From the IMG/VR virus record IMGVR_UViG_3300028393_000107, positions 1 to 45,370 of that record: 45,370 nt of DNA, one strand, 5' to 3'. The notes below the pieces were generated by a model. The model ran no database searches, had not been told where the DNA came from, and saw only the letters and a list, made by a program, of their open reading frames with translations. This DNA comes from a virus. A program made the position numbers and the translations under genes. This document shows, in pieces, positions 1 through 45,370 of the stretch; position 1 is the stretch's first letter; every line of letters begins with the position of its first letter.

Positions 1-135
1 TTTGTCACGTTCTGGTTTCCAGAAACGGTTATCTTCATAAGATTGAGCTGAAGGAGGGTTGACTGTTTTCTCAAACTCATTAGAGATTTTTGAAAAGTCT
101 GTGTTGCGCATAGCGCGAAGTGCTTTGATGTCCAT
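1..135 (-). CDS. 32: gp32-like single-stranded DNA-binding protein (N-terminal part, cut by window edge)
   Basis: The first 45 codons read leftward off the window from an ATG at 135, preceded by a good ribosome-binding site (AGGAAA). The piece contains YEDNRFWKPERDK, which matches the start of gp32 proteins of T4-like phages of aquatic bacteria. gp32 coats single-stranded DNA during replication, recombination and repair and contacts gp59 and late transcription factors. Its neighbours 59 and 33 upstream follow the T4 order 33-59-32. The zinc-binding and acidic C-terminal regions lie outside the window. Confidence 0.82.
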   Translation of the reverse strand, partial: MDIKALRAMRNTDFSKISNEFEKTVNPPSAQSYEDNRFWKPERDK

Positions 136-216
136 TATTATTTCCTTTTCGTATTTGCGATATATAAACGTTGTATAAAAATTTGTATTTCATATAGATA
201 TTACTCAAGTAAAACG

Positions 217-224
217 TATAAATA
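217..224 (+). promoter_or_regulatory. T4-type late promoter octamer TATAAATA
   Basis: An exact TATAAATA lies 64 bases upstream of the only plus-strand gene. It sits inside an imperfect palindrome at 214-233 with ACGTA/TACGT arms. T4 late promoters use this octamer with gp55, gp33 and the sliding clamp. In DNA this A+T-rich an exact octamer is expected several times per strand, so placement is the main support. Confidence 0.5.
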
Positions 225-287
225 ATATTACGTAGTTCGCGATATTACCAGTATCCAACTACCCTAACACTTTAGAGGAGTATCAGC

Positions 288-689
288 ATGTTTATTTATA
301 CACCATTATCAGGTGAAGATTTAGAAATATTTGCATCATTAAAATATATACAAATTCCAGAAGACTATATCCATCAACCCGTTAATCCTAGTGAACTAAA
401 TGGATTTTATAAAAAGACCCATACAGAATATTCAAAATATTTAATGTCATTATTTAGAACTGGAACAACTCATTCCAAAGAAACTAAATTAAAAATGTCT
501 AAGACTAGGAAAGGTGTTCCTAAACCAGAAGGATTTAATCATAATTTTATTGGCGGAGAAATTCAACAAAAGCGCCTCAATGATGGTTCTCATAATTTTA
601 TACAAGAGCATATATGCCCTCATTGTGGTAAATCTGGTAAAAGTGCTTCAATGTTTAGATGGCATTTTGACAACTGTAGATTAATTTAA
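288..689 (+). CDS. NUMOD3-motif, zinc-finger-like protein; probable freestanding homing-endonuclease relative
   Basis: This 133-residue protein is the only plus-strand gene. Residues about 62-83 (HSKETKLKMSKTRKGVPKP) form a NUMOD3-type DNA-binding helix, found in GIY-YIG and HNH homing endonucleases. The C-terminus carries a zinc-finger-like C-x2-C ... H-x3-C pattern (CPHCGKS ... WHFDNC). No complete nuclease catalytic motif is visible, so it may be a DNA-binding remnant. It starts after a GAGGAG ribosome-binding site, lies opposite to its neighbours between 32 and 59, and overlaps the 3' end of the convergent gene by nine bases. This fits insertion of a mobile element. Confidence 0.55.
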   Translation: MFIYTPLSGEDLEIFASLKYIQIPEDYIHQPVNPSELNGFYKKTHTEYSKYLMSLFRTGTTHSKETKLKMSKTRKGVPKPEGFNHNFIGGEIQQKRLNDGSHNFIQEHICPHCGKSGKSASMFRWHFDNCRLI

Positions 690-866
690 TTCTTCCTCTA
701 CGTCATCTTTGGGTAATTCTAAAAATTCTGCTTCATCGACCCAAGAATTTAGGATTTGTAATCCACCAAATTTGTGATTGTTGGCATGATTAGCTTGTTT
801 CCCGGATCTCCCAGAATACTGCTCATCATCAAATTTTCTAGCTTGCTGCTTGTAAGTATTGCCCAT
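681..866 (-). CDS. small hypothetical protein between 59 and 32
   Basis: Sixty-one residues, starting MGNTYKQQARKFDDEQ. A start six codons further upstream is possible, but this ATG fits tighter packing. It overlaps the last codons of the gp59 gene and runs into the convergent plus-strand gene. The sequence is hydrophilic with an acidic C-terminus (DDVEEELN). I do not recognise a family. The position suggests a replication-linked accessory protein, but nothing in the sequence shows it. Confidence 0.6.
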   Translation of the reverse strand: MGNTYKQQARKFDDEQYSGRSGKQANHANNHKFGGLQILNSWVDEAEFLELPKDDVEEELN

Positions 867-1470
867 TTGTATTCCCGCAAACATCTTCTATCAGATTATC
901 TATAATTGGTGTTACTCGTTCTTTATTATACTTTATGAAACCTTTGGCCTTCTCTATCAAAAGAATCCTATCTGAAAACATAGTAGCCATAGCGCTATCT
1001 TCAGGTATACGTTTCATAAACTGTAATTGGTCATCAAGTATTCTTACAGTTTCTATGTTGATCTTTTTACCAACGTATAAAGACATTATATACTGAAATG
1101 TATTTTTTGTACAATAAAAGATGTCATCATAACATTTACCAGATGCTATAAGTTTATCACAATCATCAGAGAACAGTTTTGTAGCAGATTGTCTACGGCG
1201 TTGCCATTCTGTAAAGTTATCATCTGCTTCAGAACCCGAATAAACTACGTTAGGGTTTCCGTATAAGAAGTTACAAGCGACAAATTGAATAAACTCTTGT
1301 TCTGATTTAAACCTGGTACCCAATTTAGCAAATAGAAACTTATCGTTACGCTCTTCGAATTTGGCACGGGAGATTGATACAGCCCCGCGCGTTTCAAATA
1401 CATTATATTTGACTGTTGTAAAATGTAATTTGAGTGCCATGTAGAACTTATAAGCTCGATATCCATCCAT
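838..1470 (-). CDS. 59: gp59-like loader of the replicative DNA helicase
   Basis: This 210-residue protein resembles T4 gp59: the N-terminal YRAYKFYMALKLHF matches the YKLYLMIKQH region of T4, followed by an ERNDKFLFAKLGTRF block like RRDKYFFQKLSEKY. gp59 loads the gp41 helicase onto gp32-coated forks and strand-invasion intermediates. Length (T4: 217) and place near 32 and just downstream of 33 agree. The start overlaps the stop of the upstream gene, suggesting translational coupling. Confidence 0.8.
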   Translation of the reverse strand: MDGYRAYKFYMALKLHFTTVKYNVFETRGAVSISRAKFEERNDKFLFAKLGTRFKSEQEFIQFVACNFLYGNPNVVYSGSEADDNFTEWQRRRQSATKLFSDDCDKLIASGKCYDDIFYCTKNTFQYIMSLYVGKKINIETVRILDDQLQFMKRIPEDSAMATMFSDRILLIEKAKGFIKYNKERVTPIIDNLIEDVCGNTNGQYLQAAS

Positions 1471-1700
1471 TATTTCTCCATTAACCTTCTACATTTTTCT
1501 TTAACTACCATTGGTACATCAGGTGAGATCTCTGCAATTCGGCAATCATACTGCATAGTTACATGTTTAGGTTGAATATAGATAGCAAAGAATAATAGTC
1601 CAATACAACCAATAAACATATACACTAAACTAATAGATTTAACTGACCCAGCGCTACAATCACACGTTCTACCTTGGTTACATCTTTGATTACAACTCAT
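1470..1700 (-). CDS. small cysteine-rich single-pass membrane protein
   Basis: Seventy-six residues from an ATG preceded by GGAGTGGAA; an in-frame GTG two codons upstream is a weaker start. A short Cys-rich N-terminus (CNQRCNQGRTCDC) precedes one transmembrane helix (about residues 25-45), followed by a charged tail with two more cysteines. The ATG overlaps the upstream TGA (ATGA) and the stop abuts the gp59 start. The family is not recognised. It may sit in the inner membrane with cysteines on both faces. Confidence 0.65.
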   Translation of the reverse strand: MSCNQRCNQGRTCDCSAGSVKSISLVYMFIGCIGLLFFAIYIQPKHVTMQYDCRIAEISPDVPMVVKEKCRRLMEK

Positions 1701-1930
1701 TTCCACTCCGTAATATCATTAAGTAAAACATCAAGAAATTCCATTTCATCAATACGTTCAATACGCTTTGGATCTTCACATGCTTCAGAAGCACGGCGTA
1801 AACATTCGGCAATACCTTCTTCTCTCATATGATAGAACTCAGCAATCACCTTTTGATTAACTCTAATTCTATACTTATTTGAACCTTTACTTGTAGGTAC
1901 ATCAGTAATGTTTTCAATAATAATTGGCAT
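1697..1930 (-). CDS. conserved-type small hypothetical phage protein
   Basis: Seventy-seven residues, starting MPIIIENITDVPTSKG. It looks like a compact alpha/beta protein: a short beta-rich N-terminus, then an amphipathic helix (EEGIAECLRRASEACED) and an acidic C-terminal helix. It lies in the 33-59 interval, overlaps the small gene upstream by 17 bases and ends in an ATGA overlap with the next gene. No function is recognised. Confidence 0.65.
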   Translation of the reverse strand: MPIIIENITDVPTSKGSNKYRIRVNQKVIAEFYHMREEGIAECLRRASEACEDPKRIERIDEMEFLDVLLNDITEWK

Positions 1931-2027
1931 TAATATCTCTCACATATCTAGTTACAATATCAGGACACCAACGCATCCATTTTTGGTAGATAACCCACTC
2001 TTGCCTTTCTAAGTGCCAAACTTTCAT
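1914..2027 (-). CDS. 37-residue tryptophan-rich small protein
   Basis: A 37-codon ORF starting MKVWHLERQEWVIYQKWMRW. Its ATG overlaps the gp33 TGA as ATGA, and its 3' end overlaps the next gene by 17 bases. The coupled arrangement and sensible composition (four Trp, several Arg) support a real gene. Function unknown. Confidence 0.5.
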   Translation of the reverse strand: MKVWHLERQEWVIYQKWMRWCPDIVTRYVRDINANYY

Positions 2028-2251
2028 AGGTCTAGACTCGCTTGTTTAGGTAAGTAATTAAGTTCACGCATATTAATAGCAATCTTTTCTTTTAAAGATT
2101 TATTAATCTTTGCAGAAATTTCTTCGGGTTCTAACAGATTATCTTCACAGTATTTTAATACAGCATCCATATGAGAAATATGATGTTCTTGTACTAGTTC
2201 TTCTATGAATAAAGAAAATTCATTTGCTGATTTAAATAAACGCTGAGTCAT
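2024..2251 (-). CDS. 33: gp33-like late promoter transcription accessory protein
   Basis: This 75-residue protein aligns with the gp33 core: IEELVQEHHISHMDAVLKYC resembles T4's IEKMVEEFGMSYLEATTAFL, followed by an EDN/EENS-P-E segment and EKI. gp33 binds the beta-flap of host RNA polymerase and the sliding clamp, bridging replication and late transcription with gp55. It is shorter than T4 gp33 (112), as in T4-like phages of cyanobacteria. A 33-59-32 order is preserved. Its presence makes TATAAATA-type late promoters plausible here. Confidence 0.72.
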   Translation of the reverse strand: MTQRLFKSANEFSLFIEELVQEHHISHMDAVLKYCEDNLLEPEEISAKINKSLKEKIAINMRELNYLPKQASLDL

Positions 2252-2487
2252 TATTTTTTACCCAATTGATATTCACAATGTTTAATTAGATTGTTTAGTT
2301 CTTGATACTCTTCAAGACTTTTCTTGTAGGTCTTCCATTCGGGAGTACCAGGATTATCATGATCAAGAGTTTTTTCTGCTAAGAAATCAGAGAACCATTT
2401 ATCAAGATGCATTTTCTGTACAATAAGTTTAGCATAGGTTTTTTGAATAGTTGATCTATCCATGCGTGCAACATCATATGTATTCAT
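2251..2487 (-). CDS. small hypothetical helical protein
   Basis: Seventy-eight residues from the ATG at 2487 (MNTYDVARMDRSTIQ); a longer reading frame upstream overlaps the previous gene and is not needed. Predominantly helical and charged, ending CEYQLGKK. It directly precedes gp33 (stop adjacent to the gp33 ATG) and so is probably co-translated with it. Family not recognised. Confidence 0.65.
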   Translation of the reverse strand: MNTYDVARMDRSTIQKTYAKLIVQKMHLDKWFSDFLAEKTLDHDNPGTPEWKTYKKSLEEYQELNNLIKHCEYQLGKK

Positions 2488-2488
2488 A

Positions 2489-2761
2489 TTATTCCCAAGT
2501 CCTATGTGCTTCAGCAACCCATTCTGTGCCATCATATTCATCAATGACCCATTCAATGCCATCTGGAATCTCAACTACTTTCAGTTCAGCATGTCCACCC
2601 CAAGAGTCTTCACCAAGTTCTTCAACAATAGATACTAGAATAGGATCATCACGAGGAATATCCCAATAAGATACATTATTTCCAGATTCATTTTTGTATC
2701 TGGTTTCAGCTACTTCACTTAAACCAAATCCACCAAAACATTTATTAATAACAATTTTCAT
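2489..2761 (-). CDS. conserved phage protein of the MKIVINKCxGGFGLS type
   Basis: Ninety residues beginning MKIVINKCFGGFGLSEVA and continuing with an IPRDDPILVSIVEELG segment, LKVVEIPDG and a C-terminal YDGTEWVAEAHRTWE. I recognise this as a small protein widespread in tailed phages, but its function is unknown to me. The length is typical. It is tightly packed between two small genes, and its ATG touches the upstream stop. Confidence 0.7.
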   Translation of the reverse strand: MKIVINKCFGGFGLSEVAETRYKNESGNNVSYWDIPRDDPILVSIVEELGEDSWGGHAELKVVEIPDGIEWVIDEYDGTEWVAEAHRTWE

Positions 2762-2970
2762 TAATGCAACTTCTCCACATTGTATTTTGTAAGGACATTC
2801 TCAAACATAACTTTAGCACCAGGTTTTCCTAGTTGCATTTCAAATATTTCCTCAACTCGCTGCAACATGCCACAAGCTAACATTAACATTTCATTATTAT
2901 CTTGTATGGACATTATTTGCGTATCAACTGGATTCATAATTTCTGCAATTTGTTGTTCTCGAGTAATCAT
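2761..2970 (-). CDS. small hypothetical protein
   Basis: Sixty-nine residues (MITREQQIAEIMNPVDTQ...), mostly helical. It adjoins the 31-residue membrane protein upstream and the MKIVINKC gene downstream, probably within the transcript from the promoter at 3104-3132. Family not recognised. Confidence 0.6.
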   Translation of the reverse strand: MITREQQIAEIMNPVDTQIMSIQDNNEMLMLACGMLQRVEEIFEMQLGKPGAKVMFENVLTKYNVEKLH

Positions 2971-2971
2971 A

Positions 2972-3067
2972 TTATTCCCAACCTAATTTTTCAGCTAAAA
3001 CGCCAGCAATAACAAGAACACTTAGTAAACCAATAAGACCAGCTAAAACAATAATCATATTTTCCAT
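2972..3067 (-). CDS. 31-residue single-span membrane peptide
   Basis: A 31-codon ORF (MENMIIVLAGLIGLLSVLV...) that is almost entirely one transmembrane helix with a short charged C-terminus (EKLGWE). It has a strong ribosome-binding site in the leader GAGAAGGAAATACATT and is the first gene after the promoter at 3104-3132. It could act as a small inner-membrane effector, but no function is shown. Confidence 0.6.
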   Translation of the reverse strand: MENMIIVLAGLIGLLSVLVIAGVLAEKLGWE

Positions 3068-3103
3068 AATGTATTTCCTTCTCAGTTAATCAATTTATAT
3101 GTT

Positions 3104-3132
3104 ATTATATAATAAATAGCAATTAATGTACA
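3104..3132 (-). promoter_or_regulatory. early-type promoter 1 (TGTACA -17- TATAAT)
   Basis: On the minus strand the -35 box is TGTACA (3127-3132), the spacer is exactly 17 bp and the -10 box is TATAAT (3104-3109). The -35 lies in the conserved context CTGTGTACATTAATT. It drives the 31-residue membrane gene and likely the run down to gp32. Confidence 0.8.
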
Positions 3133-3135
3133 CAG

Positions 3136-3270
3136 TTATTTTTGATTTTTATAAAATTTATACAATTTGACGTAGTACTTGAACCGTTTAGGTTCATGTT
3201 CGGGTGATGGGAGCTCGCCAAAACGAGCATACATTTCATCTAATACATTCTCAAGTTCTTGTTCAGTCAT
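3136..3270 (-). CDS. 44-residue hypothetical protein
   Basis: ATG at 3270 overlaps the upstream TGA (ATGA). It starts MTEQELENVLDEMYARFGEL and ends in a basic, aromatic-rich tail (KYYVKLYKFYKNQK). The stop lies just before the -35 box of promoter 1. The coupling supports a real gene; function unknown. Confidence 0.55.
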   Translation of the reverse strand: MTEQELENVLDEMYARFGELPSPEHEPKRFKYYVKLYKFYKNQK

Positions 3271-3362
3271 ATACAGTCAGATTCAGATTCTAATAATTTT
3301 CTAAGTAATTCAGATGGAGTTAAAGGGGTTGGAACTGGAAGTTCTTCTTGTTTATCCGACAT
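3267..3362 (-). CDS. 31-residue proline-rich peptide
   Basis: A 31-codon ORF (MSDKQEELPVPTPLTPSELL...) coupled by ATGA to the gene after it. A GATAAATA octamer (3402-3409), enclosed by a 7-bp inverted repeat (3375-3381/3409-3415), lies about 40 bases upstream; its role is uncertain. Function unknown. Confidence 0.45.
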   Translation of the reverse strand: MSDKQEELPVPTPLTPSELLRKLLESESDCI

Positions 3363-3404
3363 TTTGAGTCCTTAGTAGAGGTTACGCTTTTGGCGATCAA
3401 TTAT

Positions 3405-3746
3405 TTATCCTCTACGCATTTTCGAAATATCAATGGCATCTTCTTGACTAAACACTGGAATAGCATTTGACTTATGTAACTGACCAATACCAATCATAGC
3501 ATTACCAGTATAAACTGGTGAGGCCTTCTTTACAGCATAGCCGTAACCAGTGTCCAAACTAGGAATGTGACTAACGTCAGAACCGTCACGAATAACCCTA
3601 CCACTGCTAGGTCGTGTAGTAACTTGTCTTTTGGTTTGTTTAACTTCATACTTTTGTAATATCTCCTGCCAGTTTGCTTTTAATGCGCGCGCTGCAGCAT
3701 TAGGTTTTTTAGGTTTGCGTTTTGGAATGTGTGGATGTAAAATCAT
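3405..3746 (-). CDS. conserved phage hypothetical protein
   Basis: A 113-residue protein from the ATG at 3746 (MILHPHIPKRKPKKP); the two codons before it read TTG-start only. Basic N-terminus, then a C-terminal block YTGNAMIGIGQLHKSNAIPVFSQ..AIDISKMRR, which I recall from T4-like phages of aquatic bacteria. The role is unknown. Its ATG overlaps the previous stop (TAATG). Confidence 0.62.
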   Translation of the reverse strand: MILHPHIPKRKPKKPNAAARALKANWQEILQKYEVKQTKRQVTTRPSSGRVIRDGSDVSHIPSLDTGYGYAVKKASPVYTGNAMIGIGQLHKSNAIPVFSQEDAIDISKMRRG

Positions 3747-3883
3747 TAGCAATAAACCTCAGTGTATAAGTTTAATAAGTCTGCGTTTGACATTTTTGTG
3801 ATGTCAAGATAGGATAACATGTATGTCATAGACATTTCGTCATCCCAAATTTCGTAGAGTCTGAATAGAATAAGATTACGCAT
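3746..3883 (-). CDS. 45-residue hypothetical protein
   Basis: ORF starting MRNLILFRLYEIWDDEMSM, overlapping the end of the 115-residue gene upstream by eight bases and ending TAATG onto the next gene. Amphipathic, Leu/Tyr/Met-rich. It fills an otherwise empty 120-base gap. Function unknown. Confidence 0.5.
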   Translation of the reverse strand: MRNLILFRLYEIWDDEMSMTYMLSYLDITKMSNADLLNLYTEVYC

Positions 3884-4223
3884 TAATGTAACCATATGGA
3901 AGACCTAAACGGTAACAAAGATATTCATTATCACCTTGAGTATCTTCAGCATCATGGAACCAACGGATAGCTGATTCACGGGTTTGTGCACCTAATTTGA
4001 TCCAATGTTGGATCTGAGCTTCAAAGCGATCAACAGCTAACTTTTTAGCAGCTTGCTCTTCAGCATAATTTTGATCCATTTCTTTGATCAAAGAATCCCA
4101 CTGAACCTGCTTTTCTGCAGGAGCCAATGAGTTCCAGTATTCCATACCAGATTCACCAGGGCGAGAACCTCGTGCATCTTTATGTAAATCGCTGTATAAA
4201 CCATCATCATAAGTAAAAACCAT
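3876..4223 (-). CDS. hypothetical early protein, 115 residues
   Basis: Starts MVFTYDDGLYSDLHKDARGSRPG. Acidic and Trp-rich, with a helical centre (EMDQNYAEEQAAKKLAVDRFEA) and a C-terminal WFHDAEDTQGDNEYLCYRLG. The GSRPGE...YWNSLAPAEKQ pattern recalls a widespread phage family, but I cannot name it securely. First gene after early promoter 2, so probably early. Confidence 0.65.
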   Translation of the reverse strand: MVFTYDDGLYSDLHKDARGSRPGESGMEYWNSLAPAEKQVQWDSLIKEMDQNYAEEQAAKKLAVDRFEAQIQHWIKLGAQTRESAIRWFHDAEDTQGDNEYLCYRLGLPYGYINA

Positions 4224-4253
4224 AATATAACTCCTTTATCAATTTATGATACT

Positions 4254-4282
4254 ATTATATCAAATAAATTAATTAATGTACA
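4254..4282 (-). promoter_or_regulatory. early-type promoter 2
   Basis: TGTACA (4277-4282), 17-bp spacer, TATAAT (4254-4259) on the minus strand in the context CTGTGTACATTAATTAAT. Drives the 115-residue gene ending at 3876 and the small genes after it. Confidence 0.8.
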
Positions 4283-4291
4283 CAGTTATTT

Positions 4292-4468
4292 TCACTTATT
4301 TAAATATTTTCTTTCAGCCTGTAATACTTTAATAGCTGTTGCAAAGATCTCTAATTCTTGATCAGAGTGTTCCATGTTTTTAAACCATTGAACAGTAGCA
4401 TTAACTGCATCTTCATACTGCTGTTGTTCTTCCATTGAAACTGTTTGCGCAAATTGAACTTCAGACAT
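4292..4468 (-). CDS. 58-residue acidic helical hypothetical protein
   Basis: ATG at 4468 (MSEVQFAQTVSMEEQQQYED). Helical, Gln/Glu-rich, ending AERKYLNK. It follows the 67-residue gene with one base between and ends just before promoter 2. Function unknown. Confidence 0.55.
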   Translation of the reverse strand: MSEVQFAQTVSMEEQQQYEDAVNATVQWFKNMEHSDQELEIFATAIKVLQAERKYLNK

Positions 4469-4469
4469 A

Positions 4470-4673
4470 TTAAGCTCCCATCATTTCAACATAAGCTTCA
4501 GTTGCAAACTCATTTGACTCTGGTTGAAGATGACGTTCAATCCAACGTTGTTCAACAACATCATTAACCATTTTAACTGGACAACCAACTTTTTCTGCAA
4601 TATCATCACAAAGCATGTTGGTTGTATCTAATAGTTCTTCGATACTCATATATAAATTTTTCATTGCACTCAT
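4470..4673 (-). CDS. 67-residue hypothetical protein
   Basis: Start taken at MSAMKNLYMSIEELLDT; the six codons upstream (MRRKYI) only translate the shared leader ribosome-binding sequence GAGAAGGAAATACAT. Contains a possible helix-turn-helix-like segment (EELLDTTNMLCDDIAEKVGC), unproven. First gene after early promoter 3. Confidence 0.6.
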   Translation of the reverse strand: MSAMKNLYMSIEELLDTTNMLCDDIAEKVGCPVKMVNDVVEQRWIERHLQPESNEFATEAYVEMMGA

Positions 4674-4710
4674 TATGTATTTCCTTCTCAATTAATCATT
4701 TAATAGAATC

Positions 4711-4739
4711 ATTATATCATAATTGAAAATTAATGTACA
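4711..4739 (-). promoter_or_regulatory. early-type promoter 3
   Basis: TGTACA (4734-4739), 17-bp spacer, TATAAT (4711-4716) on the minus strand, followed by an A+T-rich leader and GAGAAGGAAATA. Confidence 0.8.
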
Positions 4740-4744
4740 CACAT

Positions 4745-4879
4745 TTATTCAGTTTTAAAGTATTCTTTAATGAATTTAATTAGATGTTGTTCACGTATAA
4801 AGACATATTCTTTAATGTCATCTTCTTGCACTACGACAACAAACCCATTTTCTGCCTTCTTAATTTCAATTGTATCCAT
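4745..4879 (-). CDS. 44-residue hypothetical protein
   Basis: ATG at 4879 after an AGGAGT ribosome-binding site. Starts MDTIEIKKAENGFVVVVQED; a small beta-rich start and a basic helix. It lies directly after the membrane protein gene ending at 4888. Function unknown. Confidence 0.55.
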   Translation of the reverse strand: MDTIEIKKAENGFVVVVQEDDIKEYVFIREQHLIKFIKEYFKTE

Positions 4880-4887
4880 AATAACTC

Positions 4888-5100
4888 CTATTTTTTATTT
4901 GCATACACGATACAGATAGTATCATTTGTTTCAGCATAAGCACAGCGTACTGCTACTGGGTCGATGCCACGGGCTACTGCAGTTTCGATACTCTTTTCGA
5001 GTGAGGTGATTCGTTTGTCTTCAATGATATTATAGCTAACAAATCCAGATACAAAGATAATGACTAATGCAATAATACTACAAATGACTTCATGTTTCAT
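4888..5100 (-). CDS. small single-pass membrane protein
   Basis: Start placed at MKHEVICSIIALVII (5100), because the longer frame runs into the tRNA-Arg. One N-terminal transmembrane helix or signal anchor (residues 5-25) is followed by an acidic helix and a segment with two cysteines (RCAYAETNDTIC). The RBS is AAGGAG. The tRNA lies immediately upstream, so the transcripts probably overlap. Family not recognised. Confidence 0.65.
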   Translation of the reverse strand: MKHEVICSIIALVIIFVSGFVSYNIIEDKRITSLEKSIETAVARGIDPVAVRCAYAETNDTICIVYANKK

Positions 5101-5118
5101 AATTACTCCTTCATAAAA

Positions 5119-5193
5119 TGGTACGGCGTGAGGGAATCGAACCCCCAATAAGGGAGTAGAAATCCCTAGTTATATCCATTTAACTAACACCGT
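5119..5193 (-). tRNA. tRNA-Arg (UCU) with encoded CCA
   Basis: The minus strand folds as a cloverleaf: acceptor ACGGTGT/ACGCCGT, discriminator A, encoded CCA (5119-5121), D-stem GTTA/TAAC, anticodon stem AGGGA/TCCCT around loop TTTCTAC, and a T-arm with loop TTCGATT. The anticodon TCT (5158-5160) reads AGA, an Arg codon favoured by A+T-rich phages. It is flanked by small protein genes with almost no spacing. Confidence 0.93.
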
Positions 5194-5194
5194 A

Positions 5195-5392
5195 TTAATT
5201 GATGCAAGTGTCACAATTACATGGAACTACTTCTTTCATTGTGTACCGTATTTCAGCATGATCAACTGCGCCAAAACAATGTTGACAACCTCTACCGTCT
5301 TGAGTAAAATCACCCATAAGACGGTAGCCTTTCTTTAACCAAACGAAGTATTCTTCATCATCTAATTCAATTTCATCTATGCGTTTATCCAT
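5195..5392 (-). CDS. small cysteine-rich hypothetical protein (possible zinc binder)
   Basis: Sixty-five residues: an acidic N-terminus (MDKRIDEIELDDEEYFVW) and a C-terminal half with CQHC and CNCDTC, enough ligands for one zinc site. The stop falls two bases from the 5' end of the tRNA-Arg gene. The start touches the next upstream gene. Family not recognised. Confidence 0.65.
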   Translation of the reverse strand: MDKRIDEIELDDEEYFVWLKKGYRLMGDFTQDGRGCQHCFGAVDHAEIRYTMKEVVPCNCDTCIN

Positions 5393-5595
5393 TAGATTAC
5401 TTTAACCTTCATCATTTTCAAATTGCTTTCAGTTGCGCATAAACGCATTTTTGATTTAGTACCTTGCATTTTAATCACTAACCATGGCACCATTTTATTA
5501 TCTGCATTTAAATCTAAAACAATGTTATCAACCTTACCGATTAAGTAACCTAAAGCACATTCCCAATAAATTTTATTACCAATTTCTAATTTCAT
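5392..5595 (-). CDS. small beta-rich hypothetical early protein
   Basis: Start chosen at MKLEIGNKIYWECA because AAGGTGA is well spaced for it; another ATG lies three codons upstream. 67 residues, ending MMKVKVI. The EIGNKIYWECALGYLIGKVDNI pattern suggests a small SH3-like barrel. It follows early promoter 4. Function unknown. Confidence 0.62.
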   Translation of the reverse strand: MKLEIGNKIYWECALGYLIGKVDNIVLDLNADNKMVPWLVIKMQGTKSKMRLCATESNLKMMKVKVI

Positions 5596-5624
5596 ATAAT
5601 TCACCTTTTATCAATTTATAGGTT

Positions 5625-5653
5625 ATTATATAATAAAATCGAATTAATGTACA
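5625..5653 (-). promoter_or_regulatory. early-type promoter 4
   Basis: TGTACA (5648-5653), 17-bp spacer, TATAAT (5625-5630) on the minus strand in the context CAGTGTACATTAATTCG. It sits in the short gap after the Clp-like protease gene. Confidence 0.8.
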
Positions 5654-5659
5654 CTGTTT

Positions 5660-6220
5660 TTATGTTAAATCTTTAATTAAATCACAAATACCATACTTTA
5701 ATGCATCTTTTGGTGATACCCATACATCATGTGGTGGTAGTAATACATCTCTAATTTCTGCTTCAGTTAGTGATGTGTATTTCTTATAATGAGCTAGCAT
5801 CTTCCTAGTCGTAAGATCAAATTCTTTAACAGTAGCAAATAATTCATGTTCTTTACCAAAAGCACCCCAAGAATATTGATGGCTTAAGATAGAAGTATTA
5901 GGTGTTAGTACACGTTTACCTTTTGCACCAGCCAAGAAGATTAATAATCCAGCTGAAGCAATCTCACCAATACCAATTGTGTTAACAGGGATAGCTGAAC
6001 CTCTCATTACATCAATCAAAGCAAAAGCTGCTGATAGACTTCCACCTGGAGAACAGATTAATAGGTTTAATGCTTCAGGTCTATCTTCTGCTAGGTTAGC
6101 TTCAATAATCCATTGTATTACATCTTTACATGAATTGGCATTAACTTCGTCCATCAAGAGTAAGAAGGAACTTTGTGTTGGGTTTCCACCACCTAGTATT
6201 GTGTTGAGTTTGATCATCAT
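5660..6220 (-). CDS. Clp-type ATP-independent serine protease subunit (ClpP-like)
   Basis: A ClpP-fold serine protease of 186 residues (start at MMIKLNTILGGG). The triad is visible: Ser89 in GEIASAG, His114 in LSHQYSWG and Asp165 in PPHDVWVSP. The LLICSPGGSLSAAFALID segment is the oxyanion-hole strand. Such genes occur in T4-like aquatic phages and could process head proteins or degrade host proteins with a host Clp ATPase; which one is not shown. Its first 80 bases overlap, in another frame, the end of the wall-hydrolase gene. Confidence 0.82.
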   Translation of the reverse strand: MMIKLNTILGGGNPTQSSFLLLMDEVNANSCKDVIQWIIEANLAEDRPEALNLLICSPGGSLSAAFALIDVMRGSAIPVNTIGIGEIASAGLLIFLAGAKGKRVLTPNTSILSHQYSWGAFGKEHELFATVKEFDLTTRKMLAHYKKYTSLTEAEIRDVLLPPHDVWVSPKDALKYGICDLIKDLT

Positions 6221-6728
6221 TTTGTTGTTCTCTTTCCGCTCTATAAAAAATATGTTTACCAATCTTAGTTGTCTTTTTTAAGTTCTTCCAACGAGGATTG
6301 ACGTAATCAGCATGATAATATGTTGCGCCTTTTGTAATATCTTTAATCATGCCATAATTAAGATATGTATACAGTGCAACTTCCCTTACTTTTCTATACA
6401 GTCCAGGATCAGGTTTGGAATGTGCTAAGCATTTCCAAGAGAACTGACAAACCTTAGCTGTCTTTTGTTTTACTACTGAACAGATAGAATTAGAAAATCC
6501 ATTTTTAACTCTGTTCATTGTTACTAAAGCAACTGCAAGTTGGCCATCACGTGTTTGACTGCCTGCTTCATAATATATATTCTCCGCTAAACAATCAATT
6601 TGGACTTGTGCTTGCGGTATCATTCTATTATATGATATTTCAATAGGACGTTCTTGCTTAATTTCTGCGGTGATACTGAAAATGATAAAGAGTGCGGCAA
6701 TGCATAACCCGATGAAGAGTGTGCGCAT
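6141..6728 (-). CDS. SleB/Hydrolase_2-type cell wall hydrolase with N-terminal membrane anchor
   Basis: A 195-residue protein with a hydrophobic signal or anchor (residues 4-22) and a SleB-like domain: CLAENIYYEAG with the catalytic-type Glu, then VALVTMNRVKNG, SICSVVKQ and a Tyr/His-rich ATYYHADYVNPRW. Family members cleave peptidoglycan. With an export signal it could act from the periplasm, as a signal-arrest-release-like lysin or a peptidoglycan-remodelling enzyme. Its 3' end overlaps the protease gene. A second lysozyme-type gene (GH19) lies 2 kb away. Confidence 0.8.
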   Translation of the reverse strand: MRTLFIGLCIAALFIIFSITAEIKQERPIEISYNRMIPQAQVQIDCLAENIYYEAGSQTRDGQLAVALVTMNRVKNGFSNSICSVVKQKTAKVCQFSWKCLAHSKPDPGLYRKVREVALYTYLNYGMIKDITKGATYYHADYVNPRWKNLKKTTKIGKHIFYRAEREQQNDDQTQHNTRWWKPNTKFLLTLDGRS

Positions 6729-6796
6729 AGTGTTTCTCCTATATTATTTACTACTAATCAAATACTTCCAATAATTAATTGAGGTACTGCTATTGA

Positions 6797-6845
6797 TTTT
6801 AAGAAAACCCGCCAAGGTTGCGCTTCTTCGATAGGCGTGGCGGGT
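6797..6845 (-). terminator. rho-independent terminator after the co-chaperonin gene
   Basis: On the minus strand an 8-bp perfect stem ACCCGCCA/TGGCGGGT (6807-6814 and 6838-6845) is followed by TTTTCTT. It lies 18 bases after the co-chaperonin stop, so it ends that transcript; the wall-hydrolase gene starts 70 bases beyond. Confidence 0.8.
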
Positions 6846-6862
6846 GTTGTTACTATTATTTA

Positions 6863-7129
6863 TTAATCTTCTAACACAGCGCTAATATCATCTTGTGATA
6901 ATATGTAAACTGGGTTGTTTTCAATCATTGTTACACTAACCTTGTTCCAATTAATGTATACAGTTTGGCCAATTTCTACTACATCAACTAATGGACCAAT
7001 ACCAATAACTTTTGCCTTATCAACTTCGCCAGTTCTAGCTCCCTCAAGAACAATACCAGACTCAGTCTTTAATTCAACTTTAACACGAATGACCGCAACG
7101 CGATCTTTTATTGGAACTAATTTTGCCAT
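6863..7129 (-). CDS. GroES-like co-chaperonin
   Basis: Eighty-eight residues with the GroES layout: LVPIKDRVAVIRV at the N-terminus, a mobile loop with SGIVL (the IVL tripeptide that contacts GroEL), then KAKVIGIGP and a C-terminal beta strand. It probably caps host GroEL for folding the major capsid protein, as T4 gp31 does, but it looks closer to bacterial GroES. It is a single-gene transcription unit between early promoter 5 and a terminator. Confidence 0.82.
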   Translation of the reverse strand: MAKLVPIKDRVAVIRVKVELKTESGIVLEGARTGEVDKAKVIGIGPLVDVVEIGQTVYINWNKVSVTMIENNPVYILSQDDISAVLED

Positions 7130-7156
7130 ACATTCACCTTTTTTATATTATAGTAC

Positions 7157-7185
7157 ATTATAACACATTTACGATTTAATGTAAA
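7157..7185 (-). promoter_or_regulatory. early-type promoter 5 (TTTACA variant)
   Basis: Minus-strand TTTACA (7180-7185), 17-bp spacer, TATAAT (7157-7162), in the context CTAGTTTACATTAAATCG. Drives the co-chaperonin. Confidence 0.78.
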
Positions 7186-7620
7186 CTAGTTTTTCCAATT
7201 ATAAATTTTCTCTTGGGCTTCTAATGGTGTAGTTGCTCCAACACAAATATCTCTATGCAAAACATTTTCTAATAAATCTTTTTTGCGTGCATCATATAAA
7301 ACACCAACTGGAAAATTAGGAGCTAACTGAGCTTTAGTACAATATGCCTGTAATTGTAGATTACTAATATCATTTGATCCACCAAGAGTTAATGATATTT
7401 TATGATCTACTTCATAACCTAATGTGCATAAAGTACGATCACCATAAGTAACTCCAGCATTTTTATAAACTAATTTCTTTGTTGCTTCTGATACATTACG
7501 AATAGTACTTGTTTTAGTAGTGCAAATGTCTTGTACATTTGTAGTCCTAACTGCAGTTGTTGGTACTGCTGCATGCACAATTGATGTTAATAATAATAAT
7601 GTTAATAAAGTGTATTTCAT
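7186..7620 (-). CDS. secreted HNH-type endonuclease
   Basis: A 144-residue protein with a clear Sec signal peptide (MKYTLLTLLLLTSIVHA, cleavage near 17/18) and an HNH core: YEVDHKISLTLGGSN (Asp72-His73) and SNLQLQ (Asn87), with four mature cysteines likely forming disulfides. Most HNH phage proteins are cytoplasmic; export suggests degradation of DNA in the periplasm, for nucleotide recovery or superinfection exclusion. This role is inferred. It ends at the -35 box of promoter 5. Confidence 0.75.
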   Translation of the reverse strand: MKYTLLTLLLLTSIVHAAVPTTAVRTTNVQDICTTKTSTIRNVSEATKKLVYKNAGVTYGDRTLCTLGYEVDHKISLTLGGSNDISNLQLQAYCTKAQLAPNFPVGVLYDARKKDLLENVLHRDICVGATTPLEAQEKIYNWKN

Positions 7621-7633
7621 GTATTTCCTTATG

Positions 7634-8281
7634 TTAATAACCTTTTAATTTTTTAAAGTCTTCTCTTACTTGCATAAACTCTGGTAACCAAGGTTTAACT
7701 GGTTCAGAGAATATTAAAGCATCTTCATTATCAACACCCATTATGATTACTAATTGTTCTGGTGCCAATCCTGTTTGCTCCCAAAACATATAAGCATAAG
7801 CCGCGGTTTGAATAAAATAACCAGGGATATCCTTTTTCTGTTTTATTCTGCCGGATGTTTTAAAGTCAATGACTGATAAAACTCCATTGTATTCAGCAAT
7901 GCAATCAACTGTGCCTGCTACCTTTAATTTATGCGAGAATAATGGTGACTCTAGGGCATGAATGTTGTCTATACTATCTAGATGAGGAACTAATGTGTTA
8001 AACATTTCTTGATCAAATGGATTAGGTTCAGATTCACCAGTCTTTAAATAGTCCTCACACAAAGAATGGATTTGAGTACCACGCTTAGAGGCTCTAGAGG
8101 AAACTCTATTTGCTTCCTCTTCACCCACTCTTTTACGCCAAGCCATAATACTATCTTTACTTAATATCCCTGTAACCGTAGTGACAGAAGGATACTTAGC
8201 ATCGCCGGTATCATAATATCTTACACCATCAATTTCAACTCTGCTTAATTTCTTAAGCTCATGATCAATAAATGTTTTCAC
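7634..8281 (-). CDS. PD-(D/E)XK (RecB-like) nuclease
   Basis: A 215-residue protein with the RecB-type nuclease motifs in order: GTQIHSLCEDYL, LKVAGTVDCIAEYNG, LSVIDFKTSG (Asp/Lys metal centre) and FIQTAAYAYMFWE. Family members are Mg-dependent exonucleases in recombination or host DNA breakdown. It overlaps the GH19 gene by four bases. The specific substrate is unknown. Confidence 0.8.
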   Translation of the reverse strand: MKTFIDHELKKLSRVEIDGVRYYDTGDAKYPSVTTVTGILSKDSIMAWRKRVGEEEANRVSSRASKRGTQIHSLCEDYLKTGESEPNPFDQEMFNTLVPHLDSIDNIHALESPLFSHKLKVAGTVDCIAEYNGVLSVIDFKTSGRIKQKKDIPGYFIQTAAYAYMFWEQTGLAPEQLVIIMGVDNEDALIFSEPVKPWLPEFMQVREDFKKLKGY

Positions 8282-8892
8282 GTATTCAATATTCCTAATG
8301 CCTTATTATAAAGTTTTGTTCGTTCTGCTAACCCGTTTACCCCACCATTAATTCTTTGTGTCATACCTTTAATGTCATTATTGTCTGCAATGGTATTCAA
8401 ATCATTCTTATTCCAAAACCAGATTGCTGAAAGTAAAGCAACCCGTTTATTTGTTGATACCATATCAGGACTTGTCATAACATCTATACCCATATCGGTA
8501 GAAAATGAAGTATAGTTATTCTTTCCAGTTATTTGGATTGGACCTCGCCCGCGATATTTCCATCCATCACCGCTAGCTTCATCTCCATTCCCCATACGGT
8601 TACAGTATACGTGATTGGCAATCTTTTCTGGTTTTCGTTCATATTGGAGAGGGTCTGTTGTTTTGAAATATTTTCCAAAAACAGTTTTGAGTCCTGCTGC
8701 CCCATAATTTAGATTCTCCGATAGTACAGTAAAGCCATTAGATTCATGGCCGCATTGAGCTAAAAACCCAGCAACACGATGTATGGTATTAATATTGTAC
8801 TGTGGTAAAATAGAGTTTAAGGCATCAGTCCAAGCCAATGCCTCTTTATTATTTGGAAACAGTAATGAAAATTGTTCTGAAGTTATATTCAT
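8278..8892 (-). CDS. GH19 chitinase-like endolysin
   Basis: A 204-residue protein with the GH19 signature: catalytic-type Glu50 in QCGHESNGF and Glu59 in SENLNY, then YRGRGPIQITGKNNY and a C-terminal RINGG. In phages such domains are endolysins cutting the glycan backbone. There is no signal peptide, so it needs a holin; a holin candidate and spanins lie at 32-33.3 kb. It overlaps phoH by four bases and the nuclease by four bases. Confidence 0.85.
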   Translation of the reverse strand: MNITSEQFSLLFPNNKEALAWTDALNSILPQYNINTIHRVAGFLAQCGHESNGFTVLSENLNYGAAGLKTVFGKYFKTTDPLQYERKPEKIANHVYCNRMGNGDEASGDGWKYRGRGPIQITGKNNYTSFSTDMGIDVMTSPDMVSTNKRVALLSAIWFWNKNDLNTIADNNDIKGMTQRINGGVNGLAERTKLYNKALGILNT

Positions 8893-9689
8893 TTGGATAT
8901 CTTAGGCGGTTTGGTATAATCATTTTCTTCTAATAAGTCTTCGTATCTAATTTTAGCAAGGATGTAATCTTTAACTAAACTTGAACGTACAATATCATCT
9001 GCGGTAAATTCAATTCTTGTGAAAGCTGCCATGTGTTGAGCAATATCAAAAAACTTAAGAATACCTGATTGATCGCCTTTCTTACGTAAATCTGATTGGC
9101 GATAATCACCACACCAAATAATCTTAGAACGATAACCTACACGAGTCATAACAGTATCGATCTCTTCATAATTCATGTTTTGCATTTCGTCAACAATAAT
9201 GATTGCATCATCAAATGACATACCACGAATAAATGATGTAGAAATAAACTCAATATGACCCTGTTCTTCTAAACGACTCCAAGCATCCTTACGACCAAAT
9301 AGTGTTTCACAGATTTGGATGTATGGTTGTTTGTAGATATCCATCTTCTCATCAACACTACCAGGAAGATGACCAATTTCTCTAGATTGAACTGCTGAAC
9401 GAACTACTATGATTTTATTAAAAGGATTACTTTTGTCAAGTACTTCCTCTATTGCTTTATATAATGCACAAAACGTTTTACCTGTACCTGCCACCCCATG
9501 CAATGCTACAAAATAATCACCAACTTTATATGCATCAAAGAATTTCTTTTGATTTTCAGTAAGAGGTTGGAAAGTTTTCATATCATCTAAACGTAATGTA
9601 AGATGATTACCTACTCTTTGTTTTTGTTTAGCTTCTGCTTGAGCTTCTTCTTCCACTACAAGCAGTTGTGCTCTAGTCCTTCTAGCCAT
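8889..9689 (-). CDS. phoH: PhoH-like P-loop ATPase
   Basis: A 266-residue protein with Walker A GVAGTGKT (65-72), Walker B DDAIIIVDEMQN and sensor-like IIWCGDYRQSD. PhoH proteins are common in marine and freshwater phages; their role is unsettled (RNA-related ATPase/helicase, sometimes phosphate-regulated). It has a roughly 45-residue N-terminal extension before the TENQ motif. It is packed with the FmdB-like gene upstream and the endolysin downstream. Confidence 0.88.
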   Translation of the reverse strand: MARRTRAQLLVVEEEAQAEAKQKQRVGNHLTLRLDDMKTFQPLTENQKKFFDAYKVGDYFVALHGVAGTGKTFCALYKAIEEVLDKSNPFNKIIVVRSAVQSREIGHLPGSVDEKMDIYKQPYIQICETLFGRKDAWSRLEEQGHIEFISTSFIRGMSFDDAIIIVDEMQNMNYEEIDTVMTRVGYRSKIIWCGDYRQSDLRKKGDQSGILKFFDIAQHMAAFTRIEFTADDIVRSSLVKDYILAKIRYEDLLEENDYTKPPKISK

Positions 9690-9938
9690 TTATAAGTCCC
9701 TTGAAGTTTTATTTAACTGGCTACCTGCAGTCTTTTCATGAATACGTTGTAAGACCTCTTTAAATCCTTGGTCTGGTCTACGTACACCCATACGAACTGG
9801 GTCGATGAATGCAGCGCCTCCTGATATTACAGTTTCCATATTAGGATTCTCTTTCAAGAACTCTTCTCTGGAAGATAAACTCATAAACTTTTCTACTACT
9901 TCACCTGTTTCTTTATCTTTGAATTCGTATAATGGCAT
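9690..9938 (-). CDS. FmdB-like small protein without zinc cysteines
   Basis: Eighty-two residues starting MPLYEFKDKETGEVVEKFMSLSS, the first half of an FmdB-type fold but lacking its CxxC pairs. The C-terminus (VRMGVRRPDQGFKEVLQRIHE) matches a protein often found next to phoH in T4-like aquatic phages. Function unknown. It touches phoH directly. A second, cysteine-bearing FmdB-like gene lies at 25872-26063. Confidence 0.68.
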   Translation of the reverse strand: MPLYEFKDKETGEVVEKFMSLSSREEFLKENPNMETVISGGAAFIDPVRMGVRRPDQGFKEVLQRIHEKTAGSQLNKTSRDL

Positions 9939-9945
9939 AATAATC

Positions 9946-10518
9946 CTAGCTAATATTTGTATTTATCCATTTTGGGGCTGACCGGAGTTTCCAAGAGAAC
10001 ATTCTTTGCTTTTCACCATTGTAGTAATTATGATAAGATTGAATAGAATTACCTGGTACTTTGTACTGATCAGGCATGGCTGGCGTTGGTTCAGTAAACC
10101 AATTATTTTTAAGATTTGTAGGTATAGTAGCAAGTGCATCAACTAAACCAATTTGTTGACATTTGTGGACTTTTGTATACCTATAGGTATATTCGGAGCA
10201 CAGTTCTGTTAATAGGGTATGTAACCACGTATAGTTTGGAATGCTCTGGCGACACCAGACAGCACTAGGATGATTGATATGTGTTGCTGAATATAGAACA
10301 GAATCACGATTGTCAGATAATATCCAGCGTTTTGCTTTGCGACCAGATTGGCTTAAGCCAATTGTTTCAGTACCATCAAGAACACGGTGAGCGGTAGAAA
10401 GTAACTGAGCAGTTTCCAATATCATTTTAACGCAGTGTTTGTCAACGTGCATTTCTGCACAGATTTTTGGATCATTATTTAAGTAGAATATATTCAATCT
10501 TGGTGCTCCAAAATCCAT
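9946..10518 (-). CDS. conserved T4-like phage protein (NIFYLNxDPK.CAE.HVDKHCVKMILE family)
   Basis: A 190-residue protein. The conserved block NIFYLNNDPKICAEMHVDKH, then MILETAQLLSTAHR, HINHPSAVWCRQS, CSEYTYRYTKVHKC and YHNYYNGEKQRMFSWKLR form a family I recall from many aquatic phages and some bacteria, with invariant His and Lys suggestive of an enzyme. The reaction is unknown to me. The start overlaps the coiled-coil gene upstream by 25 bases. Confidence 0.7.
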   Translation of the reverse strand: MDFGAPRLNIFYLNNDPKICAEMHVDKHCVKMILETAQLLSTAHRVLDGTETIGLSQSGRKAKRWILSDNRDSVLYSATHINHPSAVWCRQSIPNYTWLHTLLTELCSEYTYRYTKVHKCQQIGLVDALATIPTNLKNNWFTEPTPAMPDQYKVPGNSIQSYHNYYNGEKQRMFSWKLRSAPKWINTNIS

Positions 10519-10640
10519 TGAAGACGAACAATCTCTTTTTTAAGTAGATCATTCTCTTCTTTAAGTTTAATGATTGCTTTATTGACTTCTTGCATTTGCG
10601 CAATCATTTTATCAATTTCATCGAGTTCCATAATATCCAT
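10494..10640 (-). CDS. 48-residue coiled-coil protein
   Basis: ATG at 10640 (MDIMELDEIDKMIAQMQEVN). A heptad-type helix nearly throughout (KAIIKLKEENDLLKKEI). First gene after early promoter 6; its 3' end overlaps the next gene. Function unknown. Confidence 0.6.
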   Translation of the reverse strand: MDIMELDEIDKMIAQMQEVNKAIIKLKEENDLLKKEIVRLQWILEHQD

Positions 10641-10661
10641 TCATATATCAATTTATAGTAC

Positions 10662-10690
10662 ATTATATACTAAATATTAATTAATGTAAA
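10662..10690 (-). promoter_or_regulatory. early-type promoter 6 (TTTACA variant)
   Basis: Minus-strand TTTACA (10685-10690), 17-bp spacer, TATAAT (10662-10667), context CAGTTTACATTAATTAAT. Drives the coiled-coil gene and the run toward phoH. Confidence 0.78.
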
Positions 10691-10695
10691 CTGTT

Positions 10696-10929
10696 TTATG
10701 CGTAAGTTGCTGAATCGTGCCCAGTTTGATGAACTACTTGATCAGTTTCTTCTTCAACTACTTTAACAACTGGATGTACTGCCCGAATTGGATCAAATTT
10801 TTGTGTTTCTGCAAATGATAATGCAGTTTCTAAATCTTCAAATGCATGTTCAATTATTTCTAATACGCCATTGAAGTTCCATTTATGAATCTTAACTCTA
10901 TGCGGTTTTTTATGGTGGTGATGATTCAT
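10696..10929 (-). CDS. histidine-rich small hypothetical protein
   Basis: Seventy-seven residues with a natural His cluster (MNHHHHKKPHRVKIHKW) that may bind metal. The rest is a small alpha/beta fold with EHAFEDLETALSFAE. It directly follows the glycosyltransferase gene (one base between) and precedes promoter 6. Family not recognised. Confidence 0.62.
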   Translation of the reverse strand: MNHHHHKKPHRVKIHKWNFNGVLEIIEHAFEDLETALSFAETQKFDPIRAVHPVVKVVEEETDQVVHQTGHDSATYA

Positions 10930-10930
10930 G

Positions 10931-11986
10931 TTAATCCTTAAATAAGTTGTACCAAATTTTTGCAGTATTATCTGTGTATTTAGTTAGGTTAGTTTGATTA
11001 CGCCATACATTAAGTTGTGGCATATGATATGTTCTTTCTAGTATTTCACAAATATAAGTACTATCAGTAGGTACTGCATTAAAGAATTTACTAGCCCATG
11101 GTATCTCACTGGTTCCTATTAGTGGAACCCCTTGACTAATTAAATCTGATCCTACAATATTAAATGTCTCAGAGAAATTACATTGCATACCAATATCCAT
11201 TTTAGAACAGAGCTCAAGAAACTCTTCTCTTACTCTCCATTCGTGTATAATTAATTGATGACCACCAATATGGAGATGCTGGAATAATCCGCGTAAGTTA
11301 TTCATTACAGGATCGCCTTTCATCTCAATTCGTCCTCCATTGATATGGAAACGCAATTGCTTATTAATCTTATTAGCAAATTTTAAAGCGCCAAAAGCTT
11401 GCACCAGGTGATTTTTTAGTGGTCGAACCGCACCAAAACACGCAATATCTACCCAATATTTATCATAATTAAACTCTTTTTTCTTATATTCTTGAGGATA
11501 GAAGTTTGGCATATAGATAATACGCTCATTGATGGTTTCGTTTGACCAGCGCATTTTAGTTTTAAGATACTCAGCAACTTCATTCATCATTCTTGGAGCA
11601 TTGACTCCAATACTAATATTTGGATTTGCAACATAGTCACCCAACCAATCCATGGCCATGCCTTCGCCGGCCATGAATGGCATTTCTGAATGAAGTCTAA
11701 TGATCCATTTTACATTTGGATGGAGTTTAGTTAGGACTGCAAATTTACTAGGAACAACCCATAATGCTTCAATAATAACATGAGTTGGTTTATGTTGATT
11801 TACCAATCGATCAATACAATTATTATCAATAGCAACTTCAATATTTGCTTCTATACCTAAATCATTTAACATAGATACCATAAAAGAAGCTGAATTAAAT
11901 AATCCAGTGCTTAAGCCTTTTGGACTATGAGCTACTGGATTGTAATCTTCTCGGCGTTTAAGAATAAAAAGTATTCGTTTTCTCAT
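10931..11986 (-). CDS. GT4-like glycosyltransferase
   Basis: A 351-residue protein with a GT-B layout: an N-terminal Rossmann-like half (RILFILKRRED, HVIIEALWVVP), and a C-terminal half with DIACFGAVRPLKNH, HINGG, HEWRVREEFLELCSKMDIG and an ETFNIVGSDLISQGVPLIG donor-binding region. Similar proteins occur in T4-like phages and may glycosylate virion proteins or DNA. It follows the porin-like gene with 39 bases between, containing an AATAAATA octamer. No export signal. Confidence 0.72.
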   Translation of the reverse strand: MRKRILFILKRREDYNPVAHSPKGLSTGLFNSASFMVSMLNDLGIEANIEVAIDNNCIDRLVNQHKPTHVIIEALWVVPSKFAVLTKLHPNVKWIIRLHSEMPFMAGEGMAMDWLGDYVANPNISIGVNAPRMMNEVAEYLKTKMRWSNETINERIIYMPNFYPQEYKKKEFNYDKYWVDIACFGAVRPLKNHLVQAFGALKFANKINKQLRFHINGGRIEMKGDPVMNNLRGLFQHLHIGGHQLIIHEWRVREEFLELCSKMDIGMQCNFSETFNIVGSDLISQGVPLIGTSEIPWASKFFNAVPTDSTYICEILERTYHMPQLNVWRNQTNLTKYTDNTAKIWYNLFKD

Positions 11987-12016
11987 GCTAGTCTCAATTA
12001 ATATTTTATATTTTAC

Positions 12017-12024
12017 TATTTATT
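12017..12024 (-). promoter_or_regulatory. late-promoter-like octamer AATAAATA
   Basis: Minus-strand AATAAATA lies 30 bases upstream of the glycosyltransferase ATG, in the gap after the porin-like gene. T4-like phages tolerate variation at the first base of TATAAATA. A chance match is quite possible in A+T-rich DNA. Confidence 0.3.
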
Positions 12025-12025
12025 A

Positions 12026-13630
12026 TCACATAGTTGTTCTGTAACCAAAGAATAACAATTCTCTTGTGTCATTTTCAGTTTTAGTAATATTTAATTCACC
12101 TTCAACGGATGTATCTTTAGTTAATTGATATTGGATCCTAGCTACAGGATTAATTGATATAGTTGTTTGCCCATTTGAGGTTTCATCATAGTATCTAATG
12201 GTCTCTGTAAAATGCCAATTATCAAGTGATAATGAATGTGTAGCAGACAGGTTTCTAGCTGTGTACTGAGGATCATCCACCATGCTAGCCATTAGTATTA
12301 CCATATCAGTAGACCATAGGATCTTGTTACCAACAGCTCTTATTGAATATGTATAGTTATTTTTTATCCCAGGCTGGGCTGCAATGATTGCATTACCATC
12401 AGTGGCGCCAATAAACATTGCTCTAAGATCAAGACTTAAGTTCCAATCTTTAGTTATATCCTTTGAGACATTGAATGACGTACTATCTGATTCTGATACA
12501 ACAGATTTTACAAGATTATAAATCTCGCCAGAACTTAATTGCCTGCGCAGATCTGATACAGATACAGCACCAACCATAGACGATAAAGCAGTTTCAGCAT
12601 ACATGATACCAGTTTTTCGATGATCATACAATATACTAAAACTATAATCTTTCCAGATGAAATTGGTTTGGATCATTGCAAGATTAATATCCTTATAGAT
12701 TGTATCATAATCTATTGCACCTAGAAATGATGTATCTCCATTAAAATATCTTAACTCTCCACCAATTGCTCTTCTTTCAGTTAATCCATCTGCCACCTGT
12801 TCTAATGTGTAGATATTACCAGACCAATTAATGTTTGGATTGTTTAGTTCTATACCAATCCCATAAAAGTATCGATCCGTCTTAATGTTATTATGAGAAC
12901 CATAATCTGGAACTCCTAAGATACCAGTCAATCGATAGTTTTCTGATACTCGGTATCTTCCAGTAAAGCCATCAAATCTACCTAGTGCTCCTTGATTTGT
13001 GCCATTTTGTCTACCTAATCTCCAATTGGAGTCAATTGACTTATCTGTCTGTTCTAAATAAAATGCATTAAGATTATTACGATCAGTAGAATTTTTAGTC
13101 ATATTATGAATTTGAGTATTTCTAAACACGTACTTGGTATCATACTCATTAAACAAATATCGTTCTGTTCCTTCAACACTTGTAATCAATGATGATACAT
13201 TATCTCCACCATAGTAATATTGACTTACACTACCATTGAATGATGCTTGATTGATCTCTCTGGTAAGTTTAAGTTTTGGTTTTATTTCAGTTTCTTTGGG
13301 TTTTAGATTTAATAATCTTTTTCGTACTCGATCTGCATTAACCCCCGTTGGATATAGTTTTAAATAGATCTCATACTCAGCTTTGGCTTTTTCTGTTTCA
13401 CTAGCACTTTCACGAGCCATGCCAATTAACTCTTGAGCCTCAGTAGTATATTCATTTTGAGGCATATTGAGTAAAGTGTTTAGATAGAGTATTGCTGTCT
13501 TGGGATCGTCTTGTGTGATAGCCGTTCTGGCTGCACTGAATAAATCAATGGCAGCCATCTCGGGCATAGTTTGAGTTGCAGCAAAGGATGTTATGCTAAA
13601 CCATAATATAAAAAAGCTCAATAGTCGCAT
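12026..13630 (-). CDS. outer-membrane beta-barrel protein with N-terminal TPR-like helices (porin-like partner of the cytochrome)
   Basis: A 534-residue protein. Residues 1-18 (MRLLSFFILWFSITSFAA) are a Sec signal peptide. Residues about 25-110 are TPR-like helices (AIDLFSAARTAI, AILYLNTLLNMP, KAEYEIYLKLYP). From about 130 to the end it is a run of alternating polar/hydrophobic strands rich in Tyr, Asn and Gly, as in outer-membrane barrels; the C-terminal strand is ELLFFGYRTTM. It starts three bases after the cytochrome stop. Porin-cytochrome pairs move electrons across outer membranes, which is one hypothesis. TPR-barrel proteins also export polysaccharide (BcsC, PgaA type), an alternative. 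Highly unusual for a phage. Confidence 0.72.
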   Translation of the reverse strand: MRLLSFFILWFSITSFAATQTMPEMAAIDLFSAARTAITQDDPKTAILYLNTLLNMPQNEYTTEAQELIGMARESASETEKAKAEYEIYLKLYPTGVNADRVRKRLLNLKPKETEIKPKLKLTREINQASFNGSVSQYYYGGDNVSSLITSVEGTERYLFNEYDTKYVFRNTQIHNMTKNSTDRNNLNAFYLEQTDKSIDSNWRLGRQNGTNQGALGRFDGFTGRYRVSENYRLTGILGVPDYGSHNNIKTDRYFYGIGIELNNPNINWSGNIYTLEQVADGLTERRAIGGELRYFNGDTSFLGAIDYDTIYKDINLAMIQTNFIWKDYSFSILYDHRKTGIMYAETALSSMVGAVSVSDLRRQLSSGEIYNLVKSVVSESDSTSFNVSKDITKDWNLSLDLRAMFIGATDGNAIIAAQPGIKNNYTYSIRAVGNKILWSTDMVILMASMVDDPQYTARNLSATHSLSLDNWHFTETIRYYDETSNGQTTISINPVARIQYQLTKDTSVEGELNITKTENDTRELLFFGYRTTM

Positions 13631-13633
13631 AGT

Positions 13634-14467
13634 TTACATACTACTTAACATCACCTTTAATTTACGTTTTAATTCTAAAGCACCAGTACGGCACGGCCAG
13701 CCAGTAATTGAATGACAGTTACTACAGTTATTTGGAGTTATTGGATGAACTGCAGGTTTTATACTAGCACCAAGGTAATTACCTACGTGACAGTTTTCGC
13801 ATGTTTCAGTTCCAGTGTGAGTATAAACCCCACCAGCAAAAGAAGAAAATCCAGCTTTATGACAAGTATCGCATGATGCTGCACCAGTTGGGATATGATT
13901 AGAGGGCAATCCCATCGCATTAGTTCCATTATGACAAGTAGCACAGGTACCAACAACAACCCCTATATGCGAGAAACGAGCACCATTCCAATTTGAAGTA
14001 CTATGGCATGCATCACAACTTAATGTAGTTGCTACGTGGTCTTTAGGTTTACCTACCGCATTTTGAGATGTAAATGCTCCGTTGTGGCAGGTCGCACAAC
14101 CTCCAGGTGGGCTTGTAGTTGCATTATGAATCATTGTTGCTCCACTGAATACTGTAGTGGTATGACAAGTAGAACATTCTGCAGAACTTGGAATATGCTG
14201 AACAGTTTTACCAATTGCCGGCGGTCGAGTACCAGAATGGCAAGTAGCGCATAAAGTAGGAGTACCTTTCCATACACCGCTTAGATGGCAACTAGAACAA
14301 CTGCACAATGAAGTAGCATGATATCCAGTTAAACCATATGTACTATGCAGAGGTCGATAAGCTTCACAGATTGAATCTGCTTTAACATCACATGATACCA
14401 AGAATGATAAACACAACAATAATATTGCACCAAATGTAATAACTTTGTGAAACCAATGATTATCCAT
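13634..14467 (-). CDS. nonaheme c-type cytochrome (multiheme, exported)
   Basis: A 277-residue protein with nine CXXCH heme c motifs starting at residues 57, 73, 98, 124, 151, 175, 199, 223 and 248. The mature part has exactly nine further histidines (41, 50, 91, 114, 144, 167, 191, 217, 241), most lying 6-10 residues before a motif, as expected for bis-His hemes. The N-terminus is a signal peptide; LVSC (23-26) could be a lipobox, otherwise cleavage is near A30. The repeat (CATCHNG..A.G.P..HIP) is that of bacterial multiheme cytochromes. Heme attachment would need the host's maturation system. RBS is AGAGG; it is coupled to the porin-like gene. Confidence 0.9.
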   Translation of the reverse strand: MDNHWFHKVITFGAILLLCLSFLVSCDVKADSICEAYRPLHSTYGLTGYHATSLCSCSSCHLSGVWKGTPTLCATCHSGTRPPAIGKTVQHIPSSAECSTCHTTTVFSGATMIHNATTSPPGGCATCHNGAFTSQNAVGKPKDHVATTLSCDACHSTSNWNGARFSHIGVVVGTCATCHNGTNAMGLPSNHIPTGAASCDTCHKAGFSSFAGGVYTHTGTETCENCHVGNYLGASIKPAVHPITPNNCSNCHSITGWPCRTGALELKRKLKVMLSSM

Positions 14468-14494
14468 ACAAACCTCTTTTAGTTGATTGCATAT

Positions 14495-14502
14495 TATTTA
14501 TT
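14495..14502 (-). promoter_or_regulatory. late-promoter-like octamer AATAAATA before the cytochrome
   Basis: Minus-strand AATAAATA lies 28 bases upstream of the cytochrome ATG, straddling the stop of the gene before it. It would give late expression of the cytochrome and porin-like pair. One mismatch from TATAAATA; chance is possible. Confidence 0.35.
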
Positions 14503-15073
14503 AATCCCATAAGTTCCGGAAGTATTTACCAAACAAAATTAATCCATTATCAATGCGTTCACTATGTTTAGTCCAAGCATCTTTATCCCATTTGCAATCT
14601 TTGCCTTCACATGAATAGAATTGTTTTTCCCAGTCATCTTTATTGAGCTCTTCAAAAGACCATATCATTTGATCCATTACCCAATCCCAACGTTTGAAAT
14701 GGTTATCATCAGTATCCCATGAATTTTCTTTTGGACTTGCTGCAGTGCTTCTGAGGTCCTCTGGGACATCTTCATCTTCTACAAATGGTGCGCCATGTTT
14801 AGATTCTTTAAGTTGCTGCAGCATAGGTAGAATGATAGGTGTAAGAGTAGAGTCCATGGACCACGTATCCCATTTATCTATCTTAACATAATCAATTTTA
14901 GGGTCTACTGCATCTAGGAATTTCATCCAAGCAGTACATACAGGCTCAAGTACTTTATTGACTTGTTTTACCCATGGTTCGTCATAATCAATCTCACGCC
15001 AAAAACAGATCTTTTCACAGATCGTATATGGCGAAACCCAATGATATCGATATTTGTTTTTATAGACTATCAT
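14501..15073 (-). CDS. conserved T4-like phage hypothetical protein
   Basis: A 190-residue protein from the ATG at 15073 (MIVYKNKYRYHWVSPYTI); a longer frame starts inside the previous gene. The motif HWVSPYTICEKICFWREIDYD followed by an acidic, Trp-rich C-terminus (RWDWVMDQMIWSFEEL..DDW) is a family I recall from T4-like aquatic phages. Function unknown. It lies just upstream of the cytochrome gene. Confidence 0.65.
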   Translation of the reverse strand: MIVYKNKYRYHWVSPYTICEKICFWREIDYDEPWVKQVNKVLEPVCTAWMKFLDAVDPKIDYVKIDKWDTWSMDSTLTPIILPMLQQLKESKHGAPFVEDEDVPEDLRSTAASPKENSWDTDDNHFKRWDWVMDQMIWSFEELNKDDWEKQFYSCEGKDCKWDKDAWTKHSERIDNGLILFGKYFRNLWD

Positions 15074-15392
15074 AAGCTTCTTTTGGAGGATTATAACTAA
15101 GATCAACTTTCATTGTTGCACCAGTAGGCAATTGATTAACCCAATTTTCTAATATTTGATGCATATATGAACTAGTACCATAAGCTTTCTTATAACAAAT
15201 ATATTTACTACCACTATAGCCAGTAAATTCCAAACGATCACCTAAATCTTCTTCTTTAACATTACCTGAATTTAACTTCCATGAGTCTCCAACTTCAAAC
15301 CCACCATACCACCCTGCAAATACTTTCTTAAGTATTTCAGTACCATTATTAATTTCTAAGACAACCCACCTGTCTGGTGTATATTGTTCCAT
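15060..15392 (-). CDS. conserved phage hypothetical protein
   Basis: A 110-residue protein (MEQYTPDRWVVLEINNG...). A beta-rich fold with WYGGFEVGDSWKLNSG and YICYKKAYGTSSY. It overlaps the following gene by 14 bases and begins after a GGGAGT ribosome-binding site just past the tRNA terminator. I recall similar proteins in other phages but know no function. Confidence 0.62.
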   Translation of the reverse strand: MEQYTPDRWVVLEINNGTEILKKVFAGWYGGFEVGDSWKLNSGNVKEEDLGDRLEFTGYSGSKYICYKKAYGTSSYMHQILENWVNQLPTGATMKVDLSYNPPKEAYDSL

Positions 15393-15404
15393 AATGACTC
15401 CCTA

Positions 15405-15450
15405 TAATAAAAGAACTCCCAAGCCATCCTATTAAGCAATGGATGGGAGC
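15405..15450 (-). terminator. terminator after the tRNA cluster
   Basis: On the minus strand CTCCC ... GGGAG enclose an inner ATCC/GGAT pairing, followed by TTCTTTTATTATA. It lies ten bases after the tRNA-Tyr 3' end and before the 110-residue gene. Confidence 0.6.
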
Positions 15451-15459
15451 CGTGTTAAT

Positions 15460-15545
15460 TGGTGGAGGAGATAGGAATCGAACCTATTCACCCAGTGAGA
15501 ACGGATTTACAGTCCGCCGCGACTCTCCTACTTCGCCGCTCCTCC
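15460..15545 (-). tRNA. tRNA-Tyr (GUA) with long variable arm and encoded CCA
   Basis: Acceptor GGAGGAG/CTCCTCC, discriminator A, encoded CCA (15460-15462), anticodon stem around CTGTAAA with anticodon GTA (15508-15510), a long class II variable arm and T-arm loop TTCGATT. Last of three adjacent tRNAs, in transcription order Met, Trp, Tyr. Confidence 0.93.
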
Positions 15546-15551
15546 AAAAAC

Positions 15552-15625
15552 TGGCTACGATGCACGGACTTGAACCGCGACTAAAGGTTTTGGAGACCAT
15601 TGTGCTGCCATTACACTACACCGTA
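15552..15625 (-). tRNA. tRNA-Trp (CCA) with encoded CCA end
   Basis: Acceptor TACGGTG/CATCGTA, discriminator G (the Trp identity base), encoded CCA (15552-15554), D-stem GTGT/GCAC and T-loop TTCAAGT. The anticodon loop CTCCAAA gives anticodon CCA (15591-15593). The anticodon stem ATGGT/ACCTT has one T-T mismatch, a mild oddity. Confidence 0.9.
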
Positions 15626-15627
15626 CT

Positions 15628-15702
15628 TGGTTGCGGGAGACGGATTCGAACCGCCGATCTACAGCTTATGAGACTGTCGAGTTGCCACTTCTCCACCCCG
15701 CG
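15628..15702 (-). tRNA. tRNA-Met (CAU) with initiator-like acceptor end
   Basis: Starts CGCGGGG and ends TCCCGCA-A-CCA, so base 1 (C) faces base 72 (A), the unpaired hallmark of bacterial initiator tRNA. G2:C71, C3:G70 and A11:T24, all formylation determinants, are also present. The anticodon stem ACAGT/GCTGT lacks the three G:C pairs of initiators. Anticodon CAT at 15668-15670. It may act as initiator, elongator or a hybrid. Confidence 0.92.
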
Positions 15703-15707
15703 ATAAC

Positions 15708-15857
15708 TTATTTACTTTCGTTCAATAAAACTTTTTCAGTTGAATTTTGTTTAGCTACTTCTTGTAGCTTAGCAATATATTCTTCATTAGTTAGTTTATG
15801 CATACCTTCGCAGAAACCAGTTAAACTACGACCACAAGTACAAACTTTTGCTTCCAT
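15708..15857 (-). CDS. CDGSH-like small iron-sulfur-type protein
   Basis: A 49-residue protein (MEAKVCTCGRSLTGFCEGMH...) carrying C-x-C-x2-S-x4-C-E-G-x-H, one residue shorter than the CDGSH [2Fe-2S] ligand motif. A related phage family reads CGRSPTG.C.G.H. All ligand-type residues (three Cys, one His) are present, so metal or Fe-S binding is plausible but unproven. It ends six bases before the tRNA-Met gene and begins after an AGGAGA ribosome-binding site. Confidence 0.68.
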   Translation of the reverse strand: MEAKVCTCGRSLTGFCEGMHKLTNEEYIAKLQEVAKQNSTEKVLLNESK

Positions 15858-15865
15858 ACTATCTC

Positions 15866-16051
15866 CTATAGACCTAAGTCTTCTAGACTTTCTATAACAG
15901 AATCAATTTCTTTTTCAACAACTGATTCTCTACTTACATTTTTACGATTTGCAAAAATGGCATCGCTTTCTTTTGGACCTTTATATTCCAAAGTTTGAAC
16001 TTCACCACCATTGTCAAAGAATTCTTTTAATGCTTGATCAAATGTGCTCAC
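15866..16051 (-). CDS. small acidic hypothetical protein with GTG start
   Basis: Sixty-one residues (STFDQALKEFFDNGGEVQTLEYKG after the initiator). The start codon is GTG, adjacent to the upstream TAG stop. The EFFDNGGEVQTLEYKGPKES motif resembles small beta-hairpin phage proteins; ends in an acidic helix. Function unknown. Confidence 0.58.
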   Translation of the reverse strand: MSTFDQALKEFFDNGGEVQTLEYKGPKESDAIFANRKNVSRESVVEKEIDSVIESLEDLGL

Positions 16052-16266
16052 TATTTATACCCCTTAAATACGGTTTCTTTTAATGGAATTGAAACAAATT
16101 TACGATATCTTTTGTCTAATTTTTGTTTAGTTGCATAATAGATAGGTTCGCCTTCTCCCCATTTTTGATAGGCAATTGGGCGGGATCCTTCCATTAAGTA
16201 TACATGGTTAGGTTGACGATAATCAACCTTCCATTCAGTAATTTCTTTAATGACTTCGAGTGTCAT
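16051..16266 (-). CDS. conserved phage hypothetical protein
   Basis: Seventy-one residues from the ATG at 16266 (MTLEVIKEITEWKVDYRQPNH); the longer frame overlaps the upstream gene and is not used. NHVYLMEGSRPIAYQKWGEGEPIYY and KQKLDKRYRKF recall a small family of T4-like phages. One base separates it from the upstream stop. Function unknown. Confidence 0.62.
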   Translation of the reverse strand: MTLEVIKEITEWKVDYRQPNHVYLMEGSRPIAYQKWGEGEPIYYATKQKLDKRYRKFVSIPLKETVFKGYK

Positions 16267-16267
16267 A

Positions 16268-16618
16268 TTATTTAGAGAAGTACATTTTAGCTTGTGCTTC
16301 TGAACATTTGAATTTCTTACCAGCATTTTCAAAGATGTACGGGTATGCTTTACCACGTGTGTTATAACCAACTAAAGTTTTACCACACTTAGAAGTCTTA
16401 ACAAGACCTTTAGTAACCATCATGAACTCTAACACTGAGTCCTCTTTAGTTTTTGCACCTTTAACTTTAGCTTCCATTTTAGTAGTGAAAGATCCTTCAT
16501 TGAAACTGATGTTACCAATCTTAATTTCAATACCGTTTTCTTTTGCATAAGAAGACAAGATAGCTGAGATGTCTTCACGGATGTTTTTAAGGTTTGCTTT
16601 GTCGAATTTTGTAATCAT
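16268..16618 (-). CDS. hypothetical early protein, 116 residues
   Basis: Start taken at MITKFDKANLKNIREDI; the preceding MRRKYI is only the leader ribosome-binding region GAGAAGGAAATATATT. Lys-rich, with IKIGNISFNEGSFTTKMEAKV and a C-terminal RGKAYPYIFENAGKKFKCS. First gene after early promoter 7. I recall the family from phages, without a function. Confidence 0.62.
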   Translation of the reverse strand: MITKFDKANLKNIREDISAILSSYAKENGIEIKIGNISFNEGSFTTKMEAKVKGAKTKEDSVLEFMMVTKGLVKTSKCGKTLVGYNTRGKAYPYIFENAGKKFKCSEAQAKMYFSK

Positions 16619-16654
16619 AATATATTTCCTTCTCAATTAATTTAATATAAAGCT

Positions 16655-16683
16655 ATTATACACTAAATAAGAATTAAAGTACA
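16655..16683 (-). promoter_or_regulatory. early-type promoter 7 (TGTACT variant)
   Basis: Minus-strand TGTACT (16678-16683), 17-bp spacer, TATAAT (16655-16660), context GTGTGTACTTTAATTC. Confidence 0.78.
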
Positions 16684-16710
16684 CACTTATTTAGTGTTTT
16701 TGCAAAATAA

Positions 16711-17637
16711 TTATGCAGCCATTGCTAATAATTCATCAGCGATCTCAATCTTACGTTGAGAGTTAGCACCAAACCATGAGTTGAACAAACGATTGTTTTG
16801 ATTACGGCCAGCTTCCCAATCAGAGTACTGAGTGAAAGCATTTAGTAAACCGAATGCAGTACCTTTTGCAGACTCTAGATCAGCACCTAATGCATCACCA
16901 TTAAATAACTCTAAGATACGAGCTGGTTGACGACCAAGATTGATCTCGTTATTGTCAAAGATCTTAGCAAGGAAGTCATTAGCTTGTTTAGAAGACATCT
17001 TCATTTGAGCTAAAGCTTTCATTGCAGCAGTATGTGAAGCAAGAGATTCGTATACACCTTCAAGCTTAAGTTTAGCTTGACCAGCATCGAATACTGAGTT
17101 GTGACGAATAACTACGTCAGCTTTACCTTGAGTAGCCATTGACAATGTGTTATTACATACTACACGAACTGTAGTTAAACGAGCTTGTGTAGCTAATGAA
17201 CCATCACATGAAGATGATAGAAGGATGTAAGGCTTGCTGATATCGCCAGCAATGTTGATCTCGCCGTCAATTTTAGCCATTGCCCAATAACGTTTACCGT
17301 CATGTAGAACACCAGCAGTTTCCAACTTAGCAGTACCTTCAACGTAATCTGCAAAGAATTCCAACACTTCACGTGGTTGAACTAATTTGTAGTTGTTTGA
17401 TACTACTGAAAGACCTACTTCTGTATCCTTACGGTATACGATGTTCTTGTTATTAAGAACAATATTACCATTTTGAACTGGAACTGTATCCAATTCGAAA
17501 TCCAAACCAGAAGCTTGAGCCCAAGTTTCCATGTCTGAGTTTTCGTCTAGCTTAGCGCCTAGACCGTGCCAAGGAGTTTCACCTACATAAGCCATTGCGT
17601 CTGCTCCAGCTGCTGTTTTTGCAATTTCATGTGCCAT
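16711..17637 (-). CDS. DUF932 phage/plasmid-like protein
   Basis: A protein of 308 residues starting MAHEIAKTAAGADAMAYVGETPWHGLG, the standard N-terminus of the DUF932/TIGR03299 family. An ATG two codons upstream is closer to the GGAG than usual. Members occur on phages and plasmids; a role in recombination or anti-defence has been suggested but is not settled. It is a single gene under early promoter 8 with strong spacing, so probably highly expressed early. Confidence 0.82.
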   Translation of the reverse strand: MAHEIAKTAAGADAMAYVGETPWHGLGAKLDENSDMETWAQASGLDFELDTVPVQNGNIVLNNKNIVYRKDTEVGLSVVSNNYKLVQPREVLEFFADYVEGTAKLETAGVLHDGKRYWAMAKIDGEINIAGDISKPYILLSSSCDGSLATQARLTTVRVVCNNTLSMATQGKADVVIRHNSVFDAGQAKLKLEGVYESLASHTAAMKALAQMKMSSKQANDFLAKIFDNNEINLGRQPARILELFNGDALGADLESAKGTAFGLLNAFTQYSDWEAGRNQNNRLFNSWFGANSQRKIEIADELLAMAA

Positions 17638-17679
17638 AATCATAATCTCCGTTTAGTTATTTAATCAATTTAAGATACT

Positions 17680-17708
17680 ATTATAAGCTAAACACGAATT
17701 AATGTACA
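17680..17708 (-). promoter_or_regulatory. early-type promoter 8
   Basis: TGTACA (17703-17708), 17-bp spacer, TATAAT (17680-17685) on the minus strand. Unlike the others its -35 box is part of a perfect inverted repeat (17704-17736). Confidence 0.8.
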
Positions 17709-17736
17709 CTACTTTTTGCAATTATTTGTAGTGTAC
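17704..17736. repeat. 9-bp perfect inverted repeat overlapping the DUF932 promoter
   Basis: GTACACTAC (17704-17712) and GTAGTGTAC (17728-17736) with a 15-base loop. The near arm overlaps the -35 box of promoter 8. It may be an operator, or a weak terminator of the small ORF before it. Confidence 0.6.
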
Positions 17737-17823
17737 CCAAAAATTAGCTATGATATGAATGCATGTCACCATTTCCATACTTCTCATTACCCACCAAATC
17801 TTATCACGCTCTGGGTGTTTCAT
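17722..17823 (-). CDS. possible 33-residue protein
   Basis: ATG at 17823 (MKHPERDKIWWVMRSMEMVT), inside the end of the 56-residue ORF, in another frame. Trp/Met-rich. Its end lies in the inverted repeat. Coupling makes it plausible, but the length alone gives weak support. Confidence 0.35.
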   Translation of the reverse strand: MKHPERDKIWWVMRSMEMVTCIHIIANFWVHYK

Positions 17824-17974
17824 CAGAAGGCCAATCTAAAATTACACGAATAAAACCTAATTCAATAATCACTGCATTTGCTTCTAAATAAAAATGTACA
17901 CCAATACCAAAACCTACAATTAGTTCTACATTAATTAATAACTCTGACTTACCAAATGGACCGAAACTTAACAT
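17804..17974 (-). CDS. 56-residue hypothetical protein
   Basis: ATG at 17974 (MLSFGPFGKSELLINVELIVG) after AAGGGA. Mostly hydrophobic beta-type segments, ending DETPRA. It fills much of the 394-base interval between the DUF932 gene and the DUF6433-like gene. Function unknown. Confidence 0.5.
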   Translation of the reverse strand: MLSFGPFGKSELLINVELIVGFGIGVHFYLEANAVIIELGFIRVILDWPSDETPRA

Positions 17975-18037
17975 ATAATCCCTTCACTTTACGGAAGAAT
18001 TTTTTCATAGGAGTAACAGGCTCTTCCTTCACTTTTA

Positions 18038-18496
18038 CTACTCTGCTGCTCCTATAGCTTTTTTTGATTTTTCTACTTTCTTTGGCTTTTCAGGAGGAAC
18101 ATTGGTTACAAACCCACAATCATAAACTAATTGATGAGTGATATTAGGATACTGTGCGGTTAAAGTTTGATCCTTAATTGAGATTAATAGTTCAGCCTCA
18201 GATGGATGAACGTTCTCAAGCAATTGAATAAACTTATCTTCACGTGTAATTGGTTTTAAATCTGCTCGGCAAAATACGTAGAATGTACGTAACTCTTGAC
18301 GTAAGATTGCATAACTCATACCAAGAGGGGCTGCATCCTTCTTATAAGGAGGTTCTCCTTCAGGTAATAGGAACCTAAATGCTGGATCAAACGCATGTTT
18401 AAACAAAGTAGTAAATGAGCCATCGCCTCTATACTGCTGCAGCATTTCCGGATTATTGTTAATTTCTGTTAAAATTTCAGGTAAATATTTTTGCAT
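18038..18496 (-). CDS. DUF6433-like conserved T4-like phage protein
   Basis: A 152-residue protein. ALFKHAFD-type N-terminus, then FRFLLPEGEPPYKKDAAPLGMS, YAILRQELRTFYVF and REDKFIQLLENVHPSEAELLISIKD match a family I recall as DUF6433 in cyanophages. Function unknown; it adjoins RNase H as in those phages, suggesting a replication-linked role. The C-terminus is a Lys/Pro-rich tail. Confidence 0.72.
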   Translation of the reverse strand: MQKYLPEILTEINNNPEMLQQYRGDGSFTTLFKHAFDPAFRFLLPEGEPPYKKDAAPLGMSYAILRQELRTFYVFCRADLKPITREDKFIQLLENVHPSEAELLISIKDQTLTAQYPNITHQLVYDCGFVTNVPPEKPKKVEKSKKAIGAAE

Positions 18497-18497
18497 A

Positions 18498-19403
18498 TTA
18501 AAATTCCTCTATTTCATCTAATAAAAGACTACATTTATTTTTAATAAGATAATTCATAATTGACATCTTATCACCATTAACCTTTTTGGTTATATAGGTA
18601 TCTATAATAGATTTAGATACATCTTCTGGAATAAATTCAAAGTCAACTAGTTTTTGGTTACGATCCCAATTGCGGCGCTGATCATCATTTTCACAAGCAT
18701 CTCTACCAATTTCAATAAATCTTGCAAGCTTCTTAGCAGTCACAGGAGTTTGGCGATCTTCAGAATTAATAAACACATCATCTTTACTAAACATATTCGG
18801 AATGCCATCACCGCCATCGCCTCGTACAATATGTTCAATTAAGTATTCACCTAACTTGCCACCTTCTACAAACTTCTTTTGCATAGGTGACCACTGACGA
18901 ACATTAGAATACTTTTGTAATTGCTTAAAGTCTTTATCAGATGAAACGATAAGTACGTCCTGGGGCTCTTCTATGAGTCCTTGAGATACAAATCCATTCG
19001 ATTGAGTCCACTTAGTCAGTGTGGCAATAACATCATCAGCTTCACAGCGTTCTACGTTAATGACCTTATATGGAAAGTATTGATCTAGGTCTTCACGCAT
19101 GGCAGCAAGAGTTTCAAATACAAATTTCCAATCGAGGTCAGACTTATCTCTAGCCTTAGCACGACCAGCTTTATAGTATTGAAAGACTTCCTTGCGCCAG
19201 TAGTTACGACCATCACAAGCAATAACTAATTCACCATACTGTTTACCATACTTCTTTTTATAGAATTTAATGGATGTTAGTACAGCATGTCGAATGATAT
19301 TAACTGAGTCAGCAATACGTTCTTGTTTGAGGTTACGAGTCAAGTCCGCCTGAAAGGCAAAGATGTTTGATAACACTACTTGATTGTAGTCCAATATAAT
19401 CAT
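18498..19403 (-). CDS. rnh: T4-type RNase H (5'-3' exonuclease, FEN-1 family)
   Basis: A 301-residue protein with the acidic metal-site motifs of the family: MIILDYNQ, ACDGRNYWRKEV, ERCEADDVIA, VSSDKDFKQL and RGDGGDGIPNM. T4 RNase H (305 residues) removes RNA primers and adjacent DNA from lagging strands together with gp32. It overlaps the upstream gene by one base, and the DsbA-like gene lies nearby as in T4. Confidence 0.87.
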   Translation of the reverse strand: MIILDYNQVVLSNIFAFQADLTRNLKQERIADSVNIIRHAVLTSIKFYKKKYGKQYGELVIACDGRNYWRKEVFQYYKAGRAKARDKSDLDWKFVFETLAAMREDLDQYFPYKVINVERCEADDVIATLTKWTQSNGFVSQGLIEEPQDVLIVSSDKDFKQLQKYSNVRQWSPMQKKFVEGGKLGEYLIEHIVRGDGGDGIPNMFSKDDVFINSEDRQTPVTAKKLARFIEIGRDACENDDQRRNWDRNQKLVDFEFIPEDVSKSIIDTYITKKVNGDKMSIMNYLIKNKCSLLLDEIEEF

Positions 19404-20530
19404 TATAAAACCCTCAATAAGATAGTGTCTGAGTTGATTCGACCATTCATCTTAGTAGTTACTGTTGTAAGCTTACTTAAGATCTTCTGTAGTTGCATCT
19501 TACCACCTTTCATTACTTCATCAATGGTAATTGCAGGTTTACGTAATCCATTCTGAGCACTGACTTCAGGATCCCATCCTAACAGACTGGTACCCTTCAC
19601 ACTAAACCCACTAGAACCTGTTGCATAGTAGACTCCAAGCTTTTTGTTCTTAGTGTTATAGATCCATAATTGGCTAGCACCTACAATCTTAGTAGGATGG
19701 ATACTAGTAAGACCTAATTCAGAGAATTCCTGTAAGAACTGCATCTTAGCTACTTGATGGCCAGCTGGTTTTTCTTTACGTTTACGTGGTGCTCGTGTTG
19801 CTTTAACTACAAGAGCATGGCCTTCAGCGTCAGAAACGATTGCTTCTACAAGTGATTGGAATTTTTTGAGTTGTGCATTAGTTAGGAAGTTATAGCCTTC
19901 AACTAATTGTTCATCATCATCAATCATTGTCTCATTGATCTCACTCAACAGACGCTTGTAGAAGTCACCGATCTTTCGAGTAACTGCAGTAGATAAACCA
20001 TTCTTAGCAATGTATGCCTTAAGAGAAAAGTCTGATGATTTGTTCTTAGCAAACTTATCAATCTCGTAATCAATTTCAGCCATGTGCTTACGTGCTACTT
20101 CAGTTACTCTGTCCATTACTGATGGTACAGAAGGAGCATCTTTCTTTTCTTCGATCTTCTCTGCAAGTTTCTCAGTATACTTTGCTTTGATATTGGCAAG
20201 ACGTGCACCAATAATTGCTTTATGTTCTTCAGATAGATATTCGCCACGAGTATTCAATCGCATCAGGATTGACATTTGATTTGTCTCATGATCTGATGCA
20301 AGATTGAAGTACTTGATGTAATCATCTAACTTATTGAGCTTGAGGTACTCAATACCATACTTAGTTAAACGTGATGACTCCTCATTGGCATTATACCAAT
20401 TAAGAGCTAGCATTAATTCAACTTTGTAATTCTTTTCTGATACAAGTGGTTCACCTGCACCACCACGCATCATTGATGTAGCCTTTTCTAACTTATTACG
20501 CTTACGTTCTAATTGGGCTTCAGTTGCCAT
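19403..20530 (-). CDS. conserved T4-like phage hypothetical protein, 375 residues
   Basis: Starts MATEAQLERKRNKLEKATSM. A helical N-terminal two thirds with ELMLALNWYNANEES and YLKLNKLDDYIKYFN, a basic linker (TRAPRKRKEKPAGHQ) and a beta-rich C-terminal domain with SQLWIYNTKNKKLGVYY. I recall homologues beside rnh in T4-like aquatic phages. Function unknown; the basic linker suggests nucleic-acid binding. First gene after early promoter 9 and probably co-transcribed with rnh. Confidence 0.7.
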   Translation of the reverse strand: MATEAQLERKRNKLEKATSMMRGGAGEPLVSEKNYKVELMLALNWYNANEESSRLTKYGIEYLKLNKLDDYIKYFNLASDHETNQMSILMRLNTRGEYLSEEHKAIIGARLANIKAKYTEKLAEKIEEKKDAPSVPSVMDRVTEVARKHMAEIDYEIDKFAKNKSSDFSLKAYIAKNGLSTAVTRKIGDFYKRLLSEINETMIDDDEQLVEGYNFLTNAQLKKFQSLVEAIVSDAEGHALVVKATRAPRKRKEKPAGHQVAKMQFLQEFSELGLTSIHPTKIVGASQLWIYNTKNKKLGVYYATGSSGFSVKGTSLLGWDPEVSAQNGLRKPAITIDEVMKGGKMQLQKILSKLTTVTTKMNGRINSDTILLRVL

Positions 20531-20558
20531 GAGAGTCTCCTTGACTAATTAAGATACT

Positions 20559-20587
20559 ATTATATAACAAAGCCCAATTAATGTACA
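20559..20587 (-). promoter_or_regulatory. early-type promoter 9
   Basis: TGTACA (20582-20587), 17-bp spacer, TATAAT (20559-20564) on the minus strand, context TAGTGTACATTAATTGG. Drives the 375-residue gene and rnh. Confidence 0.8.
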
Positions 20588-20590
20588 CTA

Positions 20591-20845
20591 TTATTTTACC
20601 AGATTTACGACTTCTTCATAAAGAGTTTCAAGTTCATCAAACTCTTCAGCTTCTTGAGTCATATTTTGTTTATAATAAACCTTAGCTAATTTAGATATGG
20701 TTTTCTTAGGTAACTCAAAGGTCTCAGATAGATCTGCAATAATGTCTTTAACGAGATCTTTTTCTGCAGACACTCGTGTATAACTATCTGCAATCTCCTG
20801 CAGTGCGTCTTTAAATTTCTTACGGTCTACTTCATTGCTAATCAT
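20591..20845 (-). CDS. dsbA: DsbA-like double-stranded DNA-binding protein
   Basis: Eighty-four residues; the C-terminal KVYYKQNMTQEAEEFDELETLYEEV resembles T4 DsbA (ALYHKQERDVFEAETEEVVELYD), and the length is close (T4: 89). T4 DsbA binds dsDNA near late promoters. The gene lies near rnh as in T4. Confidence is limited by the short alignment. Confidence 0.62.
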   Translation of the reverse strand: MISNEVDRKKFKDALQEIADSYTRVSAEKDLVKDIIADLSETFELPKKTISKLAKVYYKQNMTQEAEEFDELETLYEEVVNLVK

Positions 20846-20848
20846 GTA

Positions 20849-21136
20849 TTACTCCCAAACAGAAATTGCGTGAACTGAATCCCAACGGAAAGATCTCCAA
20901 CCTTGACTTTCTAAGTCATAGACACGGCAGGCTTCTGGAATAACATCGGCTGTTGCTTCTGCAATGACTTCTGTGTCTTTGGTTTTTGGACGAGCATCTT
21001 CTGGGATGAGGGCTTCAGCAAGAGTGCACAACATTTTTCTTTCTGTACCATCTTTCTTTGTGAATTCAACCATAACTCCTTTATTATCAACACTACGAAG
21101 TAATTCTAAAACACCTTCAATTGTAAATTCAATCAT
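20849..21136 (-). CDS. WYL_2/DUF2693-type Sm-like SH3 beta-barrel protein
   Basis: Ninety-five residues with VMVEFTKKDGTERKMLCTLAEALIP, the signature of the small phage family annotated WYL_2 (DUF2693), followed by a C-terminal VYDLESQGWRSFRWDSVHAI. These may bind nucleic acid, but no function is established. It is coupled by ATGA to the 58-residue gene upstream. Confidence 0.78.
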   Translation of the reverse strand: MIEFTIEGVLELLRSVDNKGVMVEFTKKDGTERKMLCTLAEALIPEDARPKTKDTEVIAEATADVIPEACRVYDLESQGWRSFRWDSVHAISVWE

Positions 21137-21309
21137 GCTGCCTCCTTAGTTTCTTTCTTAGAAGACATTGCTTTCTTTTTATTAAAAGCATAATCAACTT
21201 CAGCTTGGATCATTGCTGCTTTAAAAGCATTGCGCTGAGTCTTATCCTTAATGGTGGCCAACAACTTTTTGGTTGGCTTAGACATGTTGTAATTACTATC
21301 TGCTTTCAT
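21133..21309 (-). CDS. 58-residue basic hypothetical protein
   Basis: ATG at 21309 (MKADSNYNMSKPTKKLLATI), very Lys/Ala-rich, ending KKETKEAA; its 3' end supplies the AAGGAGG ribosome-binding site of the next gene and overlaps it as ATGA. Possibly DNA-binding by composition; not recognised. Confidence 0.6.
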   Translation of the reverse strand: MKADSNYNMSKPTKKLLATIKDKTQRNAFKAAMIQAEVDYAFNKKKAMSSKKETKEAA

Positions 21310-21329
21310 ACTTTCTCCTTAATAAACAT

Positions 21330-21545
21330 TTAAATGAAAAGACCAATTGCATAGCATGCCAATAGCCCAATATCTACTACAATTAAACTTGTTTCTTTAA
21401 CACGGATAGCCCAAATGAGCCAGATGATTGTACCAATATTTAAAACATATAAATTTAGTGGGTGGATATCTAGAGAGGTTAACAGGGCACCAGCAAGAGT
21501 TATTGCCGTTGCAACCCATTTTAATATGAAATTCAAATTAAGCAT
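21330..21545 (-). CDS. small multi-span membrane protein
   Basis: Start taken at MLNLNFILKWVATAI (21545), overlapping the upstream TAA. Seventy-one residues with about three transmembrane helices. Pattern NLYVLNIGTIIWLIWAIRVKE resembles small inner-membrane proteins and the 76-residue protein at 31996-32226. Function unknown. Confidence 0.62.
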   Translation of the reverse strand: MLNLNFILKWVATAITLAGALLTSLDIHPLNLYVLNIGTIIWLIWAIRVKETSLIVVDIGLLACYAIGLFI

Positions 21546-21846
21546 ATTGAACTTCTTCACCTGTAAAAATATCAATTACTGTTTCACCTGCAAATGCATT
21601 TGCCATTTCAGCTTTTTCTTCGTCTGAGTAACCATACTTGCGGCGGTTAGCAATGTACTGGTTTAAGAAAGCATCATCTTCTTTTTTCTTAGTGTCAATG
21701 CTGTTGTAAAGCATTTCAGATGTGATATAACCTGCAACACATAAATCAGCCAATATGTCTGTTGGTGGAACTGTGTTATTTGAAACCCAACGAATAACAT
21801 TGTTATCCATGTAGGTATTTTCGAAGTGTTGTTTTGCTGTTTTCAT
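21538..21846 (-). CDS. hypothetical early protein, 102 residues
   Basis: Starts MKTAKQHFENTYMDNNVIRWV, acidic and Tyr-rich, with NTVPPTDILADLCVAGYITSEM, a small winged-helix-like arrangement at best. The RBS region AGAAAGAAACTAT follows early promoter 10. It precedes the small membrane gene. Family not recognised. Confidence 0.62.
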   Translation of the reverse strand: MKTAKQHFENTYMDNNVIRWVSNNTVPPTDILADLCVAGYITSEMLYNSIDTKKKEDDAFLNQYIANRRKYGYSDEEKAEMANAFAGETVIDIFTGEEVQYA

Positions 21847-21880
21847 ATAGTTTCTTTCTCAGTTAATCAATTTATATGTT

Positions 21881-21909
21881 ATTATAAGCTAATTATGAAT
21901 TAATGTACA
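21881..21909 (-). promoter_or_regulatory. early-type promoter 10
   Basis: TGTACA (21904-21909), 17-bp spacer, TATAAT (21881-21886) on the minus strand, followed by the conserved leader AACATATAAATTGATTAACT. Confidence 0.8.
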
Positions 21910-21925
21910 CTGTTTTATTCACTTT

Positions 21926-22099
21926 TTAATAAATTTCTTTTGTAATATAAAACTTATCAATTGGATATTTTTCTATGAATTTAGGATCTGCAACATAAGT
22001 ATTTAAATCTGCCATCCTAAAGAAAACTTTATGAAGTGCTGTTTTGTGAGTTACTTTATCAGATACTGTTAGATATACTGAGGTTGCTTTGCCAGCCAT
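21926..22099 (-). CDS. 57-residue hypothetical early protein
   Basis: ATG at 22099 (MAGKATSVYLTVSDKVTHKT) after AAGGAAATATCT. A small beta-alpha fold with a basic middle, ending KFYITKEIY. It lies alone between early promoters 10 and 11, so it has its own transcript. Function unknown. Confidence 0.6.
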   Translation of the reverse strand: MAGKATSVYLTVSDKVTHKTALHKVFFRMADLNTYVADPKFIEKYPIDKFYITKEIY

Positions 22100-22128
22100 A
22101 GATATTTCCTTATTTAGATTGTAAGGTC

Positions 22129-22157
22129 ATTATATACTAATATTGAATTAATGTACA
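22129..22157 (-). promoter_or_regulatory. early-type promoter 11
   Basis: TGTACA (22152-22157), 17-bp spacer, TATAAT (22129-22134) on the minus strand, context CTGTGTACATTAATTC. Drives the single 57-residue gene. Confidence 0.8.
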
Positions 22158-22160
22158 CAG

Positions 22161-23210
22161 TTATTTTATCCAATTAAATCTAGATTGCAATTCTTTAATA
22201 TCTTGTTCTATGGTAGTAGTATTTGTTGTTACCCCCAATGATGATCCATTTGAAGCTACTACTGGTTCACCTGAAGGAATAGGCACCCATTCTTTATCTA
22301 GATATGTTGGCTTAGGATCAAGGTTAAACTTAGGATCCCATTCTTTCTTTGGCTCTTCAGATATTGGTTCTTCTTTAAAAAAGTCATCCCAAACTTCCTC
22401 ATCATCATAATCATCAAAATTAGGATCATCGTCATGAGGTACATCTTCTTCTTTACGAAGATGTTTCATAGACCAATTAGCCGCAACTAACATAAGAACT
22501 GCAAGAGGATCAAATACTGAGACAATCATCATGATGACAACTCGAACTGCTTTCTCTAGGAAAGACTGGTCTAGACTGTCACCATAAATTAAGGCAGCGA
22601 TGTACTTTATTGGCCCGACTTCTGCTTCGACTTTCCTGAGCTGGCTGGAGATTGGGGCTTTTTCTTCGTTGAGCTTGGAAATTTCGGTTTGACTGGCTTG
22701 GATGGTGCTGTAGAGGTCTTTTCGCTCTTTGGCTTGGGACTTTCTAATGGCAATGGATCTTCCAATCCCCTTGTCGGTTGAATCGTTAGAGGTTCTGGCA
22801 ATGGTTTGATCCACTTGAGAATCAAGTTGAGTAATTGTTTTATGAGCTGCATCTATAGTTTCCTTTTCTGTTTTAATTTTTTCATCTATTAAAGCAACCT
22901 TTGCTGCTACATCACCGGTTGGTACTGCTTGATCCAAATGCGCCTTTGATAGGTAACCAAAGATACCCATACTGGTAAGACACATAAGAATAATTAACGC
23001 AATGGTGAAGTAAGTCTTCATCATTAACGGAACTTCTTTCCAATTTTTATATAACCAGGAGGCTACCACTAGTTTAGCTACCTCTAGTGTAGACCCCATA
23101 ATAATAATAGGAACTACCGCAGCAGAGAATATAGCAACAAGACCTGCTATACTGTAATATGCCGCAGTAGCTGAAAGTGCTAAAGCTGATAAGAACATTA
23201 AATATATCAT
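22161..23210 (-). CDS. multi-span membrane protein with coiled coil
   Basis: A 349-residue protein: three N-terminal transmembrane helices (residues about 3-25, 28-50, 66-88), a long periplasmic or cytoplasmic coiled coil (about 100-200: KIKTEKETIDAAHKTITQL...), a fourth helix near 225-245 (IMMIVSVFDPLAVLMLVAAN) and an acidic, Pro-rich tail (DDDPNFDDYDDEEVWDD). I recall similar proteins in T4-like aquatic phages, role unknown. It is coupled by ATGA to the 43-residue gene upstream. Confidence 0.68.
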   Translation of the reverse strand: MIYLMFLSALALSATAAYYSIAGLVAIFSAAVVPIIIMGSTLEVAKLVVASWLYKNWKEVPLMMKTYFTIALIILMCLTSMGIFGYLSKAHLDQAVPTGDVAAKVALIDEKIKTEKETIDAAHKTITQLDSQVDQTIARTSNDSTDKGIGRSIAIRKSQAKERKDLYSTIQASQTEISKLNEEKAPISSQLRKVEAEVGPIKYIAALIYGDSLDQSFLEKAVRVVIMMIVSVFDPLAVLMLVAANWSMKHLRKEEDVPHDDDPNFDDYDDEEVWDDFFKEEPISEEPKKEWDPKFNLDPKPTYLDKEWVPIPSGEPVVASNGSSLGVTTNTTTIEQDIKELQSRFNWIK

Positions 23211-23338
23211 TGGATAGCCTGAGTCTTTTTATTTTTTAGACTTTTCTTTAAAGCCTTTTTCCACATCTTGTGTTCTTGTTTCTTGTTATGCTCAACACAA
23301 GCTTTATACATTTTCTTAAGAATCTTTTTTACTTTCAT
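23207..23338 (-). CDS. 43-residue highly basic peptide
   Basis: ATG at 23338 (MKVKKILKKMYKACVEHNKK); about 40 percent Lys. It overlaps both neighbours by four bases (ATGA at each end), strong evidence for coupled translation. It may bind nucleic acid or membranes by charge; not shown. Confidence 0.58.
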   Translation of the reverse strand: MKVKKILKKMYKACVEHNKKQEHKMWKKALKKSLKNKKTQAIQ

Positions 23339-24090
23339 TCTGTTTCCTTCCAATAAATTATTTCCCAAAGTCCATCTTCATGCTCTACTAAAGCTGAGCA
23401 TGATTCAACCCAGTCTCCGTCATTCATATAGATTACACCATTAACTTTTTTAATTTCTGGAGTATGAATATGTCCACATATTACTCCGTCAAATCCTCTA
23501 CGATGTGCGTATTGTGTAACATTATCTTCAAACTTAAATACAAATCCTACTGCACCTTTAACTTTGTGTTTGAGATATTTACTTAAACTCCAATAACCAA
23601 ATCCAAATTTATGGCGAATATAATTAAAATGATTATTAAGCCATAAAACAAAATCATACGCTGAATCTCCTAAGAGACTAATCCATTTGGCCATGTCTGT
23701 AATACCATCAAACATATCACCATGAGTAATCAATAACTTATTTCCATCAATATCTGTATACTCTGCTTGATTGCAAATATCAATACTACCTAAAGAAAAT
23801 TGATTAACAAATGGACGTAAGAATTCGTCGTGGTTGCCAGTAACATAAGTTACTTTAACGCCTTGCTTTGAATATTTTAGTAAGCTATTTATAACATTGG
23901 TATGTGATTGCTTCCATACCCATTTGTTCTGTTGGATTTTCCAACCATCAATGATATCTCCTATTAGAAATAGGTTATCGCATGTATGATGTTTTAGGAA
24001 ATTATTTAGTAGATGTGCTTTGCAGTCTTTAGTGCCAAGATGCAAATCTGATATACAGATTGTTTTATACTTTGTTTTCAATTTTAACAT
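23335..24090 (-). CDS. LpxH/YbbF-like metallophosphoesterase
   Basis: A 251-residue calcineurin-fold enzyme with all motifs: CISDLHLGT, LIGDIIDGW, VTGNHDE, THGDMFDG and GHIHTPE. It is closest to the UDP-2,3-diacylglucosamine diphosphatase-like group, where the bacterial enzyme makes lipid X during lipid A synthesis. In a phage it might alter host lipid A or act on another phosphoester; not shown. Its start overlaps the GIY-YIG-like gene by 26 bases. Confidence 0.78.
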   Translation of the reverse strand: MLKLKTKYKTICISDLHLGTKDCKAHLLNNFLKHHTCDNLFLIGDIIDGWKIQQNKWVWKQSHTNVINSLLKYSKQGVKVTYVTGNHDEFLRPFVNQFSLGSIDICNQAEYTDIDGNKLLITHGDMFDGITDMAKWISLLGDSAYDFVLWLNNHFNYIRHKFGFGYWSLSKYLKHKVKGAVGFVFKFEDNVTQYAHRRGFDGVICGHIHTPEIKKVNGVIYMNDGDWVESCSALVEHEDGLWEIIYWKETE

Positions 24091-24475
24091 GACTCCAGTG
24101 TACGCGGCAATTAATGATACCGTTGTACCATTCGTCTGGATTCTCTAATACTCTTTTATCAAATTGCTCACGGGCTTCCAGATAATTTGCTGTGCCTTTG
24201 TTTAAACAAAAGTAAAGAATCTCTCTTTTGAAAGATTCCTTACCCAACAACTCAATGTCTTTCTTTAATTCTTCAGATGAAGACCAATAGTCTCGCCAGT
24301 CAGATTCGATTTTAAACCGTTTCTTTTTGCCTTTGACGGTTTTAGTCTTCATGGATTTAGTTGTCTTTAGCCCGATATATTTTTTGTCGGTCTGTATATT
24401 CGTAATGAGATATACAAATGCTAAATATTGAGGTTCAATCTCTTCTATAGGTTGATTATTAAAATACCAAGTCAT
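24065..24475 (-). CDS. GIY-YIG-like endonuclease
   Basis: A 136-residue protein from MTWYFNNQPIEEIEP (24475), overlapping the upstream TAA as TAATG. Contains VYLITN ... KKYIG, the two halves of a GIY-YIG core, then SDWRDYWSSSEELKKDI, a Phe-Lys-Arg-Glu segment and YLEAREQF with the catalytic-type Glu. Related small genes sit near nrdB in T4-like aquatic phages. It could be a homing or host-DNA-degrading nuclease. Confidence 0.68.
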   Translation of the reverse strand: MTWYFNNQPIEEIEPQYLAFVYLITNIQTDKKYIGLKTTKSMKTKTVKGKKKRFKIESDWRDYWSSSEELKKDIELLGKESFKREILYFCLNKGTANYLEAREQFDKRVLENPDEWYNGIINCRVHWSHVKIENKV

Positions 24476-24618
24476 TACGATTCGGAAAAATCTTCCTCTT
24501 CGTAAATATCGCCGCCACATACTGGACAGCAAACGATATCTTCTAACCTTGTATCATCCTTCATTATAATCTTTCCTTGTGCTTCACAGTGATCGCACTC
24601 GAAGTACTTAGTTGCCAT
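24475..24618 (-). CDS. 47-residue zinc-ribbon protein
   Basis: ATG at 24618 (MATKYFECDHCEAQGKIIMK). Two pairs, C-x2-C (CDHC) and C-x2-C (CPVC, preceded by another Cys), form a zinc ribbon. The acidic tail reads YEEEDFSES. It is coupled to both neighbours. Similar ribbons accompany nucleases or transcription factors; role unknown. Confidence 0.68.
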   Translation of the reverse strand: MATKYFECDHCEAQGKIIMKDDTRLEDIVCCPVCGGDIYEEEDFSES

Positions 24619-24877
24619 TTGATACCTTTTTTAGTTTTAAATTAAGTACAAAATTTTCAACTACTAGCTTAGTGATAGTAGCAATCATGATATCTCTCTC
24701 TTGTACATTATATTTATCAAATTTGTTAACTGTACTCATGGCAATTAATTTGTATGCATCTTCTTCAGATATCTCTAGCATACCCCAATCAATAGGATCT
24801 TCAGTTTCTACTTCTTGTGCTAATAGTGTTATACGTTCTATATAGGCAGCAACTGCTGCATCAGCGTTTTCATACAT
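24608..24877 (-). CDS. conserved hypothetical protein next to nrdB
   Basis: Eighty-nine residues (MYENADAAVAAYIERITLLA...), helical and acidic. It abuts nrdB and overlaps the zinc-ribbon gene by 11 bases. I recall a protein in this position in T4-like cyanophages. Function unknown. Confidence 0.62.
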   Translation of the reverse strand: MYENADAAVAAYIERITLLAQEVETEDPIDWGMLEISEEDAYKLIAMSTVNKFDKYNVQERDIMIATITKLVVENFVLNLKLKKVSNGN

Positions 24878-25863
24878 TATTCTTTACTCCAAACGTCAGT
24901 CCATGAACCTGATAAAGCACCCTTTGCATAATCAGTAACCCTATTCTCAAAGAAATTACCATGTACAGGAGCATTAATCATCTCTTCAACCCATGGTAAT
25001 GGATTCTTTTTGCGTTTAAAGATACCTTTCATTCCAAGGCTAATTAAACGTCTATCAGCTATATATCGAATATATTCTTTAACATCCTCTGCTTTAAGAT
25101 CTCTCATATCACCATTGATATAACATAGATCAATAAACTTATCTTCTAGTTCAACCATCTTTTCAGCAATAGTATAGATCTTACCTTTTAATTCATCATT
25201 CCAGATCTCATTATTTTCTTTAATGAATTCTTTAAAGAGTTTAATCATATTCTCGGCATGCATTGTTTCATCAACAATAGACCAAGTAACAATTTGACCC
25301 ATGCCCTTCATTAGCCCGTGACGCGGGAAATTGAGGAGCATAATGAAACTACTAAAAAGCTGCATGCCTTCAGTGAAAGCGCTAAAGACAGCAATATGCC
25401 GAGCAGTAGACTCCAATGTACCATTTTTCGAACTAAGGTCCATAACGTAATCATGTTTATCCTTCATAGATTGATATTCTAGGAACTGATTATAAGTTGA
25501 TTCAGGTAGTCCAAGAGTTTCAATTAAATGGCTATAAGCTGCAATATGAAGAGCTTCACGTGCAGCAAAGCCCATCAACATCATTCTAATTTCTGGTTGT
25601 GGAAAATGCGGCAAATAGTTATTAACATATCCACCTGCCACATCAATATCTCCTTGAGTAAAGAATCTAAAGATATTTGTTAGGAAGTCTTTTTCATTTT
25701 GATTAAGTTTCTTTTTCCAATCTTTTACATCTTCCATCATTGGTACTTCTGTATGTAACCAATGTGCTTGCTCATGTTTTAACCAAGCATCATAAGCCCA
25801 AGGATAGTTGAACGGTTTAAAATAATTACGTTCATCCATTAAATTTGATTTTGCTTTAGCCAT
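24877..25863 (-). CDS. nrdB: class Ia-type ribonucleotide reductase small subunit
   Basis: A 328-residue protein with the diiron/radical set: Glu39, Glu103 and His106 (REALHIAAY), Glu164, Glu198 and His201 (DETMHAE), and the radical tyrosine at 110, four residues after His106. It supplies the tyrosyl radical to NrdA for dNTP synthesis. The first metal ligand is Glu where E. coli has Asp84. The order nrdA-fmdB-nrdB and close spacing indicate one operon. Confidence 0.93.
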   Translation of the reverse strand: MAKAKSNLMDERNYFKPFNYPWAYDAWLKHEQAHWLHTEVPMMEDVKDWKKKLNQNEKDFLTNIFRFFTQGDIDVAGGYVNNYLPHFPQPEIRMMLMGFAAREALHIAAYSHLIETLGLPESTYNQFLEYQSMKDKHDYVMDLSSKNGTLESTARHIAVFSAFTEGMQLFSSFIMLLNFPRHGLMKGMGQIVTWSIVDETMHAENMIKLFKEFIKENNEIWNDELKGKIYTIAEKMVELEDKFIDLCYINGDMRDLKAEDVKEYIRYIADRRLISLGMKGIFKRKKNPLPWVEEMINAPVHGNFFENRVTDYAKGALSGSWTDVWSKE

Positions 25864-25871
25864 ATATTCCC

Positions 25872-26063
25872 TTAATATTTTCCGCCAGTTTTCATCCAGC
25901 CATTACCCTTATATTGAACCAAAGCCCCAGTATCACTTCCATGATATCTTTCAACTGGACCACATTTACAAGAAGGGCACTCTGATGGATCTGGATCATT
26001 TACACTTTTCTTTACTTCAAATACCTTATTGCAAGGTACACATTTGTAATCATACAACGGCAT
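25872..26063 (-). CDS. FmdB-family zinc-ribbon protein
   Basis: Sixty-three residues (MPLYDYKCVPCNKVFEVKKS...) with C-x2-C (CVPC) and C-x2-C (CPSC), the FmdB regulatory-protein ribbon, and a Gly-rich tail ending GWMKTGGKY. It lies between nrdA and nrdB, four to eight bases from each, and may act in this operon's regulation or in protein assembly. Role not established. Confidence 0.8.
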   Translation of the reverse strand: MPLYDYKCVPCNKVFEVKKSVNDPDPSECPSCKCGPVERYHGSDTGALVQYKGNGWMKTGGKY

Positions 26064-26066
26064 TAA

Positions 26067-27863
26067 TTATCCCTCACATGCTAAACACTCATTACCTTCA
26101 GCTAAAGATCTTAAATCAATCTCAGCAATAACTTCGCGTTCAATTTTCTTAGATACTTTATCTGCCTTAGCAATCTTATCTGAACGGCAGTAGTACATTG
26201 TTTTTAATTTAAGTTTCCATGCCATAAAATGTACCGCATGGATATATTTGATATTACTATCTGGTCTAAAGAATACATTAAGTGACTGCGCTTGATCTAT
26301 ATATTCTTGGCGATCTGCAGCATGTTGCACAACCCAACGCTGATCAATCTCCATAGATGTTTTAAACACATCTTTGGTGTAATCATCCATCCATGTTAAA
26401 TGCTGAACTGAACCATCATTTGCAATGATTGAAGACCAAATCTCTGCAGAATAGTCTTTACCTTGTTCTGCACAATATTTATCAATAACTTTATTTAGAT
26501 ATTGATTCTTATGCAAATGAGATCCGCTTAAAGTATCTTGACGATATGCGTTAGCCCTAAAAGGTTCAATAGATGGGCTAGTATTCCCCATAAGAATTGA
26601 AGAACTGGCATTAGGAGCAATTGCCATAAGATGACTGAAACGATTACCAGTACCAACAGCATCTGGAGCCTCTCCACGTTTTTTCCCCAATTCCAAGTTT
26701 GCCTCATTTAATTTACCTTTCACATATTTAAATATACCTTTATTAAGACCAGTTGCTAAAGCACTTTCCCAGGGAATGCCTTTCTTTTGCAATAAAGCAT
26801 GCCATCCCAAAGCGCCGATACCAATACTGCGCTCACGACTGGCACTGAAACGAGCGCGAGAGATAACATCAGGAGCATTGTCAATAAAATATTGTAACAC
26901 ATTATCGAGCATTTCAGCAGTGTCTCGAAGAAAGAGAGGATCTTGCTTCCAATCATCATAGTACTCCAGGTTTAGTGAAGATAAACAGCATACTGCTGTT
27001 CGTTCTTCGTTAGTAGGTAAAATAATTTCTGAACAAAGATTTGATTGATGTACTTTAAGACCTTTATCTTTAAGCCATTGAGGTAGCTTACGGTTTGATT
27101 CATCAATAAAATGTAGATACGGTTCACCAGTTTGCATACGTAATTCAAGGATCTCTTGCCATAAAGCTTTTGCAGATACAGTTTCACGTACTTCATTTGA
27201 ATGTGGATCAATAAGATCCCATTTATCATCTGCTTCTGAGTCCAACATGCATGCTTCAATAATATCCATAAACTTGTCTGAGATATTAACACCATGATGT
27301 AGATTCAAAGCCTTCATATTCTGATCACCAGTTGCTTTACGCATTTCGATAAACTGAATAATATCAGGATGATCAATATCTAAATATGCGGCATAAGAAC
27401 CACGACGAGTTTTACCTTGACGATACGCCAAAGAAGATGCATCATAGATCTTTAAATGAGGCATAACCCCAGTAGAAATAGCATCTGCTGAACGGATACC
27501 AAAACCAATACCAACACCACCTCCCATCATTGACAACCAATTTGTCTCTGATAGGTTATTAACTAATCCAGCTGCAGTATCTTCAATATAATTTAAAAAA
27601 CATGAAATAGGTAAGCCAAGCTTAGAACGCCCAAAAGATAGGATAGGAGTGGCATAAGATAACCAATGTTTAGATGAATACTCATATAAACGTTGAGCGT
27701 GTTCAGGATTGCTACCAAACTTACTAGAAACATATGCAAATCTTTCTTGAGGGGATGCTTCATCATCTCGTAAATAACTTTCTTTTAATCTAATCATTCC
27801 TAATTCATCAAACAATGAATCTCGTGAATAGTCTACCTTAATCCCGTGTACGGTTTCTTCCAT
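26067..27863 (-). CDS. nrdA: ribonucleotide reductase large subunit lacking the N-terminal ATP-cone
   Basis: A 598-residue protein with the active-site cysteines: Cys88 (LPISCFLN), the thiyl Cys in SNLCSEI and the partner in AVCCLSSLNL, the YY pair in KTMYYCR and the C-terminal CLAC. Cys88 corresponds to E. coli Cys225, so about 137 N-terminal residues, including the ATP-cone allosteric domain, are missing. This would remove dATP inhibition of overall activity. Expected partner NrdB lies downstream. Confidence 0.93.
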   Translation of the reverse strand: MEETVHGIKVDYSRDSLFDELGMIRLKESYLRDDEASPQERFAYVSSKFGSNPEHAQRLYEYSSKHWLSYATPILSFGRSKLGLPISCFLNYIEDTAAGLVNNLSETNWLSMMGGGVGIGFGIRSADAISTGVMPHLKIYDASSLAYRQGKTRRGSYAAYLDIDHPDIIQFIEMRKATGDQNMKALNLHHGVNISDKFMDIIEACMLDSEADDKWDLIDPHSNEVRETVSAKALWQEILELRMQTGEPYLHFIDESNRKLPQWLKDKGLKVHQSNLCSEIILPTNEERTAVCCLSSLNLEYYDDWKQDPLFLRDTAEMLDNVLQYFIDNAPDVISRARFSASRERSIGIGALGWHALLQKKGIPWESALATGLNKGIFKYVKGKLNEANLELGKKRGEAPDAVGTGNRFSHLMAIAPNASSSILMGNTSPSIEPFRANAYRQDTLSGSHLHKNQYLNKVIDKYCAEQGKDYSAEIWSSIIANDGSVQHLTWMDDYTKDVFKTSMEIDQRWVVQHAADRQEYIDQAQSLNVFFRPDSNIKYIHAVHFMAWKLKLKTMYYCRSDKIAKADKVSKKIEREVIAEIDLRSLAEGNECLACEG

Positions 27864-27870
27864 AATTTCC

Positions 27871-28881
27871 TCAATTATTATCTATAAATCTCTTTGCTGT
27901 TGCTAATGATGATGCAATTGCTTGATGCATATCTACATAAACGTACATTCCACATCGTCCAATAAACTCCATATTTGGTGGAGTCATTTCTCTGTACATT
28001 TTATATATATCCCTGTTTTTACCTTTTAAGTCCTTAACTGGATAATATCTTTCCATATTATTTTGTTTATAATCACATGGCTCTTCATATGTAATAGTAG
28101 TCATCTGATCATTTTCACCATGATTAGGAAACTTTTTCCACTCTGTCATTCTTGTATATGGGCCACTATGAGTGAAATTAACGCAAGGAACTGGAAGAAC
28201 AGAAGGGCTAGGTAAGTCCACGTGGTGGAATTTAATAGATCGATATGGTAACTCCCCATGCACGTAATCAAAAAACTGATCAATAGGCATACTATTGAAA
28301 ATAAAGTCAAAGAAAATGTTAGACGATTTGTCATATTCTACTCCTAATTTTACATCAATATCTGGATGATCAAAAATGTTTTCAAAGATAACAGTGTAAC
28401 CATGTTTTGGCATCAGCTGATATTCATCATTTGGGAAATACAACTCATTCATGTCATCACGAATTGGTACACGTGATAGAATAGATGGATCAAGTTCTTC
28501 AATCTCTTTATCCCACATCTTTTTAGTATATGGTCTAATGAATGTGTCAATGATATTCTCTTCACCAACAATCTCTTTAGTTTCTTTGTTAACAGGAAGC
28601 GTAACGTAACGGCCATCCTTTAGGATAGCTTTTACTTTATGTTGATAAGGTACCCATTCACCAAACTGAGATACCCAATCAACTACATCTTTATTATTAG
28701 TATGGAAGATATGAGGACCATATTTGTGGATACGAATACCATGCTCATTCTCATAGTCATAGCAATTACCACCAACATGGTCTCTCTTATCAATCACAGT
28801 TACAAAATGCCCAGCATCGGCAAGAGTACGAGCAATTACTGCTCCTGAAAAACCTGCGCCAACTACTAAGATTTTAGACAT
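27871..28881 (-). CDS. glf: UDP-galactopyranose mutase
   Basis: A 336-residue flavoprotein: FAD-binding GAGFSG (8-13), DKRDHVGGNCYDY, HKYGPHIFHTNN and RPYTKKMWDKEIEELDPS are Glf signatures. It interconverts UDP-galactopyranose and UDP-galactofuranose. It overlaps the glycosyltransferase gene by 16 bases and is seven bases from nrdA. A GalE-like epimerase lies one gene upstream, so a galactofuranose donor could be made from UDP-glucose. Confidence 0.87.
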   Translation of the reverse strand: MSKILVVGAGFSGAVIARTLADAGHFVTVIDKRDHVGGNCYDYENEHGIRIHKYGPHIFHTNNKDVVDWVSQFGEWVPYQHKVKAILKDGRYVTLPVNKETKEIVGEENIIDTFIRPYTKKMWDKEIEELDPSILSRVPIRDDMNELYFPNDEYQLMPKHGYTVIFENIFDHPDIDVKLGVEYDKSSNIFFDFIFNSMPIDQFFDYVHGELPYRSIKFHHVDLPSPSVLPVPCVNFTHSGPYTRMTEWKKFPNHGENDQMTTITYEEPCDYKQNNMERYYPVKDLKGKNRDIYKMYREMTPPNMEFIGRCGMYVYVDMHQAIASSLATAKRFIDNN

Positions 28882-29912
28882 GTATCAATCTCCGCTCTCT
28901 GTACTGCTTTATCTAATGGGTGTTTATTATATATGGCAGATTTTTGTTGAGATGCTAATTCAACTAAATCATCATCAGTTAAATTAATTAGATCTTTTGC
29001 TTGTATATTAGCTAAACGATCATCACCATAATATAATACCATCTCTTTTGGATCACCAATCAGAATAGAACCTGCATCTGCGACTTGTAAAGGACGAGCT
29101 CTCCACCAACCTGATCCAGCATGGAAATAACCTGGCATTAAGATACCCCATTGTTGTGAATAGATAGATACCATCACATCTTCAGTTACACGATCCTGAC
29201 CATCCTTGCGTGAACCATATTGTTTAAGCGGCCATGAAGTCTTATCAACCCCTTGAGCTTTCAACCATTTCTTAGTCTTATCTTGTACAAGACCCGCAAA
29301 GTTGAATACGCGTTCTTTTGCTGGTGTTTCATCAAAGAATAATGATCCACCCAATTCTTCAGGTTGACGATTCAAATGATATGGATTTGGATTATAAGAG
29401 AATAATAACTCTTTAGGATAATCAATCAATAAACTTAAATCACCACCGGCAAAAGCAGAAATTAACATTCTATTTGTTTTTGCTTCAACCTTTTCAATTG
29501 CTGCAGTTAGAACATCACTATAAGTTTCAATATTATCAGGCACTAATACATGACCATCCTTAACATACTTACGGAATAGTTTTTCTTTATCTTTAAGAGC
29601 CAGTAATCCAGAGTAGATAGAGTCTACTTGCCAATCATCAAATGCTAGAATACAATTTGGCTTTTGCGAGATTGCCCATAAAGCATTATAAACAAACCCA
29701 GCAAAACCAGAAGGATTATGAATAAAGCAAATGACTTCATCATACTCATCTAATGATTCACCAATTTCTACAGGTCTTTGGGTTACTGTATGACCCATGT
29801 CCTCTAGACAACGAATCAATGAGTAATGTGATGGAACTACTTTAAGCTGCTGCTGTAGATAAAAATCTCTAGTACATTGCAGTTTATTCATTCCCGTGAT
29901 TAAAATATTCAT
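28866..29912 (-). CDS. putative glycosyltransferase, 348 residues
   Basis: Starts MNILITGMNKLQCTRDFYLQ. GT-B-like: an N-terminal half with HYSLIRCLEDMGHTV and CFIHNPSGFAGFVYNALWA, and a C-terminal half with FNFAGLVQDKTKKWL, SIYSQQWGILMPGY and RPLQVADAGSILIGD, a donor-site-like segment. I do not know its exact family. Position before glf suggests it could use UDP-galactofuranose. First gene after early promoter 12. Confidence 0.6.
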   Translation of the reverse strand: MNILITGMNKLQCTRDFYLQQQLKVVPSHYSLIRCLEDMGHTVTQRPVEIGESLDEYDEVICFIHNPSGFAGFVYNALWAISQKPNCILAFDDWQVDSIYSGLLALKDKEKLFRKYVKDGHVLVPDNIETYSDVLTAAIEKVEAKTNRMLISAFAGGDLSLLIDYPKELLFSYNPNPYHLNRQPEELGGSLFFDETPAKERVFNFAGLVQDKTKKWLKAQGVDKTSWPLKQYGSRKDGQDRVTEDVMVSIYSQQWGILMPGYFHAGSGWWRARPLQVADAGSILIGDPKEMVLYYGDDRLANIQAKDLINLTDDDLVELASQQKSAIYNKHPLDKAVQRAEIDTCLKS

Positions 29913-29934
29913 AAAATCTCCACTTAATACTTAC

Positions 29935-29963
29935 ATTATAACATAAAACAGAATTAAAGTACA
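29935..29963 (-). promoter_or_regulatory. early-type promoter 12 (TGTACT variant)
   Basis: Minus-strand TGTACT (29958-29963), 17-bp spacer, TATAAT (29935-29940), context GATGTACTTTAATTC. Its -35 region overlaps the 3' end of the epimerase gene. Likely drives the glycosyltransferase-glf-nrdA-fmdB-nrdB run. Confidence 0.78.
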
Positions 29964-30919
29964 TCATTTCTTTTTAATTCTGCTTGCCAAGCTGATCTAC
30001 ACATATCTTCAAGAGTATGTTTGATCTCTAGTCCATCAAATTGGTTATCAATTGCTAAAGAAGCAGGATCTCCTTCTCTACGAGTAGTATATTTAACTTC
30101 AATAGTCTTTCCAATAACTTTACTCATAGTATCTATTACTTCTTTAACTGAATAACCTTTACCAGAACCAATACACTCATAAGGAGTATTCTTTGGACCT
30201 TCTTTAATGGCATTGGCAATTGCATTTGCTAGATCTACTACATGAATATAATCACGAACACATGTACCATCGGGTGTATTATAATCATTTCCATAAATAT
30301 ACATATGAGTTCTAGTACCAGCCGCTACTTCAGCCGCAATACGAATTAAATGTGTAGAAGCTCCTTGTTGAGAATTGAACCCATCAGATCCTGCCACATT
30401 AAAGAAACGAAAGATTGTATAACCTTCTGCTTGTTCTTTAATAATATCTTCGGCAGCAACTTTTGATCTAGCATATGGAGACTGAGGATCAAAGGCACCA
30501 GCAGTAGAAGCAAAAATGAAATGAGTTTCATAATCAATTTGACTTAACATATTCAATGTACCATTTAGATTGGTATCATAATAATATGCAGGTTTCTTTG
30601 TTGACTCTTCAACTGAAATTAATCCAGCCAAATGTACAATAACATCGAATTTTTCTCTAATCATGCATGTACGACGTACGTCAGAATGAATAAACTTAGA
30701 AACCCACCTAGAAACATCATTCTGCATAAGATCTTTATCAAGGCCAATAACATCATAACCTCTTTCGAAAAGCACCTTGCAGAGGTGAGAACCAATGTAA
30801 CCGGTGCAGCCGGTGACTAAAATCTTTAGTTTTTTCTCACCTAATTCATCATAATGTATTCCATCATTACCATTCTGGCCTACAATATCTACTCTATCTT
30901 CATTCCAATCATCACTCAT
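29954..30919 (-). CDS. galE: UDP-glucose 4-epimerase-like protein (GalE family)
   Basis: Start taken at MSDDWNEDRVDIVGQ (30919), which has GGAG and forms ATGA with the primase stop. A 321-residue short-chain dehydrogenase/epimerase: NAD-binding GCTGYIG (37-43), VIHLAGLISVEES, catalytic S-P-Y-A-R-S-K and FRFFNVAGSD, DYIHVVDLANAI, CIGSGKGYSVKEV. It likely makes UDP-galactose from UDP-glucose. An unusual 30-residue N-terminal extension precedes the fold. Confidence 0.82.
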   Translation of the reverse strand: MSDDWNEDRVDIVGQNGNDGIHYDELGEKKLKILVTGCTGYIGSHLCKVLFERGYDVIGLDKDLMQNDVSRWVSKFIHSDVRRTCMIREKFDVIVHLAGLISVEESTKKPAYYYDTNLNGTLNMLSQIDYETHFIFASTAGAFDPQSPYARSKVAAEDIIKEQAEGYTIFRFFNVAGSDGFNSQQGASTHLIRIAAEVAAGTRTHMYIYGNDYNTPDGTCVRDYIHVVDLANAIANAIKEGPKNTPYECIGSGKGYSVKEVIDTMSKVIGKTIEVKYTTRREGDPASLAIDNQFDGLEIKHTLEDMCRSAWQAELKRNDVL

Positions 30920-31941
30920 ACTTTTCTCCAATTATTATATCTAAGTTGTGCTGCCAACCCTGTATAGGTGTTTTTATTTATGGTTTCTAAAATAGTGTCT
31001 GGGGACTTACCAGATAGAATCATTTCATTAATATCTTTTTCTACTATATTATCTGGCCATAAACAAACTGAATACCCTTTATCAATATAACCTTTTACTT
31101 GTTTCATAATTTCTTTATTACGTGGTTCATTATCAGGAATTAAGGTAACATTACTTTTAATAGATCTAAATAATTCAATGTCAAGAGTAGAGCCTGCTAC
31201 AGCTAATCCATTAGGAATAAACAGTGAATCAATTGGGCCTTCAGTAACATACACACGTTTAGTATAATCTACACGTTCAAGACCATAAACTTTTTCTGCA
31301 TCATCATCTAACTTAATAGAAAAGTATTTAGGTTCCTCATTACCAAATGCTCTGCCTTGAAACATAAAACATTTGCCATGGTTATTAAAGAATGGAATAA
31401 CCAAACGTGGTACATCATTTTCCATATTTACAAATTTATTTTTACCCATTGCAACATTAGTAAAAGATTTAAACTTAGGAGCAAAGTAGAATAAATTCCA
31501 TTTATCATGAGGAATTTTACGTCTTACAAGATATGCTAAAGCTGGATGAGTCATTGGTAGTTTATCAACAGGGTCAATAGAGTCTAAAATACCGTCAATT
31601 AATTTCTTTGGTTCCTCTTTAAAAATATCTTCAAGAGTAATTTTTGCATATGGAGTATTATGGGATGTTGTTTCTTTATATTTTTCAAGAGTGTAATCTG
31701 AGTATAACCCTGAGTCAACTCGTTTAAGTAAATTACCAAATGCGCAAGACAAACCACAATTATGACATTTATACATAAGAGTAGTTTTATGAAGCATCAC
31801 ATAACCACGGGCTTTACGTGAATCTTTTTTTGAATCACCACATACCGGGCAAGAGAAGTTCCAATAGTTCTGGGACTTTTGTTTAAAATTTCTTAACTTA
31901 TAGGATAGTAATGAAACGTATTTAGTATCAATATAAAGCAT
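30916..31941 (-). CDS. 61: gp61-like DNA primase
   Basis: A 341-residue protein starting MLYIDTKYVSLLSYKL with GGAG well placed; a longer ATG exists four codons upstream. A zinc ribbon (CPVCGDSKKDS ... CHNCG) is followed by a primase core with MFQGRAFG, VYVTEGPIDSLFI (TOPRIM Glu) and LIPDNEP (TOPRIM Asp). T4 gp61 makes pentaribonucleotide primers with gp41 helicase. Under early promoter 13; coupled to the epimerase gene. Confidence 0.85.
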   Translation of the reverse strand: MLYIDTKYVSLLSYKLRNFKQKSQNYWNFSCPVCGDSKKDSRKARGYVMLHKTTLMYKCHNCGLSCAFGNLLKRVDSGLYSDYTLEKYKETTSHNTPYAKITLEDIFKEEPKKLIDGILDSIDPVDKLPMTHPALAYLVRRKIPHDKWNLFYFAPKFKSFTNVAMGKNKFVNMENDVPRLVIPFFNNHGKCFMFQGRAFGNEEPKYFSIKLDDDAEKVYGLERVDYTKRVYVTEGPIDSLFIPNGLAVAGSTLDIELFRSIKSNVTLIPDNEPRNKEIMKQVKGYIDKGYSVCLWPDNIVEKDINEMILSGKSPDTILETINKNTYTGLAAQLRYNNWRKV

Positions 31942-31963
31942 ATAATTCTCCACTCATATGAAG

Positions 31964-31992
31964 ATTATACACTATATTCTATTTAATGTACA
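31964..31992 (-). promoter_or_regulatory. early-type promoter 13
   Basis: TGTACA (31987-31992), 17-bp spacer, TATAAT (31964-31969) on the minus strand, context CAGTGTACATTAAAT. Drives primase and the epimerase gene. Confidence 0.8.
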
Positions 31993-31995
31993 CTG

Positions 31996-32226
31996 TTATT
32001 TTAAGAACCAGACATAAATTCCATACAGATTTAACAATAAGAAATATGTGTTTTGATAGATGAGGGGTTTACTTTTATGATGTACTAAAAAGTACCAAAG
32101 ATTAATCATATGGCCTACAACAAAACAGGGAACACCCCATTTCATAAAAGGTAACTTTAAGGCAAACACTGTTCCGCCAAAGATAAACAGGGCCATAGAG
32201 ACCCATTTGATGTCAAAGTTTTTCAT
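31996..32226 (-). CDS. small multi-span membrane protein (PnuC-like in pattern)
   Basis: Seventy-six residues, about three transmembrane helices, with a C-terminal TYFLLLNLYGIYVWFLK resembling the end of PnuC-type transporters, and related in pattern to the protein at 21330-21545. It could also be a holin, given the lysis genes next to it. Neither is shown. Confidence 0.58.
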   Translation of the reverse strand: MKNFDIKWVSMALFIFGGTVFALKLPFMKWGVPCFVVGHMINLWYFLVHHKSKPLIYQNTYFLLLNLYGIYVWFLK

Positions 32227-32233
32227 AATAAAT

Positions 32234-32262
32234 TGTACTTTAATTCTGGAGTGTGATACTAT
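32234..32262 (+). promoter_or_regulatory. opposite-strand copy of the early-type promoter (TGTACT -17- TACTAT)
   Basis: On the plus strand TGTACTTTAATTC (from 32234), identical to the -35 elements of promoters 7 and 12, then a 17-bp spacer and TACTAT (32257-32262). It lies between two minus-strand genes and would transcribe antisense to the lysis cassette. The -10 differs from TATAAT at one position. Confidence 0.55.
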
Positions 32263-32273
32263 ATCTATATAGG

Positions 32274-32711
32274 TTAGTGGCCAGTGAATAACTTAATAGT
32301 TTTATCTGCTAAATAACCTATAACAGTAGCTCCACCAATAATAATCCAACGCCAAGTTTCTAACACACTAACTCTACTTGCTAGTACATTAATTTTATTT
32401 TCAATATCATTCTTGATTTCTGCGTGCTGCTTTGATGAATTGTCAGCAGATTCTTTTAATTTATTTTCAATCATACCTTCAACAGAATCAATCTTGTCAC
32501 AGATCTCTCTAGAGATAGTAGTAATCCGAGAATGAATGTCCTTAATGTTGTCATCAACCTTGTTGTTATCTTTTTCAAGGTTATTTAGACGTTCATCATG
32601 AACTGCCAATAACTTACCAATATTATTACTAACTTCAGTAAGTTTTTCTATAGATGAATCCATTCTTTCAACAATGGACTCCATCACCTTAACTTGCGAA
32701 TCAATGGTCAT
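32274..32711 (-). CDS. coiled-coil, tail-anchored membrane protein (XhlA/holin-like)
   Basis: A 145-residue protein: a long coiled coil (about 1-115: MESIVERMDSSIEKLTEV..., NNLEKDNNKVDDNI) and one C-terminal transmembrane helix (WRWIIIGGATVIGYLA) with a short basic tail. The LETWRW-helix pattern resembles XhlA-type proteins. Next to the spanins it is the best holin or holin-partner candidate in the window. It overlaps the o-spanin gene by 11 bases. Confidence 0.62.
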   Translation of the reverse strand: MTIDSQVKVMESIVERMDSSIEKLTEVSNNIGKLLAVHDERLNNLEKDNNKVDDNIKDIHSRITTISREICDKIDSVEGMIENKLKESADNSSKQHAEIKNDIENKINVLASRVSVLETWRWIIIGGATVIGYLADKTIKLFTGH

Positions 32712-33006
32712 TTTGTATCTTTTCCTGAGATCGTACCCATTCTTGTAGGGCGGTTAATTTTTCTTTTGTTTCAAAGTACGTCCCATAGTTTTTAAACATA
32801 GTCCTAATTAAACTACTCAATGTTACTGGTTCATTTGGATCCAAATCCTGCAAGTGGCTCGGAGCTGGTGTCATTAATAATTCTGGTGGTTTCGGGAATT
32901 TCGTTTCGACTGGCGTCAGTATGGAGCATCCGGAAAGACTCAGGAATAATGCAATTAGCGTCAACTTCTTTAGTGATATACTTTGGAATTTCTCTAATAA
33001 CAACAT
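32701..33006 (-). CDS. o-spanin (Rz1-like outer-membrane lipoprotein)
   Basis: Start at MLLLEKFQSISLKKL (33006), which has AAGGAG well spaced; 101 residues. The signal sequence LTLIALFLSLSGCS contains the lipobox LSGC, and the mature part is Pro-rich (ETKFPKPPELLMTPAP), as in Rz1 proteins. It overlaps the i-spanin gene by 176 bases in another frame, the usual spanin layout. Together they fuse inner and outer membranes at lysis. Confidence 0.78.
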   Translation of the reverse strand: MLLLEKFQSISLKKLTLIALFLSLSGCSILTPVETKFPKPPELLMTPAPSHLQDLDPNEPVTLSSLIRTMFKNYGTYFETKEKLTALQEWVRSQEKIQNDH

Positions 33007-33337
33007 CGCCCTTCTCCTTAACAATCTTTACTCTATCAACATATTTTGTAATTACATCTACTGTTGCTTCAGCTGCTTTAGTTTCTTGTTTTGCAGCTTG
33101 AATCTGTGCATTTTTAACTTCAACATCCCAATATGACTGATATGCAAGAGCACCTTCCATATATATACCAGCTAATAATATTAATATTGCTGTACCTTTA
33201 ATAGGAGTAGTATATTTAGTTATATATGTGCTTACAAATGGGATTGATCCCAATAACTCAGAAGCAAATAAACCAATTACACCAATAAATACCATTAAAT
33301 GCCAAATAAAATCTGGTAACCAAATTAAAAAGTTCAT
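32831..33337 (-). CDS. i-spanin (Rz-like inner-membrane protein)
   Basis: A 168-residue protein with two or three N-terminal transmembrane helices (about 5-27, 45-62) and a periplasmic helical region with EVKNAQIQAAKQETKAAEATVD. Its 3' part overlaps the o-spanin gene. More membrane spans than the single one of lambda Rz. It abuts the 187-residue structural gene upstream. Confidence 0.68.
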   Translation of the reverse strand: MNFLIWLPDFIWHLMVFIGVIGLFASELLGSIPFVSTYITKYTTPIKGTAILILLAGIYMEGALAYQSYWDVEVKNAQIQAAKQETKAAEATVDVITKYVDRVKIVKEKGDVVIREIPKYITKEVDANCIIPESFRMLHTDASRNEIPETTRIINDTSSEPLAGFGSK

Positions 33338-33900
33338 TACATCACCTTAACATTTCTACGAGCTAATGATAAAACACCAGCATTCTGAGATTTATATTTA
33401 TTAATATCTTTTTTCCGAATAACTGGAGCATCAGTTGAAATTGAAGCACCGGTTCTATTGGCAATACCATTAGTTGGCATAGCACCTTCACCATCTTCTT
33501 CAAGTTCTTTCTTTTTGGCTTTTAAAGCTTCTTGCACAAATATAGTTTCTTCAACTAAAATTACATTAGATTCTAATATATTAAGCAAGGTTTCTTCTAG
33601 AAAAGCAGAATTTTGGCGACCTTCATATGTTTCTTTTAATAAAAACATTGCCGCAACAATATTCTTTAATTTAGTATCGCCACCAGGTATTTTATTTAAA
33701 ATACGTTTAAGATTAAATACCAAACGATGCAAATATGAATAAGAAGACTTTTGTTCTTCTGTTTTCAAATCAGACATTTTAATAAGATTTTTGCCATTCT
33801 TGTCAATAATACCATATTTGTAGGCATCTGTCTCTTCAAATGGAGTCACCAACATCATTAAGACTCTAAATGCAATTAAATTGTCGACAATCCTTGCCAT
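33337..33900 (-). CDS. conserved T4-like phage protein, probably structural
   Basis: A 187-residue protein (MARIVDNLIAFRVLMMLVTPFEETDAYKYGIIDKNG...) matching a family I recall in T4-like cyanophages, with YSYLHRLVFNLKRILNKIPGG and a polar C-terminus. Homologues lie among virion genes. Specific role unknown. It shares a base with the i-spanin start. Confidence 0.68.
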   Translation of the reverse strand: MARIVDNLIAFRVLMMLVTPFEETDAYKYGIIDKNGKNLIKMSDLKTEEQKSSYSYLHRLVFNLKRILNKIPGGDTKLKNIVAAMFLLKETYEGRQNSAFLEETLLNILESNVILVEETIFVQEALKAKKKELEEDGEGAMPTNGIANRTGASISTDAPVIRKKDINKYKSQNAGVLSLARRNVKVM

Positions 33901-34277
33901 TAAATTTTCCTTAGGGTATTAATTATAGTTTCATCTAATTTAATTTTAGACAATACTATACCAAATTCCGGAATAGAATCTGGCATACGCTCTAGGTAAA
34001 CTAGAAATGTAACCAAACTGTCCCAGCATTCTTTTTCTATCTTAGCAAATAACATCTTTGTAGTATTATCACCAAAGACATTATATAATATAATAATATG
34101 ATTGAGAATCAAACGTTCTCTTAACTCATCATTGGACTTATATCTAAAAAATAGTTTCTTAAGGTACAAGAATCGCTTCATGTCCTCTTCAAATTCAACT
34201 ATACTGGTACATTGCGGGTTATCATAATGATGCATCGCAAGCAATAAGAAATTATCTTCGTTCAAATTTTCATTCAT
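33900..34277 (-). CDS. conserved T4-like phage protein (DUF7207-like)
   Basis: Start taken at MNENLNEDNFLLLAMHHYDN (34277), because the longer frame begins in the GGGGCTTCGGCCCC hairpin. 125 residues, helical: CTSIVEFEEDMKRFLYLKKLFFRY, RLILNHIIILYNVFG. I recall this family in T4-like aquatic phages near head genes. Function unknown. Confidence 0.66.
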   Translation of the reverse strand: MNENLNEDNFLLLAMHHYDNPQCTSIVEFEEDMKRFLYLKKLFFRYKSNDELRERLILNHIIILYNVFGDNTTKMLFAKIEKECWDSLVTFLVYLERMPDSIPEFGIVLSKIKLDETIINTLRKI

Positions 34278-34285
34278 ATCAAATA

Positions 34286-34299
34286 GGGGCCGAAGCCCC
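34286..34299 (-). terminator. UUCG-tetraloop hairpin after the 179-residue structural gene
   Basis: Minus-strand GGGGC-TTCG-GCCCC, a very stable tetraloop, starts six bases after the stop at 34305 and precedes TATTTGAT. A terminator or mRNA 3'-end stabiliser; the following U-tract is short, and the next gene starts 9 bases on. Confidence 0.6.
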
Positions 34300-34304
34300 A
34301 TTTA

Positions 34305-34844
34305 TTAACTATCAGCTACTGTTGAATCATCTAATGCGTCACCAGCAACAGCTTGTGTTTCGCCTGAACCCATTGCAACTAGACATTCTACTTTACGACG
34401 TGTATTGCCTTGAGCATCTGTATATGTTACAAAGCGTGTCCAACCTGGAACTTTAATACCCTTATCGCGGTTAGCTTTAAGTTGAGCTTCTGTTACATCA
34501 ACACCAAATACTTTTTCCAAACCAGCTTTACCACCAACACCAGTATTTGCATTAAAGTAAACATATTTTGGTTGTTGTTGTAAAGCAACAGTTGCTGTTG
34601 AAGTTACTGATAAAGATGCAGCAGTAGTGCCAGTAAAGTTATCAGTTAAAGTTAAAGCAGTGTCACTAGCAATTGCTGCAACACGATTCTTTGTTGTAGT
34701 ACCTGAAGTGATTTGTAATACATCACCTGGTTTAATATCAGTAAGAAACTTAGTACCTGAACCAGTAACTGCAGTAGATGCCTGAGTTACTGAAATACTA
34801 GTGCCTTGAATAACTGCACCGTCTTTTTTTCCCCATAAAGCCAT
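34305..34844 (-). CDS. virion structural protein of the MALWGxKD type
   Basis: A 179-residue beta-rich, Thr/Ser/Ala-rich protein: TGSGTKFLTDIKPGDVLQI (an Ig-like or barrel segment), then GWTRFVTYTDAQGNTRRKVECLVAM. Proteins starting MALWG occur among virion structural genes of T4-like aquatic phages. A TATAAATA lies 24 bases upstream of the ATG, and a tetraloop hairpin follows the stop. Confidence 0.72.
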   Translation of the reverse strand: MALWGKKDGAVIQGTSISVTQASTAVTGSGTKFLTDIKPGDVLQITSGTTTKNRVAAIASDTALTLTDNFTGTTAASLSVTSTATVALQQQPKYVYFNANTGVGGKAGLEKVFGVDVTEAQLKANRDKGIKVPGWTRFVTYTDAQGNTRRKVECLVAMGSGETQAVAGDALDDSTVADS

Positions 34845-34867
34845 TTTAATTCTCCTTGATTATTTTT

Positions 34868-34875
34868 TATTTATA
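34868..34875 (-). promoter_or_regulatory. T4-type late promoter octamer TATAAATA
   Basis: Minus-strand TATAAATA 24 bases before the ATG of the 179-residue structural gene; overlaps the last codon and stop of the 1017-residue gene. Good placement for a late promoter. Confidence 0.6.
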
Positions 34876-37800
34876 CTCTAGCACCGGACTTTGATCCAGT
34901 TGGACGGCCACGTCCACGTTTTTCAGAAGTAGGTTTAGATGTTTTAGTAGTACCTTCATCATCTTCTCCTTCTTCTTCACCAGCGCCATAACTATGTCCT
35001 TTGACTTTTTGTACTGGAGATTTCTTAGCAGCTTTCTCGTGACTGTAGTCATAATTGTTTAATCTAGCTTCTCTATCAGCAGCTAGTTTGTCTTTTAAAT
35101 CATCAGCTTTACCTTCAGCCAGTTGAGCCATGAATTCAGAATATGTTAACATATTGTCCTCTTTAGTTAATCTATTAATAGCATTCATAACACCCATGGT
35201 TCGTTTTGATGATTTTTTTACACCTGCAATTTTTTCATCATTTGATTGAGTGTCTTTATTATTTGTTTCTTTACTGTTAAAATTCTTATTATCATAATGC
35301 TGAGATAGTGCAGCCTTCTTAACATATGAACCTAAAGTTTTCTTTGATAACTCATCAATAGGTTCTACTTCTTCTTTAGTTAATTTATTTACCGCAGTCT
35401 TGATACCATCTTCACGTTTCCAACCAGTTTTCATAGCATCACGTGACATTTTATCCCAAGCATTTTTCATACCAGAGCTCTTTGCCTTTTTACTTCTATG
35501 TGCATAATCCATTTGCATCATGCCTTGGATTCTAGCATTTTGTGAAGCTTTACCAACATAAGATTTCAATGTATCTTTTGACAACTCATCTAATTGATCA
35601 TATGCTTCAGTTTGCATAAAGTCTTCAACTTCTTCTTTAGTCAATTTACTAATAGCTGTTTTTACGCCTTGGGTACGGTTAGCAGTTTTTCTTACTGCTT
35701 CTTTATCATGAGCATAAGCAAATGCGTCTGAATCACCACGGCCTTGTTTGAAATTAACTGAAGCAGTATGTTTCATTAATTGATCATTAGCTTTATTAAC
35801 ATATGAACCAAGAGTTTTCTTGTTTAATTCAAATAAGATTTCACACTCTTCGCCTAATGAAACTTCTTCATTTTGTTTAAGCTTTTGCATCTTACCTTGA
35901 ATCATTTGCATTTTACGTTGATGTACTTTTGTAGCTTCGTCATTGCCTGCTTTATTAGCAGCAAGAGCTTTTTCCATATGACGATCATGTGCTTGGCGTA
36001 GACTTGACATCTTATCTCTGCCCCACGCAGATTCATTAATATCTTCTTTATGGTATGATGCAGCACTTGCAGCATATTTACTTTGAATAATACCACCTGG
36101 TGTTTCATACCCATCATGTTGACCATTTAACTTCTTCATGGCATTAATAGCTTTTCTGTGTGAATCATACGTGCTATGAATCTTACCAGATTTACTATCA
36201 TGAACATGCCAATCGCCAGCAGCAGCTTTTTCATCAATCTCTTCAACTTCCTCTTTAGCTAGCTTCTTAGTTTGTTGCATTGCTTTACCAGCTAGATTGG
36301 CCGCTTTACCAAAACCTTGTTTGTTTTTAGTAGACATTTTTTCCCAGTCACCTTCATGAGACCAAGCAATAACTTTACCTTTTTCGTCTCGTTTAACTGT
36401 GTCAACAGCTTCTTTAAGTTTAGCAATTTTCTTATCATCATAACCATATTTTTTTCTTAAAGTTTCTTCCGCTTCTTTAGCTGAAGGACCACCAAGTAAA
36501 GATTTATTTGGATTCTTTACTGTATCTCTTGCAATTCTATGTTGATGATCAATAGCAGCTTCATCCATGTCTTCTCTGTTTAATTTTTGTGATGCTTTAA
36601 TAACACCATCATTACGTTTAGATAATTTAGCTTTCATTACAGCACGTTCAGCATCAGTAGCTTTGTCACCTTTTGAATGAGCTAGATCGTAATGTAAATC
36701 ATTACCTTGTGCAAATGCTTTATTAGCATATGAACGTAGTGTATCTTTTGAGATCTCATCTAACTTTTCAACTTCTTCTTTTGTATAACTAGGCATTACC
36801 GCCTCCTGCTCTTTAAGTTTTCTGATATGTTCTTTAGGAACTTGAACTGCACCATTTTCACCATGATATACTGTATAAGTTTTTGGAGCACCTTTATATG
36901 CGCCATGACGGATTTCGCCAATATGACCTTTAGTTCCTTTAGCAGAACCCTTAATGATTTCTACCCGGTCATTAATCTTATGAGCTTCATCAATACTAAT
37001 ATCTTCTCTTACGTGATCATCAGAGTTAGTATAAGAATGTTTTAATTCTTTATATTTGTCAAAGCTTTTCTTATGCTTAGCAATATTACCTGATGTAATA
37101 CCATAGCGTGCAGTTTGTGCATTAGCAAGATGACGTTTAGCTTGTGTATGATCACCGCGTTCTGAAGCAGCATGCGCTCTGTCTACTAAACTCTTAAATA
37201 GTTCACCAGATTCAGTACGGCTTTCTTCTACGTAAACTGCTTCTTTAACTGGTTTCTTTTCTTTAGCCATTAAACTACGAACTTTATCTAAAGTTCCTTT
37301 ATCTTTATTAGATAAACGATCTTCTTTTTTCTTTTCTTGTGATGCTGCCCAAGCTTCATCTGATTCTTTAATAGCAGGTTCTTGTTCACCATTCAGAATC
37401 TTAATGTCACCATTAACTTTAGTCTTTTTAGTTTTCTTATCAGGGCTAACATTATCACCCATGCCTTTTTCATAATCTACGTTATCAGTACCATTTGGTT
37501 GAAATACACCTTCATTTACTGATTCATCAATATGATGAGCATCGCAAGATCTATGTGGGCATCTATTAACATGAGATCTAAAACCTTCAGCATCAGTCTT
37601 TGACTTGAATTTGAATACTACACCCTTATCTGAAAGACCAGCATGTTCACCACCATGAGATTTAACACCATGCATAACATGCTCAACATCTTTTTCATGT
37701 GGCTTTTCATCATACTTAGAACCATCATTAACATGTACATAATGATCTTCTTTAATGACTTCTTCGTTTTGTTTAGCATAATAAGCAGCAAGAGCCATTT

Positions 37801-37924
37801 GTTTACGTTTTGCTGGAGATTTACCAGCAAATTTAGGATTATTTGACTTAACAAAATCGTCAATAAATTCAGAAGCTTTTGTATTTTTAGTTAATACTTC
37901 TTGTAAATCTGAGAATGATTTCAT
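34871..37924 (-). CDS. large modular structural protein with repeats (1017 residues)
   Basis: Very polar and Lys/Glu-rich. From the N-terminus: an AKRKQMALAAYYAKQNE segment; a module with FKFKSKTDAEGFRSHVNRCPH (about 100-130); Ala-rich helical repeats; a KOW-type segment (DRVEIIKGSAKGTKGHIGE, about 325); a WHVHDSKSGKIHSTYDSH module (about 565); and four EELSK-TLGSYV-KA repeats (about 390, 700, 780, 860), each ending in TKEEVE. C-terminus is basic (KRGRGRPTGSKSG). It lies with the structural genes. I infer an internal or decorating virion protein; homologues in T4-like aquatic phages are uncharacterised. Confidence 0.6.
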   Translation of the reverse strand: MKSFSDLQEVLTKNTKASEFIDDFVKSNNPKFAGKSPAKRKQMALAAYYAKQNEEVIKEDHYVHVNDGSKYDEKPHEKDVEHVMHGVKSHGGEHAGLSDKGVVFKFKSKTDAEGFRSHVNRCPHRSCDAHHIDESVNEGVFQPNGTDNVDYEKGMGDNVSPDKKTKKTKVNGDIKILNGEQEPAIKESDEAWAASQEKKKEDRLSNKDKGTLDKVRSLMAKEKKPVKEAVYVEESRTESGELFKSLVDRAHAASERGDHTQAKRHLANAQTARYGITSGNIAKHKKSFDKYKELKHSYTNSDDHVREDISIDEAHKINDRVEIIKGSAKGTKGHIGEIRHGAYKGAPKTYTVYHGENGAVQVPKEHIRKLKEQEAVMPSYTKEEVEKLDEISKDTLRSYANKAFAQGNDLHYDLAHSKGDKATDAERAVMKAKLSKRNDGVIKASQKLNREDMDEAAIDHQHRIARDTVKNPNKSLLGGPSAKEAEETLRKKYGYDDKKIAKLKEAVDTVKRDEKGKVIAWSHEGDWEKMSTKNKQGFGKAANLAGKAMQQTKKLAKEEVEEIDEKAAAGDWHVHDSKSGKIHSTYDSHRKAINAMKKLNGQHDGYETPGGIIQSKYAASAASYHKEDINESAWGRDKMSSLRQAHDRHMEKALAANKAGNDEATKVHQRKMQMIQGKMQKLKQNEEVSLGEECEILFELNKKTLGSYVNKANDQLMKHTASVNFKQGRGDSDAFAYAHDKEAVRKTANRTQGVKTAISKLTKEEVEDFMQTEAYDQLDELSKDTLKSYVGKASQNARIQGMMQMDYAHRSKKAKSSGMKNAWDKMSRDAMKTGWKREDGIKTAVNKLTKEEVEPIDELSKKTLGSYVKKAALSQHYDNKNFNSKETNNKDTQSNDEKIAGVKKSSKRTMGVMNAINRLTKEDNMLTYSEFMAQLAEGKADDLKDKLAADREARLNNYDYSHEKAAKKSPVQKVKGHSYGAGEEEGEDDEGTTKTSKPTSEKRGRGRPTGSKSGARV
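35324..36770 (-). repeat. four-copy intragenic protein repeat
   Basis: Copies near nucleotides 36730-36765, 35800-35830, 35560-35595 and 35325-35360 encode L-S-K-x-T-L-x-S-Y-x-x-K-A, each followed about 40 residues later by R-x-x-G-V-x-x-A-x-x-K-L. The last three are in tandem about 80 residues apart; the first is separate. Confidence 0.75.
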
Positions 37925-37928
37925 ACTA

Positions 37929-38375
37929 TTATCCTATTTTCTTTAATGATGCTTTTAACATCCAACCATGTTTACGATGTTGATCCATACGATCAGCTGC
38001 AAAATTAGCTAAACCTTGTTCTTTTTGCGCTGTTGCTAAATCAAATACTTTACTAAATGCATTAAATGTTTCGTTATTTGCCGCAATTAAATTTGATAAC
38101 ATATCAACTAATAAAACTGGCATTACTGAATCTTCAGTTACTGTCTTATAGTTATATAGTTCCATAATACTAATTGGAGCATACACACCCAATTTTCTTA
38201 AATTCTCTGCAGTAGGATCAACCGCTCCATAAATATCTTCGTAAAGTTCTCCAAAGAAGTCATGGTATTGGCTAAATTCAATACCTTCTACATTCCAGTG
38301 ATATGCATGAGTCTTGTAATACATAAAAAATGTATTACCTAATGCCAATCTAACTGCTGCTATTAATTCATTCAT
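37929..38375 (-). CDS. Dps/ferritin-like protein (DUF5856-type)
   Basis: A 148-residue four-helix protein matching Dps at the ferroxidase site: His26 and His38 twelve residues apart (YHWNVEGIEFSQYH), then Asp53 and Glu57 at +15 and +19, as in E. coli Dps (H51, H63, D78, E82). I recall this family as Dps-like/DUF5856 in T4-like phages. It could bind iron or DNA in the particle or the cell. It lies among structural genes, five bases from the 1017-residue gene. Confidence 0.78.
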   Translation of the reverse strand: MNELIAAVRLALGNTFFMYYKTHAYHWNVEGIEFSQYHDFFGELYEDIYGAVDPTAENLRKLGVYAPISIMELYNYKTVTEDSVMPVLLVDMLSNLIAANNETFNAFSKVFDLATAQKEQGLANFAADRMDQHRKHGWMLKASLKKIG

Positions 38376-38390
38376 TTTATATTTATTCCT

Positions 38391-38783
38391 TTAACAATTC
38401 CATTTTCTTAGAGCCAATGCTTTACGGGTTGGTCTACCTTTATCATCTTTCATTGGGCCTTCTACGCCACTCATTCTAGCACAAAAAGATTTTCTACGAT
38501 TTGCAGCTTTACTACCTGCTTTTAGTTTACTAGGCTTAGTTGTTACTGCGGTTTGAAGATGCCCACCAGTTTGTCTATTATAAGCATCTACACCCTTTTT
38601 AGTCATTCCACCAGTAGAACTTTTATATCCTTTGGCATCAACTGCATATTCATCCAGTTCTTGATTTTCTTTCATGCAAGAACCTGGAGCACATGGTTTA
38701 GTTCCTGGAACTCTTTTATATCCACTCCAGCAGTTACAACCAGTTTTTTTACTTTCTTCTAAATATTCTTTAAAATTTAACAT
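38391..38783 (-). CDS. DUF6321-like conserved phage protein
   Basis: A 130-residue, Lys-rich, cysteine-bearing protein. CNCWSGYKRVPGTKPCAPGSC near the start and TKKGVDAYNRQTGGHLQTA, SKLKAGSKAANRRKSFCARM, GRPTRKALALRKWNC at the end match a conserved family (DUF6321) of T4-like aquatic phages. Cysteines and basic residues suggest metal or DNA binding. Probably structural. Confidence 0.7.
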   Translation of the reverse strand: MLNFKEYLEESKKTGCNCWSGYKRVPGTKPCAPGSCMKENQELDEYAVDAKGYKSSTGGMTKKGVDAYNRQTGGHLQTAVTTKPSKLKAGSKAANRRKSFCARMSGVEGPMKDDKGRPTRKALALRKWNC

Positions 38784-38785
38784 GA

Positions 38786-41263
38786 TTATTTTTTTGTATA
38801 TTTATGGTGAGATAAACGATCATTCTCAATCTTGCGAACTCTAGATACAAGTTTCATTGCAAGACGGTTAATCAATACTTTTCTAGTACTTAAGAATTTT
38901 TCTACTCTTTCTTTTTCACCAATAGACATTTTGCTTGGATCTTTTTTACCAATACGAGTCTTAATTAGTTTAATAGCTAATTTTCTAGCACGAGCATTTA
39001 ATGTTGTATTATCTGAATGCTTTTTAAGAGCTATTCTAGTTTTACGTTCACGTTGAGATTTAGTTCTAGCAAACTTTACCTTTGCTCTAATGCGTTCCAT
39101 ACGCGATAGAACCTCATTAAGAACTTCCTCTTTAATATCTTTTTCTATTTCTTCGCCATTTTCATCATCAATAATAGCTAACTCATGATCATCATATGCG
39201 TCAATAATATCTTCAATAGTATCTACTGAATTAGCAATTTGATCTAAATCTTTTTCAGAGATATTATCAACTTCATGCTCTTCAGTCTCTTCTCCAAAAA
39301 ATGCATCAAACGCCTGTGATTTAGCACCGCCACCTAATATATCTTTCTTAACAATTGGTGATGGAACTTTTTTGATAATCTTTTCTTTTGCCTGCTCACA
39401 GAACTTACCGTGCTTGCCACCTTTAGCTTCATCACTTGCATGTAATCCGCAACTTGGGCAATGTGCGTCTTTCTTATCCTTACGGGCTACGATATTTTGG
39501 AACTCAGTATTTTTAAGCCCTTTACCTTTTGGCACACTACCGCGAAGTTTATCTTGAAACTCAGTACTAGAACCTTCTTCAATATCTTTATGATCTAATT
39601 TACCCTTTGTTTTACTATTCTTAAAGTCAATACGATGCGCCCTAGATTTACGACCCGTGACTGGGTCAACATTAAAATCTGCAGACATTACATCTTCGTC
39701 AATTTCAACTTCTTCGCGTTGATAATTAACCTTACGACGGCGTAATTGAGAATCATTACCATGGCCATATTGACTACCTACTTCAGAATCTCTAGGACCT
39801 TGGTTCTCTAGATCATGAGTAGCAATAGTTAAAGCAGGAGCATTAACATCTGGTGTAAGTTTATCTGGTTCACCCGCAGTTTTTTGTCTATCAGTATCAT
39901 CATTTGAAGGACTGTCTGTTATATCCTTTTCGCCTTTATTTGGTGCCTTAGCAGCAGCTTCATCCACCTCACCTTTATTCATCTTCATTAATTTCTTGAA
40001 GTCCGAATAACGTAAAATACCTTTTGCTGCATTGTAATTTGATTTAGTATCTACAGTAACTCTAGAGTCAATAGATTCTTTTACTGTTTTAGGTAACAGT
40101 TTAGAGTCATAATTAATACCTACTTCATCTGCAAGAGTCATCATTTTTCTTAACATAGCAATTGAATCTGTATGTAATGATTTAGAATGAGCCTTACGTA
40201 AACCCATGTTAACAATTTGTTCTGGGTTAGACAATGATTCAGGACTTTCAACACCTAAGAATGCCGCAATAATTCTAGCAACCTTTAGTTTATCATTAGG
40301 CTTAATTGTTTTATCTGTAAGATCTTCTGACATATGATCTTCTTTAACTTGAGAGTTTTTAAGGTCTTGGTCTGATGGAGCACCTTTTGAACCCGGTTTT
40401 CTCATGTGTTCGCCAGAACCATTTTTGATTCTCTTTTGCTTAGCATGGATATTATCCCATAAGCCTTTTTTATCTTCTGTCATAGTTACGTCCTGAATCC
40501 ATTTGGATATTAAGTTACCTGATTGTTCTTTTAATAGTAAGTGGTTTGATCCACGCTTAACTATTTCATATAGTTCATCATCTGATTCTACTATATCACC
40601 AACATTAAAGATCTCTCCACGAAAATATTGCTCACGTAGATCATCTTTAACTAGATTAATTTGTTCTTTAATAGATTCAAGACCCATGCCATGGCGTAAT
40701 TCATTCATAAGTAGTTTACCATCAAGTTCTCTAACTGAACTAGGTAGACCCTTTTTAAATATAGTATAATCACCTTTTGTAGCAGCGGCTCTCATCTTAG
40801 ATGCCGACATCCCAGATGCTTCATCTGAATCAGGATCTCTTTCACCAGCAGAGATAACTTGAATGGTATCAAAATGATATTCTTTACCATTATAGTTATT
40901 AAGTAGTTTTGTATATTCCGGAACACGATCAGAACCTGCAACCATGATGAGGTTCTTGTATTTTTTATTTAGAAGTTTTGCTGCTTCCATGAAGGTTCTA
41001 ATTTCTTCATTAGCTGCAACAAAGTTGGTACCAGGAAACATAAGTTTCAAATAATGAATCTTACGATCTACTGATAAAGGGTTCTTTTTCTTGTCTTGCG
41101 TGCGTGATGCATATATTACATATTCTGCATTATGGGAAGATGCTAATTTCTTAACTACTTTGAATAGGAGCTCGTGCCCAATAGTAGGCGGATTGAATCT
41201 ACCAAAAGCAAACACTACGCTTTTAGAAGGCAATTCTTTGATTAGTTGTCTATAATTCTTCAT
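38786..41263 (-). CDS. nucleotidyltransferase-fused structural protein (825 residues)
   Basis: Residues 1-180 are a cytidylyltransferase/NMNAT-type domain: FAFGRFNPPTIGH, SRTQDKKKNPLSVDRKIHYL, VAGSDRVPEY and GMSASKMRAAA, the phage form of the HxGH and ISxTxxR motifs. The rest is polar, with a CPSCG ... C zinc-like segment (about 610) and a basic C-terminus (ARTKSQRERKTRIALKKHS ... SRVRKIENDRLSHHK). I recall the same fusion in cyanophage virion-gene clusters. Whether the enzyme is active is unknown. A TATAAATA lies 35 bases upstream. Confidence 0.72.
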   Translation of the reverse strand: MKNYRQLIKELPSKSVVFAFGRFNPPTIGHELLFKVVKKLASSHNAEYVIYASRTQDKKKNPLSVDRKIHYLKLMFPGTNFVAANEEIRTFMEAAKLLNKKYKNLIMVAGSDRVPEYTKLLNNYNGKEYHFDTIQVISAGERDPDSDEASGMSASKMRAAATKGDYTIFKKGLPSSVRELDGKLLMNELRHGMGLESIKEQINLVKDDLREQYFRGEIFNVGDIVESDDELYEIVKRGSNHLLLKEQSGNLISKWIQDVTMTEDKKGLWDNIHAKQKRIKNGSGEHMRKPGSKGAPSDQDLKNSQVKEDHMSEDLTDKTIKPNDKLKVARIIAAFLGVESPESLSNPEQIVNMGLRKAHSKSLHTDSIAMLRKMMTLADEVGINYDSKLLPKTVKESIDSRVTVDTKSNYNAAKGILRYSDFKKLMKMNKGEVDEAAAKAPNKGEKDITDSPSNDDTDRQKTAGEPDKLTPDVNAPALTIATHDLENQGPRDSEVGSQYGHGNDSQLRRRKVNYQREEVEIDEDVMSADFNVDPVTGRKSRAHRIDFKNSKTKGKLDHKDIEEGSSTEFQDKLRGSVPKGKGLKNTEFQNIVARKDKKDAHCPSCGLHASDEAKGGKHGKFCEQAKEKIIKKVPSPIVKKDILGGGAKSQAFDAFFGEETEEHEVDNISEKDLDQIANSVDTIEDIIDAYDDHELAIIDDENGEEIEKDIKEEVLNEVLSRMERIRAKVKFARTKSQRERKTRIALKKHSDNTTLNARARKLAIKLIKTRIGKKDPSKMSIGEKERVEKFLSTRKVLINRLAMKLVSRVRKIENDRLSHHKYTKK

Positions 41264-41297
41264 TTAATCCATTTATATAATGTTGCAGTAATACTAT

Positions 41298-41305
41298 TAT
41301 TTATA
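41298..41305 (-). promoter_or_regulatory. T4-type late promoter octamer TATAAATA
   Basis: Minus-strand TATAAATA lies 35 bases before the nucleotidyltransferase-fusion ATG, in the gap after the 89-residue gene. Well placed for late transcription of the structural genes. Confidence 0.6.
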
Positions 41306-41308
41306 CTA

Positions 41309-41578
41309 TTAGCAATCTTCTGCTTCTAAGAATTCTTCTCTTAATTTTAATGCATTATAAACTGCTTCACGAGTAGCATCTTTAATATATTCATCTTCTT
41401 CTATTAAAATGATTCTGGTTGTAATTGGATCTTTTTTATCTAGTCTAGTTTCTTTAGATGCATATCCATAAAGAATAACTTCATTATTTCCATTCTTAAA
41501 ATCTTCTCTTAAAGAAAAGATATTCCAATAAACTGCGTCAACTCCAAAACTTGTTTCAATTGTTTTTGATAATGCCAT
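41309..41578 (-). CDS. small hypothetical virion-region protein
   Basis: Start at MALSKTIETSFGVDAVYWNI (41578), preceded by AAGGAAAAAAATT; the longer frame overlaps the previous gene. 89 residues, beta-rich N-terminus and an acidic C-terminus. Proteins of the SKTIETSFGV..AVYWNI type accompany tail genes of aquatic T4-like phages. Function unknown. Confidence 0.62.
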   Translation of the reverse strand: MALSKTIETSFGVDAVYWNIFSLREDFKNGNNEVILYGYASKETRLDKKDPITTRIILIEEDEYIKDATREAVYNALKLREEFLEAEDC

Positions 41579-41594
41579 AATTTTTTTCCTTAAT

Positions 41595-41888
41595 TTAAGC
41601 CATTGTTGGTGGTGTTGGTATAACACGTTTATTAACTGGGATTTGAGTTATCGGTTGTTCTACTACAGGTGGAGGTTCAACTACATCTGGCCATCCAGCC
41701 ATTTGAGTGTATATAGTAGTTCCAGTATCTTTTTCAAATTCTGCTTTTTCTGCTGGAGAATAATTACGACATTTAGCTCTACGATATTCAATTAGGTTAT
41801 TATCCATATCAAATACTTCCTCAAGCCAAGTTGCTTCTAATGTATTTGTTTTAATTTCATGTGTTACTGCTGCTAGAAAAATAGTCAT
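41595..41888 (-). CDS. small hypothetical tail-region protein with Pro-rich tail
   Basis: Ninety-seven residues (MTIFLAAVTHEIKTNTLEAT...), with TWLEEVFDMDNNLIEYRRAKCRNYSP and a Pro/Val-rich C-terminus (EPPPVVEQPITQIPV). Likely a small tail-fibre accessory or chaperone; not recognised. It abuts the gene before it. Confidence 0.58.
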   Translation of the reverse strand: MTIFLAAVTHEIKTNTLEATWLEEVFDMDNNLIEYRRAKCRNYSPAEKAEFEKDTGTTIYTQMAGWPDVVEPPPVVEQPITQIPVNKRVIPTPPTMA

Positions 41889-42724
41889 TATGATGCGCTT
41901 CCTTTAATAATTGTAAAATTAAGTGTAGTAACTTCAGAATAAGATGAATAAGGAGTAAAAAATATTCTAAATATGCCGGCAGAAACAACTCTAGTTAGAA
42001 TCACCGCTTGTGATGTACTATAGACTCCACCATTTCCGTTATTATTTCCTATAATTTTTTGTGTAACTATAATAGTATCATTTACTCCAACCAAGCTGTT
42101 ATTGACTATAAAATCACTCTCATTGCCATTATCAGTTCCATACATAATAATTTTGCCAGTCATTTTATTTATTGTGACTGTATTATCCCTACTACTAGTT
42201 TGAGTAACCGTGCCGCCTGAACCAACACCATAACCTAATCCACCTGCAGCAGATTTAACTAGCACACTACCATATAGATCAATATTAGAAGTACCTGCTG
42301 AACTACCAACACTTATATTAGTTGTTGAACCAGCCACACCATTAGATCCTACACTTATAGTTTTGGTAGAACCAGATATTGTAGCACCATTACCAATATC
42401 TACTGAGCTAGTTGCTACAGTACTTCCTAGTGTAACATTGCCATTGTATTGTGCTATTTTAACTAAACCAGTATCTAATACTTCAATACTAGGAATACCA
42501 GAAATATCATTTGCCGAAAATATAGTCCCAGTCATGCTGGAAGTCACACTAAATAATTGACCAACTGAACCATCAATACTTAGCGTACCATTGCTTGTAG
42601 GATAAGCCTGCATGGTAACATTTTGAGCAGAAGTTGATGCGTCTGCTCCACTGAAAACAATTTTAGGATCTGCAGTTGCGCCAATATTTGGTGTAATTAT
42701 TATATTTTTATCTGTTAATGCCAT
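41888..42724 (-). CDS. tail-fibre-like structural protein, 278 residues
   Basis: Starts MALTDKNIIITPNIGATADP. Ser/Thr/Gly/Asn-rich with many short beta stretches, as in beta-helical fibres (GNVTLGSTVATSSVDIGNGA, SVGSNGVAGSTTNISVGSS repeats), and a distinct C-terminal beta domain ending TLNFTIIKGSAS. Probably a tail-fibre or baseplate-associated part. It lies between the small tail-region gene and the LamG genes. Confidence 0.65.
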   Translation of the reverse strand: MALTDKNIIITPNIGATADPKIVFSGADASTSAQNVTMQAYPTSNGTLSIDGSVGQLFSVTSSMTGTIFSANDISGIPSIEVLDTGLVKIAQYNGNVTLGSTVATSSVDIGNGATISGSTKTISVGSNGVAGSTTNISVGSSAGTSNIDLYGSVLVKSAAGGLGYGVGSGGTVTQTSSRDNTVTINKMTGKIIMYGTDNGNESDFIVNNSLVGVNDTIIVTQKIIGNNNGNGGVYSTSQAVILTRVVSAGIFRIFFTPYSSYSEVTTLNFTIIKGSAS

Positions 42725-42743
42725 ATTGTTTTCCTATATGTTC

Positions 42744-42751
42744 TATTTATT
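42744..42751 (-). promoter_or_regulatory. late-promoter-like octamer AATAAATA
   Basis: Minus-strand AATAAATA 20 bases before the fibre-like gene ATG. Variant octamer; chance possible. Confidence 0.35.
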
Positions 42752-44045
42752 ATTGGCCAAACCGTTGACGAACTACATTATATGCATTACTTATTTCTGT
42801 CTGAGTCAATACTCTATTCCAAACTAAAAATAATCCAATGTCGCAATTAGATGGTTCTTGGTAAGCACCCCAACCACCTAATGCTATTGTGCCTGGCGCG
42901 GCCGTTCCTGCTGCTGGAGCCGCTGCACTATCTGTAGTTCCATCAAAGAAACAACGATAATCTCCAGAAGTTCCAGTAACTATACCAATAACCCAGTCAT
43001 TATCATAGCCACCAGCGACTCCATTACTTACCCAACCTTCAGCAAAATAAGTTCTTTTATTCGTGCCCCAATGATTCATCAACCAATTATTGCTATTTGA
43101 TGTGATTGTTCTGCCTCTGCGATTTGAGCCTAATCCATTATATCTTGACACTGCTAATATAGTATATGGTAATGTTATATTTAATCCTGTTATTGCACGA
43201 CGACTTACATTACCATCTAATCTTAGAACTGTTTGATTATTATATGTAGCAAAATCACTAGAAGTTGCAGCAAAGTTATAACCATTACCAGTTAAATCAA
43301 TTAAGTTAGATCCACTTCCTGGCCAAGATGCAGTATTTGCTGGATCTAATGAACAAATAATCCCTGAAGGAAGCGTAATTTGAGGTATTACAAATCTTCC
43401 TAGTGATGCATTATAATTTTGTTTAACTTCATTTGCACTTAATGCTCGATTATATACTTGCACTACTGATATACTACCGTTCCAATATTCTCCGCCATTT
43501 ACTTGTCTACCAACTTGACCCGTATTAGTTACACTGCCATATGTTGACCAAGGTTTTACTGCACTAGCAAGTAAAACTCCATTAACATATAGATAAGCAG
43601 TAGTACCATCATAAACTTCTGTTATATAAACCCAAGTATTTAATGGAAGTCCTGAAGTTGAAATATCATTAGCATATCCACCAGCATAATAAGTGCTACC
43701 ATTTATACCAATAAATCTAGCTAAGTTGGTGCCAACTCCACCATATGAAAATATCCAAGACCAACTTCCAGTAATAGTATTTGTCTTTGCCCAAGCACAA
43801 ATAGTTCCGGCAGAACTTCCATAAGAGAATCCTGTAGTAGTTGGTAAATTAACATAACCACTAGTGCCATTAAAATCAAACCAACCTGAACTATTATAGG
43901 TAACACCTGATTGTATTGCGCCATTGTTACGCGCACTGCTTAAGTCAGTCCAAGTAGATCCAGATGAATATGATTTTATATTAGCAGCATCTAAGCATAA
44001 CACTAAACCATTAGTAACAATATTACTTCCGCCAAATCCACTCAT
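42750..44045 (-). CDS. double LamG-type (concanavalin-like) adhesin, 431 residues
   Basis: Two LamG-like domains. The first opens GLVLCLDAANIKS..GSTWTDLS and ends YNRALSANEVKQNYNASLGRF (about 215); the second runs from GIICSLDPANTAS to WNRVLTQTEISNAYNVVRQRFGQ at the C-terminus. Such sandwiches bind carbohydrates, so a receptor-binding fibre or decoration is likely. Its ATG overlaps the previous stop, and a paralogue lies immediately upstream. Confidence 0.78.
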   Translation of the reverse strand: MSGFGGSNIVTNGLVLCLDAANIKSYSSGSTWTDLSSARNNGAIQSGVTYNSSGWFDFNGTSGYVNLPTTTGFSYGSSAGTICAWAKTNTITGSWSWIFSYGGVGTNLARFIGINGSTYYAGGYANDISTSGLPLNTWVYITEVYDGTTAYLYVNGVLLASAVKPWSTYGSVTNTGQVGRQVNGGEYWNGSISVVQVYNRALSANEVKQNYNASLGRFVIPQITLPSGIICSLDPANTASWPGSGSNLIDLTGNGYNFAATSSDFATYNNQTVLRLDGNVSRRAITGLNITLPYTILAVSRYNGLGSNRRGRTITSNSNNWLMNHWGTNKRTYFAEGWVSNGVAGGYDNDWVIGIVTGTSGDYRCFFDGTTDSAAAPAAGTAAPGTIALGGWGAYQEPSNCDIGLFLVWNRVLTQTEISNAYNVVRQRFGQ

Positions 44046-44788
44046 AAGCCAAATCTTTTCCGCATTGAATTAAAATTCTGATTAATCTCAGCTTGACTAA
44101 AAGGTCTATTATATAATCTAACAAATGCTACTCTACCAGTGGCATTTCTTGTGCCTCCATAAAACCCCCGACCTACTAGTAGACCACCGCCACTATTGGG
44201 AGTTCCTGTATAGTTAACAGTATTACGCAATTCACCATTGACATATATTTTTAAAGTTTTATTAGTATCATCTTGCACCTGAGTTATGTATATCCACTTA
44301 TTAAAATCAATAAGACTTCTAGGAACTGCCGTGTCTTCACCAGTAAACCACTGGTATCCAGCACCAGTATTCAGTTCCTGACTTATACCTGCGGTGGTAC
44401 CAGTGCGATCTGGAGCTATGTTAAACCCATATGGGGTTGCTTGCTCAGTAATTCTTGGACTGATGATTCGAGTTTGTGAATTTGTGTCGCCTGGCGTATA
44501 ACTAGGAAGATATATGCAAGTTTCTAAAGTTATATTTGCAGTTAAATTAGCAACTCTGCTATCAGTTATTTGATAATAAGTGACCGTAGAATTATATGTT
44601 GCTGGTGTAAAGTTAAAATAAGTTGACACATTTGTTACAGTAGCTGAACTAGAATTTACTATAGTAACCGGTATATTATTTCCACTTATATCACTCCATG
44701 TAGTTCCAGTTGCTGATTTTATATTAGGAACATCTAAATATAGAACTAAACCATTAGTAGATATATTAGGAGAATGAAATAGAGCCAT
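44042..44788 (-). CDS. single LamG-type adhesin, 248 residues
   Basis: N-terminal NISTNGLVLYLDVPNIKSAT and GTTWSDISGNNIPV, central beta strands, and a C-terminal YNRPFSQAEINQNFNSMRKRFGL, closely related to the first domain of the following gene. One LamG domain. Coupled by ATGA to that gene. Likely a receptor-binding virion protein. Confidence 0.75.
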   Translation of the reverse strand: MALFHSPNISTNGLVLYLDVPNIKSATGTTWSDISGNNIPVTIVNSSSATVTNVSTYFNFTPATYNSTVTYYQITDSRVANLTANITLETCIYLPSYTPGDTNSQTRIISPRITEQATPYGFNIAPDRTGTTAGISQELNTGAGYQWFTGEDTAVPRSLIDFNKWIYITQVQDDTNKTLKIYVNGELRNTVNYTGTPNSGGGLLVGRGFYGGTRNATGRVAFVRLYNRPFSQAEINQNFNSMRKRFGL

Positions 44789-45370
44789 TATACACCAAAT
44801 GTTCCACGTGTTGCATTATAATTTTGATTTATTTCAGTTGCAGATAATGTTCTAGTATAAAGTTGAGTTTGTGCTATATGCCCAAATGGTTGTCCATATG
44901 AAGCTCCAGCACTAATAACTTCGTGTTTAAACCCAGCAGCAGTTCCAGGGGCAGTTGTAGACCCTACTTGTATTCCATTAATATAGAATTTTTGACCAGT
45001 GCTATCACCAGTGATAGCCCATTGAGCCCAAACACTAGCTAAAGCCGCAACATCATACCCAGCAGAAAAAAATCCTCCATTACTATTATGATACATACCT
45101 AATCGATTACTGCCAGATTCAATTAAGATAGGATGATCATCGGGATTTGTTCTAAGTAAAGTACGCCAATTAGAAGTACTTGGTATCATTCTAGCCCAAA
45201 TTGTATAGGTAAATCCGGTAGTTGGTAAAGTAGGCCCAGCGATTGCCGCTTGTATTTGATAAGCAGTAGTAGAACAATCCCAACACTTTATTCCAGATAA
45301 TGTAGTATATGCTGCACTATTATTAAGATTTTGTGTGTTACCATTACCTGATAAATCAGTAATTGTAGTT
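44788..45370 (-). CDS. LamG-type adhesin, C-terminal part (cut by window edge)
   Basis: The reading frame is open to the right edge, so the N-terminus lies outside. The visible 194 residues hold one LamG-like domain: TDLSGNGNTQNLNNS, GFTYTIWARMIP, QWAITGDSTGQKFYINGIQ and a C-terminal YTRTLSATEINQNYNATRGTFGV. Its end matches the other LamG proteins here. An ATG at 45189 is internal and not the start. Confidence 0.75.
   Translation of the reverse strand, partial: TTITDLSGNGNTQNLNNSAAYTTLSGIKCWDCSTTAYQIQAAIAGPTLPTTGFTYTIWARMIPSTSNWRTLLRTNPDDHPILIESGSNRLGMYHNSNGGFFSAGYDVAALASVWAQWAITGDSTGQKFYINGIQVGSTTAPGTAAGFKHEVISAGASYGQPFGHIAQTQLYTRTLSATEINQNYNATRGTFGV

Follow-up and report, generated by a model that had tools for sequence, protein, structure and literature searches.

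A phage-borne nonaheme cytochrome and TPR-barrel porin related to the PCC3 porin-cytochrome system

The stretch of DNA analyzed here, which we refer to as the window, is a 45,370-nucleotide virus record (IMGVR_UViG_3300028393_000107). It carries genes for an endolysin, PhoH, ribonucleotide reductase, a primase, a head maturation protease, and a virion structural protein, and it is phage DNA. The locus of interest consists of two minus-strand genes, a cytochrome gene and, 3 nt downstream (13631-13633), a barrel gene; the features of this locus and of related loci are shown in Table 1. An earlier note, made from the letters alone, had described the first gene as combining nine CXXCH motifs with a signal peptide and the second as encoding a signal-peptide-bearing TPR/beta-barrel protein three bases later. 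Both descriptions were borne out: nine motifs were counted, the open reading frames had the 3-nt spacing, an AlphaFold model of the barrel had 22 strands, and both N-termini read as signal-like. PCC3, which is named in the table, is a putative porin-cytochrome system of Gallionellaceae, Methylophilaceae, and relatives for which a conduit role is predicted.

Table 1. Features of the cytochrome-barrel locus, of the rest of the window, and of related phage contigs
Feature	Position	Strand	Basis or remark
Nonaheme c-type cytochrome, 277 aa, homologue of PCC3 extracellular multiheme cytochrome	13634..14467	-	9 CXXCH, Pfam, BLAST, dN/dS
Predicted cytochrome signal peptide	14387..14467	-	Read from sequence
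Nine CXXCH heme sites	14285-14299, 14237-14251, 14162-14176, 14084-14098, 14003-14017, 13931-13945, 13859-13873, 13787-13801, 13712-13726	-	Span 13712..14299
PCC3-type outer-membrane porin, 534 aa: signal peptide, TPR, 22-strand beta-barrel	12026..13630	-	Identity, tree, AlphaFold
Periplasmic TPR (YfiO-like) domain, porin residues 22-108	13307..13567	-	Profile similarity, AlphaFold
22-strand barrel domain, porin residues 127-533	12032..13252	-	AlphaFold
351-aa gene, co-directional, 39 nt after porin	10931..11986	-	46% homologue downstream of pair in L105/L107
Four tRNA genes (Tyr, Trp, Met, Arg)	15460-15702, 5119-5193	-	
Calcineurin-like phosphoesterase	23335-24090	-	Also in L010, L111, L112, 51-71% identity
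Mini PCC3 inner-membrane protein	L105:12493-12960, L108:8847-9320, L123:11178-11612, L179:2994-3395; also L158, L159, L161, L162		Two WX3HX13H

In 20,000 composition-preserving shuffles of the cytochrome, the mean number of CXXCH motifs was 0.13 and the maximum was 3, compared to 9 in the real protein. Three Pfam families scored above the cut-off (Cytochrome_C7 at 2.4e-12, Cytochrom_c3_2, and Paired_CXXCH_1). The mature protein contained exactly nine His residues outside the motifs (41, 50, 91, 114, 144, 167, 191, 217, and 241), one per heme, as bis-His ligation of nine hemes requires, and all nine hemes are probably ligated in this way. Seven of the heme sites were invariant across nine phage cytochromes, as were six of the nine His residues (41, 50, 91, 144, 167, and 191). 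As read from the sequence, the signal-like N-terminus (MDNHWFHKVITFGAILLLCLSFLVSC) included a lipobox (LVSC, residues 23-26) with Asp at +2, and an SPase I site (VKA/DS) provided an alternative cleavage. In BLAST, the window cytochrome was roughly 33-49% identical to PCC3 extracellular-type cytochromes (E to 8e-62). The mature protein also had three non-heme cysteines, two near the N-terminus (C34 and C55) and one in the C-terminal tail (C259); equivalents of this odd-numbered set recurred in the 7-heme phage cytochromes.

The barrel protein also began with a stretch that read as signal-like (MRLLSFFILWFSITSFA). Residues 20-102 showed weak YfiO/BamD TPR similarity, and the AlphaFold model, for which the input was a 26-sequence alignment, had a mean pLDDT of 89, five TPR helices, and 22 strands. 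The C-terminal residue was Met, whereas Phe is usual at this position. In sequence comparisons, the window barrel shared 50% identity with the bacterial PCC3 barrels L126/L127 across 508 aa, as against 29-32% with other phage barrels. An exact peptide-pattern search of bacterial genomes for the barrel alone gave no match, and the bacterial operons were located instead through alignment of the cytochrome. Sequence searches of the PDB returned just TPR proteins or generic multiheme cytochromes, and Foldseek found no specific relative, its matches being porins and pilus ushers of a generic kind with a best TM of about 0.44.

In the case of the 351-aa gene that follows the barrel gene, no Pfam, PHROG, or NCBIfam match was found, and its association with the pair is uncertain. 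The T4-type late promoter (TATAAATA) was not enriched and none was located at the pair, and sigma-70 and terminator scans gave results at chance level. When window positions 5001-25000 were compared to 187 Methylophilaceae-family genomes, the matches listed were mostly tRNA genes plus a few short conserved stretches, and none was host-specific. Elsewhere in the window, positions 9946-10518 had 88% protein identity and a 6-residue length change relative to L009, a contig that was otherwise nearly identical; this difference is local strain variation. The calcineurin-like phosphoesterase was common to several cytochrome-carrying phages. In L112, a GT4 glycosyltransferase came next, and the two resemble a candidate lipid-remodelling pair (PlcP/Agt-like).

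The cytochrome alignment led to 51 bacterial loci, mostly in Betaproteobacteria (Thiobacillus, Methylotenera, Gallionella, Rubrivivax, and Rhodoferax) and some in Bradyrhizobium. A barrel was present at 24 of the 28 loci that had at least 3 kb of room after the cytochrome. Four proteins were encoded in the typical operon: one of the inner membrane, marked by SGxxG and two WX3HX13H motifs; a cytochrome of 24-27 hemes; another and usually larger cytochrome (about 20 to over 80 CXXCH motifs); and the TPR-barrel. These operons match the make-up given for PCC3 in He et al. 2017 (PMC5566968), and PCC3 has been surveyed in Gallionellaceae (PMC10734462). In Sideroxydans lithotrophicus ES-1, both PCC3 clusters were down-regulated with Fe(II) (PMC8788666). 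Porin-cytochrome genes are abundant in humic lakes, Methylotenera included (PMC6344600), which fits the bacterial relatives found here. In the Methylophilaceae relatives, the operon went on past the barrel into genes that we read as cytochrome c maturation-like.

Relatives in other phages were found in IMG/VR by a CATCHNG motif scan and by alignment-based scans, on contigs of up to 369 kb. The barrel was found in 11 of the 12 phage records tested, and multiheme cytochromes were adjacent in all 13 IMG/VR contigs with a barrel relative. The usual order was barrel, pentaheme, heptaheme, and some of the pentahemes consisted of four CXXCH motifs and one CX4CH motif. The phage barrels formed about nine groups below 60% identity, including the truncated L179, and a large terminase was encoded on five contigs (179, 266, 327, 328, and 369 kb). 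The podovirus-like 49-kb contig L110 had a 9-heme cytochrome (9968-10732) among structural genes and no barrel. No 21-27-heme cytochrome was found in the phage records searched, and no Ccm or AlaS (5-aminolevulinate synthase) genes were found in the phages. Two side observations concern these contigs: the barrel is preceded by a weakly endolysin-like gene in one set of related phage contigs, and in the 166-kb contig G012 a second multiheme open reading frame (51753-52319) contained an in-frame TAA and is perhaps a decaying copy.

The earlier note had suggested asking whether barrel and cytochrome homologues co-occur, and it would have abandoned its proposal if the barrel homologues were unrelated to cytochromes. 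In the phage contigs and bacterial loci described above, they were almost always beside multiheme cytochromes. The note's remark that multiheme cytochromes are very rare in phages holds for named phages, where 50,697 records gave no match to the cytochrome, the barrel, or the inner-membrane protein, but in IMG/VR the kit recurs in about nine phage lineages.

From residue ~40 to 257, the window cytochrome aligned either with the beginning of giant bacterial cytochromes or with repeats inside them. The pentaheme of L123 matched the N-terminal region and the exact C-terminus of giant cytochromes of 1,246 and 1,437 aa, the C-terminal match reaching their last residue with 58-60% identity over 57 aa (E 2e-20); it looks as if a repeat region more than a thousand residues long had been excised. 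Similarly, phage inner-membrane homologues of 145-158 aa matched the bacterial ones down to 2.6e-36 and aligned with the two end portions of their bacterial counterpart (290-310 aa), with the middle loop (~110 aa) missing. They retained all of the signature residues (W70, H74, H88, S111, G112, G115, W131, H135, and H149) and matched no Pfam family over the cut-off. Of 13 phage records, 6 had this mini inner-membrane protein, at times with tens of kb between it and the barrel, and a scan found it on eight contigs; L179, a further lineage, encoded it near the barrel and brought the viral total to nine contigs. It is probably the most striking single component, and with this subunit in other phages the system is larger than the earlier note had envisaged.

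We estimated dN/dS by the Nei-Gojobori method. The cytochromes gave 0.13 (window versus L010) and 0.04-0.12 (other phages), the barrels 0.13-0.21, and the inner-membrane protein 0.08, and with values of 0.04-0.21 these look like working genes. In the barrel tree, the main phage clade, which comprised 10 barrels and L089, was fully supported, and the window porin grouped with Methylophilaceae-family porins (support 82/99), which suggests that the window porin came from a second acquisition, separate from that of the main clade. A single phage barrel clade was not rejected (p-AU 0.41). The cytochrome N-termini disagreed with the barrel tree on acquisition history: a C-x2-Y-x3-H start was found in phage cytochromes, the window cytochrome included, and among bacterial PCC3 cytochromes only in L089, which argues for common ancestry of the phage cytochromes. 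L089 is a Methylophilaceae chromosome contig (2.0 Mb) with a 7-heme/barrel/5-heme mini cluster at 5522-8480. Its barrel was nested inside the main phage clade, and the cluster was near transposase-like genes and had no obvious phage genes within 16 kb. This cluster may be a phage remnant or the source.

The results of these comparisons strongly indicated that both window proteins are homologous to PCC3 and not to Mtr/Pio. The earlier note's idea of a porin-cytochrome pair was supported, both by homology and by a linkage that is conserved in phages as well as in bacteria, but a relation to the Mtr/Pio type, which it had named as the known example, was not: the DmsE-family decaheme profile TIGR03508 scored 33.8 bits versus a cut-off of 192, and MtrB did not appear by sequence or among the 50 best Foldseek matches. 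As for the components of PCC3, the window contains the family's outer-membrane porin, as judged by identity, tree, and 22-strand model, and next to it an extracellular-type multiheme cytochrome, which has just 9 hemes and a surface location that is predicted. The separate periplasmic 21-27-heme cytochrome and the SGXXG/WX3HX13H inner-membrane protein were absent from the 45-kb window, which is a genome fragment. The window pair is a reduced, PCC3-derived porin-cytochrome pair and not a full PCC3 system.

We consider it probable that the pair is a miniaturised, phage-borne outer-membrane part of a PCC3-type conduit that would sustain energy supply during infection. The sequences themselves show the homology and the linkage, the heme ligands, the purifying selection, the location in phages, and the miniaturisation; that the two proteins form a complex and transfer electrons is inferred. 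Specifically, the host Ccm system would load heme onto the cytochrome, the TPR-barrel would insert in the outer membrane, and the nonaheme cytochrome is predicted to lie inside the 22-strand barrel or up against it, linking periplasmic donors to the cell surface. Relatives in other phages would add a second, 5-heme cytochrome, and the shortened inner-membrane protein, encoded on at least nine viral contigs, may link the conduit to the quinone pool through two heme b sites. The direction of transfer could be either of two: the phage may maintain or create a way out for electrons (humics, Fe(III)) or a way in (Fe(II)), which would change electron flow in infected cells and benefit the phage through their energy supply. 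Several observations count against a conduit. The window fragment has neither the inner-membrane protein nor the periplasmic cytochrome, PCC3 itself is just predicted, the ES-1 clusters are down with Fe(II), and L110 has a 9-heme cytochrome and no barrel. The lack of Ccm and 5-aminolevulinate synthase genes in the phages and the terminal Met of the window barrel were also counted here.

A different function at the cell surface is unlikely, although it is the best of the alternatives. The phage barrel and cytochrome might replace or mask the host PCC3 porin, a possible phage receptor, and block superinfection, with any electron transfer being incidental. Phage-encoded outer-membrane proteins are known for exclusion, the window barrel is similar enough to the host-type porin (50% identical) that it could compete with it, and L110 has a cytochrome alone. 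However, the heme motifs and distal His residues are under strong purifying selection, and several phages keep a mini inner-membrane protein with all of the predicted heme b ligands, which would be superfluous for exclusion. Slightly less likely still is a redox sink or envelope signal, in which the cytochrome would serve as a periplasmic electron store, in oxidative-stress defence, or as a lysis/energy switch, and the outer membrane would not be crossed. The barrel-less cytochrome of L110 and the weakly endolysin-like gene mentioned above would suit such a role, and the lipobox with Asp at +2, as read from the sequence, could retain the window cytochrome at the inner membrane; against it, the cytochrome is constantly linked to a large barrel, both in bacteria and across about nine phage lineages.

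The earlier note had also mentioned that TPR-barrel proteins export polysaccharides. We regard it as very improbable that the barrel is of the polysaccharide-export type (BcsC/PgaA) and lies beside the cytochrome by chance. It has the TPR-plus-barrel architecture, and the next gene downstream is without an assigned function, but no exporter family profile matched, the model has 22 strands versus 16 in the exporter barrel, BcsC was just rank 28 in Foldseek (TM 0.29), and the close homologues are PCC3 porins adjoining cytochromes.

Least credible of all is a fusion of host DNA to phage DNA through assembly or binning error, for while the closest barrel relatives are bacterial, a second assembly (IMGVR_UViG_3300027708_000406) is co-linear with window positions 8214-23630 (15.4 kb, 99.67%) and unbroken at 12.0 and 14.5 kb, the GC of the pair (barrel 0.345, cytochrome 0.404, window 0.347) is far from that of the nearest bacterial PCC3 operons (0.58-0.60), the cytochrome gene recurs at 88% DNA identity with different neighbours in the phage contig L010 from another metagenome, and many phage homologues are on long contigs, five of them with a terminase. 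Because the second assembly is unbroken and the GC is like that of phage and unlike that of host-type operons, the pair is not a host chimera, and we saw no sign of the chimera that the earlier note had raised against its own proposal. The L010 copy, which runs off the contig end, has one in-frame TGA and may be decaying or misread.

Returning to the PCC3-type conduit, we give even chances to a broader form of it. A widespread freshwater phage group, with some genomes of >300 kb, would install a complete stripped-down conduit that leads from the quinone pool of the inner membrane through the outer membrane and is built from a mini inner-membrane cytochrome b, small multiheme cytochromes, and a porin, and infected cells would respire to or from extracellular substrates on phage hardware; the window porin was perhaps acquired separately from a Methylophilaceae-type PCC3. 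In the open-access literature searched, we found no report of a phage-encoded porin-cytochrome pair. If the reading is correct, these would be the first phages reported with a trans-envelope electron conduit, as far as that literature shows, and viruses would directly control extracellular electron transfer, a key process for the cycling of iron, humics, and carbon in anoxic freshwater. As natural miniatures, the phage versions further suggest a minimum for PCC3: a 22-strand barrel, 9 to 12 hemes, and a 150-aa inner-membrane protein replacing the giant wire. Since their genes are small, PCC3 function becomes testable in a laboratory strain.

Related cases have been described in other mobile elements. 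Bog phages that carry alaS were proposed to support heme-dependent electron transport of the host (PMC11480375); they are likewise freshwater/peat phages, but they bring heme precursor synthesis, whereas the phages described here bring cytochromes and a conduit, and no AlaS. Borgs of Methanoperedens carry multiheme cytochromes that are thought to augment electron export by the host (PMC11208441). They are also mobile elements with multiheme cytochromes, but they are archaeal, of an unrelated element type, and without an outer-membrane porin. MtrAB, PioAB, and MtoAB resemble the window pair in functional type, as each consists of an outer-membrane barrel and a small multiheme cytochrome encoded side by side. 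The MtrB barrel has 26 strands, whereas the window barrel has a TPR domain and 22 predicted strands. Compared to PCC3, the window pair differs in being phage-borne, in having 9 hemes (7+5 in other phages) versus about 10 to over 70, and in the components missing from the 45-kb fragment, namely the 21-27-heme periplasmic cytochrome and the inner-membrane protein; the phage inner-membrane versions differ in the loss of the roughly 110-aa loop. The likeness to PCC3 lies in the homologous barrel, the homologous extracellular-type cytochrome, and the cytochrome-then-barrel order common to both, to which other phages add a homologous inner-membrane protein with identical signature motifs.

Follow-up and report, generated by a model that had tools for sequence, protein, structure and literature searches.

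The window, by which we mean the whole 45,370-nucleotide stretch of viral DNA analysed here, is an IMG/VR contig of 35% G+C that carries genes for an RNR, PhoH, a primase and a GH19 endolysin. Methylophilales phage Melnitz has the nearest primase (47% identity), and the nearest RNRs are those of an Alcaligenes phage and of pelagiphages, while a megablast search with the first 25 kb of the window matched no named phage. A run of three tRNA genes lies on the minus strand, in the order fMet, Trp and Tyr, and the features relevant to this run are as follows:

15628..15702, minus strand: initiator-type tRNA-Met(CAU), 75 nt, CCA encoded (ARAGORN, Rfam and sequence read)
15661..15677, minus strand: anticodon arm, positions 27-43, ACAGU CUCAUAA GCUGU (sequence read)
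15668-15670, minus strand: anticodon (sequence read)
15673-15675, minus strand: stem positions 29-31 (sequence read)
15663-15665, minus strand: stem positions 39-41 (sequence read)
15552..15625, minus strand: tRNA-Trp(CCA), second in the cluster (ARAGORN)
15460..15545, minus strand: tRNA-Tyr(GUA), end of the cluster (ARAGORN)
16616..16708, minus strand: copy of a dispersed repeat, GTGTAC...TATAAT-like (families D1-D3)

The dispersed repeat is intergenic, about 67-93 nt long, and occurs in at least nine copies between 3065 and 22176 (e.g., 4235-4301, 16636-16702 and 20540-20606); on the minus strand, its families D1-D3 combine GTGTACATTAATT with a TATAAT-like box. The repeat is probably the phage's own promoter, and the copy at 16616..16708, which lies upstream of a run of genes closed by the tRNA cluster, could possibly serve as the promoter of that run. 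We also observed, at 13634-14467 on the minus strand, a gene for a 277-amino-acid protein with nine CXXCH motifs, a lipoprotein-like signal and a Cytochrome_C7 match (a multihaem cytochrome c), which had no match among 50,697 phage records; contig L006 spans this locus at 99.6% identity. A match to the abiF RNA family, barely over its gathering score, lies at 6807-6844 (minus strand); the genes downstream of it encode a cell-wall hydrolase and a ClpP-like protease, and PADLOC found no defence protein among the ORFs tested around it. Additionally, the sugar-modifying genes for a UDP-galactopyranose mutase and an NAD-dependent epimerase/dehydratase occupy 27871-28881 and 29954-30931 on the minus strand.

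ARAGORN and Rfam agree on a tRNA-Met(CAT) at 15628-15702 on the minus strand (RF00005, 55.6 bits against a gathering score of 29), which bears out the initiator-like tRNA-Met proposed there by the first-pass annotation. The tRNA, with CCA present in the DNA, reads CGCGGGG TG GAGA AGTGGCA ACTC G ACAGT CTCATAA GCTGT AGATC GGCGG TTCGAAT CCGTC TCCCGCA A CCA. All the marks of a bacterial tRNA-fMet outside the anticodon stem are found in it, each as that annotation had claimed: a 1:72 mismatch (C1×A72) accompanied by G2:C71 and C3:G70, together with A11:U24. The stem itself is formed by A27:U43, C28:G42, A29:U41, G30:C40 and U31:G39. The bases reported in place of the canonical GGG:CCC at 29-31:39-41 were thus correct, but the description of a tRNA without the three G:C pairs overstates the loss, because only the first and third pairs are gone and the middle G30:C40 is kept. 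That annotation gave G30:C40 with no emphasis on its survival, and it passed over the encoded CCA and the A-A mismatch at 13:22. Reviews call the three G:C pairs (3GC) conserved in the initiators of all kingdoms (PMC4611024). Since the full motif is missing from mycoplasmas and many phages as well, 3GC, though highly conserved, is short of universal and represents a canonical form rather than a class boundary, and a tRNA with initiator marks, G30:C40 and alterations at 29:41, 31:39 or both belongs with the unconventional, middle-G:C initiators. On these sequence features, we classify the window tRNA as an unconventional initiator of an already known kind, with an exact stem precedent in phage T5.

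The same gene recurs in other contigs. L006 derives from the same phage (99.6% identity over 11.9 kb) and contains an identical tRNA, and L005, L007 and L008, which derive from unrelated phages, carry the window tRNA with one substitution, at base 66. In the stretches compared, the DNA that these three align with the window consists of tRNAs only, and one protein is shared, a ClpP-like protein at 40% identity. Chance, misassembly or sequencing error behind the stem was ruled out on this basis—the tRNA is present in five contigs: the window, one contig with the same tRNA and three from unrelated phages with the one-base variant. Near-identity across three unrelated phages suggests that the tRNA is under selection or moving as a cassette, or both, and makes decay unlikely.

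To place the stem in a broader context, phage-borne initiators were collected by IMG/VR scans with patterns blind to the anticodon stem. Among 114 distinct phage initiators separated by over 300 bases from either end of the stretch examined, pair 29:41 departed from G:C in 66 and pair 31:39 in 35, whereas 30:40 did so in 6, so that G30:C40 was retained in 108. A broader IMG/VR set comprised 136 distinct initiators, 40 of them with a pair other than G:C at 31:39; G39 accounted for 25 of these 40, more than any other departure, and C39 was retained in 97, mostly with an unaltered CUCAUAA loop. Position 31:39 holds a standard or G-U pair in 135 of the 136, so the phage stem is under a pairing constraint. 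The anticodon loop is also variable in some phage copies.

Cellular genomes searched with the same kind of pattern gave a match in 102 Pseudomonadota and 50 Chloroflexota; G003 and G005, search centres picked for their variant stem, were excluded from the count, leaving 150 genomes. Pair 31:39 was G:C in 149 of these, and the lone exception, in G197, lies on a prophage contig with a repressor and an anti-repressor. The variant copy in G003 likewise adjoins a phage repressor and a primase. The contigs L173 and L316, considered as cellular exceptions, were dropped, having turned out to be phage or prophage. The difference between phages and cells at 31:39 is pronounced (Fisher p ~1e-13), with the proviso that the tRNAs are non-independent and that genome counts are set against distinct-tRNA counts. 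This control covers two phyla and, for Patescibacteria, the 5' half of the stem, in which position 29 is variable; 29:41 varies in part of the Pseudomonadota too, as AGG:CCU. Scanning 84,980 species genomes for Y31:G39 in this frame gave ten cases, and those from Portnoybacteria and Terrybacteria appear to be chromosomal—hence, the U31:G39 feature is not exclusive to phages. Stems with this kind of change are common in phages and almost absent from the sampled bacterial genomes, so the window gene belongs to an under-described class and is no one-off. Nor is the stem peculiar to one phage: the same or a similar stem is found in many phages and a close one in mycoplasmas (PMC10568206). A limited literature search found no paper describing the phage-wide 31:39 pattern; one may exist, and the pattern may be new.

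The window gene probably encodes a functional phage initiator tRNA, and its most likely role is that of a working, formylatable extra initiator. The elements for methionylation (the CAU anticodon), formylation and exclusion from elongation (C1×A72, G2:C71, C3:G70 and A11:U24) are all present. The host MetRS and Fmt would charge and formylate the tRNA, and IF2 would bring the tRNA into the P site, in which the G30:C40 pair is expected to matter most. The initiator pool would thereby be enlarged during infection. Initiators with a weak stem are outcompeted when the wild-type pool is large, so the phage copy should carry the greatest weight when host tRNA-fMet is scarce or damaged; it could initiate if it were abundant or the host tRNA-fMet depleted. 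Work by Samhita in 2012 reportedly found E. coli viable with an initiator whose first and third G:C pairs were missing, and wild-type competition is said to mask such middle-G:C-only initiators, with viability requiring that the competition be removed. Retention of G30:C40 alongside variable 29:41 and 31:39 in phages matches this middle-pair rule. The identical stem of the annotated T5 initiator and the conservation of the tRNA in L005, L007 and L008 also speak for a working initiator.

Published work bears on this role from both sides. The 3GC pairs aid passage from the 30S to the 70S initiation complex, the formylation marks being separate (PMC7949028), and G30 is contacted by the tails of uS13 and uS19 (PMC7531240). 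Mycoplasma pneumoniae lives on an AU/GC/GU initiator, maintained at very high tRNA abundance, whereas the same AU/GC/GU stem in E. coli leads to poor growth (PMC10568206), and a UA/CG/AU mutant, in which the middle G:C is also lost, is inactive (PMC10486304). Two features of the window tRNA count against a working initiator: the 13:22 A-A mismatch and the predicted minimum-energy fold of the unmodified molecule, which contains no cloverleaf (z -1.09).

Why the stem changed is a separate question, and relaxed selection—an auxiliary copy whose outer pairs drift among paired states to no particular benefit—stands at somewhat less than an even chance. It would explain why pairing is retained while base identity is lost, why 29:41 varies in phages and some cells alike and why the loop is variable in some phage copies. 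However, it sits uneasily with G39 being the commonest departure even though transversions at both 31 and 39 are required, and with the near-identity of the whole tRNA across otherwise unrelated phages.

Evasion of a nuclease is a refinement of the extra-initiator role and compatible with it: host VapC-type tRNases would cut tRNA-fMet at A38|C39, and a phage copy with G39 would stay uncut and sustain initiation. The VapC toxins of Shigella and Salmonella do cleave tRNA-fMet between A38 and C39 (PMC4105405), phage tRNAs have been proposed to escape anticodon nucleases (PMC10264068), and the phage excess over cells falls at the very pair adjoining this bond (40/136 against 0/150, bar the prophage copy). 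Moreover, G39 is spread over phages of several families and hosts; a weak tRNA tree gives it 18 inferred changes, compared with 23 when the labels are shuffled. We nevertheless regard VapC evasion as rather unlikely. It offers no general explanation, since C39 is retained in the majority of phage initiators; phages are reported to refrain, as a rule, from encoding tRNA-fMet if that tRNA is the target (PMC10264068), and relaxed constraint could equally yield the 31:39 pattern. The sole feature seen in the window tRNA that fits evasion is the G39 change at the VapC bond, and PADLOC, applied to ten window ORFs of which six lie close to the tRNA cluster, detected no defence or tRNase genes. A wider version, in which phage initiators remodelled at 31:39 with G30:C40 fixed are nuclease-proof replacements and the window's cassette moves between unrelated phages, is more doubtful still.

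The first-pass annotation had further suggested that a variant initiator could favour particular phage mRNAs or relaxed start sites, taken here as non-AUG starts, a view to which the standing of the 3GC pairs as a P-site fidelity element (PMC7949028) lends some plausibility. Among 61 minus-strand genes, though, the predicted starts were 57 ATG, 3 TTG and 1 GTG under a scoring that prefers ATG, and a Shine-Dalgarno-like motif of at least 4 bases preceded 38. As these start codons are ordinary, relaxed start sites find no support; the anticodon is an ordinary CAU and the same stem occurs in many unrelated phages, leaving the suggestion very improbable. Host shut-off by a defective initiator that binds IF2 or the 30S subunit and disturbs host ribosome maturation seems scarcely credible: in E. 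coli, over-expression of 3GC-mutant initiators does impair 30S maturation (PMC10486304, PMC7949028), but those mutants had also lost the middle G:C that the window tRNA keeps as G30:C40, and such a product would hurt phage translation too. The CAU anticodon and the non-3GC stem could finally suggest an elongator tRNA-Met or a lysidine tRNA-Ile(CAU), a class that we dropped as having almost no probability, since C1×A72 and A11:U24 replace its closed 1:72 pair and Y11:R24, and since L005, L007 and L008 have a second CAU tRNA, in which G:C closes position 1-72, adjoining the same initiator.

Several stem types recur among named phages. Searches started from the window sequence retrieved about two thirds of these phages, and searches with the E. 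coli initiator most of the rest, so that the list conveys breadth and not rates. The AU/GC/UG stem of the window occurs in T5 (as an annotated initiator), Klebsiella phage FZ41, Escherichia phage VEcB and Synechococcus phage S-CRM01. GC/GC/UG was found in Vibrio phages VH7D and D482, UA/GC/UG in phage Lak-A2, AU/GC/CG in Streptomyces phage Wakanda, Aeromonas phage Aeh1 and Rhizobium phage TM3_3_3, and UA/GC/CG in Sinorhizobium phage phiM12; Mycobacterium phage Roots515, Pseudomonas phages pf16 and D3 and Bacteroides phage LoVE have the full 3GC. In phages, the outer two G:C pairs prove expendable, unlike the middle pair, and variants exceed those of the sampled cells at the pair adjoining a known toxin cleavage site. 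It is in this phage-wide pattern at 31:39 that the interest lies.

Among cellular initiators, those of Portnoybacteria and Terrybacteria (L165, L167, L172 and L174) share U31:G39 and a similar D arm with the window tRNA, but their 29:41 is G:C or U:A and they lie in conserved, apparently chromosomal Met-Met-Asp tRNA clusters; other Patescibacteria retain G30 and G31 in the 5' half of the stem. Rhizobia have initiators in which one or both outer pairs are changed and the middle G30:C40 is kept, and these are the sole initiators of their cells. Mycoplasma initiators (AU/GC/GU) also combine altered outer pairs with G30:C40, although their 31:39 wobble is G:U in place of U:G (PMC10568206), and they too are sole cellular initiators, with co-adapted ribosomes. 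The canonical bacterial tRNA-fMet, as encoded by E. coli metZ/metY, resembles the window tRNA in its acceptor stem (CGCGGGG...CCCGCAACCA), A11:U24 and CUCAUAA loop; the window tRNA differs by the lack of G29:C41 and G31:C39 and by a short D loop (75 nt in all), which is also found in some Pseudomonadota and Chloroflexota initiators. The tRNA-fMet of T5 (AY543070, 32428-32505) shares A29:U41, G30:C40, U31:G39, A11:U24 and an open 1-72 pair, but has U1 and U72 where the window has C1 and A72, and the rest of its sequence has diverged. Because T5, a phage of E. coli K-12, shares the stem, the role of phage-encoded initiator tRNAs is testable in a standard laboratory system.
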